From positions 1-60,896 of IMG/VR virus record IMGVR_UViG_3300034106_006066: a stretch of 60,896 bases of DNA; one strand, given 5' to 3'. The stretch's first letter is position 1, and the number at the start of each line of letters is the position of its first letter. Positions 1 to 60,896 of the stretch are shown in pieces. The notes below the pieces were generated by a model. The model did not search any database and was not told the origin of the DNA. It saw nothing but the letters and a program-made list of their open reading frames with translations. This DNA comes from a virus. The translations under genes and the position numbers were made by a program.

Positions 1-170
1 TGAGTAATAGAAGTTTATTCGGAGTTTGTGGAGGATTAGCGAACTATACCGGAATTGATGTTAGCTTAATAAGGATCTTATTTGTTTTTGGTGCAATTTT
101 TACTGGTAGTATTGTGCTATGGATTTATTTGTTAATGGCTCTTGTGTTGCCAAACGACGAAAAAAACTGA
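1..170 (+). CDS. PspC-domain small membrane protein (5' end cut off)
   Basis: The reading frame in register with position 3 runs to a TGA at 168-170 and gives about 55 residues; the start codon probably lies one base outside the window (the window opens on TG of a likely ATG). The sequence has the PspC signature: an FGVCGGLANY motif, then a DVSLIR segment and one hydrophobic membrane span ending in LMALVLPNDE. PspC domains occur in bacterial phage-shock proteins and as short stand-alone membrane proteins. In a phage it might act on membrane stress during infection, but that is inference. The protein is about the size of an isolated PspC domain, so it may be almost complete. Confidence 0.75.
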   Translation, partial: SNRSLFGVCGGLANYTGIDVSLIRILFVFGAIFTGSIVLWIYLLMALVLPNDEKN

Positions 171-199
171 CAGCGTTCAAAAAAAATCAAGTTTGGGTA

Positions 200-227
200 T
201 TGACAACGCCGATACAAAGGATACAAT
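200..227 (+). promoter_or_regulatory. sigma70-type promoter for the 306-587 gene
   Basis: TTGACA at 200-205 and TACAAT at 222-227 are separated by 16 bp. The downstream gene starts at 306, giving a leader of about 70 nt. The -35 box is followed by AC, giving TTGACAAC, which recurs at the promoter near 2838 and, with one change, near 31309. Confidence 0.75.
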
Positions 228-248
228 AAGGATACAAAGCAGGAATGA

Positions 249-264
249 TTGGTCGCGTGACCAA
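249..264. promoter_or_regulatory. Inverted repeat in leader (possible operator or hairpin)
   Basis: TTGGTC at 249-254 and GACCAA at 259-264 are perfect complements around a GCGT centre. The repeat sits between the -10 box (222-227) and the start codon (306), where either a repressor operator or an mRNA hairpin would fit. I see no second copy, so function is unproven. Confidence 0.4.
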
Positions 265-305
265 ATCTTGCTGAGTAAGTTTGGATATTGAATTGGAGGT
301 TGATT

Positions 306-587
306 ATGGCTGATGTAACTACTATTGATAAGCAGAAGCGTGTTCGTTGCTCTGATGAGCAGTTTCTTGAAGCGGTATTTTCTTCTAAGACTTATGCTGA
401 AATTGCGGCTAAGACTGGTCAGAAGATTGCTAGTACGATGGCTCGTTATGCTCGTACAAAGGCGGCTCTGGCTAAGAAGGGTATGGAACTTCCTAGCATG
501 GAACGTGCAAAGCCAACCAAGACAGTTGATAATGTCGAGGCTATGGCAGAGGTTGTTCGTCGCCTCAAGGCTCACGCCAACGGTTGA
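306..587 (+). CDS. Small basic hypothetical protein, possibly HTH-like
   Basis: The start is ATG 306 because GGAGG lies at 295-299; an upstream in-frame TTG at 288 would overlap that ribosome site. The product is 93 aa, Lys/Arg/Ala-rich and predicted helical. A CSDEQFLEAVFSSKTYAEIAAKTG stretch (residues ~15-38, seen in parts) resembles the spacing of a helix-turn-helix, with YAEIAAKTG as a possible turn and second helix. It has its own sigma70-type promoter and a leader with a dyad, so an early DNA-binding or host-takeover role is plausible. No family is recognised with certainty. Confidence 0.7.
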   Translation: MADVTTIDKQKRVRCSDEQFLEAVFSSKTYAEIAAKTGQKIASTMARYARTKAALAKKGMELPSMERAKPTKTVDNVEAMAEVVRRLKAHANG

Positions 588-603
588 TTTTAAAAACCTA
601 AAG

Positions 604-680
604 CAACAGACCATATCATTTAAACTAGTGAGGCACACAATCTAATCAACCTCATGATTTTACTTGATATGGTTTTGTTG
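604..680. other. Long stem-loop upstream of tRNA
   Basis: CAACA (604-608) and ACCATATCA (610-618) pair with TGATATGGT (665-673) and TGTTG (676-680). An inner GTGAGG (about 628-633) can pair with CCTCAT (about 650-655). It lies between the small gene ending at 587 and the tRNA starting at 686. There is no T-tract, so it is not a classical terminator. It may be an RNA-processing signal or a small structured RNA. Confidence 0.5.
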
Positions 681-685
681 TTTAT

Positions 686-964
686 GGGAGCATAGCCCAA
701 TTAGGCAGAGGCAATGGACTTTTTTCGTTAATTTGAGTGCTTAGGAGGAAACCCCTAAAGTAGAATCGCTTAAATTCGGTGAAGGCTTAACTGCTAATAC
801 CGAGCCAAATCTGAGTAATCAGAAAGGTGTAGAGACTAAACAGGCGATACCTAAAACTAATTAGTAATGGTAAAGATATAGTCCAGACCACAAACAGTAA
901 TGGTAGTGAAAACTATAGTGGTACGAAAATCCATCAAGTGAGGGTTCGATCCCCTCTGCTCCTA
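686..964 (+). tRNA. tRNA with anticodon UAA (Leu codon UUA), split by a group I intron
   Basis: The exons are 686-721 and 926-964. Acceptor GGGAGCA (686-692) pairs with TGCTCCT (957-963), with a G-U first pair; D arm GCC/GGC; anticodon stem ATGGA (714-718) with TCCAT (930-934); T arm GAGGG-TTCGATC-CCCTC (940-956); discriminator A964; CCA is not encoded. After splicing the anticodon loop is CTTAAAA, a correct 7-nt loop with anticodon UAA. The variable region is only CAAGT (935-939), so this is a class I tRNA shape. Normal bacterial tRNA-Leu has a long class II variable arm, which makes this tRNA odd. The UUA codon is very common in this AT-rich genome, so a supplementary UUA reader makes sense. 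Confidence 0.85.
722..925 (+). ncRNA. Group I intron (IC3-like) in the tRNA anticodon loop
   Basis: The 204-nt insertion lies between U34 and A35, the same site as the cyanobacterial tRNA-Leu(UAA) intron. The upstream exon ends in U and the intron ends in G925, as group I introns require. The internal guide GAGT (735-738) pairs with exon ACTT to form P1 with a U-G at the splice site. The P2-like stem CTTAGG/CCTAAAG (about 740-760), the segment around GTAGAGACTAAACAGGCG (829-846) and AGTCC (880-884) match the P3/P7 core layout known from the Anabaena intron. It encodes no endonuclease, so it is probably self-splicing but not independently mobile. Confidence 0.85.
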
Positions 965-991
965 TTATTTTTAATTTAAGGATAATGAACT

Positions 992-1327
992 ATGAACCCC
1001 AACTCAAATCCGTTAGACTATCTTATTCAGTGTTGTGAGGATGCTTCTAATACTGGGTATTGGAAATTGACTAAGTTTAATATTCTTAATGCTAAAGACG
1101 AACTGAAAAGATTGCGTCAAAAATTAGCAGACTCTTATCAGGAACTATTTAATTGTAACCAAGACTATGTAGAAGAACTTAATAAAAATCTCGACTATAA
1201 AGAAGTTGCCTGGGCCAGAATTAATGAAAGAGGCGACCTTTTTGATCTGAGACTACAAAAAAATCCACATCTTGATCCTAACACAATTATTCCTCTCTAT
1301 AGGTTAGACAATGGTAGCAATGCCTAA
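992..1327 (+). CDS. Hypothetical protein, helical
   Basis: 111 aa, starting at ATG 992 with AAGGA about 10 nt upstream. The N-terminal half is predicted helical and coiled (KDELKRLRQKLADSYQELF), followed by a compact C-terminal motif with WARINERGDLFDLRLQ and a PLYR ending. This tail resembles short phage proteins of unknown role that I have seen in T4-like and cyanophage genomes, but I cannot assign a function. It overlaps the next start by 17 nt, suggesting one transcript with the two genes that follow. Confidence 0.65.
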   Translation: MNPNSNPLDYLIQCCEDASNTGYWKLTKFNILNAKDELKRLRQKLADSYQELFNCNQDYVEELNKNLDYKEVAWARINERGDLFDLRLQKNPHLDPNTIIPLYRLDNGSNA

Positions 1328-1646
1328 TAGGTTTTATAGAGGCATCGTTGAAAGTAAGCCAGATTTCCCACATCCTAATTTTAGATTTATTCTAGTTGAT
1401 ACTGTAAAAGAAATTCAGGATGAAAACGGAAATTGGTATACTGATTCTTTTGAGTTCTATGAAGATTATCTGCTTCATAATTATGAACTTAGCGATGTAT
1501 TTTATGGGGTATATGCTTCGTATCATATTGACGATGTAAGGTCTGGATTAAAAATTACAGAAACAGAAAGTTTATCTCAAGCAATAAATATTGCTCAAGA
1601 AATTATGGGTAATACCATAGAAGAAGCCAAAGTAAATTTGTCATGA
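1311..1646 (+). CDS. Hypothetical protein
   Basis: 111 aa, acidic and aromatic-rich, no membrane segment. An in-frame ATG at 1320 is an alternative start. Overlaps both its upstream neighbour (17 nt) and its downstream neighbour (4 nt, ATGA type), so it is translated as part of a three-gene unit. The central part has many Tyr/Asp residues (YEDYLLHNYELSD), and the C-terminus is predicted helical. No family recognised. Confidence 0.65.
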   Translation: MVAMPNRFYRGIVESKPDFPHPNFRFILVDTVKEIQDENGNWYTDSFEFYEDYLLHNYELSDVFYGVYASYHIDDVRSGLKITETESLSQAINIAQEIMGNTIEEAKVNLS

Positions 1647-2173
1647 TAAATAAAACTTATCAGATAGATTATAGTGATTGGTTTGATGAGGGTGGATATT
1701 GTCAAGTTTATCCCATTAAAAATAATCCTAAGTTAGTTTTTAAAGAATTTTATAACAAAAAACGAGCAATCAAAGCACTAAGCAATCAAAAGAAATTAGC
1801 AAAGTTTGATTTGGCTCCAGAAGTTTATACTTCAGTTTGTAAACTAAAGTTTGCCAAAGATGAAAATGTGCTATATCATCCTGTTAGCGATTGGGGATAT
1901 GTTACAGAGTTTGCTAAAACTTTTAAGGCAAATACTGGTATTAGTATGATGCAGATTCAGCGTCTAGTTGATGATATTCTTAATAAAACCGGTCTTAAAT
2001 TTTGGGATTGTCATTGGTATAATATCGGTATGGTTAAGAGAAATAATAAAAAGCACATTGTTTGTATAGATACTGGGAGTGAAAGTTTTGAGGGTCACTC
2101 TAATGCCTGGGGATATTCTACTCCTGGGCCGAAATGTTGCTATTGTTATAAATACGAATGTAAGTGTGGCTAA
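1643..2173 (+). CDS. Small protein-kinase-like protein
   Basis: 176 aa with the order of protein-kinase landmarks in a shortened form: a Gly loop-like GGYCQVY (residues 17-23), a candidate ATP-binding Lys in VFKEF (K34), a hinge-like WGYVTEF (84-90), a catalytic-loop-like WDCHWYNIG with D122 and N127, and an IDTG (142-145) where DFG is expected. The tail is Cys-rich (CCYCYKYECKC) and could bind metal. The length is well below a full kinase (about 250 aa), so the C-lobe is reduced as in some phage or aminoglycoside-kinase-like folds. Activity and substrate are unknown. Confidence 0.6.
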   Translation: MINKTYQIDYSDWFDEGGYCQVYPIKNNPKLVFKEFYNKKRAIKALSNQKKLAKFDLAPEVYTSVCKLKFAKDENVLYHPVSDWGYVTEFAKTFKANTGISMMQIQRLVDDILNKTGLKFWDCHWYNIGMVKRNNKKHIVCIDTGSESFEGHSNAWGYSTPGPKCCYCYKYECKCG

Positions 2174-2238
2174 CATTATCTTTATGGTGTATATTTAAAT
2201 GAGATAATATTGACTTATACTATAAAAGGAGACTATCT

Positions 2239-2580
2239 ATGTCACGAGATTTTGATGATATTTACAAAAAAATAGATCAATCTCACAAAGAATTATATAA
2301 GCAAGATAGTGCTATATCAAGAGATATTTCTAATATAGATAAAAATCAAGAAAAAATTCTATCAGAAATTAAGGACTTAAAAAAAGAAGTAAAAAACATA
2401 GGATTCAAAGTAGATATGATGCTAGAAATACTAAATAATTTTACTATTATGCTAGCAGAAGAGGGCGAAGAAGATGAAGATACTTATGAATTTGATAGCG
2501 GTGATACTTGGGTTCCTAAAGATAGTGAAGATGAAGAAGATGCAGAAGACGATTGGAGTAATAGAGAGGATGAAAGTTAA
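2239..2580 (+). CDS. Coiled-coil protein with acidic tail
   Basis: 113 aa. AAAGGAG at 2226-2231 sets the start at ATG 2239. Residues ~1-75 form a long heptad-type helix (DIYKKIDQSHKEL, then ILSEIKDLKKEVKNI), and residues ~75-113 are almost entirely Asp/Glu/Ser. Acidic tails of this type occur in DNA mimics and in small phage proteins that bind polymerase or nucleoid proteins, but nothing here proves such a role. The stop overlaps the ATG of the next gene. Confidence 0.65.
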   Translation: MSRDFDDIYKKIDQSHKELYKQDSAISRDISNIDKNQEKILSEIKDLKKEVKNIGFKVDMMLEILNNFTIMLAEEGEEDEDTYEFDSGDTWVPKDSEDEEDAEDDWSNREDES

Positions 2581-2831
2581 TGGCTGGTTTAGCATTAATT
2601 GCTTCATTAGTAGTTTTATCAACAATATTAATTGGGCCACTAGCATATCTTTTATCTAGATTAAATTTTCCAGCATCTATAGTATATGTTTTATCTATAT
2701 TATCTATTATTAACGGAATATGGTTTATTGCTATAGGATTACCAATATGGTACATTGGGATGGTTCCAATATATTTTGGATATATCAGCATACAGAGAGT
2801 TAATAGACGACGCTCAGAAAAATTCAAGTAA
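2580..2831 (+). CDS. Small membrane protein
   Basis: 83 aa with about three hydrophobic spans (residues ~3-23, ~30-48, ~50-70) and a short basic C-terminus (RRRSEKFK), suggesting the tail faces the cytoplasm. It starts in a TAATG overlap with the upstream coiled-coil gene, so the two are translationally coupled. Holin and immunity or superinfection-exclusion proteins have this size, but there is no specific match. Confidence 0.6.
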   Translation: MAGLALIASLVVLSTILIGPLAYLLSRLNFPASIVYVLSILSIINGIWFIAIGLPIWYIGMVPIYFGYISIQRVNRRRSEKFK

Positions 2832-2837
2832 CCGACG

Positions 2838-2865
2838 TTGACAACCGATAAACGTATGGTATGAT
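2838..2865 (+). promoter_or_regulatory. sigma70-type promoter for rIIA-rIIB
   Basis: TTGACA at 2838-2843 and TATGAT at 2860-2865 are separated by 16 bp, with the extended TTGACAAC box. Transcription would start near 2872, about 38 nt before the rIIA start. This fits early expression by unmodified host RNA polymerase. Confidence 0.8.
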
Positions 2866-2909
2866 GGAGTAACACAGGGAACGATTCACAGGACTTTTGG
2901 AGAAATATA

Positions 2910-5582
2910 ATGAAATTGGCAGATAGGACGGTTGAGGTTCATAGTGCTGGGATTAACAGCACTAATCAGTTTAGTATTGCTCAGACCAGCAAAATGTTTA
3001 AGATTCTTTCGGATTCTCTATATTCCGACAAGGTGATGGCTGTTATTAGAGAACTAGCCACAAATGCTTATGATAGTCATATTAGTGCTGGCAATAAGAA
3101 TCCTTTCTTGGTAAAGTTGCCCACATCTGCTGATCCTAATTTTACCGTGCGTGATTATGGCACTGGTCTTAGTCAGGTCGATATGGAGAGTCTGTATACT
3201 ACCTATGGTGCTAGTAACAAGAATAATAGTAATGACTTTGTGGGTTGTCTTGGTCTAGGCTCTAAGAGTCCTTTTGCTTATACTAAGAGTTTTACCACAA
3301 CATCGTATTTTGATGGTAAGCAGTATACTTATATTGCCGCTATTGATGATAGTGGTGTTCCTACCCTAAACCTTATTCATAGTTGTGATACCAGTGAGCC
3401 TAATGGTCTAGAAATTAGTTTTGCTGTTAAGCAGCACGATTTCCATGAGTTTAGTCAAAAGGCTGTTAGAATTTTCCACTACTTTAAGATGAAGCCTATT
3501 ATTAGTGGAGGCGTTAATTGGAATTTTGAGCAAGAATATAGTAGTCGAAATGTTGTTATTGATGGTGAAGGTTGGAGGGTTTGTCGTCTAAACAACCAAC
3601 TATTCCCTAATCAACATCATCGTATTAATAGTGGCGTTGTTGCTATCATGGGTAATATCGCCTACCCTGTTCAAACAGAACATTTGATTGGGGAAGAAAA
3701 GGCCGAAACCCCGGATCATATTGCTAAGTGGAACCGAGCCTTTAATAAGGCGGATATTGCCTCTTGGAAGAGTTTTGTTGGAGAAATTATTCATCAAAAT
3801 CTTTATCTAGAACTAGATTTTGGTATTGGTGAACTTGAGATGGATGTTAGTCGTGAGGGTCTACAGTATACTAAGGGTGTAATTAAGGCTCTTAGAGACA
3901 AGACCCAGGATATTTTCCTAGAACTCAAACAGAATTTTAGCGATAAGATTGCTACTGCTAAAACTAAAGTAGAAGCAATTATGACATATTACCAGATGAA
4001 TGATCTGGCTGGCGGATGGGGAGTTGGTGCTTCGTGGACTGATTCTAATAATAAGGTTCACAGTATCAATTCTGGTAATGATCTTGAATATAAACTCAAG
4101 AAGAGCAAGAATCTGTATGTGTTTAATTATCGTACAGCGGGCTATCGTTCTCGCAGGATGGTTTATCTAACAGATAAAATTCATCATGAAACTCTTACTG
4201 GTAAAGGCCAAAATTATTGGAACAATGCTAGAAAGAATGGAAACATGGCTTTTTTCTGGTGTGATATTGCAGCAACAGAAACAGCAAAGAAAATTGTAAC
4301 TAAGTATTGCAATGAGAATGATTGTTTTGCATACTTGATGGTTGATACTGAAGATCATAAGGATGTTATTAATGGATTTGATAGTCTAGTCGAAGATGTT
4401 GGGGACTCTAGTATCCTTAATGTGTCAGACTATCGTGATCTTATCAAGTCAAGTCCTAAAAAGAGAAACTCTGTTGATAGTAAAGGTAGCGTGAGCGATC
4501 AAGATGTATTTCTGATTATTGGAGACAATAAGAATACAGATCCTCTTACTATTGAGTATAACGATGCTGTTTATATGCGTAGTCTAAAAACTGATAGACT
4601 AGATGAGTTTGTTGAAGAGGATGAGATTGTATATATTCCTATTCTAAGGTATAAGGCTACAGATAACTATCCAAGTATTAGTGCTTTGAATCGTTGGTCA
4701 AATAATGATACATACAAGGGTCTAATTAAGGATTTGTTTGAGGGTGTCAATATCTATGCGATCAAGCAATCCTCAATTAAGAATCTTGAGAAGGACGGTC
4801 TAAATTTGGTAGACTTTAATACTTTTATGAAGCGTAGACTCCAGCATCTTAATCAGAACAAGTTTGGCGACTTGACCAAATATAATGATATGGTAGAGAA
4901 AGCTCGCAAAGAGTATAGTACTGACGATGGTATGGATCATCATTATAATACAGGCTTTATCGACCGCCAGTTTCTATTCCATATTTTGAATATGTTTGGT
5001 CTTGAATACAAGAAGTATATCAACAATCAAAATGTAGTAGATGTTGTAGACAAACTGTTGGTATTAGAATTCTTTGTAGATACTATGCACAGAGATTCTT
5101 TTGATATTACCAGATTCAAAGCAACAGACTATTTTGGTCTTATGACTCAACTATTAAGTAATATGGGTATTAATGGTCTAGATAGTAAAAAGATCAAAGA
5201 GACTAATGTGATGTATAACAATGTTCTAATAATGCTCAATCAACTATATAACGGTACTGATGAGCATGGTAGGGCTGTCAATAATAGTGATGAATATTCT
5301 AAACTACTCAAGCAAGAAAATGGCAAGGGTGTAGAGTTGGTTAGTATCAAGACATTAAGAGAAAATATTAAGACGGAACTTGACAAGAACCCCTTGTTCA
5401 AGTATATTATGGGAGTTGCTCCGGTGCAGGGTAATTTGAGACATCTTCATGCTAACACCAACCCTCTAAGGGAATTAGATTCTAACCATAGTTATAGGTA
5501 TGGTAGTACTAAGAGTAAATGGTTGACTAGTCTAAATGATGTGGAGTCATTTAGAATTCAAATGGGTAATGTAATTGGTTGA
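2910..5582 (+). CDS. rIIA: rIIA-like protein with GHKL ATPase domain
   Basis: 890 aa. The N-terminal ~230 residues carry GHKL ATPase motifs: the N box with E48, N52 and D55 in RELATNAYD, the DxGxG box D82-G84-G86 in RDYGTGLS, and a G-rich LGLGSKSPFAY (114-124). This matches rIIA proteins of T4-like phages (membrane-associated, needed under prophage exclusion), which are also ~700-900 aa. The rest is less conserved and mostly alpha/beta with helical parts. It has its own sigma70-type promoter and is followed 27 nt later by the rIIB-like gene, the classical arrangement. The molecular activity of rIIA is still poorly known. Confidence 0.88.
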   Translation: MKLADRTVEVHSAGINSTNQFSIAQTSKMFKILSDSLYSDKVMAVIRELATNAYDSHISAGNKNPFLVKLPTSADPNFTVRDYGTGLSQVDMESLYTTYGASNKNNSNDFVGCLGLGSKSPFAYTKSFTTTSYFDGKQYTYIAAIDDSGVPTLNLIHSCDTSEPNGLEISFAVKQHDFHEFSQKAVRIFHYFKMKPIISGGVNWNFEQEYSSRNVVIDGEGWRVCRLNNQLFPNQHHRINSGVVAIMGNIAYPVQTEHLIGEEKAETPDHIAKWNRAFNKADIASWKSFVGEIIHQNLYLELDFGIGELEMDVSREGLQYTKGVIKALRDKTQDIFLELKQNFSDKIATAKTKVEAIMTYYQMNDLAGGWGVGASWTDSNNKVHSINSGNDLEYKLKKSKNLYVFNYRTAGYRSRRMVYLTDKIHHETLTGKGQNYWNNARKNGNMAFFWCDIAATETAKKIVTKYCNENDCFAYLMVDTEDHKDVINGFDSLVEDVGDSSILNVSDYRDLIKSSPKKRNSVDSKGSVSDQDVFLIIGDNKNTDPLTIEYNDAVYMRSLKTDRLDEFVEEDEIVYIPILRYKATDNYPSISALNRWSNNDTYKGLIKDLFEGVNIYAIKQSSIKNLEKDGLNLVDFNTFMKRRLQHLNQNKFGDLTKYNDMVEKARKEYSTDDGMDHHYNTGFIDRQFLFHILNMFGLEYKKYINNQNVVDVVDKLLVLEFFVDTMHRDSFDITRFKATDYFGLMTQLLSNMGINGLDSKKIKETNVMYNNVLIMLNQLYNGTDEHGRAVNNSDEYSKLLKQENGKGVELVSIKTLRENIKTELDKNPLFKYIMGVAPVQGNLRHLHANTNPLRELDSNHSYRYGSTKSKWLTSLNDVESFRIQMGNVIG

Positions 5583-5609
5583 TTTCACAGGTAAACAAGG
5601 AGATAGATA

Positions 5610-6470
5610 ATGAGTGTTCCTTTTATGTGGGTTGATGGAAATCTGACACTGGTTCTTAATAATAGAACCTATCAGGTTCTTCCAGATCATATTAACTACA
5701 AGATGATTCTTGAGGCATTGCCTAGTGCGACTGCTGATGAACTTCTTGAAATTGTAGATGTCGAAAAGGCTGTTAGCACTTTTAGTGATGGTCTTGTAGA
5801 GATTAAGAATGGTAAGGTTATGTACGAGGGCGAGGAGGTTCATGGAAGTATCAGTAAGAGGATTCTTGAGTTTATGAGCAAGGGTCTACCTTTCCAGCCT
5901 CTTGTTAATTTCCTTAATAATCTGATGGAAAATCCTAGTATGCAGAGTCAAAAGGAATTGTATGATTTCCTTGAGCATGAGCATCTGCCTATTACTGAGG
6001 ATGGTCATTTTCTAGCCTATAAGGCTGTTAGGAATGATTTTAAGGATAAGTATCGTGGAACTTTTGACAATAGTGTTGGTCAAATTGTTAAAATGCAGCG
6101 AGCCAAGGTTGACGATGATAGAGCCAGAGGATGTTCTGATGGTCTTCATGCTGGTGCATTGAATTATGTTGCTGGTTATGGTAGTCTTGAGAATGGTGAT
6201 AAGATTGTGATCGTTAAGATTAATCCTAGTGATGTTGTTAGTGTTCCAAGTGATTGTAATTGTGAGAAACTTCGCACTTGCCGATATGAAGTAGTCGGAG
6301 AGTATCAAGGCGAACTTCTCAAGCCTCTTTATTCAGCCTCTTTTACTGAGGATGAGTATAGTGAAGATGATGAAGATGATTATAATACCCTTGACGAAAG
6401 TTATTGGGATCAGTTTGACGAGGAAGATGAAGAAGAGGATTTTGAGGAGGATTATGACGATCAGTATTGA
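5610..6470 (+). CDS. rIIB: rIIB-like protein
   Basis: 286 aa, with AAGGAG upstream of ATG 5610. It matches phage rIIB proteins: an LNFLNNLMENPS segment, then LPITEDGHFLAYKAVR and a KYRGTFDNSVGQ motif, followed by a conserved alpha/beta core and a long Asp/Glu-rich tail (residues ~230-286). It lies directly downstream of rIIA, and the pair act together in T4-type lysis inhibition and exclusion. The acidic tail is longer than I would expect for T4 rIIB. Confidence 0.85.
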   Translation: MSVPFMWVDGNLTLVLNNRTYQVLPDHINYKMILEALPSATADELLEIVDVEKAVSTFSDGLVEIKNGKVMYEGEEVHGSISKRILEFMSKGLPFQPLVNFLNNLMENPSMQSQKELYDFLEHEHLPITEDGHFLAYKAVRNDFKDKYRGTFDNSVGQIVKMQRAKVDDDRARGCSDGLHAGALNYVAGYGSLENGDKIVIVKINPSDVVSVPSDCNCEKLRTCRYEVVGEYQGELLKPLYSASFTEDEYSEDDEDDYNTLDESYWDQFDEEDEEEDFEEDYDDQY

Positions 6471-6475
6471 TCGTT

Positions 6476-6537
6476 AAAGTGAAAGTCTGGTGACTCAATA
6501 GAATACTATTGTGATGGTTCGATTCCATCACCACTTT
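6476..6537 (+). ncRNA. Compact tRNA-like element
   Basis: Four consecutive perfect stems fold as a mini-cloverleaf: acceptor-like AAAGTG (6476-6481) with CACTTT (6532-6537); D-like AGTC-TGGT-GACT (6484-6495); anticodon-like CAATAG-AATA-CTATTG (6496-6511); and T-arm TGATGG-TTCGATT-CCATCA (6512-6530), whose loop is the canonical TTCGATT. The D and anticodon loops are only 4 nt and there is no variable region, so it cannot decode as a normal tRNA. It lies 6 nt after the rIIB stop, where it could serve as an RNase P/Z or CCA-enzyme target that protects or trims the rII mRNA, or be a relic tRNA. Confidence 0.55.
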
Positions 6538-6606
6538 TATATTGATAATGATAGCAGAGGTTGCTGTCCCAATATTTAGGAATAATTGAAAGAAACAGGA
6601 CATATT

Positions 6607-7821
6607 ATGTTTAGCGATAATTTAGGATTCAATCCGTTTGATCATAAACTTTCCCCTCACGGCAAAATGTATGTTAGGCCAAGAGAAAAGTTTTTAGACT
6701 CTTTTGGTATCAAACACATCTTTTGCTATAATGGAGATCCTAGAAAAAAGATTAGTAGTATGAATCATACTAATCGACTAGTTGAGGCTACAGAAGCAAA
6801 TGTGAAGAAAAATTCTGATGTTTATTTTTATGTTAATGGTGGGCGAAAACTATATGCCATTAACAACTTTACCTGTTGCTTCTGTGATATGGATGCTGGG
6901 CGAGACAATGAGGGCAAGTATTTTAAGCCTAGCGTTGTAATGCAAAAGAAGAAGGGTTTTCTAAAAACTATCAACGAGTTTCCAGTAGCACCTAGTTGGG
7001 TTGTAGATACTCGTAATGGTTATCAGTGCTATTGGCTTTTTGATGAACAATCAGTAAAAATGATTGGTAAAAATAAAACGTTCTGGAACGGTCTACAGAA
7101 GAAACTTGTCAACTATTTTGGTGGTGATCCAAGAGCGATTAAAGCCAATCAGATTTATCGAGTTCCTTATACTTGGTGGAGGAAAGGTTGGGAAGGTAAG
7201 CAACCTTATTTTACTAGTATTCTTAGTGGCTCAACTGGTAATCCAATTAATGTTGCTGATCTAAAGAGTGCCTTAACGGGTCAACCAGCAAACATTAGTA
7301 TTGTTCCAGAGAAATGCAGCGACGAATGGTATAAGGGCTATGCGACTGCGTATAAGCAATCTGATGAAACTGGCATCCCAGTATCGACCGAGGTTGCTAA
7401 ACAGATTCTAAATGATCTTCAAAACAAAAAGAGTTATGGAGTCATAGATCAAGCCAAGTATTTACTCAATAATATTATGGGTTGTGGTCAGAAGAATAGT
7501 CAACAAAATATTAAATATGATCTAGTTGATGATTCCGAAGAAGAGGATATTCTTTGTTCCGAACTTGCTCAGAATGAGGTAGACGACGAGACTGATTCAA
7601 TCGACACTACCTTGCCCCACGAAGGATCGTGTCACAAGCGTCAGGAAGCGTCAGGCGATGATGTTTTAAGTCTAGACGGTGAGCAGACTAGACTTTTAAA
7701 AACCGTCGTGGAGTTCCTTAATCAAGTAAGCACCCCACTCTATTTTAGTAACAACAGATTCCTATCTTCGTCCGCTAAAGAGTTGGCGAATAAACTTAGC
7801 GATCATTTTTGTATTGGTTAA
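6607..7821 (+). CDS. Archaeo-eukaryotic-type primase (AEP/RepB-like)
   Basis: 404 aa. AGGA at 6597-6600 selects ATG 6607 over the upstream in-frame TTG. Features of an AEP primase-polymerase core: a CFCDMDAG motif with the metal-binding D94-x-D96, SWVVDTRNGYQCYWLF (130-145) as the central strand motif, and FGGDPRAIKANQIYRVPYT (171-189), the DP...RVPyT pattern typical of RepB-like and PrimPol families. The C-terminal ~190 residues are less ordered, with an acidic stretch around residues 295-330. It probably makes primers for phage replication. No helicase domain is fused. Confidence 0.75.
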   Translation: MFSDNLGFNPFDHKLSPHGKMYVRPREKFLDSFGIKHIFCYNGDPRKKISSMNHTNRLVEATEANVKKNSDVYFYVNGGRKLYAINNFTCCFCDMDAGRDNEGKYFKPSVVMQKKKGFLKTINEFPVAPSWVVDTRNGYQCYWLFDEQSVKMIGKNKTFWNGLQKKLVNYFGGDPRAIKANQIYRVPYTWWRKGWEGKQPYFTSILSGSTGNPINVADLKSALTGQPANISIVPEKCSDEWYKGYATAYKQSDETGIPVSTEVAKQILNDLQNKKSYGVIDQAKYLLNNIMGCGQKNSQQNIKYDLVDDSEEEDILCSELAQNEVDDETDSIDTTLPHEGSCHKRQEASGDDVLSLDGEQTRLLKTVVEFLNQVSTPLYFSNNRFLSSSAKELANKLSDHFCIG

Positions 7822-7823
7822 AA

Positions 7824-8243
7824 ATGCACGAATCATACGATGATAACGAAGAGGATTATGATGACTATAACTATGATGATGTGCCAAAAGATCCATACAA
7901 ATGGTATTATAAATTCGACGTTGGGCCAGACAATCCTGTTTCTAAATGGCTTGATGATCTAATTAATGATTTTATTAAGAATCCTCCTAGTGACTATAAC
8001 ATAGTTAGTATTCCCGGTTTTTATGAGAAGAAGTTTCCTGTGAATAGTTGGAATCCCAATACTGATAAGGGTAATTCCTTACAGTATTTGGGGTCCAATT
8101 ATCAAAACTCTCCTATCTGGAAAAAGAAATATTTTGTAGTTGACAAAATTAATAATGAGTATAAGCTACACTTACAGGATCATGTTATGCACTTTGTTAT
8201 GCAGCCTTACTACTACAAAGGGTTGTTTGATATACTTAACTAA
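7824..8243 (+). CDS. Hypothetical protein, acidic N-terminus
   Basis: 139 aa, starting at ATG 7824, two bases after the primase stop. The first ~25 residues are dominated by Asp, Glu and Tyr; the rest is an aromatic-rich alpha/beta region (KWYYKFDVGPDNPVSKWL, later VVDKINNEYKLHLQDHVM). No recognised family. It is probably co-transcribed and coupled with the primase. Confidence 0.6.
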   Translation: MHESYDDNEEDYDDYNYDDVPKDPYKWYYKFDVGPDNPVSKWLDDLINDFIKNPPSDYNIVSIPGFYEKKFPVNSWNPNTDKGNSLQYLGSNYQNSPIWKKKYFVVDKINNEYKLHLQDHVMHFVMQPYYYKGLFDILN

Positions 8244-8255
8244 ATAGGATATTAT

Positions 8256-8681
8256 ATGAAAAAAAAGGACTGGTTTGTAATAAATAATTTGGAGGAATTT
8301 ATTAATACTACTAGATCTTTAGTATTTAATAATTTTGGTAAATCTAATGAGTCTTCTATAGATCTTTTGATGGAAGAAGTTCCGACGGAAGAGTTGGACG
8401 AATTCAATTCTGTTTTATCATATGATGAGTCTCTCACTATAGCCAAAGAGATTTTAAAGACACAAATAAATAAAAAGACCTCAGAAAAAAGATATTTAGT
8501 TTCTGATTCTTCATATATGACATTAGTAGAGTCTTTAAATGCAAGAATGGTTGGCAATATACTTAACAATTTAGTAAACAAAGGGCTGGTTGAAACAGCG
8601 TTTGATGAACAATCTAATGACTTTATTTTTTGGTGTGTAGAAAATGAATCAGACAAAAATCAAAATCCAGAAACCGATTGA
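8256..8681 (+). CDS. Hypothetical protein, possible winged-helix-like C-terminus
   Basis: 141 aa, with AGGATA upstream of ATG 8256. Largely helical and acidic; the C-terminal part (SLNARMVGNILNNLVNKGLVETAFDEQSND in pieces, residues ~95-128) has the helix-helix-strand look of a winged-helix domain, with NKGLVETAFDE as the wing. The last 38 nt overlap the start of the zinc-ribbon gene. A complementary-strand open frame of similar length is a shadow. Function unknown. Confidence 0.6.
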   Translation: MKKKDWFVINNLEEFINTTRSLVFNNFGKSNESSIDLLMEEVPTEELDEFNSVLSYDESLTIAKEILKTQINKKTSEKRYLVSDSSYMTLVESLNARMVGNILNNLVNKGLVETAFDEQSNDFIFWCVENESDKNQNPETD

Positions 8682-9081
8682 AATAGATGCTCATCTAAAA
8701 TATAGATGTCATAAATGTGGTTGGGATCATTGGGTTTCTTTGAATCAATCAAAAACAAAAAATTACAAGGTGGTGTGTGATTGTGGGACTGTATTTAGTC
8801 CTAAAAGAATAAAAAATTTAACTATAAATTATAGAATCCGCAAAAAGAAAATAGAAAGCATCAGTCAAAATACAGAAACTATTATTGTAGATCAAGTCCA
8901 GCACATAAAACATTCGATCAATTCAGAAACTCTAGAAAAATGCTCTTTGCTATTAATAAAATACGGATTTACAAAAGCAGAAGCAAAGAATTTGATTACA
9001 GATAGTTACAATAAAATTGGATCAGATAATATTAGCGTATTATTTAAAGATATTTTACAGTCTATTGGAGATAAAAAATGA
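8644..9081 (+). CDS. Zinc-ribbon protein with RuvA domain III-like C-terminus
   Basis: 145 aa. The N-terminal half has a zinc ribbon, CHKCGW (residues ~18-23) with CDC near residue 40. The C-terminal ~50 residues (KCSLLLIKYGFTKAEAKNL followed by a short helix) resemble RuvA domain III, the helical UBA-like module that binds RuvB. The gene overlaps the RuvB-like gene by 4 nt (ATGA). I infer a dedicated RuvB loading partner in which the tetrameric DNA-binding part of RuvA is replaced by a zinc ribbon. The domain III call rests on helix pattern and neighbourhood, so it is moderate. Confidence 0.6.
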   Translation: MNQTKIKIQKPIEIDAHLKYRCHKCGWDHWVSLNQSKTKNYKVVCDCGTVFSPKRIKNLTINYRIRKKKIESISQNTETIIVDQVQHIKHSINSETLEKCSLLLIKYGFTKAEAKNLITDSYNKIGSDNISVLFKDILQSIGDKK

Positions 9082-9962
9082 GCAATATTCGTCCGTCTTC
9101 TTTTCAAGATATTATTGGTCAGTCAGACGTTGTGAATCGTTTAAAGGTCACTGTAGCCGGTTGTAAAAGTACAGAGAGTGCCATGCCTCATACTTTAATT
9201 GACGGGCCTCCTGGCCTTGGTAAAACGACTATGGCGGGTGCTATTGCTAACGAATTAGGAGTAAACCTATACACAACAAATGCGGCAAACATCAGAAGCG
9301 TTAAAACAATTTTACCCTACCTTATTGGTATGCCAAGACAATCAGTATTATTTATTGATGAGATTCATAGACTTCCGAAATTAGTAGAAGAATTTTTATA
9401 TCCTGTGATGGAAGACTTTACAATCAATATAATCTTAGAGAAAGAACCAGAAAAAATCGATCTCCCACCATTTACCATTGTTGGTGCAACAACTAGTGGA
9501 GGCAGTCTTAGTCAACCATTTTATGATCGTTTTGTTATTAAAGAACACCTATCATTCTATACTGATATTGAACTAGCTAAACTAGCCAGATCGAATTCTG
9601 CTAAACTAGGAATAGTCATAGAAGATGCAGATCTTTTGGCTATTGCACAAAGAAGTAAAGGTACTCCTAGGATTCTTAATGCTAGACTACAATGGTATAA
9701 GAATTACAAAATTTGTCATCCTAATGAAGACAATATTGATAAAATATTTGAAATTCAAGGAATAGATAGTAATGGTTTAGATATGTACGATAGACAATAT
9801 CTAGAAGTACTTAAAAAGTCCAAAGGCAATCCACTAGGACTAAAAGCAATATCCTCTATGACGGGCATTGCTATAGAAACTATTGAAAATAGTATCGAGC
9901 CATATCTAGTGAGAAAAGGAATAGTAGTCAGAACTCAAAAAGGTAGGATTATAGGAAAATAA
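9078..9962 (+). CDS. ruvB: RuvB-like Holliday-junction branch-migration helicase
   Basis: 294 aa, slightly shorter than bacterial RuvB (~335-350). Walker A GPPGLGKTT (43-51), Walker B FIDEIHRL (D94, E95), sensor 1 GATTSGG (137-142), arginine finger in FYDRF (R151), sensor 2 GTPRILNARL (R198), then a C-terminal winged helix (QYLEVLKKSKGNPLGLKAI). RuvB hexamers pump DNA through a RuvA-bound junction. Here the immediately upstream overlapping gene may supply the RuvA contact. Expected role: processing of recombination intermediates during phage replication. Confidence 0.88.
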   Translation: MSNIRPSSFQDIIGQSDVVNRLKVTVAGCKSTESAMPHTLIDGPPGLGKTTMAGAIANELGVNLYTTNAANIRSVKTILPYLIGMPRQSVLFIDEIHRLPKLVEEFLYPVMEDFTINIILEKEPEKIDLPPFTIVGATTSGGSLSQPFYDRFVIKEHLSFYTDIELAKLARSNSAKLGIVIEDADLLAIAQRSKGTPRILNARLQWYKNYKICHPNEDNIDKIFEIQGIDSNGLDMYDRQYLEVLKKSKGNPLGLKAISSMTGIAIETIENSIEPYLVRKGIVVRTQKGRIIGK

Positions 9963-9967
9963 AAGAT

Positions 9968-10606
9968 ATGGATAAAAAAATCCTAGTCATAGGTGGAACT
10001 CAAATGGTTGGTAGAGACTTTGTTGAGTTTTGTTTGGATAATAAATTTGATTATGAAATACATATAGCCAATAGAGGTATAACCAATCCAAATCTTTTTC
10101 CTAGTATAAAACATATCTCAATAGATAGAAATATAAAAAGTAGTTGTATAGTTCTTAGTCAAAATAGTTATGATTTTGTTATAGATTTTAGCTGCTATAA
10201 TATTCAACAATTGTTAAATATAATAGAGTATATAAATACTAAAAAATATTTTATAATGAGTACATTGTCTGTACTAGATAGTTCAGCACTAGCACAAGTC
10301 GATCACTGGCTACACAAATATGCATCTGATAAAAAATCTTTAGAAGATTATATATTAAATAATAATTTACCATTAAATATTATTAGAACTGGAGCACTTT
10401 ATGGTAAAAATGACTATACAAACAGATATTATGAATTAAATAATAAATTCTATAATAGGCAAGATAATACAGAAATATTCGAGAATAAGTATCTGATGAA
10501 TGTTAGAACTTTTACTAAATATTTATATCAATATATATCTATTCAAAATATCAAAAGTCAAAATATTATTCAAATTGATCTAGATGGAATAACTAAAATT
10601 TTATAA
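9968..10606 (+). CDS. NAD(P)-dependent sugar epimerase/dehydratase-like (short SDR)
   Basis: 212 aa. The N-terminus has a Rossmann GGTQMVGRDF (residues 9-18) equivalent to the GxxGxxG motif of extended SDRs, though the final Gly is altered. A YASDKKSLEDYI stretch (~residues 113-124) sits where the YxxxK catalytic pair is expected, but the spacing is imperfect. At 212 aa it lacks much of the substrate-binding C-terminus of ~300-aa epimerases. It abuts the KpsC/S-like gene, placing it in sugar metabolism. It may be a degenerate enzyme. Confidence 0.65.
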   Translation: MDKKILVIGGTQMVGRDFVEFCLDNKFDYEIHIANRGITNPNLFPSIKHISIDRNIKSSCIVLSQNSYDFVIDFSCYNIQQLLNIIEYINTKKYFIMSTLSVLDSSALAQVDHWLHKYASDKKSLEDYILNNNLPLNIIRTGALYGKNDYTNRYYELNNKFYNRQDNTEIFENKYLMNVRTFTKYLYQYISIQNIKSQNIIQIDLDGITKIL

Positions 10607-11515
10607 ATGTCAAATAATACTCTTGTTCATTATGGACATACTCAAATAGAAGAACTAAACCTAGTTAAACAACTAGCTAAAGACTTAAATTTAAAGTTTA
10701 TACATGACGGTATACAACAAGTTAGTATTAATAATCCTAAATTCCCGATAGCCTCTTATTGGGATTTTATTAGTCATGCAAAATATGCTAGTTTTATAGT
10801 GATATGGAATGGTATGCAATGTTATGGCCCATTAATAACCTCCGTGTGTAAAAATATGAATATACCAAGATGTTATATGGAATGGGGACTATTGCCTCAG
10901 TCATCAAATTTTCTTATAGATCCTGTTGGGTTCTGCGGCAATTCTGTATTGAATTACGATCTATCATGGATAGATGATAACGATATGAATTTTTTATATC
11001 AGAAAAGAGATGAGCTACAACAAGAATACAAAATATCTGATGAGGATTATATCCTAGTTCCTTTGCAAATAGAAAATGATAGTCAGGTATTATACTACAG
11101 TCAGTATAAAAATATGCATGATTTTATTTTAGACATAAGTAATAAATATTTTGATAGAAAAATATTTGTAAAATTACATCCTAAAAATAATCAAGACAAA
11201 TATATGAAGTCATGGAACATAGAGGATTGTGTAAAATTTGATTCTAAAAGAATATTTTTTATACAAGATAAAAATATAAATTTTTTAACTTTAGCATCAA
11301 AAGCTTCATTTATTGTTGGCTTAACTTCTACTGCCTTGTATGAAGCTGCTATTCTAGGTAAACATATTGTTTCTTTTGGGGATCATCCTCTACGAAATCA
11401 ATCAAATAATATAGATCGTGTGTGTGCTGGAATTCTTGCTCTTAATATAGATAGAAAAATAGGAAAAATACGACCTATACTAGATAGATTTAGTCCTAAG
11501 TATTATCAATTCTAA
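10607..11515 (+). CDS. Capsule-type glycosyltransferase (KpsC/KpsS-like)
   Basis: 302 aa, starting 1 nt after the preceding stop. Characteristic of capsule_synth proteins: a central ILVPLQIENDSQVLYYS (~148-164), IFVKLHPKNN (~185-194) with the conserved K.HP motif, and LTSTALYEAAILGKHIVSFG (~240-259), where T/S and E are expected for nucleotide-sugar binding. Such enzymes are Kdo or related sugar transferases of capsule and LPS. In a phage, the likely substrate is a surface glycan or a glycosylated virion protein. It converges on the cupin gene, with a 20-nt 3' overlap. Confidence 0.75.
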   Translation: MSNNTLVHYGHTQIEELNLVKQLAKDLNLKFIHDGIQQVSINNPKFPIASYWDFISHAKYASFIVIWNGMQCYGPLITSVCKNMNIPRCYMEWGLLPQSSNFLIDPVGFCGNSVLNYDLSWIDDNDMNFLYQKRDELQQEYKISDEDYILVPLQIENDSQVLYYSQYKNMHDFILDISNKYFDRKIFVKLHPKNNQDKYMKSWNIEDCVKFDSKRIFFIQDKNINFLTLASKASFIVGLTSTALYEAAILGKHIVSFGDHPLRNQSNNIDRVCAGILALNIDRKIGKIRPILDRFSPKYYQF

Positions 11516-11828
11516 TAATATCATTATTTTCTAATTTAGTATAATAAATTTCATAAACAATACTATCTTCTATTGCTTCAAATTGATGCCAAACTCTTGG
11601 AGATATAACCAGACTCTCTTCCTCTTTTAATACGGAACTAATAATAGTATCTTCCTCCCATCTGTGTACTATTATCTTGCCGGTCTCCACAAAAAACATA
11701 TTATATTTATATTCATGAAAGTGCTTAGAGCATTTTTGTTCTTTTATTATTTCTATTCTATGTATAGATACTGAGTCATTGGTAAAAATTTCAGAGGTTA
11801 CACCCCAGAGCTTTATTGTTTTATTCAT
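11496..11828 (-). CDS. Cupin-fold protein
   Basis: 110 aa from the ATG at 11828 (an upstream TTG at 11843 is possible). Cupin motif 1 is KHFHEYKYNMFFVETGKI with two metal-ligand histidines, and motif 2 is SPRVWHQFEA with the last histidine. Such small cupins are often sugar isomerases (dTDP-sugar type) or metal-binding regulators. It overlaps the 3' end of the capsule-like transferase on the opposite strand and starts close to the divergently read oxygenase gene, so it belongs with the sugar cluster. Substrate unknown. Confidence 0.75.
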   Translation of the reverse strand: MNKTIKLWGVTSEIFTNDSVSIHRIEIIKEQKCSKHFHEYKYNMFFVETGKIIVHRWEEDTIISSVLKEEESLVISPRVWHQFEAIEDSIVYEIYYTKLENNDIIRIDNT

Positions 11829-11860
11829 AAAAATTCTATCCAATCATTAGTGAGATACAA

Positions 11861-12691
11861 ATGTCATATATTATACACCCCTATGAGTCCAAGTATGTAT
11901 CTGTACAAAAATTTAATTACCCATTTAATTATATTATAATAGATAATTTATTTAGTCAAAGTATTTATAGTTCTATCTGTAGTAAATTTTCATCATTTAT
12001 TTCTAGAACAGTACCATATAAAGATCAGCCTGGAGCAACCAGTGATTATGAAGGATATATAGCTGGACTAGGATTAGAAGATCTTAATAAGGGATACGAT
12101 TTTTTTGCTTCAAAGGAACTGCAAAGTTTCATTGAAAAGCAATTTAATATTAAAACTTCAAAATACATATCTCCATCTGCTCATTTTCATAAAGCCCCAT
12201 CTAAAAGTGGATTTATACATAGAGATATGAATATATGCTCATTTGATCCTAATAGACAAAATACAGATTTTGTTACTACTGGTGGAGTAGCATATACTGA
12301 TGATAGTAATACTAATTCTAATAGTATTAAAATGATCAGAAGTATTGCATTATTATATTACTTAAATAATACTGATACTCTAGGGGCTAAAGGTGGTGGT
12401 ACGGGTATATATGATGGTTATGATGGAAATTTAATTTATACTGTTGAGCCAAAAAATAATAGATTATTTATGTTCGAAATTTGTCACAATAGTTATCATG
12501 CTTTTATTGGAGCAAATTTTGATAGGTCAGCAATAGTAAGTTGGTTTCACTCTTCTCCAGCATATATAGTTCATAGACATTTAGATTATTATAAAAATAA
12601 TTCTAATTTTATAGAAAGATGGTCAAAAAGACCAATTAATGAGTATTGGCTTATAGAAAATGATCCTGAGTATCATAACTATTTTAGTTAG
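11861..12691 (+). CDS. 2-oxoglutarate/Fe(II)-dependent oxygenase
   Basis: 276 aa. The double-stranded beta-helix ligands are visible: HRDMN (HxD, ~residue 117-120), RSIALLYYLN, a GGGTGIYDG turn, NRLFMFEICHNSYHAF (distal His) and RSAIVSWFHSSP with Arg for 2-oxoglutarate. This matches phage and bacterial prolyl-hydroxylase-like 2OG oxygenases. A possible substrate is proline or a surface glycan; the window's proteins are extremely Pro-rich, which makes prolyl hydroxylation an attractive but unproven idea. Confidence 0.8.
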   Translation: MSYIIHPYESKYVSVQKFNYPFNYIIIDNLFSQSIYSSICSKFSSFISRTVPYKDQPGATSDYEGYIAGLGLEDLNKGYDFFASKELQSFIEKQFNIKTSKYISPSAHFHKAPSKSGFIHRDMNICSFDPNRQNTDFVTTGGVAYTDDSNTNSNSIKMIRSIALLYYLNNTDTLGAKGGGTGIYDGYDGNLIYTVEPKNNRLFMFEICHNSYHAFIGANFDRSAIVSWFHSSPAYIVHRHLDYYKNNSNFIERWSKRPINEYWLIENDPEYHNYFS

Positions 12692-12752
12692 TATTATATA
12701 AACTAACTATTAGTGTATTAGCTTTAGTCTAATATGCTTATATAGGTAGTTT

Positions 12753-13097
12753 ATGGATATTTTTTTTTCTATATTAGGTTTTAATTCTTTTTATCCTAAA
12801 AAAGTAAGACTAGCCTCCAGATCTCCTAGATGGAGCAGCGTGAGAGCGGATCATCTATCTAGGCATCCTTGCTGTGCTGCTTGTGGACGATCTTTAAAGT
12901 TAGAGGTTCACCACATAGAGCCTGTACATTTAAATCCAAAAAAGGAATTAGATCTTTCTAATTTAATTACTCTATGTTCTAATCCGTGTCATATATTATT
13001 TGGTCATTTTATGGATTGGAAAAGTTGGAATAAGGATGTGGTGCAGGATTGTAAGGTGTATTATAATAAGTACAAAAATAGACCATATAAGTCTTAA
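12753..13097 (+). CDS. HNH endonuclease
   Basis: 114 aa. A compact HNH domain: CCAACG (~residue 40-45) as first zinc knuckle, LEVHHIEPVH (~50-59) with the catalytic His, then LDLSNLITLCSNPCH (~67-81) with the HNH Asn and second Cys pair. Stand-alone phage HNH proteins are homing endonucleases or terminase-associated nickases. The group I intron is far away at 722-925, so there is no direct pairing. The basic N-terminus (VRLASRSPRWSSVRADHL) probably binds DNA. Confidence 0.8.
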   Translation: MDIFFSILGFNSFYPKKVRLASRSPRWSSVRADHLSRHPCCAACGRSLKLEVHHIEPVHLNPKKELDLSNLITLCSNPCHILFGHFMDWKSWNKDVVQDCKVYYNKYKNRPYKS

Positions 13098-13099
13098 TT

Positions 13100-13402
13100 A
13101 TGGATAATATTATTTTATATATTTTATTAGTTCTAAATTTATTTAGTTTTTTATTGGGATATTTATATGGCTATTTTAGAAATTTGTCAAGTAATAAATC
13201 TTGGATTGCATATTCAAAAAGTGATAAAAAACAAAAACATAATACTGTAGAAAGTAATGACATTAGTATTGATGATAAAAAAGTTATTTTAAATATTGAT
13301 ACTAAAGGATTAGAAAAGAAATATGAAGAATTGGGAGATAAAAAAATTACAGAGGATAATATTTCTAGTTCAGTAAATAAGCTTAAAAATTTAAAGAGGT
13401 AA
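13100..13402 (+). CDS. Single-pass membrane protein, N-terminal anchor
   Basis: 100 aa. Residues ~3-26 form one hydrophobic span, followed by a hydrophilic Lys/Asp/Ser-rich region and a coiled C-terminus (KGLEKKYEELGDKK). Two nucleotides after the HNH stop and 4 nt before the actin-like gene, so it may anchor the filament protein to the membrane. That link is inference from position only. Confidence 0.6.
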   Translation: MDNIILYILLVLNLFSFLLGYLYGYFRNLSSNKSWIAYSKSDKKQKHNTVESNDISIDDKKVILNIDTKGLEKKYEELGDKKITEDNISSSVNKLKNLKR

Positions 13403-13406
13403 TATT

Positions 13407-14408
13407 ATGGCAAAAGGGTTAGATGTAGGTACAAGTTTTATAGTACTATCTCAAGAAAAAAATGAACAAATAGAATATAAAGATTTCAGAGATGCTTTTT
13501 ATATAATTAAACCAACAACTCCAGTAGCTACTAAAATGATAGAAAAAGGTTTGGCTGGAAAGGTTTTCATTAAAGATACTGATGGTTCATTTATTTTATT
13601 AGGTAGGGATGCGATAGAAAAAGCAGTAGAAAGAAATGATAATGCTAAAAGACCTATGAGCAAAGGAGTGGTTTCGGCAAAGGAAAAAGACGCTAAAAGA
13701 GTATTAGCTTTTATATTAAAAGAAGTAGTCGGCCAACCTGATGAGCCCCTTGAAAAGTTAGTCTTTTGTGTTCCTGCACAACCTATTGATCAAGAAGATG
13801 ATGATTTTGATGTAGGATATCATGAAGATACTATTAAAGCTATTTTAAATGAGGTAGGTTATGATGCTAAAGCTATTAATGAAGCTGAAGCACTATGTTA
13901 TGCCGAATTGGAAAGCGAAGACTACACAGGAATTTCTGTATCAGCAGGAAGTGGTATGCATAATATTTGCGTTATGTTAAATGGTGAACCAACTATTTTA
14001 TTTAGCACCACGAAAAGTGGAGATTGGATAGATAAAATGAGTTCTGTAGCAACAGGAGAACCAGAAACTGTTGTGCAAGCAGAAAAAGAGAGTGGACAAT
14101 TTGAGATTGGAAAAGAAAACACGAATCCGGTATTGTCTGCTGTAAGTTCTTATTATGAACGATTAATAGATTATACTACCAAACAACTTAGCTTAGCATT
14201 AAGAAACCATAATAGTCTGCCAAAATTCAAGACCCCGTTAACTATTGTTATTTCTGGTGGAACTTCTTTGGCAAAAGGATATATAGAAGCATTTGAAAAG
14301 AAACTGCAAGAAAATAATTTTCCTTTACCAATAAAAGTAGTCAAACACGCTAAAGACCCTTTACATTCTGTATCTAAAGGGTGTTTAATAGCATCTAAGA
14401 TTTTATAG
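13407..14408 (+). CDS. Actin-like ATPase (ParM/MreB superfamily)
   Basis: 333 aa. The superfamily motifs appear in order: phosphate 1 GLDVGTSFIVLS (4-15), connect 1 INEAEALCYAELE (~157-169), phosphate 2 GISVSAGSGMHN (~173-184), adenosine motif IVISGGTSLAKGY (~283-295). The size fits a plasmid/phage ParM or ASKHA protein. In large phages, actin-like and tubulin-like filaments position DNA or partition genomes, but a chaperone-like role cannot be excluded. Preceded by a small membrane protein and followed by an adhesin and protease. Confidence 0.82.
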   Translation: MAKGLDVGTSFIVLSQEKNEQIEYKDFRDAFYIIKPTTPVATKMIEKGLAGKVFIKDTDGSFILLGRDAIEKAVERNDNAKRPMSKGVVSAKEKDAKRVLAFILKEVVGQPDEPLEKLVFCVPAQPIDQEDDDFDVGYHEDTIKAILNEVGYDAKAINEAEALCYAELESEDYTGISVSAGSGMHNICVMLNGEPTILFSTTKSGDWIDKMSSVATGEPETVVQAEKESGQFEIGKENTNPVLSAVSSYYERLIDYTTKQLSLALRNHNSLPKFKTPLTIVISGGTSLAKGYIEAFEKKLQENNFPLPIKVVKHAKDPLHSVSKGCLIASKIL

Positions 14409-14415
14409 GAAATAT

Positions 14416-16431
14416 ATGGCTATATTTGATCCAGTACTAACGTGTCCTAATTCTGGAACAACACAACAAATAGGAGTATATAATCCTAATGCTTTTTTAG
14501 TCATAGTTTATATACAGCAAAATATAACAAAAACCCAAGGAGAAGAATATTGGCAAGATTTAATGAATTCTGGATTACAAGGATTAATACAAGCACCATT
14601 TCTTATATCAACAAATCCTAATTATTGGTATAGAGTTAGGCTTGTTGCTGGTAATGGAACTGGTGAGATTAGTGATTGGATTTACTGTCCAGTATCTGCT
14701 GGGGTTCCTGATAGTCCGACGCCAACTCCTACTAAAACACTAACTCCTACTCCTACTAAAACACCTTCTATAAATCAAACAGATATAATTAAACCAGATA
14801 TATCAGTATGTGATGTAAATTCTAGTATTAATGCTAAAAATAATAATTCTTTTTTAGTAAAATTATATATGGATTACCGATATATTGGATTACCAAGTAA
14901 TGACATGAATGTTAATGGTTGCTTATCAGGATATAATTTAAATAATCAGCAATGGAGAATTATTAGTTCTCCTTTAGGATATACTGATCAATCTAATCCA
15001 CAATCTATCGTATATCCTAATGCATATACTGAAAATATACTATTATCTATAATTCGTGGATTGTTTCATTGTGGCGGAACCAATATGTTGGACTATCAAT
15101 ATAGAATTCGATTTGGTAATTTAGCAAATACAGCTTTTAGCGATTATTCATATTGTCCTGTAAATTTAGAACCAACACCAACACCAAGTAAATCTGTTAA
15201 TATTCCTACAGCAACGCCAACTTTAACCACAACTGGCTCTAGTAATCTGCTACAAATTACTCCAACCCCTTCATCTAGTATACTACAAATTACTCCAACT
15301 CCTAGCAAAATAGAATCTAATAGAAATACAAAATTTATTCAACATAGAAACTGTATTTGTCCTAGCGCTACTCCAACAGCAACTCCAACAAAAACTCCAA
15401 CAGCTAGTCCAACAAAAACTCCAGCTAGCACAACAACACCACAACCATCATCTAGTCCACCACCAGGCCCACCAAGTCCTCCTAGTCCACCACCCGGTCC
15501 TCCTGGCCCACCAAGTCCTCCAAGTCCTCCTGGCCCACCAAGTCCTCCAAGTCCTCCTAGCCCACCAAGTCCTCCCAGCCCGCCTCCTCCCGGACCTCCT
15601 GGCCCACCAAGTCCACCAAGTCCTCCCAGTCCTCCAAGTCCTCCTAGCCCACCAAGTCCTCCTAGTCCTCCTAGTCCACCACCAGGCCCACCAGGCCCAC
15701 CAAGTCCTCCTAGTCCTCCTAGTCCACCACCAGGCCCACCAGGCCCACCAGGCGGCGGTGGTGGCGGTGGCGGTGGCGGTGGTGGCGGAGATAATTGTCC
15801 AGAATGTACTTATACTGGATCTCGATTAGGGCTTCTAAATGGTTATACTGGAGTTCAATGTAATGATGGAGAATTATGTAGCGATTGTAGTGGAGGAATA
15901 CTAATATGTGATGGAATAGCATACTGTTGTTGTGCTGGTCCAGGAGTTATGAGTGCTGATACTAATGGAGCACCATTTTGTTGCGAGCCAGATCCAGACT
16001 CTACAGCATGGCACAAACGTAAACCTGTACCTTGCGAAAAAAAGCCATGTAATCCTCCTGATCCTAATAGAGATCCTAATGCTGTTCCTGAAGACCCTAA
16101 GAGAGAAGGGTATTATGATGGATCACTCTATGAATGCGAAAACAATCCTAATATGTATACTATTACTAATGAATTAGAATCAACAGCTGAACTAAGTGTT
16201 ATTGGTCTTGCCGCAGATGAGGTTATAATTAATGGAGAAATATATGAAGAAGGACAACATATATTTTCATGGCCTTTTGATCCTTGTGGAATCGGATTAC
16301 CTATGAATGGAAATCATTCTTACTCATTTAGTACGATCCTTCTTCCAGGAGAATCTGTTACCTTTGGAGGAAGAGATAATGGTTTTGGCGGTGGTATAAC
16401 TGTTAATTGGACTTTATGTGAATTAGGTTAA
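14416..16431 (+). CDS. Pro-rich modular adhesin/tail-fibre-like protein
   Basis: 671 aa, no signal peptide. Two similar N-terminal modules (~1-100 and ~125-255) have fibronectin-III-like spacing, each ending with a YCPV motif. A TPTPTKT linker separates them. Residues ~346-445 are a PPSPPSPP/PPGPP block, then ~12 glycines in a row (446-458), then a Cys-rich domain (DNCPECTYTG, CDGIAYCCC) and a C-terminal beta-type domain. The PPGPP units resemble collagen-like phage fibres but lack a regular G-x-y register. The linker style matches the giant proteins at 41-61 kb, so it is probably a virion surface protein. Confidence 0.75.
   Translation: MAIFDPVLTCPNSGTTQQIGVYNPNAFLVIVYIQQNITKTQGEEYWQDLMNSGLQGLIQAPFLISTNPNYWYRVRLVAGNGTGEISDWIYCPVSAGVPDSPTPTPTKTLTPTPTKTPSINQTDIIKPDISVCDVNSSINAKNNNSFLVKLYMDYRYIGLPSNDMNVNGCLSGYNLNNQQWRIISSPLGYTDQSNPQSIVYPNAYTENILLSIIRGLFHCGGTNMLDYQYRIRFGNLANTAFSDYSYCPVNLEPTPTPSKSVNIPTATPTLTTTGSSNLLQITPTPSSSILQITPTPSKIESNRNTKFIQHRNCICPSATPTATPTKTPTASPTKTPASTTTPQPSSSPPPGPPSPPSPPPGPPGPPSPPSPPGPPSPPSPPSPPSPPSPPPPGPPGPPSPPSPPSPPSPPSPPSPPSPPSPPPGPPGPPSPPSPPSPPPGPPGPPGGGGGGGGGGGGGDNCPECTYTGSRLGLLNGYTGVQCNDGELCSDCSGGILICDGIAYCCCAGPGVMSADTNGAPFCCEPDPDSTAWHKRKPVPCEKKPCNPPDPNRDPNAVPEDPKREGYYDGSLYECENNPNMYTITNELESTAELSVIGLAADEVIINGEIYEEGQHIFSWPFDPCGIGLPMNGNHSYSFSTILLPGESVTFGGRDNGFGGGITVNWTLCELG
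15451..15790 (+). repeat. Proline/serine and glycine repeat tract
   Basis: CC(A/T)AGTCCTCC-type units encode PPSPPSPP and PPGPP for about 300 bp, followed by GGCGGTGGTGGC-type units (15751-15790) encoding about a dozen Gly. It is far richer in G+C than its surroundings and is the kind of tract that expands or contracts by slippage. Confidence 0.9.
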
Positions 16432-16438
16432 AAATAAA

Positions 16439-17362
16439 ATGAAAAAAAAACAATCAAATAATATATCCTTACTTCCTTATATAAGAGAAGATATTTACGG
16501 GATGAGTCCTAATACTCCTTGTGTAAGAGGATGGGAAATAAATAGCTTCAATATACCAGACTATTGGAAAGAAAGTAGGGGAGAAAATGTAAAAATAGCA
16601 GTTATAGACACTGGTGTAGATTTTAATCATGAAGATTTAAAAGATAATATTCTAACTGGTAAAAATTTTGTAGAGCCGAATAAAGATCCTATGGATGTTG
16701 CCGGTCATGGTACTCATGTAAGTTCAACTATAGCTGCTAGTGATAATTATTATGGTATTGTTGGAGTTGCTAATAAAGCTAAAATAATACCAGTAAAAGC
16801 TTTAGGAGATAATGGCAATGGTAATATAAATAATATCTCAGAAGCAGTCAGATGGAGCGCTGATGCTAATGTAGATTTTATAACTATGAGTTTAGGATCA
16901 ACAAATTCCAATAGCCAATTAAAGTCTGCGTTAGATTATGCAGAAAGCCGTGGTGTTGTGGTTTTTTGTGCTGCCGGTAATAGCGGTCCTGAAGTAGATA
17001 TAATGTATCCAGCAAAATATGATAATGTAATTGCTATTGGTGCTATTGACAGAAATTTTAAAAGAACAGATTTTACTTGTAGTGGTGATAGTTTAGATTT
17101 TCTAGCTCCTGGTCATGAAATTATAGGTTGTGTGCCAGGAGATAAGTATGCTATGATGAGTGGTACTAGTATGAGTAATCCTTTTGCTGTTGGATTAGCA
17201 GCATTACTTTGTTCATATAATAAAAGAGAAAAAAGACATAAATTAGAAAGTTATCAAGATTATATAGATATTTTTAAAAAGACAGCTAAGAAACTAAATG
17301 ATAGTCGATATCAAGGACAGGCTAAATACGAAGGTTATGGTATTATTCAACCAACACTATAA
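16439..17362 (+). CDS. Subtilisin-like serine protease (S8)
   Basis: 307 aa. Triad residues: D57 in VIDTGVDFNHED, H90 in GHGTHVSS, S244 in SGTSMSNPFA; the oxyanion Asn is N181 in AAGNSG. All catalytic elements are intact. There is no signal peptide and only a short N-terminal stretch, so it would act inside the infected cell or within the virion. Its position after the adhesin gene suggests processing of a fibre protein, but that is inference. It ends 1 nt from the convergent minus-strand operon. Confidence 0.88.
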   Translation: MKKKQSNNISLLPYIREDIYGMSPNTPCVRGWEINSFNIPDYWKESRGENVKIAVIDTGVDFNHEDLKDNILTGKNFVEPNKDPMDVAGHGTHVSSTIAASDNYYGIVGVANKAKIIPVKALGDNGNGNINNISEAVRWSADANVDFITMSLGSTNSNSQLKSALDYAESRGVVVFCAAGNSGPEVDIMYPAKYDNVIAIGAIDRNFKRTDFTCSGDSLDFLAPGHEIIGCVPGDKYAMMSGTSMSNPFAVGLAALLCSYNKREKRHKLESYQDYIDIFKKTAKKLNDSRYQGQAKYEGYGIIQPTL

Positions 17363-17363
17363 A

Positions 17364-18299
17364 CTAATCTAGTATAGTTAAGTCAGACAAAAAACTAGAA
17401 ATGATGTTGAATTGACTGTCAGGCAAACAATTAGTTGCATACCATGTATATGCATTTTCTATAATTTCTTGATATTTTTGAGAAGTTAAAATATCTTCTA
17501 GTAATTGAGTTTTTTCTTTTATTTGTTCATCAATATCATAATTTTGTAATATATTTTGTATAAATTGATTATCTATAAAATTAATATAATGAACATTAGA
17601 TTCTAAAGGATTAAAAGTTTTAGAATATAAGGAGTCTCTCAGATTTAAAACTCCCAAACCAAAAATTTCTATATCTCTATAACAAATATTAGCAGCTCCA
17701 TTCAAACTTAAGCCGTATAAATGTTTAGATAATTCATTATAATATTCTTCTTTAGGTTTAACTTTTTGTGATTTTGTAAATATATTAAAAATATCATAAT
17801 TTTTTAGCCTATTTAAAATATTTTGTCTAATCCCGTGATCAAGACCAGCAAAATATATTTTTTTAATTTTATCTTGATTAGTAATTTTTATTTCTTTAAT
17901 TTTATCATGATCAGACCAATTTTCTAAGCAATATACCGAAGGTTGAACAAAAGAATATTTATCTATTAATGTTTGATCTATGTTAGATACTGCTGAAAAT
18001 TTAACTATATTTAGCTGATTACGAACACACCATTCTACTGTAGCATTAGCATAGTCATACCAACTATGAACAAAGAATTTTTCTGTATCTTTATTATATA
18101 TAATTAGGTTAAACCAATTAAATAAACTATCAGAATGATTATCTAGCTCATAATTAAATCTTTTGGCGAAAATAGATATTGGTTCATACTCTAAATGAGT
18201 ATTTAGTTTATCTTCTAATTTTTTATGAAAATATTTATAAAATTCACTAACATACCAATTATAATATCCTTGCTCATAAGATATAATATAATTAGACAT
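17364..18299 (-). CDS. Probable GT-B glycosyltransferase, last gene of the minus-strand operon
   Basis: 311 aa. The N-terminal half is diverged. The C-terminal half has KKIYFAGLDHGIRQNIL, then YYNELSKHLYGLSLNGAANIC and a FGLGVLNLRDSL stretch, the layout of the sugar-nucleotide-binding domain in exostosin or CAP10-like transferases. Family membership is tentative. It is the promoter-distal gene of a nine-gene operon rich in glycosyltransferases. Confidence 0.6.
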   Translation of the reverse strand: MSNYIISYEQGYYNWYVSEFYKYFHKKLEDKLNTHLEYEPISIFAKRFNYELDNHSDSLFNWFNLIIYNKDTEKFFVHSWYDYANATVEWCVRNQLNIVKFSAVSNIDQTLIDKYSFVQPSVYCLENWSDHDKIKEIKITNQDKIKKIYFAGLDHGIRQNILNRLKNYDIFNIFTKSQKVKPKEEYYNELSKHLYGLSLNGAANICYRDIEIFGLGVLNLRDSLYSKTFNPLESNVHYINFIDNQFIQNILQNYDIDEQIKEKTQLLEDILTSQKYQEIIENAYTWYATNCLPDSQFNIISSFLSDLTILD

Positions 18300-18301
18300 A
18301 A

Positions 18302-19162
18302 CTATTGTTCCGTTCCATGAACTATACCGCCCCTAGGTCCAGTTTTATAACCATTTGGAGTAAAAATTTTATTCCATATAGGATGAGTAAATGAAATATC
18401 ATAGCTATTAAATCCTGCTAGATAAGCAGAAATACCTATTTCAAATCCTTCAGCCCAAGTTCCGTATGAATAATCTCTATTTACTAAATAATCATGAAAA
18501 AATTTCCATTGTTCAACCATTTTTCTAAGTTTATTATTTGTATTATAAAACAATAGTAGATATTCGGCGGGAAGACCGGCTCCTCCCCAGGGATGGTTTG
18601 GATATTGTTTGATAGTTTTATTATCAAAATCTAACATATCATAATTAAATAATTTATGCCAAAAGATTGTACATCTATCATAGTCTGGTTCCACTTCTCC
18701 TAAATTAGTAATACAATTCTTATAAAATTTATCGAGCACCACATTTAATCTTAAGTCTGTTCTTGGCCCAAAAAAATCAAAATTATTAGCTAATTGTTGC
18801 GTAATAAAATGTTCAACAATTGTTTTGTCCCACCAATCAAAAGAATTATCACAATCAGTAAAAATAATTAATGTATCTTGTATATCTTGAACATGCTCAA
18901 GGCACAAATATCTCATATTAAAATTAAAATCATTAGCAGCTTTATTTGGTCCTATTGGAATTCTGACAGTCAAATCATTTTTGTTAACTATTTTTAATTT
19001 AATCCTATCATTCTCTCCGAATTTTTCATTAATAAGATGAGGATGATCTGTTGTAATATAAATAATCATATCACTCATATTTAGAACATCTTCAATCATT
19101 CTTAAACAATAGTCTTTAGTGTAATTATATCCTAAACTAAGCGTTGTTATAATAATATTCAT
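18302..19162 (-). CDS. GT-A-type glycosyltransferase-like protein
   Basis: 286 aa from ATG 19162, which overlaps the preceding stop as ATGA; a longer reading adds 16 unlikely residues. The core has an acid motif in IIFTDCDNSFDWWDK (DxD-like, ~100-114), preceded by a beta-strand GT-A start (NIIITTLSLGYNYTK) and followed by a WGGAGLPAEYLLLFY motif and YGTWAEGFEIGISAYL. These resemble phage and bacterial enzymes with a single GT-A fold. Donor and acceptor unknown. Confidence 0.6.
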   Translation of the reverse strand: MNIIITTLSLGYNYTKDYCLRMIEDVLNMSDMIIYITTDHPHLINEKFGENDRIKLKIVNKNDLTVRIPIGPNKAANDFNFNMRYLCLEHVQDIQDTLIIFTDCDNSFDWWDKTIVEHFITQQLANNFDFFGPRTDLRLNVVLDKFYKNCITNLGEVEPDYDRCTIFWHKLFNYDMLDFDNKTIKQYPNHPWGGAGLPAEYLLLFYNTNNKLRKMVEQWKFFHDYLVNRDYSYGTWAEGFEIGISAYLAGFNSYDISFTHPIWNKIFTPNGYKTGPRGGIVHGTEQ

Positions 19163-20046
19163 AAGGGTATACTCGTTAATTGTGTTTTTTTTATATTTAT
19201 TGCGTACCAATTAAATAAACTTATATTAGAAACATCTCCAGAATATAGTATATTAGAAGACTCGCCTAGAATAATCATTTCTGTCATAGGAAAAATAGCA
19301 TCTTCTATAGTTTGACCATACATAGTAAAACCGTTAGGAATATGATTCATACTATGATTATCTAAATCTCTATAAAATACTACATTTATTCCAGAATCTT
19401 TTACCATTTTTTTAATTAGTGCTGAATTTGAACACATAAAATATGTGTTATTTAAATCGACTAAATTTTTTAGTTTATATATAAATGTATTTAAATTTGT
19501 ATAATTTATTGGATTCAAAGCCCTATAATAAATAGATTCAAAATTATTATTATTAAAATGTTGTTTAATAAAATCTTTAGATTGTTTAATTAAATTTTGA
19601 CTAAATACTGGAAAATATTTTACTCTATCATCAATATCATTAAAAGTAAAATTTATAAATGGTATATTTAAATTTATTATTTCATTCAAAAATAACTCAT
19701 TGGCATAAACATCAAATATACCAGGAATATTATTTTTTACATTATTATTTCTACCAGAATATATTCTTATATAATTAATATTATCATATACTCCTATTCC
19801 ATTAACTGCTATAAAAGCATTTTGTTTATTTAATATATAAAATTCATCCGCTATGCTTTTAATATAGTCTATATCTAATACCAAAGATAAAGTATTAACA
19901 TTATGAATATCATTAATTAAAAATATTACATATATATCTAAATATTTTTCTTTAATATATTTTATACAATTAACAATATCAAAGACACTAAGAAAAGTAT
20001 CCCCCCATCCATTTTGAAAATCAAATTTTAAAATTAATTTTTTCAT
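19159..20046 (-). CDS. Putative glycosyltransferase (fucosyltransferase-like C-terminus)
   Basis: 295 aa. The C-terminal part has YFMCSNSALIKKMVKDSG, then a MTEMIILGESSNILYSG segment, resembling the end of GT11/GT23-like enzymes with a conserved Ser-rich donor loop (SS near residue 273). The N-terminus (KLILKFDFQNGWGDTFLS) has the G-x-G-D start seen in alpha-1,2-fucosyltransferases. Family call is tentative. It sits between a methyltransferase and another transferase in the same operon. Confidence 0.5.
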   Translation of the reverse strand: MKKLILKFDFQNGWGDTFLSVFDIVNCIKYIKEKYLDIYVIFLINDIHNVNTLSLVLDIDYIKSIADEFYILNKQNAFIAVNGIGVYDNINYIRIYSGRNNNVKNNIPGIFDVYANELFLNEIINLNIPFINFTFNDIDDRVKYFPVFSQNLIKQSKDFIKQHFNNNNFESIYYRALNPINYTNLNTFIYKLKNLVDLNNTYFMCSNSALIKKMVKDSGINVVFYRDLDNHSMNHIPNGFTMYGQTIEDAIFPMTEMIILGESSNILYSGDVSNISLFNWYAINIKKTQLTSIPL

Positions 20047-20594
20047 TATGATTGTTTCTTTTTAAATGCACAATAATAATAATAATGACTACCCATATCT
20101 ATTGGAATTTTTAATTCTTTATTTTCTAATTTAATAAGCTCAAGCATAGGATAATATTCGCTCATTATACTATCATCTAAATCTGGTTGTAAATGTATTT
20201 CATATTTGTTTCCAAAAACTTCTCCTTGAGGCAAATAGTAAGGAACCACAACTATTAATTCTTGACATTTATCTTTAATTTTATTTAATAAATTTTGAGC
20301 TTCGATTCTGTCTAAATGTTCTAATATGTCTCCCATAATAATAATATCATAATATTCAAATTCAAAATCTAAAATATTTACATTATATATATTATCGTAC
20401 ATTTGTTCTAAGTTATATTCTTGGATATATGGAGACCATATCTCTACGGCGTCAAATTTATTAAAATGATCCGATAATAGTTTATAATAAAATCCATGAC
20501 CACAACCAATATCTAATATAGAAGAATTTTTACTAAAATTTTCTGTAAGATATCTTTTTACATCTGGTCCTAAGTATCCCCAATTTCCTGGCAT
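20046..20594 (-). CDS. SAM-dependent methyltransferase
   Basis: 182 aa. Class I motif I ILDIGCGHGFYYKLL (~26-40), acidic residue after strand 2 (DAVEIW), motif IV DIIIMGDILEHLDR (~83-96), and a VVVPYYLPQGE turn. In this operon it probably methylates a sugar or a glycan. Its stop and the next ATG overlap by one base. Confidence 0.8.
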   Translation of the reverse strand: MPGNWGYLGPDVKRYLTENFSKNSSILDIGCGHGFYYKLLSDHFNKFDAVEIWSPYIQEYNLEQMYDNIYNVNILDFEFEYYDIIIMGDILEHLDRIEAQNLLNKIKDKCQELIVVVPYYLPQGEVFGNKYEIHLQPDLDDSIMSEYYPMLELIKLENKELKIPIDMGSHYYYYCAFKKKQS

Positions 20595-20607
20595 AATATT
20601 CTCCTTT

Positions 20608-21483
20608 TTAATAAAAATATTGTAACTTATTATTTATTTCTGGCATAGATAATAGTATTTTATCTAATATTAATTTTGAATTAACATTATAATTTATAAA
20701 CTTACCATGTCTAACTATTTCTATATAGTCAATAACAAAATAATCATCATTTATAGATTTTTCATCAACATGATAACTTAGTGGTGGATAATGATAACAA
20801 TAATTTTTAAAATTATAATCAAAAAAATTATTTTTTTCTTCATAAAAAGCAAAATTATGTTTTGAATCTAATTGTCTTTTTTGTCCTTTTTTATTTAGTA
20901 TATCTGTATTATCCAATTGATGTAAACTAATATATGGATTATAGTTTAATAATTCTATTAGTGATATTTTTTTCCAAATACATGGTTGTACAGAATACAT
21001 ATGTCTGGCCGAGTTATCAAATTCATAAAACGAACCATTTGATGGAAAAGTATATTTTTGATATTCGATATTAGGTTTATTCCAGTTCGGCAAAAAATAT
21101 TCTAGGTGTTTCTGCGTTCCCAAAGCTAAATAATCTGCTTGTAAATCTTCTAAAAGATTAATTAAATCATTGAATATATGTTTTTTAATTACAGACTTTA
21201 TTAGATAATCATCGCATAAAAATACAATATACTTTTCTTTAATTTTTGGTAAACAATTTAATAAAACTTGACCAAAATGACCCCCATCATTACTAAAAGA
21301 TACATTAGCATCTATATATGTAACATTATTATCAATGTAACTAAAACTATTAGGTATTTTATTAGATACAACATATATATTTGTATCTAAGTCTTTGGTA
21401 TTTTTTATAGTAAATGGTAATGTTAATTCTAATAAATTAAAATAATTTTCATTTGTAAAAACTATAAAAGCTATATCGTTCAT
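20608..21483 (-). CDS. GT-A-type glycosyltransferase
   Basis: 291 aa. The N-terminus AFIVFTNENYFNLLELTLP starts a GT-A Rossmann-like fold, and the DxD-like motif is VFLCDDYLIK (~88-97). Later motifs include GTQKHLEYFLPNW and YPPLSYHVDEKS. Overlaps the HAD/nucleotidyltransferase gene by 4 nt. No specific subfamily recognised. Confidence 0.65.
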   Translation of the reverse strand: MNDIAFIVFTNENYFNLLELTLPFTIKNTKDLDTNIYVVSNKIPNSFSYIDNNVTYIDANVSFSNDGGHFGQVLLNCLPKIKEKYIVFLCDDYLIKSVIKKHIFNDLINLLEDLQADYLALGTQKHLEYFLPNWNKPNIEYQKYTFPSNGSFYEFDNSARHMYSVQPCIWKKISLIELLNYNPYISLHQLDNTDILNKKGQKRQLDSKHNFAFYEEKNNFFDYNFKNYCYHYPPLSYHVDEKSINDDYFVIDYIEIVRHGKFINYNVNSKLILDKILLSMPEINNKLQYFY

Positions 21484-22856
21484 AATATTTTAGTTTTTTG
21501 TTTTAAGAAAATTTCTAAGTCTTCAGGGGTTCCTAAACCATACATTTTTTCTATATTAAATATTTTAATTTTTTTATTGTCGGAGATTGCTTCATTAAAT
21601 ACTGGACAAACATAAAATTCATTATTTACTCTTATATTTTTCTTTATCATTTCTTCAGAATATTTTACATAATCTGATCCATGCTTCCAATAGTATATTC
21701 CAACAGTAGCTATGTCTGATATCGGTTTTTTCTCCGCTACTTCTGTAACAAATCCAGAATCATTAATCTTAACAAAAGACCATTTTGGATGAATAGATTT
21801 AAATGTTAATATTCCAGCATCACAATTGCTTTCATTCATATGATACATAAATTCGTTTGAATCCCATTCTACAAATTGATCAGAATTGGCAATTATTAAT
21901 GGGTTGTTATTATTTATAAGATCTTTAGCTAATAATGTTGTACAAGCGGCCCCTTCAGTTATGCCATCTACTTCTACTATTTTAGAGTTTGGGGTTATTA
22001 TATTTAATAAAGTGTCCAAATTATATTTTTCTCTATGAGATTTTTGCACTATAAATATAAAATTAGCATCAATATTAATATTTTCTACAACTGTTTGTAT
22101 CATTGGTCTACCATTTACATCTATGAGTGGTTTAGGAAAGGTATACCCAGCTTTTTCAAATCTGCTACCAGCACCAGCCATTGGAATAAGAACATTAAGA
22201 GTTTTGTCTATCCACTTTGGAGATTTAATATTGTCTGTATTAATAGTATTAATTTTATTCATAATATTGCTATAATTAACTTGAGATGGATCTTCTATTC
22301 TTAGAATATGAGCACTACTTCTACTAGCAGCCAATAATCCATTTGGAGAATCTTCAAGAATTAGGGTTTCCTCTGGTAAAGATTTCATTGTAGACATACC
22401 TCTCCAAAAAATCTCTGGATGAGGTTTACTACTATCAATATCTTCATTAGATATAATAAGATCAAAATATTTAATAATTCCTAATTTACATAAAATAATA
22501 AAAACTGTTTTTCTTATACTATTACTACAACATACGATATTATATTTTTTATTTTTGAGTAAAGATAAACAATTTATTAGTTCATTTGATACAGAAATTT
22601 CCTCCAAAGATTCTACTGTTAGTTCTTGTTTTAATCTCCATATTCTATCAAATGAATCTTTTGGTAAATTTTTATTTTTACTTAATAGTTCTAATTTTTG
22701 TTTTGTTTTTAAACCGTCATAAATATTAATATGATCATCCCAGTTAATAACGAACTCAGATCCTTCTTTTAATAAAGCTTTATTTAAAGTATCATAGTGG
22801 ATTTTTTTTGTTCTAACCAGAACACCATCCAAATCAAAGATAATTGTTTTTATCAT
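21480..22856 (-). CDS. HAD phosphatase - sugar nucleotidyltransferase fusion
   Basis: 458 aa with two enzymes in one chain. Residues ~1-205: HAD hydrolase of the beta-phosphoglucomutase type with FDLDGVLV (D8, D10), CCSNSIRK (motif II Ser), KPHPEIFW (motif III Lys) and LEDSPNGLLA (acid pair). Residues ~215-458: nucleotidyltransferase with PMAGAGSRFEKAGYTFPKPL, the signature loop that binds NTP and sugar-1-phosphate, and NSDQFVEW. Fusion of a sugar-phosphate mutase/phosphatase with an activating enzyme would make a nucleotide sugar for the operon. Both halves look intact. Confidence 0.82.
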   Translation of the reverse strand: MIKTIIFDLDGVLVRTKKIHYDTLNKALLKEGSEFVINWDDHINIYDGLKTKQKLELLSKNKNLPKDSFDRIWRLKQELTVESLEEISVSNELINCLSLLKNKKYNIVCCSNSIRKTVFIILCKLGIIKYFDLIISNEDIDSSKPHPEIFWRGMSTMKSLPEETLILEDSPNGLLAASRSSAHILRIEDPSQVNYSNIMNKINTINTDNIKSPKWIDKTLNVLIPMAGAGSRFEKAGYTFPKPLIDVNGRPMIQTVVENINIDANFIFIVQKSHREKYNLDTLLNIITPNSKIVEVDGITEGAACTTLLAKDLINNNNPLIIANSDQFVEWDSNEFMYHMNESNCDAGILTFKSIHPKWSFVKINDSGFVTEVAEKKPISDIATVGIYYWKHGSDYVKYSEEMIKKNIRVNNEFYVCPVFNEAISDNKKIKIFNIEKMYGLGTPEDLEIFLKQKTKIL

Positions 22857-23301
22857 AATACGAATCTCTGTATTTACTTATCTCATCTGAGCATATTCCT
22901 ATACATTCTTTTATTTTGTCATTGTGTAGCTCTGGTAGGACAGCTATGCTGTTAGGAATAGGTTGTTTTCCAGGATATGCCCAGATATAACCTATAGAAG
23001 TCAAAGAGATAGTATCATTTTCATGCCAAAAAAAATTAAAAGAATTATTTTGAAGTTTTAAAAATAGTAAACTATCTATATTCTTACAATGAATCCAAAT
23101 ATATTTTATTCTAGATTCTAGCCAATCTAAATCTATATGATATTTGGGATGGTCATGACCTGTCCATAATTCATTATTGATATACCAAATATCTAATTCT
23201 ACATCATAGCCATTTTTTATCGCACTATCTAAATAGATTGGATTATTTTCTAATGATTTTATAGAACCATTAATATTTCCTCTGTGTGAAATAAGTATCA
23301 T
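22834..23301 (-). CDS. Short glycerophosphodiester phosphodiesterase-like protein
   Basis: 155 aa. The N-terminus LISHRGNINGS has the HRG motif of GDPD enzymes, followed by ENNP, NGYDVELDIWY (E.D metal ligands) and WTGHDHP (second His). About half the length of typical GDPDs (~240 aa), so the TIM barrel may be partial. It overlaps the fusion gene by 23 nt. It may act on a glycerophosphate substituent of a surface polymer. Confidence 0.7.
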   Translation of the reverse strand: MILISHRGNINGSIKSLENNPIYLDSAIKNGYDVELDIWYINNELWTGHDHPKYHIDLDWLESRIKYIWIHCKNIDSLLFLKLQNNSFNFFWHENDTISLTSIGYIWAYPGKQPIPNSIAVLPELHNDKIKECIGICSDEISKYRDSYYDKNNYL

Positions 23302-24566
23302 TACAGGCTTCCAGTAATAGGATCACTCCAACCCTTACTAATACTATGGGGCCATACTATCCAACTGTGTGGTTTTTTAGGAGTTTGAAATTCTCTCCAA
23401 ACCTTGCAATATCCATCAGGATCATTTTTCATTCTTAAAATTTCATCTTTATCAGCATCTTGTCTATGTATGTCCTGCCCATTTTCGTCTTTAAATGCAA
23501 CAGCCCAAAAATCATAATCGTCAAAAGGAACTTGACTATATTGAATATCAATACAATGTTTAAAAATAGTCATCAAATGAGTTTGAAATTCTTCATAAGT
23601 TAGATTGGAAGTGTCTGGGTCTGGCGGAGGTTTGTGATCTTTTACTCTTTGAGTTATCGCTCGTTTCTTAAAACATAGACCGCTGTATTTTTCATAATCT
23701 TCCAGTGTTCTTACTTTTCCAAATCCATACTGTCCAAAATCTATATCTCTTTTTTCTCCGTCCATTTCGAATAGTTTTCTATTTCTTAAATGACAAGCAT
23801 TGTTTCTGGTTACCCAAATTTTATCATCATCCCATTGTTTTGTTCTTCCTTTTCTGGTATATTCATGCCAACATACAACCTTATGAGGATGGAAGATATC
23901 GTACCCATGAGTATAAGCTCTAACAGCTATACTAATTTCTTCTCCATGAAAATAATAATTAGGATCATGAGGAACTTCTGTACAAAAATCTCCAACACTA
24001 AAAGCAAAGTGAGCACTATAAAATCTTCCTGGTAATGGATCATTAGGATTATCCCATGAATCAAATGTTGCAGGAAGGAAGAATACTGCTCCTTCTGGTA
24101 TGAATCTATCAAAATTCATTTTCCAAGGGGTCATTACTCTGGCTGATGGATCATTCTCAGGATCAAAACTTGGAATATATGATGTAATTAATGGTTTTTT
24201 ATGTCCTTGTTTTTGCAAATCTTTTAACATTGCTATTAAAGTAGAGTCCCAGTTTTTTTCAAATCTATGATGACTATCTAATTGTAGAGTATATTTTTCT
24301 CCTTGATACAAGGATTGCACTTTATTTCTTGCCCAGCATACTCCTTGACTTTCTTCATATGGAATATCTAGTATTCTAAATCTTTCATCATCTTTGTAGT
24401 CATCAAGAGTATCCCAACTATCATCTGGGTGATGTTGCCATGATATTCCTACTCTTAGATTTTCTGGATATTCTGCTTTTTCAAGCATATCCTTAAGTGT
24501 TGGCAGTAATTGGGGATCTCTATACGAAGCTATTTGAACAAATATAGTGTTTTTCTGTTTAGGCAT
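23301..24566 (-). CDS. GlcNAc-transferase-type glycosyltransferase
   Basis: 421 aa. Matches the glycosyltransferase (GlcNAc) family related to Skp1-modifying enzymes: FVQIASYRDPQL at the N-terminus, ARNKVQSLYQGEKYTLQLDSHHRF (DxH/DSH metal motif ~residue 97-99), YSAHFAFSVGDF and FHGEEISIAVRAYTHGYD, then FHPHKVVCWHEY. This family is often encoded by large phages and giant viruses. Stop and next start overlap (TAATG). Confidence 0.8.
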   Translation of the reverse strand: MPKQKNTIFVQIASYRDPQLLPTLKDMLEKAEYPENLRVGISWQHHPDDSWDTLDDYKDDERFRILDIPYEESQGVCWARNKVQSLYQGEKYTLQLDSHHRFEKNWDSTLIAMLKDLQKQGHKKPLITSYIPSFDPENDPSARVMTPWKMNFDRFIPEGAVFFLPATFDSWDNPNDPLPGRFYSAHFAFSVGDFCTEVPHDPNYYFHGEEISIAVRAYTHGYDIFHPHKVVCWHEYTRKGRTKQWDDDKIWVTRNNACHLRNRKLFEMDGEKRDIDFGQYGFGKVRTLEDYEKYSGLCFKKRAITQRVKDHKPPPDPDTSNLTYEEFQTHLMTIFKHCIDIQYSQVPFDDYDFWAVAFKDENGQDIHRQDADKDEILRMKNDPDGYCKVWREFQTPKKPHSWIVWPHSISKGWSDPITGSL

Positions 24567-24568
24567 GA

Positions 24569-26233
24569 TTAACTTTCTTTTCTTTCGTCTTTATGGTAAA
24601 AATGTACTCTATTGTGTGTTATTGGACTAGCTAATAATATTGCGGATCTTATTTTATTTTCTTTAGTGAGATTATATATATGACTCATCCATGTTTGTTC
24701 AAAAGGACGATCCCATTTTGTATCTAGAAAGCATTTTTTATTACCTTCTTGATCTATAATATGAGGCCAATTACTGTAGTAAATCTCTCCTTCTATATAC
24801 GGAGTATTGTTTATGCTTTTTATATGAGTAAAATTAGTCAAAGGTCTTTTATTAACTCTGCCGAAGTATTTTAATCTATTGGAACTAGGAACATTATGCC
24901 AGCTCCATTGCTCTCCATTATGTCCATAGAATTCACTAAAGCTTAATTTTAAAAAATCATATTCTTCTGTATTCATAATTTTTAAAAGAGTATCAAATAA
25001 AGTATTTACTTTTTTATTAAAACCAAAATTACAATTACCAGATAAATCTAAAAGCATATCGTCTTCAAAAAATAACATATATTTTGAACCAAGACCATCA
25101 AAATGTTCTGCTGCAAACTGCCTTCCTCCACAAACCCCCATGTTTCCATTTTTTATCTGTTCGCTAAAATTATATTTTGTTACAATAGAATCATATTGAG
25201 CGAAATATTGATCATCTGTTGAATTATTGATAAGTATTTTATTAGTTTTATTTATAAATTTATTATCATTTTTTTCAAAACTATCTAATACCATCTGTAA
25301 CTGATCAGGAGAGTTAAAAGTATTAATATATAATACAATATCATTATTTGAATATGATTTTCTAGGATTTTTAGCGGCAACCTCAGCCATCTCTGTATTA
25401 TTATTCTTTAGATTTTCAAAAAAAGTAGAAATTAATCCATCTCCATTTATTTTTTCAAATTTATAAATATCAGGATCTAAATATGTCATCAATGTAAAGA
25501 TACTCTCCTCAGTACCCATATAGCCATTATTTAGTGAACTACTTAAAAGTTCATAATATTTATTATTAGCTTCTGATATATAATCTATATGACCACCAAA
25601 AAAACCACCACGAGCTACTCTATCAACCTTTTCTCCAGCCATATTGTTCATTTCATTAATACTAAAACCATGAACCTCACTATTTGTTTCATAAGGAAAA
25701 CAGATAAAAAGCATTTTTTTAACTATTTTTTCTAGCTTATTGAGAATCTTATCATGACTAAAATAGCCTGGATGTACAGTATTTGTTATTCCACCATCTA
25801 ACCAAAACATATACTCTGTACTAAATGGATTAAATATTTTAGCATTATGCAGCAGGAACATCTTGCTCATTACCATAGGATTGTAGTATTCTAGTCTGGC
25901 TTGTGTGCTATCTTTTAGCCATCCAACTTGATTTAACCAACTATCTTTATTTCTTATCTCTTGAACTTTATCGAAAAATGGAAAAAAACTACCACTAAAC
26001 TGATTTTTTGTGTGATGATATACTCTGGTATTTTCTTTTGATCTATATTTATATACTAATTCTTCATTATCGGGATCTATAAAAACTATGAGAGGAACAT
26101 CCTCTGGCAAAGACTCTAGTAATTTAGAGAAATTATTCAGATAATGGTGGAATGATCTGCCCCAACCATCAGATAGAGAATCTCTACTAAGATCCCATAT
26201 GCCAGTAACAATAGTAGAGTTAATTAATTGCAT
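24569..26233 (-). CDS. Two-domain glycosyltransferase (WlaTC/HtrL-like + GT-A)
   Basis: 554 aa, first gene of the minus-strand operon. Residues ~1-290 resemble HtrL/WlaTC proteins: TGIWDLSRDSLSDGWGR at the start, LIVFIDPD, MVMSKMFLLHNA and EYMFWLDGGITNT (DxG). Residues ~305-554 begin a second GT-A domain (DIVLYINTFNSPDQL, ILINNSTDD, GNMGVCGGRQFA, LFFEDDM with the acid motif). The fusion would add two sugars in sequence or modify two acceptors. Promoter about 70-100 nt upstream. Confidence 0.75.
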   Translation of the reverse strand: MQLINSTIVTGIWDLSRDSLSDGWGRSFHHYLNNFSKLLESLPEDVPLIVFIDPDNEELVYKYRSKENTRVYHHTKNQFSGSFFPFFDKVQEIRNKDSWLNQVGWLKDSTQARLEYYNPMVMSKMFLLHNAKIFNPFSTEYMFWLDGGITNTVHPGYFSHDKILNKLEKIVKKMLFICFPYETNSEVHGFSINEMNNMAGEKVDRVARGGFFGGHIDYISEANNKYYELLSSSLNNGYMGTEESIFTLMTYLDPDIYKFEKINGDGLISTFFENLKNNNTEMAEVAAKNPRKSYSNNDIVLYINTFNSPDQLQMVLDSFEKNDNKFINKTNKILINNSTDDQYFAQYDSIVTKYNFSEQIKNGNMGVCGGRQFAAEHFDGLGSKYMLFFEDDMLLDLSGNCNFGFNKKVNTLFDTLLKIMNTEEYDFLKLSFSEFYGHNGEQWSWHNVPSSNRLKYFGRVNKRPLTNFTHIKSINNTPYIEGEIYYSNWPHIIDQEGNKKCFLDTKWDRPFEQTWMSHIYNLTKENKIRSAILLASPITHNRVHFYHKDERKES

Positions 26234-26302
26234 GACTCAGGATTGATTTGTGGTGGGTTATAGGTTATAACTCTAAGAGAGTAATATCCACAGCGCTGCT
26301 AA

Positions 26303-26331
26303 ATAATATGTAGCTAGACTATTACAGTCAA
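26303..26331 (-). promoter_or_regulatory. sigma70-type promoter for the minus-strand glycan operon
   Basis: On the minus strand, TTGACT (26331-26326) and TATTAT (26308-26303) are 17 bp apart, followed by the operon start at 26233. It diverges from the plus-strand promoter at 26355, so both may share control. Confidence 0.65.
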
Positions 26332-26354
26332 GATCTAATAATTTTATTTTGGGG

Positions 26355-26382
26355 TTGACACAGCAAATCTTTGAAGTATTAT
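26355..26382 (+). promoter_or_regulatory. sigma70-type promoter for the plus-strand operon
   Basis: TTGACA at 26355-26360 and TATTAT at 26377-26382, 16-bp spacing. About 25 nt downstream, GAGAGG precedes the first start at 26414. Confidence 0.75.
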
Positions 26383-26413
26383 CATTTTGTATATCCTTTC
26401 GAGAGGCTTGAAA

Positions 26414-26608
26414 ATGAAAGATGATGATTTTGTTGATCGTAAAAATGATAGAAGAAAAAATATAAAACAGAAATCTGTTAAAAAAATCTTTGTTGATGAA
26501 AATGATGATAAAATTATTCATAAAAAAATTAAAAATCAAATAAAACAACAAAAACAAGAAATAGATAACGAAGAGTGGGAAGATTGGGATAGGTATTACA
26601 ATCACTAA
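26414..26608 (+). CDS. Small highly charged hypothetical protein
   Basis: 64 aa from ATG 26414 (GAGAGG about 7-12 nt upstream). Rich in Lys and Asp, predicted helical, ending in an acidic/aromatic EEWEDWDRYYNH. No family. First gene of the plus-strand unit that runs to the methyltransferases near 31.3 kb. Confidence 0.6.
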   Translation: MKDDDFVDRKNDRRKNIKQKSVKKIFVDENDDKIIHKKIKNQIKQQKQEIDNEEWEDWDRYYNH

Positions 26609-26609
26609 T

Positions 26610-26846
26610 ATGAAATATTTAGAAGAAATTCAACCAGGGGATTGTTTTGAATATAAGAATAAACCTTACTTACTTACTCAAGACTTTAAAAAGAATGGGA
26701 ATAGATTATGTATAAGTTTGATTGATGGATTCCCAAGTTGGGTACCTCAAGATTCTATTATAGAAAGTTTTGATTTATTTAGAATGGATAAAGATAATAA
26801 TATTATAGCAATTAAAGAAAGAAAAAAGACAGATGTTGCTAGTTAG
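26610..26846 (+). CDS. Small beta-rich hypothetical protein
   Basis: 78 aa, 1 nt after the preceding stop. The start EIQPGDCFEYKNKPYLLTQDF has the look of a small SH3-like or PAZ-like beta barrel as in many short phage proteins (EIKPGD.F...G..Y). No function assigned. Overlaps the next gene by 14 nt. Confidence 0.6.
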   Translation: MKYLEEIQPGDCFEYKNKPYLLTQDFKKNGNRLCISLIDGFPSWVPQDSIIESFDLFRMDKDNNIIAIKERKKTDVAS

Positions 26847-27084
26847 GATACAAACCTTTTTAAGATCATTATTTTGGCATATCTACTCCGGTTCCCCAAA
26901 AAGTACGAAAGAAGAAATTAATAGTAGATATCTAATATGTATCGGGTGTGAGCAGTTTGATAAAGTTAAATCTCAATGTGATATATGTGGATGTTTGGTA
27001 AAAAATAAAAAAGTATTTCTGAATAAATTAGCTTGGGCAGATCAAGAGTGTCCTTTAGGAAAATGGAAGAAGACAATAAGGTAA
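26833..27084 (+). CDS. Small zinc-ribbon protein
   Basis: 83 aa. CIGCEQFDKVKSQCDICGC gives two close Cys pairs, followed by KLAWADQECPLGKW with a last Cys. This pattern (C..C.......C..CGC...K..W....CP.GKW) is a recurring small family in T4-like and cyanophage genomes, of unknown role. Probably binds one zinc. Confidence 0.7.
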   Translation: MLLVRIQTFLRSLFWHIYSGSPKSTKEEINSRYLICIGCEQFDKVKSQCDICGCLVKNKKVFLNKLAWADQECPLGKWKKTIR

Positions 27085-27088
27085 AGCT

Positions 27089-27676
27089 ATGAAAACATTT
27101 ATTAACTCAAAGAGTAATTCAAATATAACATTATCAAATAGAAATATTTTTGATACGATTATTAGCAGAATAACTGCTGAACAAAATGGATGCTCAGTAT
27201 TTGTTCCTCACGTATGTAATAATATCGATATTTTCGGAGCAGGATTCGCCGCTCAAGTAGCTGAAAAATTTCCCTCCGTAAAAGCAGATTATCATTTATT
27301 AGGAAAAAAGTTTTTACAAAGCAATTTTGGTTATGCTCAGATACTAAAAGTAGCAGAGGATCCTAAATATAGACATAGGTTATTTTTCATTAATATGATC
27401 GCTCAAAACGGAACAATAGGACCAAATAATCCTAGGCCAATTAATTATTTTGCTTTAGCTAAATCTATGAGCTTATTATCTAATTATATAGTAAATAATA
27501 CTGGTTTTTTGAATGGGCAAGAAAAAGTTGAAATTCATTGCCCTAAATTTGGTAGTGGTTTAGCTGGAGGTAATTGGGACTTTATATCTAACTTAATAGA
27601 AGATATCTGGAGTAAGTATCATGTGACAGTTTATAACTATAATAAGAAAAATAATTATGTTAAAAAGACAAATTAA
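27089..27676 (+). CDS. Macro-domain protein
   Basis: 195 aa. FVPHVCNNIDIFGAGFAAQVA (~39-59, with the ADP-ribose-binding N and GAG.A loop) and HCPKFGSGLAGGNWDFI (~150-166, with the phosphate-binding G-S-G-L-A-G-G-N-W) define a macro domain related to ADP-ribose-1''-phosphate phosphatases such as Poa1p. In a phage it could reverse host ADP-ribosylation defence or process tRNA-splicing by-products; a link to the tRNA at 686 is speculative. Overlaps the next gene by 20 nt. Confidence 0.83.
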   Translation: MKTFINSKSNSNITLSNRNIFDTIISRITAEQNGCSVFVPHVCNNIDIFGAGFAAQVAEKFPSVKADYHLLGKKFLQSNFGYAQILKVAEDPKYRHRLFFINMIAQNGTIGPNNPRPINYFALAKSMSLLSNYIVNNTGFLNGQEKVEIHCPKFGSGLAGGNWDFISNLIEDIWSKYHVTVYNYNKKNNYVKKTN

Positions 27677-27950
27677 TCCCGAAGGCTTGCTTTATTGGAC
27701 TATTAATAGATTAAAATATAAACATAAAGAAGATCAAAAAATACTACTGGAATTATCTAGAGTATTAGAAAATTATAAACTATTTCCTAGGAAACTTCCA
27801 CTAGAATTTATAGATTCTATTTGTAAAAAACATTATCCTGATTTTGATTTAGAAAAAACCCCAGACATGAATATAGGTTATACAGATAAAGAAAGAATGC
27901 AGATTAGAAATCTTATTGTTGAAATAATAAAGGACATATCTCAACAATGA
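27657..27950 (+). CDS. Hypothetical helical protein
   Basis: 97 aa, starting 20 nt inside the macro-domain gene. Predicted helical, basic, with a KHYPDFDLEKTPDMNIGYT segment that occurs in small phage proteins near lysis or structural genes. No function assigned. Ends in an ATGA overlap with the next glycosyltransferase. Confidence 0.6.
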   Translation: MLKRQINPEGLLYWTINRLKYKHKEDQKILLELSRVLENYKLFPRKLPLEFIDSICKKHYPDFDLEKTPDMNIGYTDKERMQIRNLIVEIIKDISQQ

Positions 27951-28795
27951 AATTATCTGTACTTGGACTATGGAGAGACTCAGAATCTATAATAAATAGA
28001 ACATTATCTACCTTAGATAATATTTCTAAAGAAAATAATACATCTTTTTATTTTTATGAGAATGATTCTATAGATAATACAAAAGAATCTCTCCAAAAAT
28101 GGATAGACACAAAAAATGGTTTCTTATTAAGCGAAAACATAAAAGCACCAAAATTTGGCTCTGTTCCTGATATACAAAGACTTATATTACTATCTTATTA
28201 CAGGAATAAAGCAAAAACATTATTATTAAATTCAGATTCTGAATATACATTACTGATTGATACAGATATTAATTTTGATATTAATCACTTAAATATTTTG
28301 TATGAATCAATAATTAGATTAAATTGTGCTATGGTTATAGCTAATACGAGGCAGCATCAGATAGCGGACTTGATGAATAATCAAACCATAGATAGCTTTT
28401 ATGATGTTTTTGCTCTAAGAGATGTTTTCAATAATAATGGATTATATTTTACTGATTGTCCTTTTATTCTTAATCATAACAGAGAAGCTTGGATAAATAA
28501 TCAACCAATTAGAATACTATCTGGATTTAGTGGTTTTGCATTAATTCGTACAGATATTTTAAAACAACAAAATTGTTTTTGGTCTACTTGTGGACATTCT
28601 GAACATGTAAATTTTTGTTATAATATTAACAGATATGGTGAGATATTTATTATTCCAGAATGTAAACCTACAACAGATATAAATCTATCTAGTATAAATT
28701 TAGAAGCGTGTAAAAATATAGCTATAAATCAAAAAGAAAAAATTAATCAAATTAATCATATATTTAATCTATCAATATCTACTAAACTAATATGA
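27947..28795 (+). CDS. Glycosyltransferase (GT69/CAP59-like)
   Basis: 282 aa. FYFYENDSIDNTKESL (~33-48) is the donor-strand motif of GT69-like enzymes (FYENDS.D.T), later SYYRNKAK, LLIDTDINFD (DxD, ~100-109) and LSGFSGFALIRTDIL. This enzyme class is best known from fungal capsule mannosyltransferases, but bacteria and large viruses also carry them. Overlaps the next gene by 4 nt (ATGA). Confidence 0.75.
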   Translation: MKLSVLGLWRDSESIINRTLSTLDNISKENNTSFYFYENDSIDNTKESLQKWIDTKNGFLLSENIKAPKFGSVPDIQRLILLSYYRNKAKTLLLNSDSEYTLLIDTDINFDINHLNILYESIIRLNCAMVIANTRQHQIADLMNNQTIDSFYDVFALRDVFNNNGLYFTDCPFILNHNREAWINNQPIRILSGFSGFALIRTDILKQQNCFWSTCGHSEHVNFCYNINRYGEIFIIPECKPTTDINLSSINLEACKNIAINQKEKINQINHIFNLSISTKLI

Positions 28796-29559
28796 TATCT
28801 ATTTATTCTTCAGCATTTAACTTAATTAAAAATAATTTTGATTTTGTATTTAGTATTAATAATTTTTGCAATTTTGCTAACGAAGTTGTTATAGCAGTTA
28901 ATACTAGCGAAGATGATACATTATCGTCTCTTATAAATCTAACAAATACATATAAAAATCTTAAAATAATAAGTACTAATTTTTCTTATGAAGATCCTTT
29001 ATTAGACGGTAAAATAAAAAACGAATCATTACAAAATACAACACAATCTATTAAAATTGGATTAGACATGGATGAATATATTCCATTACGCCAAAAATCT
29101 ATATGGCTACAATTAGCTCAACAGTTAAAAAATGATGATTGTTATTGTTATATGATTCCATCTATTAATCTATATAAAGATTATGATCATTATTTTTCGA
29201 TAACTCCAAAATGGTATATTCATAAGTCTGGATTATTTAGAGGTCCAGTAAATTTTGCTAGAAAAAATAATGGAACTATAGATACTAGTAAGAGTGATAG
29301 TTGCGAACTAATAGATGATAATGGTAATTTGGTCAGTTCAAAAATAGCTCCATATCATATAGATGATTTAAGAACAGGATTATTTCCTTTTGTTGTTCAT
29401 ACTGGATATCTTAGTTTAGAAAATAGACTATTAAGAAATAAAAACTTTTGGAGTGATCATTGGTTAAAAGAATCAGGAGGTGAAAAACCGCCTCATAAAA
29501 TTCATGAAAAACTAGAAGATTTTGACTATAATATTCAACAACATGCGTTAAAAATATGA
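28792..29559 (+). CDS. GT-A-type glycosyltransferase
   Basis: 255 aa. Starts SIYSSAFNLIKNNFDF; a VVIAVNTSEDDTLS strand and a GLDMDEYIPLR acid motif (~98-104) are present, with a PYHIDDLRTGLFPFVVH C-terminal segment. A family-2-like inverting enzyme is likely. Overlaps both neighbours by 4 nt. Confidence 0.65.
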   Translation: MISIYSSAFNLIKNNFDFVFSINNFCNFANEVVIAVNTSEDDTLSSLINLTNTYKNLKIISTNFSYEDPLLDGKIKNESLQNTTQSIKIGLDMDEYIPLRQKSIWLQLAQQLKNDDCYCYMIPSINLYKDYDHYFSITPKWYIHKSGLFRGPVNFARKNNGTIDTSKSDSCELIDDNGNLVSSKIAPYHIDDLRTGLFPFVVHTGYLSLENRLLRNKNFWSDHWLKESGGEKPPHKIHEKLEDFDYNIQQHALKI

Positions 29560-30185
29560 TACAAACTTATTGCCTACATCATATCCCAGCCACAGACAGA
29601 AAGGAATATCTGCTTAAAAATTTCGACACAAACAACTGGCATTGGATTACCGATTATTTACCAACAGACGAACAAATAGTCAATCATCGAAGAGTCTCTT
29701 GCGAACACTCTGCTAATAAACAAAACTTTTTAAATGCAGCAGAATTATCTTTATTTTATAAACATAAATTAGCAATAGAGATTATTAACCAAAAACAAGA
29801 ATTTTCTTTGATCGTTGAAGACGATATCGAACGTCCTAATTTTGATTTACAAGATACAATAAATATTTTTCTTAGAATGATGCTAGAACACTCAACAGAT
29901 ATACTATTTGTGGGATCATACGGCAATTGTGATTTAAATTTACAATCTCCAAATATTTTATGTAATAATTACACACTAAGTAGATGTACTCATGCATACA
30001 TACTCAATCCTAAATGTTCTAAAATGTTATCAAAATACTTAGCTGATGTCAAAGCTCCTATAGATTGGCAGCTTAATTATGCTATAAATGATTTAAATCT
30101 TAAAAGTTGTTGGAGTTCACCACATTTATACCAAAGAACTGAAAAAATGCACATAGCATCTCTAATTAGAAAGAACATATCATAA
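29556..30185 (+). CDS. GT25-family glycosyltransferase
   Basis: 209 aa. Strong GT25 (LPS/collagen galactosyltransferase) pattern: AELSLFYKHKLAIEII, then SLIVEDDIERP (EDD metal motif, ~90-100), SRCTHAYILNPKCSKML and an APIDWQLNYAINDL segment. These enzymes add galactose to LPS in bacteria and to collagen in animals; for a phage, either host LPS or fibre protein could be the acceptor. Confidence 0.8.
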   Translation: MIQTYCLHHIPATDRKEYLLKNFDTNNWHWITDYLPTDEQIVNHRRVSCEHSANKQNFLNAAELSLFYKHKLAIEIINQKQEFSLIVEDDIERPNFDLQDTINIFLRMMLEHSTDILFVGSYGNCDLNLQSPNILCNNYTLSRCTHAYILNPKCSKMLSKYLADVKAPIDWQLNYAINDLNLKSCWSSPHLYQRTEKMHIASLIRKNIS

Positions 30186-30187
30186 AT

Positions 30188-30769
30188 ATGATAACTATAA
30201 ATAATAAGGGTTATTGGGAATCAGATACAAATCAAGGACATATGAACGATCCAGTTTTACGCGAAAGTTTATTAGAGTTTTTACAAGACAATAACATAAA
30301 AACATTATTGGATCTTGGATGCGGAACCGGATACTATGTATCTCGATTTTTAGAAAATAATATAGAATGTAAAGCATATGATGGTAATCCAAATACTCCC
30401 ACCCTATCTAACGGCCTAGGAGCTGTATTAGATTTATCAGTTGATACTAATTTAAATCATAAATATGAATGTGTGTTATCATTAGAGGTTGGAGAGCATA
30501 TCCCAAAACAATACGAAGATATTTTTATAAATAATATATGTAAACACAGTAATAAATTGATTATTATTAGTTGGGCAATTATAGGACAGGCTGGAGACGG
30601 ACATGTGAACTGTCAAAATAACGATTATATTATATCAAAAATAACAGAACAGAAATTTGAGTATTGTCCAACACATACAAATTTTTTAAGACATAATTCT
30701 TCTTTATTTTGGTTTAAAAATACTATTATGGTCTTTAAATACATAGGAGATAATAATGAAACATACTAA
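30188..30769 (+). CDS. SAM-dependent methyltransferase
   Basis: 193 aa. Motif I LLDLGCGTGYYVSRFL (~40-55), acidic motif II KAYDGN, post-I VLSLEVGEHIPKQYE (~100-113). A class I enzyme of the type found with glycosyltransferases. Overlaps the next methyltransferase by 14 nt. Confidence 0.8.
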   Translation: MITINNKGYWESDTNQGHMNDPVLRESLLEFLQDNNIKTLLDLGCGTGYYVSRFLENNIECKAYDGNPNTPTLSNGLGAVLDLSVDTNLNHKYECVLSLEVGEHIPKQYEDIFINNICKHSNKLIIISWAIIGQAGDGHVNCQNNDYIISKITEQKFEYCPTHTNFLRHNSSLFWFKNTIMVFKYIGDNNETY

Positions 30770-31289
30770 TGAAATATACGGATGGTTTAATTATAGCAAG
30801 CTATATGATAAGCTTGTACAATCAATTCCAGATAATGGAATATTCGTCGAATGCGGAGCATGGCTAGGCAAAAGTTCATCTTATCTGTGTGATATTGCAC
30901 AAGACAGAATACAAATATATATAGTAGATCATTGGCAAGGATCTCCAGAAGAAACGAACAGTATGCATAAGCTGGCACAAGAAACAGATGTTTACAAGCT
31001 CTTTTTAGATAATATGGGAAATAGAAATTTTATTCCATTAAAAATGAATTCTATCGAAGCATCAAAACAATTTCAAGATAATAGTTGTGATGTTGTATAC
31101 ATAGATATGGATCATTCATATGAAGCTGTCAAACAGGATATACTTCATTGGTTACCTAAAGTTAAAAATAATGGATTTTTAGCTGGACATGATTATGATT
31201 GGCCTGGAGTCAAAAGAGCTGTTGATGAATTATTTGAAAGTAATATTCTTATTGAAGGGACTTCCTGGATAGTTAGAAAGATAAACTAA
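30756..31289 (+). CDS. SAM-dependent methyltransferase (Methyltransf_24-like)
   Basis: 177 aa. IFVECGAWLGKSSSYL (~28-43) replaces the usual motif I, followed by IYIVDHWQGS (~54-63) and CDVVYIDMDHSYEAVKQDI (~111-129), WLPKVKNNGFLAGHDYDWPGV. This is typical of the Methyltransf_24 family found in phage glycan and cephalosporin-hydroxylase-like clusters. Ends the operon; a new promoter follows at 31309. Confidence 0.78.
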   Translation: MKHTNEIYGWFNYSKLYDKLVQSIPDNGIFVECGAWLGKSSSYLCDIAQDRIQIYIVDHWQGSPEETNSMHKLAQETDVYKLFLDNMGNRNFIPLKMNSIEASKQFQDNSCDVVYIDMDHSYEAVKQDILHWLPKVKNNGFLAGHDYDWPGVKRAVDELFESNILIEGTSWIVRKIN

Positions 31290-31308
31290 CTCCGACAAAA
31301 ACTTATAT

Positions 31309-31336
31309 TTGTCAACCCGGACACACTCTCTATAAT
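31309..31336 (+). promoter_or_regulatory. sigma70-type promoter before the nucleotide genes
   Basis: TTGTCA at 31309-31314 and TATAAT at 31331-31336, 16-bp spacing, with AAC following as in the other two strong promoters. It lies about 34 nt before ATG 31370. Confidence 0.8.
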
Positions 31337-31369
31337 ATAGAGAAGGATGAGTGTTATTTGGGAGTATAT

Positions 31370-31522
31370 ATGAATTATATATTGAGTATTTTTTTTATTA
31401 TGTCGTTAATTATTGGTATTATAAATGGTTTTGGCCAAATGGCTAGAGTTAGAAGAAATCCCGATGTAGGATATAAACCATCTAAAAATATTTTTGCATT
31501 TCTTTTTACTGATCCATACTAA
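31370..31522 (+). CDS. Very small membrane protein
   Basis: 50 aa, not longer than one hydrophobic span (residues ~3-22) plus a basic loop (MARVRRNPDVGYKPSK) and a hydrophobic tail (NIFAFLFTD). GGGAG lies about 7-11 nt upstream of ATG 31370. The stop overlaps the next ATG (TAATG). First gene after a strong promoter, so likely an early product. Confidence 0.6.
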   Translation: MNYILSIFFIMSLIIGIINGFGQMARVRRNPDVGYKPSKNIFAFLFTDPY

Positions 31523-32052
31523 TGAATAGACTTAGAAATCAAAGAGTTTATCTTGCTGGTGCTATGGACAGAGTTGCTGATAGAGGTTCTACATGGAGAG
31601 ATAATATAACTCCATTTCTTGAAAATCTAAATGTGGTAGTTTTTAATCCTATTAAAAAACCAAGTACCGAAGGTTCTGAAGATGCTGAAACTCATGCTAT
31701 TAAAGTAAAATTAAAGAAAGAACAAAGATATGATGAATTAAGTAGTATGATGAAAACTATTAGAGCTGTTGATTTGCGACTTGTTGATATTAGTGATTTT
31801 CTTATAGTAAATCTCAATCTCGAACACTATGCTTGTGGAACATGGGAGGAGCTGTCTCTTGCTAACAGAAGTAAAAAACCAATACTAGTACATATAGAGC
31901 AAGGTAAGCAGCACACTCCAGACTGGCTATTCGGTACTCTTCCTCATCAATGGTTCTTCTCTGAATGGTCAGATTTAAAAAATTATTTACTGCATGTAAA
32001 TACTGATGAGAATATAGAACATTATAATAGGTGGAGATTTTTTGATTTATGA
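31522..32052 (+). CDS. Nucleoside 2-deoxyribosyltransferase-like protein
   Basis: 176 aa. VYLAGAMDRVADRGSTW at the N-terminus, NVVVFNPIKK, then DLRLVDISDFLIVNL and HYACGTWEELSLANRSKKPI with the conserved Glu of the family. These enzymes swap bases between deoxynucleosides in salvage. It neighbours GMP reductase, suggesting a nucleotide-pool module of the phage. Confidence 0.75.
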   Translation: MNRLRNQRVYLAGAMDRVADRGSTWRDNITPFLENLNVVVFNPIKKPSTEGSEDAETHAIKVKLKKEQRYDELSSMMKTIRAVDLRLVDISDFLIVNLNLEHYACGTWEELSLANRSKKPILVHIEQGKQHTPDWLFGTLPHQWFFSEWSDLKNYLLHVNTDENIEHYNRWRFFDL

Positions 32053-32061
32053 GAAATTATT

Positions 32062-32265
32062 GTGCCAAAATATTATATCAAATCTGGTGAAATAAAATAC
32101 ATAGTTGATACCACGGATGAGACATCAGCCATTTTATCTGCTCTATATCATTATAAAAAAAAATCTGTTATGACAGGTCCGAAGATATGCGTAAGCGAAA
32201 AAGGATTTGAGAGCTTTAAAGACTGGAACTGCTATGATATTGATTATTACTTAAAGAAAGTATAG
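32062..32265 (+). CDS. Small hypothetical protein
   Basis: 67 aa with a GTG start at 32062. Fold looks like a small alpha/beta unit (YYIKSGEIKYIVDTTDETSA, then helix). No recognised family. It sits between the deoxyribosyltransferase and GMP reductase. Confidence 0.55.
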   Translation: MPKYYIKSGEIKYIVDTTDETSAILSALYHYKKKSVMTGPKICVSEKGFESFKDWNCYDIDYYLKKV

Positions 32266-32266
32266 T

Positions 32267-33391
32267 ATGCAAAAAATTATTGATGAAGTAAAATTAGATT
32301 TTAATGATGTGTTGATTGTGCCTCAAAGATCAACACTAACTAGCAGATCAGAAATTAATTTAGAGAGAACATTTCAGTTTTATCACTCTTCGAGAAGTTG
32401 GACTGGTGTTCCTATAATGTGTGCTAATATGAGCTTTTGTAGTTTCGATATGGCAAAAGCATTAGCAAAACACAAGATGATAGCTTGTTTACATAAATAT
32501 CATAGTGTTCAGGAATTATATGATTATTTCACGCAAAATCCAGAAAATATAGATTATACATTTGTATCTATAGGATATAAAAAAAGCGACCTTAATCATT
32601 TATTAGAGCTAAAAAATAAACTAGGAAAACAACCTAATATTTGTATTGATGTTCCTAATGGACATATGGATGTTTTTGTAAAGTATTGTAAAAAAGTTAG
32701 AGAAAATTTTCAAGAGTCGATAATTGTAGCTGGAAACGTAACCAATACCTCGTCTACTCAAGAATTATTGATTTATGGTGGAGTAGATTTGGCCAAAATT
32801 GGAATTGGTGGAGGAAGCGCCTGTACAACTCGCTTTCTTACTGGTTGTGGCTTTCCCCAGTTGTCAGCTTGTTTAGAAAACTCATATGTTGCTCACGGTC
32901 TTCAAAACGGACCCAAGAAACTCGGTTTGATAGCGTCTGATGGTGGACATAAAACAGTTGGGGATGTTTGCAAGGCATTATGTGCTGGAAGCGATTTTGT
33001 AATGTTGGGAGGATATTTCGCTGGTTCTGAAGAATCAGATGGAGAATGGACATATGAGTATCTAGCAAATCATGGAGCTTTTTGGCAACCAAACAATCCA
33101 GGATATGATACAGAAAAAAGAAAAATTAAATTCTCATACTACGGTATGAGTACCCACTATGCACAAGAAAAATATGAGGATCATATTAAAAATTATAGAG
33201 CCAGTGAAGGAACCAAAATAACAGTAAAATATAAAGGATCACTAGATAAAGTTGTGCAAGAATTATTGGGAGGCATACGATCCTGTTGTTGTTATATTGG
33301 AGCTTCTAGTATAAAACATATGGCAAAATGTAGTCAATTTTGTAAAGTAAATCAAATTCATAACAATACCAATCCTGCACTTGGAGTCTAA
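32267..33391 (+). CDS. guaC: GMP reductase
   Basis: 374 aa. Typical IMPDH/GMPR beginning (LDFNDVLIVPQRSTL), VPIMCANMSF, and the catalytic loop KIGIGGGSACTTR with Cys at residue 186. ASDGGHKTVGDVCKAL and MLGGYFAGSEES complete the IMP/GMP site. There is no CBS domain pair, as expected for GMP reductase rather than IMP dehydrogenase. It converts GMP to IMP with NADPH, which could feed adenine nucleotides for this AT-rich genome. Length fits bacterial GuaC (~345 aa) with a small C-terminal extension. Confidence 0.88.
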   Translation: MQKIIDEVKLDFNDVLIVPQRSTLTSRSEINLERTFQFYHSSRSWTGVPIMCANMSFCSFDMAKALAKHKMIACLHKYHSVQELYDYFTQNPENIDYTFVSIGYKKSDLNHLLELKNKLGKQPNICIDVPNGHMDVFVKYCKKVRENFQESIIVAGNVTNTSSTQELLIYGGVDLAKIGIGGGSACTTRFLTGCGFPQLSACLENSYVAHGLQNGPKKLGLIASDGGHKTVGDVCKALCAGSDFVMLGGYFAGSEESDGEWTYEYLANHGAFWQPNNPGYDTEKRKIKFSYYGMSTHYAQEKYEDHIKNYRASEGTKITVKYKGSLDKVVQELLGGIRSCCCYIGASSIKHMAKCSQFCKVNQIHNNTNPALGV

Positions 33392-34447
33392 ATGAATATA
33401 AATATATCTGCGCCGGTTAATAATACTGGTTATGGAGTAGCATCTTATAATATTATTAAAGAGCTTAGTAAAAAAAATAATATTGGATATTTTCCTATTG
33501 GAAATACTTTATTTCAAAATGAAGAAGATAAAGAATTTTTATCTAAAATCTATCAAAATGGTTTATCTTTAGACGCAAATGCTCCTTTCTTAAAAATTTG
33601 GCATCAGTTTGATTTATCTCAAAGAGTAGGCAAAGGTAAGTATTATGCATTATCATTTTTTGAGCTGGATACTTTTAATAGTCAAGAATTAATTCACTTA
33701 AATATTCCAGATGTTTTGTTCGTAACAAGTCTCTGGGGAAAAAATATATTAGAAAAGCATAATATCAAAACCCCTATCAAAGTAATACCACTAGGAGTAG
33801 ATAGAAGTATATTTCATGAAAACTTAAATATTACTAAAGATAATAAATATATTTTTCTTAATATTGGTAAATGGGAAGTTAGAAAAGGTCATGATATATT
33901 ACTAGAATTATTTCTAAAAGCTTTTCCAAATGAATCTGATGTTGAATTATGGATATGTGCAGCAGAGAATACCAACTCTTATTCATCAGCAGAGGAACTT
34001 AAAAAATGGAAAAGTATGTACAATCATCCTAGAATAAGAATTATTCCTGGATTAGAAACTCAACACGATCTAGCTAAACTAATAGGATTGAGTGATTGCG
34101 GTATATATCCCACAAGAGCAGAAGGATGGAATTTAGAATTATTGGAAACTATGAGTATGAATAGGCCAGTTATTACTAGTAATTATTCGTCTCAAACAGA
34201 ATTTTGTAATAAAGATAATTCATTCTTAGTAAGCGTTGATAGTTTAGAAAGTGCATTTGATAATAAAGCTTTTAGAAATCAAGGAAGTTGGGCTAAAATT
34301 AGCCATAAAGAAAAAGACAACTTTATTGATTTTATGAGATTTGTTTATAAAAATAGAATCAATACTAATGCTGAAGGAATTAAAACGGCTCAAACTTATA
34401 CCTGGAGTCATACGGCAGAATTAATAGAGAGGTGTATGCTAGAGTAA
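33392..34447 (+). CDS. GT4-family glycosyltransferase
   Basis: 351 aa, start directly after the GMP reductase stop. GT-B/GT4 pattern: TGYGVASYNIIKEL at the N-terminus, IPLGVDRSIFHE, LNIGKWEVRKGHDILLELF, and the nucleotide-sugar site TRAEGWNLELLETMSMNRPVI with the E-x7-E motif. The next gene's preferred start is 12 nt after its stop. Confidence 0.8.
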   Translation: MNINISAPVNNTGYGVASYNIIKELSKKNNIGYFPIGNTLFQNEEDKEFLSKIYQNGLSLDANAPFLKIWHQFDLSQRVGKGKYYALSFFELDTFNSQELIHLNIPDVLFVTSLWGKNILEKHNIKTPIKVIPLGVDRSIFHENLNITKDNKYIFLNIGKWEVRKGHDILLELFLKAFPNESDVELWICAAENTNSYSSAEELKKWKSMYNHPRIRIIPGLETQHDLAKLIGLSDCGIYPTRAEGWNLELLETMSMNRPVITSNYSSQTEFCNKDNSFLVSVDSLESAFDNKAFRNQGSWAKISHKEKDNFIDFMRFVYKNRINTNAEGIKTAQTYTWSHTAELIERCMLE

Positions 34448-34458
34448 GGAGATTAAAT

Positions 34459-35097
34459 ATGCCGATTCCAAAACCAAATAAAGATGAATCTAACAAAGAT
34501 TTTATGAGTCGTTGTATGAGTAATCCTACAATGAATAAAGAATATCCAAGTAATGGTCAAAGATATACTATATGCACAAATCAGACCAAAAGTTCGTTAC
34601 TAGAAAAAGCTTGTGATATCTTAGCAGATAGAATTAAAGAAGAAGATGAGGAAGAAGAATTAACAGAAGATAATCTGGTTATTCCAAATGATGATGATTA
34701 TGAAGAATGCGATGAACCATCAGAAGATTATAACTTAGAGAGTTTATCAAAATTCGAATACAAACACCCTGTTACAAACGAGATTTATACTTATGACCGT
34801 AAAGGAGTTTATGAGAAGGATGGAAGAACTTTACTATATGTAGGAAAAGCTGCTAAATATCAAGGAAGAACTGTAAAACTAAACAAGCCCTTTAGAACAC
34901 CAGATGGTCCTAAAAAGTTTAGTGTTTATGTCAAGAACGACAAAGGAAATGTTGTTAAAGTAAATTTTGGTGATCCAAACATGAAAATTAAGAAAAATAT
35001 TCCAGAGAGAAGAAAAAGTTTTAGGGCTCGCCACAACTGTGATAACCCTGGACCAAAGCATAAGGCTCGATACTGGTCGTGCCAGTGGAGTTGGTAA
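34459..35097 (+). CDS. Prohead/scaffold-type structural protein
   Basis: 212 aa from ATG 34459 (AAGGAG 34446-34451); a longer reading through 34432 has no ribosome site. N-terminus PIPKPNKDESNKDFMSRCM is a motif I recognise in phage head and prohead-associated proteins; the middle is acidic; the C-terminus has RRKSFRARHNCDNPGPKHK and YWSCQWSW, a conserved ending in many T4-like and marine phage structural proteins. The block downstream also looks virion-related. Exact role (core, protease substrate) is not certain. Confidence 0.65.
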   Translation: MPIPKPNKDESNKDFMSRCMSNPTMNKEYPSNGQRYTICTNQTKSSLLEKACDILADRIKEEDEEEELTEDNLVIPNDDDYEECDEPSEDYNLESLSKFEYKHPVTNEIYTYDRKGVYEKDGRTLLYVGKAAKYQGRTVKLNKPFRTPDGPKKFSVYVKNDKGNVVKVNFGDPNMKIKKNIPERRKSFRARHNCDNPGPKHKARYWSCQWSW

Positions 35098-35118
35098 TAA
35101 TACAAAAGGAGAACAATA

Positions 35119-35721
35119 ATGACAGACCATAAGACTATTGAAGAACTATTACAAGACGAGACAGAAGCCAACACACAAATAATTACAGAAGAATCAACTG
35201 TGGAATCTGTACAGGAGTCAGTACCAGAAACCTCCGAATCTCAAGAAGTGACCGGCTACTCATCAGAAACTGTTATCGAATTGCTTAAAAAGTCCCTCAA
35301 CATTCACTGGAAACAAACAACAACACTCTCTGCTCAAGCTATTCATTTGGAAAGATGGGGATATAAAAAATTAGCAGATGTACTAAAAGCTGATGCTGAA
35401 GAAGAGCATAAGCATGCTATAATTAATATTAAAAGATTAGAATTTTTTGATATTGATTATCAACCTCTAATTGTAGCCCCTCCAACTTGGACAAGGCACG
35501 ATATGGTAGCATTAATTAAATATAATCTCGACTCAGTAAGAGAAGCTGCTGATACAGAAAGGGCAACTATAACTGCTGCTAGAAATGTTGGAGATGAATT
35601 AACTGCTAATGCTATGATTCCTTTACTTCAAGGTAGTGAAGACGGTATTGAACTCTATGAAGGCTATCTAAAACTTATTGAACAAATGGGATTAGATAAT
35701 TTCTTAAGTATACAAGTATGA
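35119..35721 (+). CDS. Ferritin-like (bacterioferritin-type) protein with acidic N-terminal extension
   Basis: 200 aa. After a disordered ~50-residue Glu/Ser/Thr-rich extension comes a four-helix core: SLNIHWKQTTTLSAQAIHLERWG, then ADVLKADAEEEHKHAIINI, with E..H metal-type motifs. This pattern is that of bacterioferritin/Dps-like proteins, though the first Glu ligand is replaced (N/H near residue 59), so iron chemistry is uncertain. Phages rarely carry ferritins; its place among virion genes is notable. Confidence 0.72.
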   Translation: MTDHKTIEELLQDETEANTQIITEESTVESVQESVPETSESQEVTGYSSETVIELLKKSLNIHWKQTTTLSAQAIHLERWGYKKLADVLKADAEEEHKHAIINIKRLEFFDIDYQPLIVAPPTWTRHDMVALIKYNLDSVREAADTERATITAARNVGDELTANAMIPLLQGSEDGIELYEGYLKLIEQMGLDNFLSIQV

Positions 35722-36362
35722 GTAATCTAAATTCTCTATTACAATTTTCAAAAATAGAGTCCTTGGGATATGATACTATATATTTAGAAAAACCAGTATC
35801 TAATATTATAGATTTTGATTGGAAAAAAATATTAGATGCTCCATTCTCTAATACTAGTTCTTCCACAATTAATGAATTAAGATTAATATCTTCAGAAACA
35901 CAGAAAAGAACAGAATCAGATATTGAATTAGTCCATTTAATAGATGAAGATTTAGACTATTATTTTATACAATTAATGAGGTCTTATAATTTAGAATATC
36001 CAGAAGAATTAATAAATAATTTTTATAGTATAGTTAGGCCATTAATCTTAAATGTTAAAATGCTATTTAATAGACCAAGACCAGTTCAATTAGCTAAATT
36101 TTATAATATCAATATAGACATTATACAAACTGATACTCACCATACAGCATCTTATCCATCCGGACACACGGTGTATAGTAGTTTGGTATCTAATATTATT
36201 AAGGATAAATATCCAAAAATAAATCGTCAAAAATTAGACAATATAGTAAATTTAACAGCTAAGGCTAGAGTTTTACAAGGAGTTCATTTTCCATCAGATA
36301 ATAAAGCATCTATTAAATTTAGTAATTATGTTTATAATAAACTGAAAGATAAAATATTATGA
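35718..36362 (+). CDS. PAP2-family phosphatase
   Basis: 214 aa. Motifs in order: KMLFNRPRP (KxxxxxxRP-like), SYPSGHT (PSGH), and ARVLQGVHFPSD (SRxxxxxHxxxD-like, with A for S). It lacks clear membrane spans, so it is the soluble type, like non-specific acid phosphatases and haloperoxidases. In phages it may act on lipid-linked sugars or nucleotides. Starts 4 nt inside the ferritin-like gene. Confidence 0.78.
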   Translation: MSNLNSLLQFSKIESLGYDTIYLEKPVSNIIDFDWKKILDAPFSNTSSSTINELRLISSETQKRTESDIELVHLIDEDLDYYFIQLMRSYNLEYPEELINNFYSIVRPLILNVKMLFNRPRPVQLAKFYNINIDIIQTDTHHTASYPSGHTVYSSLVSNIIKDKYPKINRQKLDNIVNLTAKARVLQGVHFPSDNKASIKFSNYVYNKLKDKIL

Positions 36363-36829
36363 AATACGATAAAATTTTAAATGATCTACAAAAAAGTCTT
36401 AGTGAAGATTTTAAAAATGTAGAAAAAATGGAAGTTGAAAGTCCCGATATTGAATTGATGGAATATAAAAAAGATTTTTATGATATGAGTGTTGGGTCAT
36501 TACGTTCCATAATGGAAAATGTAAACAGAATACTAAATAGTCTTGATAATCCAAACGTAAGCGAAAACTTGACAGAAAGCTGGCTACAGGGTAAAATCGC
36601 CATAACCGAGGACTATGTACGAACTATTCATGATTTTGTCATGTATGTCTCGGAGGATGACGATACTTCCGAGGGAGGATCAAGACCTGGATTATGGGAA
36701 AATATTCGCAAAAAAAAGGAAAGAGAAGGTAAAAATTATAGACCAGCTAAACCAGGAGATAAGGACAGGCCAGACAGTGACCAATGGAAAAAACTAACAA
36801 AAACAAAAGATCAAAAAAAGAAAAACTAA
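36359..36829 (+). CDS. Virion-type small helical protein
   Basis: 156 aa. Residues ~38-95 (SVGSLRSIMENVNRILNSL then SWLQGKIAITEDYVRTIHDF) match a recurring helical domain of phage structural neighbourhoods. The C-terminus is basic with GLWENIRKKKEREGKNYRPAKPGDKDRPD in parts, a motif also common in marine T4-like phages. Overlaps the phosphatase by 4 nt. Function not known in detail. Confidence 0.65.
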   Translation: MKYDKILNDLQKSLSEDFKNVEKMEVESPDIELMEYKKDFYDMSVGSLRSIMENVNRILNSLDNPNVSENLTESWLQGKIAITEDYVRTIHDFVMYVSEDDDTSEGGSRPGLWENIRKKKEREGKNYRPAKPGDKDRPDSDQWKKLTKTKDQKKKN

Positions 36830-36879
36830 GACAACGTAAGTCTGTAGTTAAGAAGATTAGGACAAAACAAGGAAAAAAT

Positions 36880-37479
36880 ATGGACAACAGAGAATATTTG
36901 TCGATGGGTGATTATATATCTTTGGCTAAAAAAACAGTAAATAAATTTGCTCCAAAGTTTTATAATGGATTAAATAAAGAGATACTCAGTAGCGAAGATG
37001 CTATTAGTGATATAGCTAGTGCTATAATGTATGCTGATTGGAGATTTGACCCTAATAGAGAAGGGTCGTCTGGAATGAAGAAAACACTATATTCTTATAG
37101 AAATCAATGTGCTATTTGGGCTATACAAACATATATTACTAATAAATATAAAAAGAAACCAAAAGAAGGAATGAGTCTAGATTACAATGATGCATCAGAT
37201 CAAAATGCATCAGCTTATCATGAATCTATTACAGATAAAAAACAAAGGAATCCTTTAGATATTCTTATACAAAAAGAAGAAGAAGATAATCTTGGACTAG
37301 ATTTAGATACCATATTAAATTCTGATATGATTAATGATAAACAAAAACAACAGTTACAAATGTATTATATGGAAGATATGACTTTATCTGAAATTGGAAA
37401 AGAGTTTGGAGTATCTAGAGAAGCGGTTAGACAAAGTCTTAAAAGAGCTATAGATAATATTAGAACTTATGCAAGCTAA
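36880..37479 (+). CDS. Late sigma factor, T4 gp55-like
   Basis: 199 aa from ATG 36880, where AAGGA sits 7 nt upstream; a longer basic extension starting at 36784 would overlap the previous gene and lacks a ribosome site. Region 2-like ASAIMYADWRFDPNREGSSG and KTLYSYRNQCAIWAIQTYI match gp55-type proteins, and region 4 is a helix-turn-helix LSEIGKEFGVSREAVRQSLKRAI near the C-terminus. T4 gp55 is ~185 aa and directs late transcription with a sliding clamp. Late genes here would then use short promoters that I could not identify. Confidence 0.8.
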   Translation: MDNREYLSMGDYISLAKKTVNKFAPKFYNGLNKEILSSEDAISDIASAIMYADWRFDPNREGSSGMKKTLYSYRNQCAIWAIQTYITNKYKKKPKEGMSLDYNDASDQNASAYHESITDKKQRNPLDILIQKEEEDNLGLDLDTILNSDMINDKQKQQLQMYYMEDMTLSEIGKEFGVSREAVRQSLKRAIDNIRTYAS

Positions 37480-37816
37480 GATAATACTATATATACTTAT
37501 TGCTAATAAAGAAACTATGTCATATGATATCATATCAGAACATCCTGATAGGTATGAAGAGTGCTCAGTAGATATAGTATCAGAGTCTGATTTAGATTTT
37601 CAAGTAGTTTCTTTATATAGCAAATACTTAGATTTAGATAGTAGCTATATAAGATTTATTAATTTAAGACCATTCATAGAGTCCAAAATTCTAAAAATCC
37701 CGTATTACTGCTTAATTCCATATAATAGTTATGAATTTAAAAATTCCTACAAAATACCAGTCCAAAAATATGTTCAATCTGTTCCAAATTTACGACAAAT
37801 TCTTAATATCATTTAA
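37469..37816 (+). CDS. Hypothetical protein
   Basis: 115 aa, starting 11 nt inside the sigma gene. Alternating strands and helices, a PYYCLIPYNSYEF segment and no membrane span. No family recognised. An alternative start at 37517 would shorten it to 99 aa. It overlaps the next gene by ~47 nt. Confidence 0.5.
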   Translation: MQAKIILYILIANKETMSYDIISEHPDRYEECSVDIVSESDLDFQVVSLYSKYLDLDSSYIRFINLRPFIESKILKIPYYCLIPYNSYEFKNSYKIPVQKYVQSVPNLRQILNII

Positions 37817-38213
37817 ATCCTTTTTTAGTAAAAAAGAACAAAATAATCTTAATAAAGAAATGTATTTAGCTTCTTTGTCTTTAGCTATTGTTGACCATGA
37901 TAAAGATTTGTTAGATATAAGATGTTTGCTACCAGATGTTAAAAATAAAAGTATAGAAGAAATTATGGTTATAGCCGAAAGATATGCTGAAATGCTAACA
38001 TATGTCAATACTGAAAAATTTAATAAATATATTGATCAAATTCTACAAGAAAGCAAAACTAAAAATAGTGATGATTTTAAACAGACTATGCTTATAGATA
38101 ATATTTTTCATTTTTGGGATATATACTATAACTTAGAAAATAAGAGACAATATCAAAAATATAAAAAAGACCAACCACTAATAAAGCCATCCCAGGCGTT
38201 TTTAGTAAAATAA
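37770..38213 (+). CDS. Hypothetical helical protein
   Basis: 147 aa from ATG 37770; a longer reading starts at 37731 and a shorter one at 37860. All helices, with a basic SFFSKKEQN near the N-terminus and an ASLSLAIVDHDKDLLDIRCL segment. No recognised family. The overlap with the previous gene is unusually large for this genome. Confidence 0.55.
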   Translation: MFNLFQIYDKFLISFKSFFSKKEQNNLNKEMYLASLSLAIVDHDKDLLDIRCLLPDVKNKSIEEIMVIAERYAEMLTYVNTEKFNKYIDQILQESKTKNSDDFKQTMLIDNIFHFWDIYYNLENKRQYQKYKKDQPLIKPSQAFLVK

Positions 38214-38290
38214 TAAATATTTACTTTTGTATATACATAAGTTATAATATTAAGTAAATAAATTTTTTATCTTCTTCGAGTTACAGCCAT

Positions 38291-38737
38291 ATGTCAAAAT
38301 CATCTTTAGAAAAAGTCATTATATGGCAAAAGTGGAAGGATCCATTTGGAGAAAAAGATGACGACATAGATGTTGATGATGAATATTCTAATTTTTATAC
38401 AGAAGAAGGTGATGATCTAGATGAAGAAATACATAAAAGTAAATTACAAAATAAACATATTAAGGTAATTGCTACTCCAATGGGTATTGTTCCTATTAAT
38501 GAAAATACTGCTAGTGGTAAAATTTTTAATTTTTGGATAGGACACACAAACTTTAATATTACAAAATATATAGCAGATATTATTGAAAAAACAGACGGAG
38601 TAGAAACACTAGATATTTTTACAAGATATCGTTTTAGAATAGCTATAGGTAAAGCTTTTACAGACTCTAGCGTTATGAAAGATATTCAAGAGTCAATTTA
38701 TTCATTTATGGATACTTATGATGATCAAAAAAGCTAA
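38291..38737 (+). CDS. Hypothetical acidic protein next to ClpP-like protease
   Basis: 148 aa. The N-terminal third is acidic (EKDDDIDVDDEYSNF); the rest contains PMGIVPINENTASGKIFNFWIGHTNF, a pattern I recognise only as conserved in phage genomes near the protease gene. It overlaps the protease by 20 nt. Possibly a prohead-core or protease-linked protein, by position. Confidence 0.55.
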   Translation: MSKSSLEKVIIWQKWKDPFGEKDDDIDVDDEYSNFYTEEGDDLDEEIHKSKLQNKHIKVIATPMGIVPINENTASGKIFNFWIGHTNFNITKYIADIIEKTDGVETLDIFTRYRFRIAIGKAFTDSSVMKDIQESIYSFMDTYDDQKS

Positions 38738-39401
38738 AGAATCAATAGAGCAAGATTTTACAAATCTTCATGATTATTATATAGATATTCCAAATAGAGA
38801 AATATATCTACACTCATATCTCCACGACGGAGAAGAAGCCGGAGTAGATTATAGATCTGCTATAATTTTTGAAAAAAATCTTAGATATCTTAATACACTA
38901 TCATTAGATCCTATATTAGTACATATGCATTTACCTGGTGGAGATTGGCAAGATTGTTTAGGTATTTATGACAATATAAAAATTAGTAAAAGCAAAGTTA
39001 TTATTGTTGCGTATGCCAAAGTAGAATCAAGCAGCACAGTACTATTACAAGCGGCCGACCTGAGAATATTAAGTGCTAATACTAATTTTTTAATGCATTA
39101 TGGATCCATCAGTGTGGATAATGAACATAAAGCGGCATTAAGCATGGTTCAATGGAGCGAAAAAGAAAGCGAAAAGATGATTGATATATTCACTGAAAAG
39201 TGTATGAATAGTAAGATATGTCAAGAAAAAAAATGGAAAAGAATGATGGTTAAAAAACATATTGTTACACAGTTGGCAACAAAAAGAGATTGGATATTAA
39301 CATCAGACGAAGCTGTTAATTATGGTTTTGCTGATGGTGTTTTGGGTACTAAAAAATTTCCTAATATAGACTACATTAAAAACTATGCAAAAAAATTATG
39401 A
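38718..39401 (+). CDS. ClpP-type serine protease
   Basis: 227 aa. ClpP/crotonase fold: LVHMHLPGGDWQDC (oxyanion loop), VESSSTVLLQAADLRI with the nucleophile expected at S106, FLMHYGS with catalytic H127, and LTSDEAVNYGFADGVL near the C-terminus. Phages in this size class often use a ClpP-like enzyme for prohead maturation, which would fit the surrounding genes. The catalytic Asp is not certain from the sequence alone. Follows an acidic gene and overlaps the DeoC-like gene by 4 nt. Confidence 0.8.
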   Translation: MMIKKAKESIEQDFTNLHDYYIDIPNREIYLHSYLHDGEEAGVDYRSAIIFEKNLRYLNTLSLDPILVHMHLPGGDWQDCLGIYDNIKISKSKVIIVAYAKVESSSTVLLQAADLRILSANTNFLMHYGSISVDNEHKAALSMVQWSEKESEKMIDIFTEKCMNSKICQEKKWKRMMVKKHIVTQLATKRDWILTSDEAVNYGFADGVLGTKKFPNIDYIKNYAKKL

Positions 39402-40069
39402 AAATTATAGAATATGCTAGCTATGATTACTCTATCAACGAAACAGAAACTCTAACTAATCTTACCAAATCAATCGAGCTTGGGGCAAATAGCATATCGG
39501 TATTACCATATAGTTTAAATACTATTAAAAATCTAGAAGAAAAAATAAAAGAAAAAAATATAGCAGTATCTTGTGTTATAGATTTTCCTTATGGATTAAG
39601 TGATCCAAAAAGTAGAATATTTGCTGCTTCTCAAATAGTAAAACAAAAAAACAGTATTCAATATTTGGATATTATGCTGCCAACCAAAATTATTAGTAAT
39701 AGGAAGTATGATAAATTTAGAGAAGAAATAAAGAATCTTGTTGAGCTTTGTAATGAAAATTATATAGAAATTAGATACATATTAGAATATAGGGTATTTA
39801 GTCACGAAGTATTAGCCAAAGTTTGTCAAATATTAAAAGAGTCTGGACTAAAAACTATACTACCATCTAGTGGCATGATGATAGATAATATTGACGATAA
39901 TCTAATAGCATGTAATTTTTTAACAACAAAAAGTAATATTAATACCATATGCACAGCCAATATATATACTGAAAAACAGGTCAAATCAGTGAAGAGAAAT
40001 TCAGAATTATATGGAATTAGATTATTTTATTTACCATCATTGGAACTATTTAATAAAATTTCTATATAA
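39398..40069 (+). CDS. DeoC-like aldolase fold protein
   Basis: 223 aa. IELGANSISVLPYSL, then VSCVIDFPYGLSDPKSR and LKTILPSSGMM follow the deoxyribose-phosphate aldolase pattern (VCV.P, VIGFP.G, K-T-S-T-G). The Schiff-base Lys in KTSTG is replaced by Leu-Pro (LPSSG), so standard aldolase activity is doubtful. Possibly a phage-adapted or regulatory version. Overlaps the protease gene by 4 nt. Confidence 0.65.
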   Translation: MKIIEYASYDYSINETETLTNLTKSIELGANSISVLPYSLNTIKNLEEKIKEKNIAVSCVIDFPYGLSDPKSRIFAASQIVKQKNSIQYLDIMLPTKIISNRKYDKFREEIKNLVELCNENYIEIRYILEYRVFSHEVLAKVCQILKESGLKTILPSSGMMIDNIDDNLIACNFLTTKSNINTICTANIYTEKQVKSVKRNSELYGIRLFYLPSLELFNKISI

Positions 40070-40121
40070 ATCAATTTTTGGGGTAATATTTATATAGTCC
40101 CCTCATAATATGGAGAAAAAA

Positions 40122-40649
40122 ATGGCAACTACAAAATCTATTAGTGCTAATAGTGTAAAAAATCGTGGAGGAGTAGGAGTAAATTTAGGCTCAACCTCAA
40201 CAGTGTTAAATAATTCAGGCTTAGGACTTAAAAGTGCTGCAACAGGCTCAATAGTTATAGATGGTACAGATACTGATACTGCTTTAAGTGGTGGAGTATT
40301 TGCTTATAATAATCAAAAACCAGTTGCTAAAAGAGTTACTACTTCTTTAGCCACAGTTGTTAAAACTACTTTAGTTAGTGGAGCTAGTGTTCCATCATTA
40401 AATAGATCAGTACATAAAATTGAAAGTGTTGTAACCAGAAGAACAAGTACAGCTTTTAGAGCCGGTCAATTTAATATTTATACTGGTTCATTCTCTGTTG
40501 CTCCAACAGTTGCTACCGATACTTTCCACAAGAGTGTTGTTGGTACAACATATGTTGATAGTGTTGCTAATGTTAGCAGAGATAATCCAGGAAAGGCCGT
40601 ATATCGTAGTGGTTCTAAAGTTCCAACAACTAATAGTTACGGTAACTGA
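40122..40649 (+). CDS. Small structural protein, probably abundant
   Basis: 175 aa from ATG 40122, chosen because GGAG at 40112-40115 is well placed; the in-frame ATG at 40110 overlaps this site. The product is Ser/Thr/Ala/Val/Gly-rich with few charges, predicted beta, resembling small capsid-decoration or tail-tube-like proteins. Own leader and an unusually strong terminator downstream point to high expression. No family match. Confidence 0.65.
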   Translation: MATTKSISANSVKNRGGVGVNLGSTSTVLNNSGLGLKSAATGSIVIDGTDTDTALSGGVFAYNNQKPVAKRVTTSLATVVKTTLVSGASVPSLNRSVHKIESVVTRRTSTAFRAGQFNIYTGSFSVAPTVATDTFHKSVVGTTYVDSVANVSRDNPGKAVYRSGSKVPTTNSYGN

Positions 40650-40677
40650 ATTTTACATCCATACTAAATTAGTGTAT

Positions 40678-40710
40678 AATAAGCTAGCGGAAACGCTAGC
40701 TTATTTTTTT
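40678..40710 (+). terminator. Strong rho-independent terminator
   Basis: AATAAGCTAGCG (40678-40689) pairs perfectly with CGCTAGCTTATT (40694-40705) around a GAAA tetraloop, followed by a T-run to 40710. Twelve-bp stem, the clearest terminator in the window, right after the small structural gene. Confidence 0.93.
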
Positions 40711-40742
40711 ATCTTTACTTACTATATAGGATATATTCTTAT

Positions 40743-41060
40743 ATGAATGATACTATTATTCATTTTTGGGAAAGTATTGCTACAACAAGCATAGGAATTA
40801 TCATTACTATGATGGGTTTTTGGGTAGCTATTGGCCGAAATATAGCTACAAAAAGCGAAGTCATAGAAATGATAGAAACTAAAAGTCCGTATGTTCATGA
40901 TAGACAATTTATTATGGAAAGATTAAATGTCAATAAGGAAACTCAAGCTCAATTTTCATTAGCTTTACAACGAAATACCGAAGTTATGAACGAATTAAAA
41001 ATTCAATTAGCAACTCTAGGAAAAACACTTGAAGCTCTTGAGGATAGAATAGAAAAATAA
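40743..41060 (+). CDS. Single-span membrane protein with coiled-coil tail
   Basis: 105 aa. Residues ~12-32 (IATTSIGIIITMMGFWVAIG) form a membrane span, and residues ~60-105 are a heptad-type helix (NELKIQLATLGKTLEAL). Size and layout fit a spanin/holin-like or virion-membrane linker protein, but no lysis partner is recognised nearby. It lies between the terminator and the first giant adhesin. Confidence 0.6.
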   Translation: MNDTIIHFWESIATTSIGIIITMMGFWVAIGRNIATKSEVIEMIETKSPYVHDRQFIMERLNVNKETQAQFSLALQRNTEVMNELKIQLATLGKTLEALEDRIEK

Positions 41061-41084
41061 AATAATAATTTTTTAAGGATCACC

Positions 41085-44000
41085 ATGCCAGACTGCGATA
41101 TTTTATTAAAAATGAATATGGATGGTATTGATGGTTCTTCTTCTTTTATAGATGAATCTTCATATAATAGATCTTTATCTATTATAGGATCATCTCCGAT
41201 AATAAAAACAAATAATAAAAAATTTGGATCAGGAAGTGCATATTTTCCTAACTCCAACCTCTCATCTGCTATAAGAATAAATGATTTAGGAATTATAGCT
41301 AATATTAATGAAGATTTTACTATAGAATTCTGGGTCTATTTTGACTATCCGTATAGTGGTGCGATTCTAGGAAATTGGGCATTTAGTACGGGGTCGAATC
41401 AAGATTGGATGATTAATCTATCGGATGCTTCTGGTTATAATTATATTGATATAGTTTTGGGAACTCAGGCACTTATGACAAATAATACTATAATCAATAT
41501 AAATCAATGGTATCATATTGCATTTGTTCGTAAAAATAATATTTCTAAATTATACGTTAATGGATCATCTGAATTAAATAATAATTCTTTAAATAATCAA
41601 TCATATATTTTAGGTAAAATTAATACTCCTACAGATATAGGATTTGTTAATCCTAATTATTTTAAAGGATATATAGATGAAATAAAAATTATTAAAGGAT
41701 TAGCTTTATATGAATCAGATTTTCAAGTTCCCACAGAAAGAGTACCAGATTGTCAAGCATTAACAATAACTAATACTCCTACTCCAACCAGCACATTAAC
41801 TCCAACGGTAACCACAACTAGTACAGCTACTCCCGCTAGCACAACTACTCCAACTAGCACAGCTACTCCAACTAACAGTGTTACTCCAACAGCAACCTCG
41901 TCAGACATAATCTATGGTTTTCTTTATGGCTGGGGCAGGAATCAATATGGTCAACTTGGAAATGGAACAATTACTAATAAATCTTCTCCAGTTCAGATAG
42001 GAAATGATATTTGGAAACAAGTACATGCTGGAAAAAACTATACAATAGGTATACGATATGATGATACTTTATGGAGCTGGGGTAATAATACAGGCGGTCA
42101 ACTTGGGGATGGAACCACAACCAACAGACTTTTTCCAGTTCAAATAGGAAATGATACTTGGAAAAGCGTATCATCATACAATGATCAGATATTAGCTATT
42201 AAAAACGATAATACTCTTTGGCGATGGGGCCGTTGGACAGATACTAATGCCGTGCCTACTGGATCAACTACTCCAGTTCAAATAGGTAATAATTTTTGGA
42301 AAAAAGTATATGGTAATATGATTATTAAAAACGATGATACTCTTTGGATTTTGAATCTAAAAGATAGTAGTCCTACTCAAAGCAATGACACAGGAGGAAT
42401 GGTATATACGTGGCCTTCTAATGATACTTGGAAAAGCATAGCTTTTGGAAGTTCATATTTAGGAATTAAAAACGATAATACTCTTTGGGCTTGGGGACCT
42501 AATTGGAATGGTCAACTTGGAGATGGATCAACTATTGGTAGGTCTTCACCAGTTCAAATAGGAAATGATACTTGGAAAAGTGTAACTATTGGTTTAGGAT
42601 CATACCCAACAAGTTACGGTATCAAAAGTGATAATACTTTATGGGCTTGGGGTGTTGGTTATTCGTTGGTTCCAGAACAGATAAATAATGATAGTTGGAA
42701 AAGTGTGCATGTAGGATTTGACTATACACTTTTTATTAAAAACGATAATACTCTTTGGGGTTTGGGAAATAATAATCATAATCAATTTGGAGACGGAACA
42801 AATACAAATAGACTATCTATATCTCAAATAGGATCAGATGCTACTTGGCAAACAGTGTCTATAGGATATGAAGAATTTAGTTTTGGAGGTTCAGTATCAG
42901 ATCTAAACTATAATTTAGCTATTAAAACTTCTGCAATAACTCCAACCCCAACTAATACAGTAACTCCAACCAATACAACAACTCCAACTAATACGGTCAC
43001 TACAACTAGTAGTATTACTCCTACGGCCACTCCAACTAATACGACTACTCCAACCAGCACATTAACTCCAACGGTCACCACAACTAGTACGGCTACTCCA
43101 GCTAGCACAACTACTCCAACAAGAACGGCCACTCCAGCTAGTACAACTACTCCAACTAACAGCATTACTTTGACCAGAACACCAAATATAACACCCACCA
43201 ATAGTCAAACTCCAACAAGAACAGCCACCTCAACAGTTACTCCAACCAACACAGTCACTCCAATCACTAGTAAAAATTGCTTATCTTCTATTTTTCCTCA
43301 AAGTTTAGAATTTATAGCTACAAATAATGATATAATTTTTCATTCTCATATATCTGATTGTTATACTAAATGTTTTATAGAATTAGTTTTTAATAATTTA
43401 AATAATAGTCAAATTTTAACTGAAAACTTTATAGTGCCAGATGTTTCTTCTTGTTTAGGTGATTGTTCTGATGATCAAGGATATAAAACTCAAAAAGATT
43501 TTTATACAACATATAGGACTACTAATTTAGTATCTGGACATAAGTATTTATTAACTGCATCTATTAATTGTATGGAATCGATTATTCAAGAGAAAATTTT
43601 AGATTTTAATGATAGAGATATATATGATTGCTGTGAGTTACCAACTCCAGAACCTTCTACTACTAGTACAGCTACACCTACTATTAGTCCAACAAAAAGC
43701 GTTACTCCAACGCCCACAAAAACACCAGTCAATAGCGTTACTCCAACTAGCACCAGCACAACAACGCCCACAAAAACACCAGTCAATAGCGTTACTCCAA
43801 CTAGCACCAGCACAACAACGCCCACAAAAACACCAGTCAATAGCGTTACTCCAACCAGCACAACTACTCCAACAAGAACGGCTACTCCAACAGCTACTCC
43901 TATGCAAACATCCGCATGTTTATTAAATAATGGAGATTTTGAACAAGGGGCTCCTGGAAATGAGGGTGGAGGAGGAACAATTACTTCTTGGACTCAAAAT

Positions 44001-46421
44001 AGTGTAGATATTCATTCGTTGTCTTATGATAACTCCTTATCTCCTTTACAACCTCTAAATAGATGGATTGATCTAAATACTTGCGCACCTGGATATATTC
44101 AACAATCAATTAATACTATTATAGGACAATCTTATTCTATTAGTTTTAAATTAGCAGCCAATAATAAAGACGCAAGAAATATTATTAAAACTTGTAGACT
44201 ATCTATTATAGGATCATCTACTATAACACAAGATTATACTTTCGACCCATCTGCTACAACATACGAATCGTATGAAAGTATGGGATGGATTGATCAAAAT
44301 TATATATTTACGGCTGATAGTTCCACAACAACTATAAAATTTGAAAGTACGTGTCCCGATTGTGGATGTTTTGGACCAGCAATAGATAATGTTTGTTTGA
44401 TTCAGACAAGTGCTAATTATAATAATTGTGCAAATTGGAATGGATCTACCAACGGTAATGTTACCACAGTAGGAAGTAATGGTGCTCCTAGTTATTATGG
44501 GACTTATGATCAAAGCGGAAATGTTTATGAGTGGAATGATCTAGATGGTACTCCTGGCTCGCTTCGTGGGCTTCGGGGCGGCTACTGGGGCAGCGACGCG
44601 CTCCCCTTGTCGTCCTCCTACAGTCTCAGCTTGTGGTACGCCCCGTCGAACTATATCAACGGCGTCGGTTTTCGTCTCGCATGTTCCCTTAACTCTTTAA
44701 ATCTTTCTAACTTTGTAAATATAGGAAATATTAACAATAGTAACGATAGTACTGGTTATGGGAGTGTAAGCTACAATTATCAAATAAATCAATACTTGGT
44801 CACCAACTGTGAGTATGTTGAGTTTTTAAATGCGGTTGCTAAGACGGACACTTATAATCTTCATAATACGATTGATAATGACTATGCTGGCATAACACAA
44901 ACCGGAACCATCGGCAATTTTGTCTACTTTGTCAAGACAAATATGGATAACAAACCCGTAGTTTTTGTAAGCTGGTTTAACGCGGCAAGATATTGCAACT
45001 GGTTACATAATGGTAAACCCTCTGGACCTCAAAATAATAGCACAACCGAAACTGGAGCATACTCTCTTAACGGAGTAACTAGCGGTAACGCTGTAGCAAA
45101 AAACAGCGGAGCTAAATATTATATCCCCACCGAAAACGAATGGTATAAAGCGGCTTTTTATAGTCCCAATAAAAATGGATCACCAGGATATTATCAGTAT
45201 GCTACTCAAAGCGATACTGCTCCAACGTGTGTAACAGCAAGCAGTACTGGAGATGGGCCAGTAAGTTCTAATTACTACGCTTGTCCATTACCGTCGCTTA
45301 GTCCAACACCAACCAGCACAACAACGCCCACAAAAACACCAGCCAATAGTGTTACTCCAACCAGCACAACAACGCCCACAAAAACACCAGCCAATAGTGT
45401 TACTCCAACCAGCACAACAACGCCCACAAAAACACCAGCCAATAGTGTTACCCCAACTAGCACAACTACTCCAACAACAACGGCTACTCCAACAGCTACT
45501 ACAGTTAGTTTAAATAGTGCTAATTTTAATGAGTGCGCCGATTGGAATAGTCAAAATGGTAATGTTACTACAGTAGGAAGTAATGGTGGGCCGAGTTATT
45601 ATGGGACTTATGATCAAAGCGGAAATGTTTATGAGTGGAATGATCTAGCTGGTACTCCTGGCTCGTCTCGTGGGTTTCGGGGCGGCTTCTGCCTCAGCCT
45701 AAACGCGAGTTCCTTGTCATCCTCCACCGGGTTCTCTAACGCCACGTCGTACGCTGGTAATATCGGAGAATTAATCGGTTTGCGTCTATCATCATCATCT
45801 TCTACTCCTAATTCTTCTAATGACTTTGTTACTGTAGCAAATACTGGTAATAGTAATGACTCTACCGGTTATGGAAATATAAACTATACTTATCAAATAG
45901 CTAAATATCCTGTAACTAACTGTGAGTATGCTAAGTTCTTAACTGCGGTAGCAAGTACCGACACATATAATCTTTATAGAGATAGCGAAGCAATAGGAAT
46001 GGATAGTGATGCTAGAAGTGGCATAAATCGAAGCGGCTCCAGCGGTAATTTCACCTACACTGTTAAAACTAACATGGGTAACAAGCCTGTAATTTATATG
46101 ACTTGGTTTAATGCTGCAAGATACTGCAACTGGTTACACAATAATAAGCCTACCGGACCTCAAAACTCCAGCACAACCGAAGACGGAGCATACTCTCTTA
46201 GCGGAAGAATTAGCGGTAACTCTGTAGCAAAAAATAGCGGAGCTAAATATTATATCCCCACCGAGAATGAATGGTATAAAGCAGCTTATTATAGTCCCAA
46301 TAAAAATGGATCACCAGGATATTATACATATGCTACACAAAGTGATAACCCTCCAGTATGTGTAACAGCAGATAGTTTTGGAAACGGGCCAAGAATCTCG
46401 GATTATATCTGTCCAACTTAA
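41085..46421 (+). CDS. 1778-aa modular adhesin: LamG, RCC1 repeats, DUF642-like and two FGE modules
   Basis: AAGGA is ~6-10 nt upstream of ATG 41085. Modules: LamG-like sandwich (~1-230); TPT linker; about seven RCC1-like repeats (~276-615, e.g. GWGRNQYGQLGNGT, SVQIGNDTWKSV-type); TPT linker; a Cys-containing domain (~731-852); TPT linker; DUF642-like carbohydrate domain (~943-1107, NGDFEQG, GYIQQSI); then two FGE/C-type-lectin modules (~1109-1404 and ~1478-1778) separated by linker. In both FGE modules the C-terminal half (SANYNN..W to GFRLA/GLRLS) precedes the N-terminal half ([20 protein letters not shown]). No Cys pair typical of catalytic FGE is obvious, so they are probably binding modules. 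Within each, a GC-rich patch looks like a hypervariable region. Confidence 0.82.
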   Translation: MPDCDILLKMNMDGIDGSSSFIDESSYNRSLSIIGSSPIIKTNNKKFGSGSAYFPNSNLSSAIRINDLGIIANINEDFTIEFWVYFDYPYSGAILGNWAFSTGSNQDWMINLSDASGYNYIDIVLGTQALMTNNTIININQWYHIAFVRKNNISKLYVNGSSELNNNSLNNQSYILGKINTPTDIGFVNPNYFKGYIDEIKIIKGLALYESDFQVPTERVPDCQALTITNTPTPTSTLTPTVTTTSTATPASTTTPTSTATPTNSVTPTATSSDIIYGFLYGWGRNQYGQLGNGTITNKSSPVQIGNDIWKQVHAGKNYTIGIRYDDTLWSWGNNTGGQLGDGTTTNRLFPVQIGNDTWKSVSSYNDQILAIKNDNTLWRWGRWTDTNAVPTGSTTPVQIGNNFWKKVYGNMIIKNDDTLWILNLKDSSPTQSNDTGGMVYTWPSNDTWKSIAFGSSYLGIKNDNTLWAWGPNWNGQLGDGSTIGRSSPVQIGNDTWKSVTIGLGSYPTSYGIKSDNTLWAWGVGYSLVPEQINNDSWKSVHVGFDYTLFIKNDNTLWGLGNNNHNQFGDGTNTNRLSISQIGSDATWQTVSIGYEEFSFGGSVSDLNYNLAIKTSAITPTPTNTVTPTNTTTPTNTVTTTSSITPTATPTNTTTPTSTLTPTVTTTSTATPASTTTPTRTATPASTTTPTNSITLTRTPNITPTNSQTPTRTATSTVTPTNTVTPITSKNCLSSIFPQSLEFIATNNDIIFHSHISDCYTKCFIELVFNNLNNSQILTENFIVPDVSSCLGDCSDDQGYKTQKDFYTTYRTTNLVSGHKYLLTASINCMESIIQEKILDFNDRDIYDCCELPTPEPSTTSTATPTISPTKSVTPTPTKTPVNSVTPTSTSTTTPTKTPVNSVTPTSTSTTTPTKTPVNSVTPTSTTTPTRTATPTATPMQTSACLLNNGDFEQGAPGNEGGGGTITSWTQNSVDIHSLSYDNSLSPLQPLNRWIDLNTCAPGYIQQSINTIIGQSYSISFKLAANNKDARNIIKTCRLSIIGSSTITQDYTFDPSATTYESYESMGWIDQNYIFTADSSTTTIKFESTCPDCGCFGPAIDNVCLIQTSANYNNCANWNGSTNGNVTTVGSNGAPSYYGTYDQSGNVYEWNDLDGTPGSLRGLRGGYWGSDALPLSSSYSLSLWYAPSNYINGVGFRLACSLNSLNLSNFVNIGNINNSNDSTGYGSVSYNYQINQYLVTNCEYVEFLNAVAKTDTYNLHNTIDNDYAGITQTGTIGNFVYFVKTNMDNKPVVFVSWFNAARYCNWLHNGKPSGPQNNSTTETGAYSLNGVTSGNAVAKNSGAKYYIPTENEWYKAAFYSPNKNGSPGYYQYATQSDTAPTCVTASSTGDGPVSSNYYACPLPSLSPTPTSTTTPTKTPANSVTPTSTTTPTKTPANSVTPTSTTTPTKTPANSVTPTSTTTPTTTATPTATTVSLNSANFNECADWNSQNGNVTTVGSNGGPSYYGTYDQSGNVYEWNDLAGTPGSSRGFRGGFCLSLNASSLSSSTGFSNATSYAGNIGELIGLRLSSSSSTPNSSNDFVTVANTGNSNDSTGYGNINYTYQIAKYPVTNCEYAKFLTAVASTDTYNLYRDSEAIGMDSDARSGINRSGSSGNFTYTVKTNMGNKPVIYMTWFNAARYCNWLHNNKPTGPQNSSTTEDGAYSLSGRISGNSVAKNSGAKYYIPTENEWYKAAYYSPNKNGSPGYYTYATQSDNPPVCVTADSFGNGPRISDYICPT
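43700..43870 (+). repeat. 54-bp tandem repeat in TPT linker
   Basis: Three near-identical 54-bp units begin at 43711, 43765 and 43819, each encoding 18 residues with a TPTKTPVNSVTPTSTSTT-type repeat. Exact DNA identity suggests recent expansion. Confidence 0.9.
44546..44690 (+). other. Candidate DGR-type variable region 1
   Basis: Encodes the LRGLRGGYW...GFRLA end of the first FGE module. By hand count 44551-44680 is about 64% G+C, far above the flanking A/T-rich sequence. Compared with the second module it keeps the frame words (GGTACTCCTGGCTCG, GGGGCGGC, TTGTC.TCCTCC, ATCGGTTT-like ending) while codons between them differ. No reverse transcriptase is encoded in this window. Confidence 0.5.
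45312..45470 (+). repeat. 48-bp tandem repeat in TPT linker
   Basis: Units begin at 45325, 45373 and 45421, each encoding 16 residues (TPTKTPANSVTPTSTT type). A close relative of the 54-bp array at 43.7 kb in the same gene. Confidence 0.9.
45656..45795 (+). other. Candidate DGR-type variable region 2
   Basis: Encodes SRGFRGGFC...GLRLSSS of the second FGE module, about 56% G+C by hand count over 45661-45780. Shares its frame words with the variable region at 44.55 kb but has different residues at most positions between them. Confidence 0.5.
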
Positions 46422-46462
46422 TAAAAACTTAAATGGTAAATTTTTTGAAAGATTATTAATTT

Positions 46463-47215
46463 ATGCCACTATCATACAGAATACCAAAAGTAGACAATAA
46501 AATAGCACAATGCTGTCCTGCACCTTCTTTACCGCCAAGTTCGGTTACTCCATCTCCTACCAGAACAATAACACCTACTATTACTCCTACAAATACGTTT
46601 ACTCCAACACCAACAGTATCACCTACTAATAGCGTTACTCCAACTATTACGGCAACGCCAACTAATAGCGCTACTCCAACTAATACGGCAACGCCAACCA
46701 ATAGCATTACGCCAACTAATACGGCAACGCCTACCAATAGCGTTACTCCAACCCGCACGGCTAGTGCTACACCAACTAATAGTGTTACTCCAACTCGCAC
46801 GACAACGCCAACTAATACCTTAACGCCAACCAATAGCATTACGCCAACGAATACGACAACCCCAACTAACACAATTACCCCAACCAATACCAAACCCTGT
46901 TCAGTAATTGATTATTGTGGTCAATGCGACGAAAACGGAGACAGTCAAGAAGATAGAACTGGTATTGTTGCTACCTGGACAGTAACTATACCTAACGAGT
47001 ATACTCTTCCTCTACAGATTACATTTAGTGGTGGTGTGAATGATCAATTAATTGTAAATGGAGATGTCGTGGGCGACGGTGGTGACTTTACATATGTTTA
47101 TACAGCAACTCAAAGATCATTTGTGATGAGTATTAATAATACAGGCTTTGGTGCTAATGCTACTTTCCAAATATGTCCAAGATTAGAAATTGGTCCAATA
47201 GATACTGGTCTTTAA
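46463..47215 (+). CDS. TPT-linker protein with a C-terminal beta domain
   Basis: 250 aa. Residues ~27-145 are TPTNSVTPT-type repeats; residues ~150-250 form a beta-rich domain with a [18 protein letters not shown] strand start and a [10 protein letters not shown] ending, similar in style to small virion domains. No signal peptide. A complementary-strand frame over the repeat (VGVTVLVGV pattern) is a shadow. About 120 bp with no recognised gene separates it from the next gene. Confidence 0.65.
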
Positions 47216-47334
47216 TACTGGAGTCAGTGATGATTGATCAAATATAGATCTAAGGAATAATAGATGGATTGCAATTCGCCTAGGTGTATCCTAAATTAGG
47301 GCGCATACAGAAATACCTGTAAAATCAAAATAAT

Positions 47335-50300
47335 ATGATCATATATTCTTTAAAAACGTCTTTTACTTATAAAAATAACGAATCATTAGATTTGTTAACT
47401 ATTCCAGAAAATAGTTTTGATAATAATTTATATATTGATTATAATAATTTTATAAATTCAGTATCATTTATTTATGGTGATCAAAAACTTGATGGATCTA
47501 TTCCTGTCTTTTGGACCAGAATAAAAGACAATAATACTCTAGAAAGAGAAGCTGATCCGAATAGTACTCTTCGAAGTTTACAAAGTAATCATCATTATTA
47601 TATAGTATTATTAGATAATTCTAAATTACCAGTTAAAATTCCAACCCCAATAGATAGTTCTAAATTCTTAGGAAAAAATAATTATTCTAATATAAAATGT
47701 GACGATATAGATTGTGATAATCAATTAACAATAAACTCTACCGCTCATAGATCATTATTATTGAATAATGATACCGGACACTCAGCAGATATTCATATAG
47801 AGCTATCTGGCTTAAAGCCCAATTCATCATATCTCTATACTATAGAGCCTATAATTTCTAATTGGCCATATAAATTAAGTCAATACTCAGGAGAAATCTT
47901 AAGAAATAGTCCATTAACAAATTTGGGACTAGTAAATTCCGCCATAGATACCAAATTTATATATCTGCCAGATATATCTAGTTCTGGATCTGGCCCCTTA
48001 ATAGATATTACCAATACTGATTATAAAAATAATATTTTTTCATTACTCTCTTTAAAAATTTTTAATGAATCTAATAGTTTGGTTGCTAAAGACACCATAA
48101 GTATTCTGTGCGACAACTGCATAACATCATCTATTACTGATAAATGCGCCAGAATAGATATTTTAAGTAAAAATATTGTATTATCTAGTGGAGATTCGTC
48201 TGTCAAACTAATAGGTAGCTGTTATAATTTAAATCCTAATAGTAAATATATATATAATTTTTATAGTAATAATTCTAATTGGCCGTGCTTTATTTCTCCA
48301 GTTTCTGGAATAGTATCTATTGATTCACTATATGCTCAAGATACTATTATTTATGGTTCTGGAAATATAGAGGCAGTATTACAATTTAATAATAATCTAC
48401 AAGAAACTTCTAATTTAGCATATAATATACCAGAATATACTAGCGAAGTTTTTTTTGATAAAAATATATATACTAATTTAGGCTTATATATTAGTTCAGA
48501 ATCTGAAGATTGTGATACTGCTTTCGACAATACGAATATATTGTGTAATTCATGTTTATCTAGTAAAAGCTTAGGTAATTGTTTAAATTCAATCAGTATA
48601 AATATTAATAATTCTAATTTACAATATCCTATTCTTTCTTCAGTTTCGAGGCCAGGAGCAGAAATATTAGTACCAGAAGATTGTTGTAATAAAACTCAAA
48701 CTTTAACAACTACTATTAGTGGATTATGTGCTAATCATCAATATACTTATGAGTGGACTAGCTATCCAGATATTAGAATTATACCTACCAGCGGATATTT
48801 AAGTATAAATGATGATTCAACAATTTTACAAAGCTTATATAATTTAAACAACAATCAAATTAGTAGTATTAAATTAAAAATTTTTGATGGAGACAAATAT
48901 GTTGAAGATAATGTATTGATAAGATGTAATAATGGTTGTTTTAAACCAAGTCCTACACCTACTCCAACTAATACCACTACCCCAACAGTTACTCCTACAA
49001 ATACTATTACTCGCACAGCTACTCCAACTAATACCGTTACTCGCACAACTACTCCAACTAATACCGTTACTCGCACAACTACTCCAACTAATACCGTTAC
49101 TCGCACAGCTACTCCAACAAATACGGTGACTCCAACAAATACAGCTACTCCATATGCAACCCCAACCACAACTGTGGCTATAACACCCACACCAACACTC
49201 ACTGACCTTTATTATTCTTTATATCCTATCTTGTCGGCTCCTAACGTAGATTGGACAGTATTATCTTTATCTAATAATGGAGAAAAAATAGTTGGAGCAT
49301 CTTCTACTAGACAAAATCCAGGACAATCTCCTGCTATTTACCAAGATAAAATATATATTAGTTCGAATAGCGGTTCTACTTTTAATGATAGTACACCTCT
49401 CGGTTTAGATTTTTATAACGTAGATATTGATTCCTCAGAAGATGGAACAAAATTAATAGTTAGTGTTATAAATGGTGTTTATGTTTCTGCTAATGGCGGA
49501 TTGAATTGGACATATATTAATATTCCTAAAAATCCAAATGATGTAAATAATAGTTATTTTGAGGGAGTGGCAATATCCAATGATGGTACAAAAATGATTG
49601 CGGCCCGTGCAAGCGGTATGATTTATAGTTCCTCTAATGGGGGAGTTTCCTGGACATCAGGCTCCATTCTTCCAGAAGACTTACTAATTGGAGGCAATAT
49701 TAGAAGTTGGAATTCGGTAGTAATGTCTGGAGATGGCGAAACATTTATAGCGTCTGATATTTTCGGTGTTTATATTTCTAAAGACTATGGAGTTACTTGG
49801 GATAAATCTTTCTATAATTCAGGAATACTGGCATGCTCAAATAACGGTAACGAGATATTCTGTTTAAGAAATGATTACTTTTCATCACCAAATACTCCAG
49901 CTGGTTATAAATCTATTAATGGAGGTGCGACATGGACTCTATTAAATATTAGAGACAACAATGGTGATTTGTTTCCGCTAGTTTCGGGACTCTTTAAAAG
50001 CGTCTCCTGTTCTGCTGATGGTTCAAAAATTATTGTTGCCGACTATGGTATGAATAATTATCTAGGAGTTACTAGTAACGGTAATCTATATTTATCTGTT
50101 GATTATGGAACAACATGGAGAAAACTAAATTTTAATCAACCTTATGGTGGAATCTTTAATCCAATTTTAAATTGGCATACTGTAGATATTTCCTCTGATG
50201 GTTCAAAAATTATTGCTTCCTGCAAGGCGACATCAGTACAAAACTGGCCAGCGACTTATGAACAAACTAATTTATATTATGATCAAAAAATATTTTATGC

Positions 50301-51288
50301 TTTAATTCCATCAAATACTAATACTCTGACACCTACGCCAACTAATAGTACTACTCCAACTCCAACAAAAACTAGCACAACACCTACCCCAACAACCAGC
50401 ATAACACCTACTCCAACAAAAACTACAGGATTAATATATTCCAATATGCTATTTAATAATAGCTCATGGAACTCTATAGACGATGCTTACTGGAGAAATA
50501 CTTTAACTAATGCGGCAAATAGATGGTCAACATATTTAAGATATGGTGAAGAGGCTATTAATTACATAAAATCTTTATATCCTAATTGGTCAGGATTAGA
50601 ATTAAAGATAACTCCAGAAACGTTTAGCATATATAATGATTCTAATAGTACGACCATAGCATCATGCGGGCCTGTTAATTTTATTACTGGAGCGAATACA
50701 AATACTAGTAATATTCCATTATTTAATTCTATTAATTTTCAATTACATATTAATGAATATTATCGTAATAGTTACTCTAATAATGATTGGTTAAATATAT
50801 TAACTCATGAACTAGGACACGCATTAGGAATAGGTATATACTGGGATCCATTCTTTTCAAGCTATGGAGCAGTTGTTCCAGCGGATAATTTTATTAATAA
50901 TGAAAACTATAATATAACACAACAAGGTTATAATAATATAACCTCTTTAAATAGGAGTAAAACTCCAATAGAAGATTCAGGATCGGCTGGTACAGTTAAT
51001 TCTCACTGGGAAAATAATTATAGAGATACAAATTATTCTGGAGGGAATGGGGTAGCTTATCCTGGATTATCTAATGAATTAATGGTTGGTACTATTAGTC
51101 CAGGAAATAGTAGAGTATTATCATTATTAAGTATAAAAAATTTGGTTGGATATGGATACGAAGAGAAAAATCCAAATACTTCAGAAGGAATTCCAACTAT
51201 TATAGATTCACCAAGCATGTCTACACAAAATATACATCTTGGATGCTCTTGTTTAAAAGATATCATAAAGAATATGAAACCCGTATAA
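47335..51288 (+). CDS. 1317-aa protein: beta domains, Asp-box propeller and leishmanolysin-like metalloprotease
   Basis: Residues ~1-105 form a beta domain with a paralogue in the 3062-aa protein. Residues ~105-540 are Ig-like Cys-containing modules. After a TPT linker (~540-622), an Asp-box region (~623-990) carries SANGGLNWTYI, SSNGGVSWTSG, SKDYGVTWD and SVDYGTTWRKL, typical of sialidase- or sortilin-like propellers. After a second linker (~997-1032) comes a zinc metalloprotease with HELGHALGIG (H1158-E1159-H1162), HWENNY and a SNELMVGT-SLLSIKNLVGYGY ending, the leishmanolysin-like pattern. The active-site Glu is intact. No clear ribosome site is visible upstream. Confidence 0.8.
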   Translation: MIIYSLKTSFTYKNNESLDLLTIPENSFDNNLYIDYNNFINSVSFIYGDQKLDGSIPVFWTRIKDNNTLEREADPNSTLRSLQSNHHYYIVLLDNSKLPVKIPTPIDSSKFLGKNNYSNIKCDDIDCDNQLTINSTAHRSLLLNNDTGHSADIHIELSGLKPNSSYLYTIEPIISNWPYKLSQYSGEILRNSPLTNLGLVNSAIDTKFIYLPDISSSGSGPLIDITNTDYKNNIFSLLSLKIFNESNSLVAKDTISILCDNCITSSITDKCARIDILSKNIVLSSGDSSVKLIGSCYNLNPNSKYIYNFYSNNSNWPCFISPVSGIVSIDSLYAQDTIIYGSGNIEAVLQFNNNLQETSNLAYNIPEYTSEVFFDKNIYTNLGLYISSESEDCDTAFDNTNILCNSCLSSKSLGNCLNSISININNSNLQYPILSSVSRPGAEILVPEDCCNKTQTLTTTISGLCANHQYTYEWTSYPDIRIIPTSGYLSINDDSTILQSLYNLNNNQISSIKLKIFDGDKYVEDNVLIRCNNGCFKPSPTPTPTNTTTPTVTPTNTITRTATPTNTVTRTTTPTNTVTRTTTPTNTVTRTATPTNTVTPTNTATPYATPTTTVAITPTPTLTDLYYSLYPILSAPNVDWTVLSLSNNGEKIVGASSTRQNPGQSPAIYQDKIYISSNSGSTFNDSTPLGLDFYNVDIDSSEDGTKLIVSVINGVYVSANGGLNWTYINIPKNPNDVNNSYFEGVAISNDGTKMIAARASGMIYSSSNGGVSWTSGSILPEDLLIGGNIRSWNSVVMSGDGETFIASDIFGVYISKDYGVTWDKSFYNSGILACSNNGNEIFCLRNDYFSSPNTPAGYKSINGGATWTLLNIRDNNGDLFPLVSGLFKSVSCSADGSKIIVADYGMNNYLGVTSNGNLYLSVDYGTTWRKLNFNQPYGGIFNPILNWHTVDISSDGSKIIASCKATSVQNWPATYEQTNLYYDQKIFYALIPSNTNTLTPTPTNSTTPTPTKTSTTPTPTTSITPTPTKTTGLIYSNMLFNNSSWNSIDDAYWRNTLTNAANRWSTYLRYGEEAINYIKSLYPNWSGLELKITPETFSIYNDSNSTTIASCGPVNFITGANTNTSNIPLFNSINFQLHINEYYRNSYSNNDWLNILTHELGHALGIGIYWDPFFSSYGAVVPADNFINNENYNITQQGYNNITSLNRSKTPIEDSGSAGTVNSHWENNYRDTNYSGGNGVAYPGLSNELMVGTISPGNSRVLSLLSIKNLVGYGYEEKNPNTSEGIPTIIDSPSMSTQNIHLGCSCLKDIIKNMKPV
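48985..49130 (+). repeat. 30-bp tandem repeat in TPT linker
   Basis: Near-identical 30-bp units encoding ATPTNTVTRT begin at 49021, 49051 and 49081. Another recently expanded linker array. Confidence 0.88.
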
Positions 51289-51413
51289 AAAATTAAAATA
51301 TGACTTATTTTCTAATATACCTATAATTATTTATAAGGTGTATTCAGATTATATCTTAGTACAACAGGATATTAAATATTGGACCAAATCTTTAATATAT
51401 GAACAAATAAATT

Positions 51414-54400
51414 ATGAGTAATAGTGCCAATTATAAAAACTCAGCAATATGGAATAATGTTGTAGGAAATATTACAACAAACGGAACTAATGGAATTTCT
51501 AGTTTCTATAATACTAGAGATCAAAGCGGAAACGTTTGGGAATGGATAGAAAATTCAAACAGTAATGATAATTTATTAAAGAACAGAAGAGGAGGGGCGT
51601 GGAACAGCTCATCCGAAAAGTCTATTTCTGTATCAGGACTAGCTACAGGATCATTAGCAACAAAAAGTCATAATACTGGTTTTAGAATTGGCCAATCTTT
51701 CCAAGAGAATAATTATAGTTTTGCTCACTTTGTTGATATTATTAATCCTAATAATCCACCAGATACTGGAAATAATACAAACTTAGGATCAGTGTCATAT
51801 TCTTTTAAAATTATGCAGAATACTGTTACTAATTCTCAGTACGCATATTTTCTTAATGTTGTTGACCCTAGCGGCCTAAATAGTCATAATTTATATTCTA
51901 CTTTAATGACTAAAGATAATGATTTAAATAATCCTCGTGGAGGCATAAATTATTCTAGTTCTAGAAATATAGGATCAAAATATACAGTAAAACCTTATTT
52001 TGAGAATAAACCAGTTAATTATGTTAGCTGGACCAACGCCGCCATGCTATGCAATTGGCTCCATAATGGAGCATCATCCAATAGTAGTGTAGCAACAGGG
52101 GTTTATGACCTAAGTAACCCGAGTACTACTTCAAGATCAATAGATGCTAAATATTTTATTCCTAATGATAATGAATGGTACAAAGCAGCTTTTTATTCAG
52201 ATTCTATTTCTGGTTACTATTTATATGCGACTCAAAGCAATCAGGCGCCTTGCTCCATAGGATCAAATAGTTGTGGTAGTATTAATTCTATTAATGGAGA
52301 TGGTTCAGTAATTACTAATGCTCCAACTCCATCTATTACTCCATCTGTTACTTTTAGTCCAACTCCAACACTATCTATTAGTCCTACTAAAAGCTTAACT
52401 CCAACAATTACTTCAACCAAAACATTAACACCAACTAAAACACCTACTAATACTCCAACTATATCAATTAGTCCTACTGTTACTATCAGTCCATTTACAA
52501 CTTCTACTCCAACAGTTTCTGTTACTAATAGCAATACTCCGACTTTAACAGTAACACGGACTATAACGCCGACCAATACTGCTACTACAACAAGAACACC
52601 ATCTCGCACACCAACAAAAACACCTACACCAACAAAAACAAATACCCCCACAATAACACCTACAACTTCTATTAGTCCGTCAATTACTCCTAGTATCAGC
52701 TTAAGTGCAAGTATAGAGCCTCCTAGTAGACCAGATATTCTAGATAGAAGACACAATATCAAACAGTATATTGGCAAAAATCCTTTAAATCTTATATCGG
52801 CACCAACACCACGACTAATCAATGATACATTAGTTAAAGATTGGTATAATTTTATTTCAAATATAGAACTAATTTATCAAAAAGATATTAATAATAATGG
52901 ATTATATGATAATAGTAGTTTATATTTTAATACCATAGCTAGTGGTGACTCCATAGTCCCAGATTCATCATCAACACTACAACAATTAGAAACGAATCAG
53001 ACATATTATTTTATACTAAAATCATCAGCAAACATTCCTGTCAAAATTCCTTTTGATAATCATAATTATAATTCTATACTAGCTTCCTCTGGTATTATTG
53101 ATTCTATCAGGAAATTAGACCTATCACCAGATTCTTTTATTGGTAAAATCAATTCTAATAATGAATTAAATCACTTAACTATTATAGATGCTTTGTATAA
53201 AGATATAGATAATCTTAAAAAAGATAAAAAATATCCAGATAAAATACAACAAGCAGAAAATATATTAGATGTTGTATATACTGATTATATTAATAACAAT
53301 CCTTGCTCATCATTAGTAGAATATGAAGAGAATTGTGATTCTCATTATAATTTTAATCCATCTATTAATTTACCTTCTGGATTATCAAATAATTTAACTA
53401 ATATTAATATTGAAAATATAGACACTTATATTGCTAGAATTAATATTCCAATTAACAATTTACCAGAATTAACAAACAATGAAGAAATTTTGTATGAATT
53501 TAATTTTATAGATACTGATGGTAAAACATACCAAATATACCCATATAGCGGATCTATTCTACCCAATAATAATTTATCAAATATTTCTGCGATAGTAAAT
53601 ATGTTCCCTTCGTCTACTCCAACAGTTACTCCAACTATAACTCCAACAAATACTGTTACTCCTACAAGCACTGTTACTCCAACCAATAGTATTACTCCTA
53701 CCAATAGCATTACTCCTACTTTAACTCCAACAACAACAATTACCCCAACAAGAACAACCACTCCAACAAATACCATTACTCCGACTAATACTATTACGCC
53801 GACTAATACTATTACTCCGACTGTTACTCCAACCAACACCATTACTCCAACCAATACTATCACTCCAACTATCACTCCAACTACTACTATAACTCCTAGT
53901 ACTACCAGACCATCTTATAATAGTGCAAACTATAATGAATCAGCCAACTGGAATGGGTCTTCTGGAGGTAATGTAACGACCGTAGGTAGCAATGGAGGAT
54001 CATCTTATTATGGAACTTATGATCAAAGCGGAAATGTTAAAGAATGGAACGATCTAAATAATAGTATTACTGTAAATAAAGGTTTAAGGGGCGGAGGGTG
54101 GAACGATACTTTAGCAACACTATCGTCTTCTTCCGATTCATTATCTTTTATTCCAGAATATGCTGATGATAGTATAGGATTTCGTATTTGTGCGATGAAT
54201 AATACTTTTGATTATAATTTTGTAAGTGTTGCGGATACTAATAATATTAATAGCTCTAATTCATATGGAAATGTAAATTATATTTATCAAATTGGAAAAT
54301 ATCCAGTTACTAATTGTGAATATGCTCAATTTTTAAACTCAGTTGCATCAGTAGATAAGTATAATTTATATAATGATAATATGGATAGCGCTAGATGCGG

Positions 54401-57400
54401 CATAGTTAAAATACCAGGCTATAGTACTACAAATAATTCAATGCTAAATATTGATTTTGTTCCTGTTCTTAATTCAGGAAATGCCCCCAATCCATTGATT
54501 AGCCCAGATCTGTCTACTGTTAGTAGTAGCGGTTCTGTTAATTATAATTTTCATATAGGAAAGTATGAAATAACTAATGCTCAATACTCTTCGTTCCTTA
54601 ATAGTGTTGCTAAAACAGATACTAATAATTTATATAGAATACTTATGGAGAATGAAATAGTTCGTTCTGGTTCTAATGGAAATTATAGCTATAGCACAAC
54701 AGAAGGAAATGAAAATAAACCAGTTTGTTTTGTTTCGCAATTTGATATTTTTAGATTTGCTAATTGGCTACATAATGGTGGTCCGTCAGGTCTTCAAAAT
54801 GCTTCAACAACAGAAGATGGGGCATATGATATGTCATTGTCTAGACCATTGCGCAAATCTGGAGCAAAATTTTGGATTCCTAGTATAGATGAATGGTATA
54901 AATCTGCTTTCTATAGTCAAGAACTAAATAATGGGTCCGGAGGTTATTATCTGTATCCAACAAGCAGTAATACTTTATCTCCAAGTAATCCTCCCGGAGG
55001 ATCTGATTCAGCTAATTTTAATACTGTTGTTGGAGAAAAAACAGTTGTTGGAAGCTATATTAATGCAACTTCTCCATGTGGTGCATATGATATGGCAGGA
55101 AATATTTCAGAAAGATTGGATACTTTTGTTAGTTTTAATGATCTATACTTACATGCGGTAGGAAATTGGAATTATTCAGGTGAATTTACAAATATTCCTG
55201 GAGAATTATTTAATTCATCATCATCAGAACACACCTTTGCTACTGCTGGACTTACATCAGAAAACGAGAGAGTAGGATTTAGAGTAGCTGGATTTTTCCC
55301 AACCAACTCGTATTCTGTAAAACCCGATTGGAATAATAAGCCAATAGTTTTTGTTAATTGGTTTGATGCTGCCAGATATTGTAATTGGCTACATAACAAC
55401 AAAATCAGAGGACCACAAGATATTACTACAACCGAAGACGGAGCTTACACTCTGAATGGTATTGTTAGTGGTAATGGAGTAATAAAAAATACAAATGCTA
55501 AATATTGGATTCCTAGTGAGAATGAGTGGTATAAAGCAGCATATTATAGTCCTAATAAAAATAATACTGGTAATGTTGGATATTACCTTTATGCTACTCA
55601 AAGTGATGAACCGTTGTACTTTGTTACTGCTGATAGTGCAGGAAATGGCATATTAAACGAACAACTCGCTCAAGCTAGCGATTATTTCTGTGGAGAATTA
55701 CCAACTCCTACTCCAACAAAAACAACCACTCCAACTATTAGTACTACCCCCACAAATACAATTACGCCAACCAATAGCGAGACTCCAACAGCTACTCCAA
55801 CAAATACCTCTACCCCAACAAATACTCCTACTCCAACTAGTACTCTAACTCCATTTTTAAGCCCATCGATTACTCCAACAAGTACTCCAACTAGTAGTGA
55901 GACGCCTACTGCCACACCTACAAATAGTATTACTCCTACTAATACTCTTACTCCAACTAATACCATAACCCCAACACAAACTATTACTCCTACTTCTACC
56001 GATATAGCTATTGGAAATAGAGCTAATTATAACGGATTAGCTAATTGGAACGGATCTACCGGAGGAAATCTTACTTCAGTAGGAAGTAATGGAGGACCAA
56101 GTTATTATGGAACATATGATCAAAGCGGATTAGTTTATGAATGGAATGATTTAAACAATATTGATTCCCCCAATAGAGGGAAAAGAGGGGGCTGGTCTGG
56201 AAATAGCGCATTAGCATTATCTTCTGCTTTCAGAGCTGAGGATCCGATAGCCTCAATAAGATCATCTGTAGGATTTCGTTTGTCTTCTAGTACTAATCCA
56301 TTAAATCTTGATATGTCATTAATTACAGATCCTGGTAATACTTTTGATACTGGTGGAACTAATTATGGTTCTGTAAACTACACATACTATATAGGAAAAT
56401 ATATTATTACTAATTGTGAATATGTAGATTTTCTAAATAGTGTTGATCCTCAAGGAATTAATCCGCAAAATATATATAATACTTCTATGACAACAAGTAT
56501 TCATGGAGGTATTAATTTTAATAGTGGAGCAAATAATGGTAATAAATATACTATAAAAACTAATTGGGGAGATAAACCAGTAGTTTTTGTAAACTGGTTT
56601 AGCTGCTCAAGATACTGCAACTGGTTGCACAACGGTAGGTTTAAATATCTCACCTCAGATAGTTCTGCTAATGCTCCTCAAAATAATGGTGCATATAATA
56701 TAGGGATATCAACAACAGGCAATGCTGTATCAAAAACTAATACAGCATTATATTATATACCTACAGAAAATGAATGGTATAAAGCTGCATATTATAAAGG
56801 AAATGGAACCAACGCTGGATATTGGAGATATGCCACTCGATCCAACGATATTCCATTAGCAATAACTGCTGATAGTTTTGGTGCTGGAACATTAAATGGA
56901 ACTTCAGTAATAACTAATTATAGTTGTCCTCCTTCTCCAAGTTCTATGCCAACACCCACTCCTACTACTACTTCCACTCCAACAAATACTGTTACTCCAA
57001 CCTTAACTATTACCCCAACCAGAACAGCCTCTCCAACAGTTACTCCAACCAGAACAGCCTCTCCAACAGTTACTCCAACCAGAACAGCCTCTCCAACAGT
57101 TACTCCAACCAGAACAGCTACTCCAACAGTTACTCCAACAAGAACATCCACTCCAACAATTACTCCAACCAGAACGGCTACACAAACAACTACTCCAACA
57201 AACACCTCTACTCCAACAAACACCTCTACTCCAACAAGAAGTATAACTCCTACGCGAACACTAACGCCAACTAATACGGTTACTCCGACCCAAACCAAAC
57301 TAATACTACCCTTGACTGCCGGTTCTAATACAGCTAATTTTATTGGATTATGGGGAAACACAACATTAAGTAGTACTTTCAATAGTAATGACAACTACAG

Positions 57401-60400
57401 CAACATTAGAGCTGTAGCAGCAGGATATGGTCGTACCACTCCTGGTCCGATGTTTTCTACAGCTAGAGGCAGTATCAATATTAGATTTATTGATCAGAAT
57501 AATCAGCCTGTTTCTGTTACCGAATTCTCATTAAGCAATATCATACTATATTATGAATTTAGACCAGTATCTTTAAGTGGAGCGACTTTAACTGGTAGTG
57601 GTTCTAGCTATATATTAACTTTACCATCGAATACTAATTCTTTAAATGGAGCCTATCAATTAAAAATTACAGGATTTGACCCAGAAGGTTTATATTCAAT
57701 GATTTGTTGGCAAAAATGGATTCTTGGATCTGAAAACTTAAGATATATTTGGTATAGTACTAATTGGAATGAATCATTAACTAATAATGTTACAACTGTG
57801 GGTAGTAATGGTGGTCCTAGTGCATATGGTACTTATGACCAAAGCGGGAATGTAGAGGAATGGACAGATAACTTTGGTCTTGCTGAAGTTAGTAAAAAAT
57901 TACGAGGAGGATCATATAGATCAGTTATTCATGAAATTAGTAAAATTTATAGATCCGTAGATACAATTCCATCATATAAAGATCCCAGATATGGCTTTAG
58001 AATATGTAGTTTTAATAATTCTAATTCAATACCAAATTTAGTACAAGTAGTTAATTCTAATAATACTCAAGATACAACAGGATTTGGATCTGTTCCTTAT
58101 GCTTATTTTATAAGTAAATATCCTATTACTAATTGTGAATATGTAGAATTTTTGAATAGTATTGATCCTCAAGGTTTGAATCCTCAAGGGATTAGTCCAG
58201 ATGCTGCTGCTAGAAGAGACATAATATCGGGTATACTATTTGATAGTACCTCCTCCAACGGAAATAAGTATTCTACCAAACCTAATATGAGTAATAAGCC
58301 AGTAGTATATATAAATTGGTTTAATGCTGCGAGATATTGCAATTGGTTACATAATAATAGACCAAAACTATTAACAACAAACCTATCAGCAACGGCTCCA
58401 CAAAATGTTGGTGCTTATAATTTAGGATCAACAACAACAGGTAGTACTGTAGCCAAAGAGCCCAATGCTAAGTATCATATTCCAACAGAAAATGAATGGT
58501 ATAAAGCAGCATTTTATAAGAGCAATTCTACCAATGCTGGATATTGGAATTATGCTACTCAACAAGATACTATCCAGTATGTTAGTAGTGATCAATTTGG
58601 AAATGGTATTAATTTTAATCTAAACAATCATCCCGTTGCTAGAAGTAGTGATTTCAATTGTATTCAATATGTTACTCCTACTCCTACTATTACTCCCACC
58701 AAAACCTCAACTCCTACTGCTACTCCAACAAGTACTATGGGTCCAAGAACACCAACTCCAACATCGTCAATTCCATGTGACTTTACATTACAAAAATGGT
58801 TACCACTGATCGACTCACAATTAGATATAGCACCTGCATGGACGTGTCTCGCCTCTAATGAAGATGCAACAAAATTAGCTGCTATTTCCTACAACAATTT
58901 CAATGTTGGGGGCTTTGGTATAGAATACAAGGTTTATGTTAGTAATAATAGTGGAAAAACCTGGACATTAAGTTTTGCGTCTAATGACCCTTTAAATAGT
59001 ATAGCAAGCGATAGCACAGGAAATAAACTAATACTAACAGCAGACAATGGTTCAGGTATCGGAACATTACATACCAGTACTGATGGTGGTCAAACTTGGA
59101 TACCAAGAACTTCTGCTGGCATTAAACCCTGGCAAAAAGTAATTAGTAGTAATAATGGAAATAATTTAGTTGCAATAGAGTTGACTACTTCTATATATAC
59201 TAGTAGCGATAGCGGAATAAGTTGGACAAAAATTGATAACGATCTATTATCAATGTCGGGGTGGTATGATATTGCTATGAATAGCGACGGATCTCAATTA
59301 ATAGGTATATTACCTACTACTACTAGTGGATTGATAGCAAATCTATATGTTAGTAGTGATTATGGAAATAATTGGACAATTATTAATAGTGCTGGGACTA
59401 GATCATGGAGAAGAGTATTACAAAATAATACTGGTTCAATAATAGTAGCTTTAGCAACACGAACTGCTAATGCTAGTCCAGACGAGATACACGATATGTT
59501 TGTGAGTACGAACGGTGGCGTTTCTTGGACTCAAAGAGGATCTGCTGCTTCCAAAGCATGGTGGGATATCTCTATGAACAAAAATGGTAATATTATATTA
59601 GGAATTAATCATGCTAGTACTTCAAGTAATAGCACGCCTGGAGATTTAAGCTCTATTTACCTTAGTAGAGATACTGGTATTTCTTGGAGCGAATTAGCTT
59701 ATAATAATGGTTCGGTTGGGAATGGGATGACTAAAGTTTGGAGTAAAATATCAACCGACTACTCAGGAAATAAATTCATAGCTTCCGCATCTAATAATAG
59801 TGTCTATACAATGGATTGTAGCATTCCTTCAAAAGGAATTCTGTTTGACAGCTCTTCCTGGATAAACAGGTCGGATGTTCCATCTTTATATCAATCTTTA
59901 TTAAATACTGCTTCTAACAGATGGTCTAATTATATCAAATTAAGTGACATTACTTTAAATCAACATCCAGGACTCATTAGTTCACAAGGATTACAACTAA
60001 AATCATTCTCCTTATATAACGATGGATCAGACTGGTCAGCTGCTAGATGTGAACCAAATAATGATTATACTGGATTTAATTTGTCTATTAATACATATTA
60101 TAATCCAGGGCTTACCAACTTATGGAGTAATATTATTGTACATGCATTGGGTCATGGTCTAGGTATCGGAACCAATTGGACTGTTACAGGAGGTTTCGTT
60201 GGAGGCGTATCTGATACTTCTCTTAGACTAGATGGAATATCATATCCTATGACTTTGGCCGCTTGGAGACTTATTTCCGCAAACCGACTCATGCCATATA
60301 CGCCGGTACTTGAAGAAAATCAAATTGGAGCAGGAACACACTGGACAGATACAGTTATAAATGAGATTATGAGAAGACCTATAACGGAATCCAGAAATAT

Positions 60401-60602
60401 AACAATATTAAGTATTAAAAACCTATTAGACATAAAGCCTCTCGGATTTGAGAGATATGTGGAAATCAAACCAGGAAATTTTGAAAAATGGATTTCACGA
60501 GAACAAGATTCCTTTTTTACTCCACAGATACAACAAAATATAGAAGAAAATATTCTTTATTGCGGAACATGTAATCATATTAATTCACTTAAAACTAACT
60601 AA
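51414..60602 (+). CDS. 3062-aa giant adhesin: permuted FGE modules, Asp-box propeller, inactive metalloprotease
   Basis: Modules in order: FGE1 (~1-305), TPT linker, a beta domain (~440-730) related to the start of the 1317-aa protein, linker, FGE2 (~835-1430) with another FGE nested inside (~1005-1297), linker, FGE3 (~1538-1840), linker, a beta domain (~1965-2108), FGE4 (~2110-2418), linker, Asp-box propeller (~2450-2800; [37 protein letters not shown]), and a leishmanolysin-like domain (~2805-3062). In the last, [10 protein letters not shown] (2910-2914) has Ala in place of the catalytic Glu. All four main FGE modules have the C-terminal half before the N-terminal half; the nested one has normal order. 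The gene starts directly with the C-terminal half. Probably a tail-fibre or surface-display protein. Confidence 0.85.
57015..57180 (+). repeat. 30-bp tandem repeat in TPT linker
   Basis: Units such as CCAACCAGAACAGCCTCTCC with ACAGTTACT recur every 30 bp about five times, encoding [10 protein letters not shown]-type residues. Several copies are identical at DNA level. Confidence 0.9.
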
Positions 60603-60607
60603 TTTAA

Positions 60608-60896
60608 ATGTCCTATAAAATATATAACAATAACAGCACTTTTTATATCAGAAAAGTTAATGAAGAATTTTTTCTGAACAATAGTGATATTATAACTCCA
60701 ACACCATCTGTAACGCCTACAAAAACAATTACTAGTACTCCAACAGCTAGTACAACAGTTACTTCGACTCCAACCTCTACAGTTACTAGAACGGTCACCT
60801 CAACAAGTACTCCAACGCCAACACAAACCTCTAATCCGCTACCAGGCCCAACTCCAACGCCAACCTCTACAGTTACTAGAACGGTCACCTCAACAA
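60608..60896 (+). CDS. TPT-linker protein, 3' end beyond the window
   Basis: Starts at ATG 60608, 5 nt after the giant gene's stop; 96 codons are visible and the frame stays open to the window edge. After a short N-terminal domain (SYKIYNNNSTFYIRKVNEEF) the protein becomes TPTPS/TVTRT repeats. The repeat CCAACCTCTACAGTTACTAG occurs at 60770 and again at 60860, with a PLPGPTPTP segment between. Probably another modular surface protein. Confidence 0.75.
   Translation, partial: MSYKIYNNNSTFYIRKVNEEFFLNNSDIITPTPSVTPTKTITSTPTASTTVTSTPTSTVTRTVTSTSTPTPTQTSNPLPGPTPTPTSTVTRTVTST

What the first reader, a model, noticed from the sequence alone, without database searches (positions are those of the whole stretch)
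44546..45795. Two GC-rich hypervariable-looking segments: candidate targets of a diversity-generating retroelement
At the RGG.W...GFR segment, the usual variable region of DGR-diversified FGE/C-lectin proteins, both modules of the 1778-aa protein switch to 56-64% G+C in a strongly AT-rich gene. They share frame words (GGTACTCCTGGCTCG, GGGGCGGC, TTGTC.TCCTCC, TCGGTTT) but differ in between, often at codon positions 1 and 2 (CTT/TCT, GGC/CTC, TAC/TTC). The equivalent segments in the 3062-aa protein are AT-rich. No reverse transcriptase or template repeat is in this window.
Basis: partly seen in the sequence, partly recalled or inferred. Interest (0 to 1): 0.85.

Follow-up and report, generated by a model that had tools for sequence, protein, structure and literature searches.

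The report
Phage targets of host hypermutation system
Two short G+C-rich stretches in a phage surface-protein gene are hypervariable cassettes whose template and reverse transcriptase sit not in any of the phages examined but in planctomycete bacteria, suggesting that these phages let a bacterial mutation machine diversify their own genes.

Summary
Window 44556-44681 (VR1) and 45660-45788 (VR2) are 63% and 57% G+C (GC3 0.80 and 0.65) in a 32% G+C phage fragment, inside FGE/C-lectin modules. They are diversity-generating-retroelement (DGR) variable regions. A Planctomycetota MAG carries a complete cassette (Avd, RT, template repeat, FGE target) whose template and target differ at 13 sites, all template adenines. 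Window VR1 shares that template's codon frame and departs from it at 16/30 adenines but only 10/93 other bases. At least ten distinct AT-rich phages carry such tracts. None of them has an RT or template in its record (RT profile: 0 of 36 phage records, 8 of 8 controls). The best reading is that the phage regions were written by a host-lineage DGR acting in trans. Capture of host variable regions by ordinary recombination is the main rival and clearly happened upstream of the tract in one phage. Active trans homing is inferred, not shown. The window is a fragment, so a phage-borne RT cannot be fully excluded. The circularly permuted FGE module is a second oddity.

The parts
44556..44681 (+). 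VR1: variable region, GGCTCG...CTCGCA, with NNC/NNT variable codons in a fixed G+C-rich frame
   Evidence: GC/GC3 step; 16/30 template-A against 10/93 non-A mismatches to the G110 template; frame mismatches 7/88 to host consensus
45660..45788 (+). VR2: second variable region, another length allele and partly decayed
   Evidence: GC/GC3 step; 20/32 against 22/94; frame mismatches 18/88
41085..46421 (+). 1778-aa target gene: laminin-G-like, RCC1, DUF642 and FGE-sulfatase modules joined by Pro/Thr linkers
   Evidence: Pfam
44415..45281 (+). FGE module 1 in circularly permuted order: C-terminal half (with VR1) then N-terminal half
   Evidence: halves match opposite ends of solved FGE/TvpA chains; AF2 model pLDDT 89, pTM 0.91
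45516..46421 (+). FGE module 2, same permuted order, with VR2
51414..60602 (+). 3062-aa protein with further permuted FGE modules, whose VR-equivalent segments are AT-rich

Best explanation
VR1 and VR2 are variable regions of a DGR. The template repeat, reverse transcriptase and Avd that wrote them belong to a DGR lineage of Planctomycetota, the presumed hosts. During infection, mutagenised cDNA from the bacterial template would replace the matching stretch of the phage gene, so the phage has a surface-exposed, ligand-binding-type FGE/C-lectin module diversified in trans without carrying the machinery. Shown: the shared frame, adenine-centred variation, a complete bacterial cassette with that frame, and absence of RT and template from the phage records. 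Inferred: that the phage infects these bacteria, that homing acts directly on phage DNA, and that the module is a receptor-binding or adhesion part. The partly decayed copies (VR2, G009, G470) suggest occasional rewriting followed by ordinary drift.
For: A complete DGR in G110:C58 (L158): Avd (NF033474, E 9e-29; PF22296), RT 364 aa with GLPIGNLTSQ and YMDD motifs, template at 5183-5312(-), FGE PEP-CTERM target; the 13 template/VR mismatches in the block all face adenine. All 10 phage VRs tested have excess mismatch at template A, p 4e-3 to 2e-6 each; column diversity among phage VRs is 0.67 at A against 0.21 elsewhere (p 1e-14) and correlates 0.85 with host VRs. Columns defined as variable from host VRs alone carry 210/343 mismatches in phage VRs; frame columns 110/967. 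The G+C-rich tract has nearly the same ends as the template-VR homology block in most phages. RT profile: 0 of 36 phage records, 8 of 8 controls; PF00078: 0 of 50. Three viral scans find no template of this type. Strong VR-bearing records total about 1.13 Mb. Gene exchange with the host family is direct in L002: 67 of 69 bp identical to L105 (counted from sequences).
Against: No host genome holding the exact template of VR1 was found. In the host family 37 of 72 genomes have VR-type matches, but only G110 (intact) and G078 (RT remnant with a stop) have the cognate template, so an RT-bearing host cannot simply be assumed. All phage records are fragments or of unknown completeness. No reads or population data show ongoing change in VR1. 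L002 shows that ordinary recombination also moves such sequence.
Confidence: 0.55

Rival explanations
1. Capture by recombination: the phages took already diversified VRs from host FGE target genes by homologous recombination, and the tracts are passive, slowly decaying imports not rewritten in the phage.
For: L002 carries host-like sequence upstream of the template block, 67/69 bp identical to L105. The phages swap this gene among themselves: L004 and L067 flanks are 98.6% and 96.9% identical, the gene 77%. Several VRs are partly decayed. Most host genomes with VRs also lack the RT.
Against: In the window, L004, L007, L006 and L050 the tract starts at or near the template block rather than further upstream, and the host target gene continues into an unrelated PEP-CTERM tail. 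No phage VR examined was seen to equal a host VR at the variable sites, though host sampling is thin.
Confidence: 0.3
2. The phage carries its own DGR RT and template in the unsequenced remainder of its genome.
For: The record is a 60.9-kb linear fragment, probably of a much larger T4-like phage (rIIA, volactin). Many other phages do carry DGR RTs.
Against: No RT in any of ten distinct VR-bearing phages, including records of 230, 178, 154 and 152 kb. No template of this frame in any scanned viral contig. The G+C-rich frame fits the bacterial lineage, not a 32% G+C phage.
Confidence: 0.11
3. Not a DGR: G+C-rich, functionally variable segments produced by selection and codon bias, or by chimeric assembly with host reads.
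For: The loops are exposed in this fold and vary in other families (own knowledge); a metagenome contig could in principle be chimeric.
Against: Exact synonymous sharing with a bacterial template (P about 2e-20 under phage usage), adenine specificity, many independent phages, a 3.2-kb region with its VR 100% identical in three contigs named after three different samples (L008, L009, L067), and graded decay.
Confidence: 0.04

Closest known systems
Bordetella phage BPP-1 DGR (mtd)
   Same: Phage gene with a C-lectin-fold ligand-binding module, VR of NNC-type codons, adenine-specific variation; the C-terminal half of the model aligns weakly to Mtd (Z 3.0).
   Different: BPP-1 carries RT, Avd and template next to its target; here none is found in the phage and the template lineage is bacterial.
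Treponema denticola TvpA (PDB 2y3c) DGR target
   Same: FGE/C-lectin-type VR protein; sequence profile E 1.6e-6, fold Z 5.6.
   Different: TvpA is a bacterial protein in normal domain order (own knowledge that it is a cellular DGR target); the phage modules are circularly permuted and joined by Pro/Thr linkers.
Trans-acting DGRs in Thiohalocapsa PB-PSB1 (PMC10907252) and phages with a second distal VR (PMC12629997)
   Same: Targets served by an RT/template at a distance.
   Different: There template and target are in the same genome; here they would be in two different organisms, host and virus. No report of this was found in the held library.
Planctomycetota DGR cassette in G110:C58 (L158)
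   Same: Same template frame and same FGE target type.
   Different: Its own target is a normally ordered FGE protein with a PEP-CTERM tail on a bacterial contig.

Membership tests
Diversity-generating retroelement (complete cassette) | DGR-type reverse transcriptase in the same genome | tested here: not met
   None in the window, 0 of 50 related records by PF00078, 0 of 36 by RT profile with 8/8 controls found. The window is a fragment, so this applies to the record.
Diversity-generating retroelement (complete cassette) | Template repeat in the same genome | tested here: not met
   A template query finds only the two VRs in the window and only VR-type matches in related records; no such template in viral contigs.
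DGR variable region (target) | Homology to a template repeat next to a DGR RT | tested here: met
   G110:C58 template 5183-5312(-) beside RT and Avd.
DGR variable region (target) | Mismatches concentrated on template adenines | tested here: met
   VR1 16/30 against 10/93, p 4e-6; VR2 20/32 against 22/94. The share of mismatches facing A is 62% in VR1, below the 75% typical of a true TR/VR pair (PMC8144416), as expected if the exact template is another allele.
DGR variable region (target) | VR lies in a C-lectin/FGE-type ligand-binding fold | tested here: met
   Pfam FGE-sulfatase, profile matches to FGE and TvpA, model.
DGR variable region (target) | Ongoing adenine-specific mutagenic homing | not testable with these tools
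   No reads or population data for this phage.

The most novel reading that the evidence does not exclude
A group of large AT-rich tailed phages keeps variable regions that match the template of their planctomycete hosts' DGRs and has them hypermutated by the host's reverse transcriptase during infection, so a virus diversifies its surface proteins with a borrowed cellular mutator.
Probability: 0.5. Interest if true: 0.88.

Novelty: new variant of a known kind. Interest (0 to 1): 0.76.

Why it matters
DGRs are treated as cassettes that serve the genome that carries them. A template in the bacterium and targets in its phages would mean that phages can outsource targeted hypermutation of surface proteins, that surveys keyed on an RT miss such phages, and that VR frames can be used to assign hosts to uncultured phages. 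It makes a plain question testable: can a resident DGR rewrite the DNA of an infecting phage?

Tried and rejected
A tight DNA pattern from the window found nothing in viral contigs; a looser one found three true VR-bearing phages plus chance hits. The RT in G054 is group-II-like with no template beside it. The Chthoniobacterales genome G053 has a true DGR, but its template has another frame. The other order-level RTs in Planctomycetota have other template frames. A 'phage template' scan found templates of other classes and coding look-alikes only. The closest RTs in viral contigs sit on short GC-rich contigs with other template frames. Foldseek gave no significant PDB or viral match for the permuted module; the second-look aligner gave FGE-type matches at Z 4-7, below the level it calls firm. 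Phage GenBank records gave no DNA match.

Full report
CHECK. The gene at 41085-46421 encodes a 1778-aa protein with laminin-G-like, RCC1, DUF642 and FGE-sulfatase modules. Two 126-129-nt tracts in its FGE modules are strongly G+C-rich: VR1 44556-44681 and VR2 45660-45788, GC3 0.80 and 0.65 against a mean of 0.19 and a maximum of 0.50 in 2371 other 40-codon windows. The equivalent segments in the 3062-aa protein are AT-rich. The variable codons of VR1 are nearly all NNC or NNT within a fixed frame: CGT GGG CTT CGG GGC GGC NNC TGG ... GCG ... TTG TCG TCC TCC ... CCG TCG ... GGT TTT CGT CTC GCA.

WHERE THE FRAME COMES FROM. The same frame occurs in FGE modules of other AT-rich viral contigs: L001, L002, L004, L006, L007, L050 and others, later also G470/L323. 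A scan of 84,980 prokaryote genomes with a frame pattern returned mostly Planctomycetota MAGs among the true matches, in FGE genes several of which end in PEP-CTERM-like tails. In the family of one of these genomes, 37 of 72 genomes have such matches.

THE CASSETTE. G110:C58 (L158) holds a complete DGR on one strand: FGE PEP-CTERM target 6969-8009, Avd 6407-6808, RT 5313-6407, template repeat 5183-5312. Template and VR are homologous from CCGGCTCG to CTCGCAAG and differ at 13 sites, all adenines in the template. G078 has a closely similar template next to an RT remnant with a stop.

ADENINE TEST. Against that template VR1 differs at 16/30 adenines and 10/93 other positions (p 4e-6), VR2 at 20/32 and 22/94 (p 1.5e-4). 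Eight other phage VRs behave alike. Among ten phage VRs, column diversity is 0.67 at adenine columns and 0.21 elsewhere (p 1e-14) and correlates 0.85 with that of 20 host VRs. When variable and frame columns are defined from host VRs alone, 28 of 33 variable columns are template adenines, and phage VRs depart at 210/343 variable and 110/967 frame sites. These p-values treat columns as independent, which is only approximate. Part of the residual frame mismatch is allele difference: host VRs also show length variants and an NNT codon after GGCTCG, as VR1 does.

NO MACHINERY IN THE PHAGES. PF00078 finds no RT in the window or in 50 related records. A profile of the Planctomycetota RTs finds none in 36 phage records, the window included, and rings in 8 of 8 control viral records; G470 also lacks one. 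A template query finds VR-type matches in 18 of 50 records; those printed are coding VRs, and none reaches the identity of a true template. Three pattern scans of viral contigs found no template of this frame. The strong VR-bearing phages total about 1.13 Mb, with records up to 230 kb. They are fragments or of unknown completeness, so this is strong but not final.

HOW IT GOT THERE. In the window, L004, L006, L007 and L050 the host-like tract begins at or near the template block and ends at its other edge, as replacement by template cDNA would give. In L002 host-like sequence extends upstream of the block, 67 of 69 bp identical to a host gene (L105; sequences), so ordinary recombination with the host also occurs. 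VR2, G009 and G470 are partly decayed, which suggests episodic writing. In E. coli a reconstituted DGR was shown to edit matching targets on chromosome and plasmid, in a replication-direction-dependent way (PMC12875486), so a replicating phage genome is a plausible target; this step is inference.

THE MODULE. The FGE modules are circularly permuted: the C-terminal half with the VR comes first, and the Pro/Thr linker sits between the N-terminal half and the next C-terminal half. The profile matches residues 194-292 of TvpA with its first part and residues 38-138 of sulfatase modifying factor 1 with its second. AF2 on 38 relatives gives pLDDT 89 and pTM 0.91 for the permuted module; its N-terminal-half part aligns to CarF and TvpA (Z 6.7, 5.6) and its first 97 residues weakly to Mtd (Z 3.0). 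Foldseek itself found no significant match.

KNOWN AND NEW. DGR targets at a distance within one genome are described (PMC10907252, PMC12629997). No report of a bacterial DGR serving phage targets was found in the held library, which lacks many subscription papers and all bioRxiv. I therefore rate it a new variant of a known kind, with the trans step unproven.

Noticed in passing
window 712-907 (+): Group I intron (RF00028, 66 bits, gathering 50) that appears to interrupt a tRNA gene (5' part about 686-712, 3' part about 908-964); the whole-window gathering scan and ARAGORN reported neither.
   Followed up: partly
window 44415-46421 and 51414-60602: FGE/SUMF1 modules in circularly permuted order, with Pro/Thr linkers inserted between the N-terminal half and the next C-terminal half; the C-half then N-half order recurs in most of the 77 related loci.
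   Followed up: partly
L002 10102-10174 against L105: 67 of 69 bp identity between a phage FGE module and a Planctomycetota gene upstream of the template block: direct sign of phage-host gene exchange.
   Followed up: yes
host family of G055 (72 genomes): 37 genomes have VR-type sequences but only G110 and G078 have the cognate template/RT; the cassette may be mobile, unbinned or often lost. An IS91-type transposase lies on the G110 contig.
   Followed up: partly
L129 (G053, Chthoniobacterales MAG): Complete DGR with RT, adjacent template and an FGE PEP-CTERM target of another template frame.
   Followed up: partly
window 15460-15790: Pro/Ser/Gly repeat (PPSPPGPP then poly-Gly), the strongest G+C peak of the window, in a 671-aa protein.
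   Followed up: no
window 2910-5582 and 13407-14408: rIIA lysis-inhibitor homologue and a Volactin: the window is probably a piece of a large T4-like phage.
   Followed up: no
L004 against L067/L009/L008: Phages with 97-99% identical flanks but a 77% identical FGE target gene: the gene looks swapped as a unit; L008, L009 and L067 are 100% identical there, VR included.
   Followed up: partly
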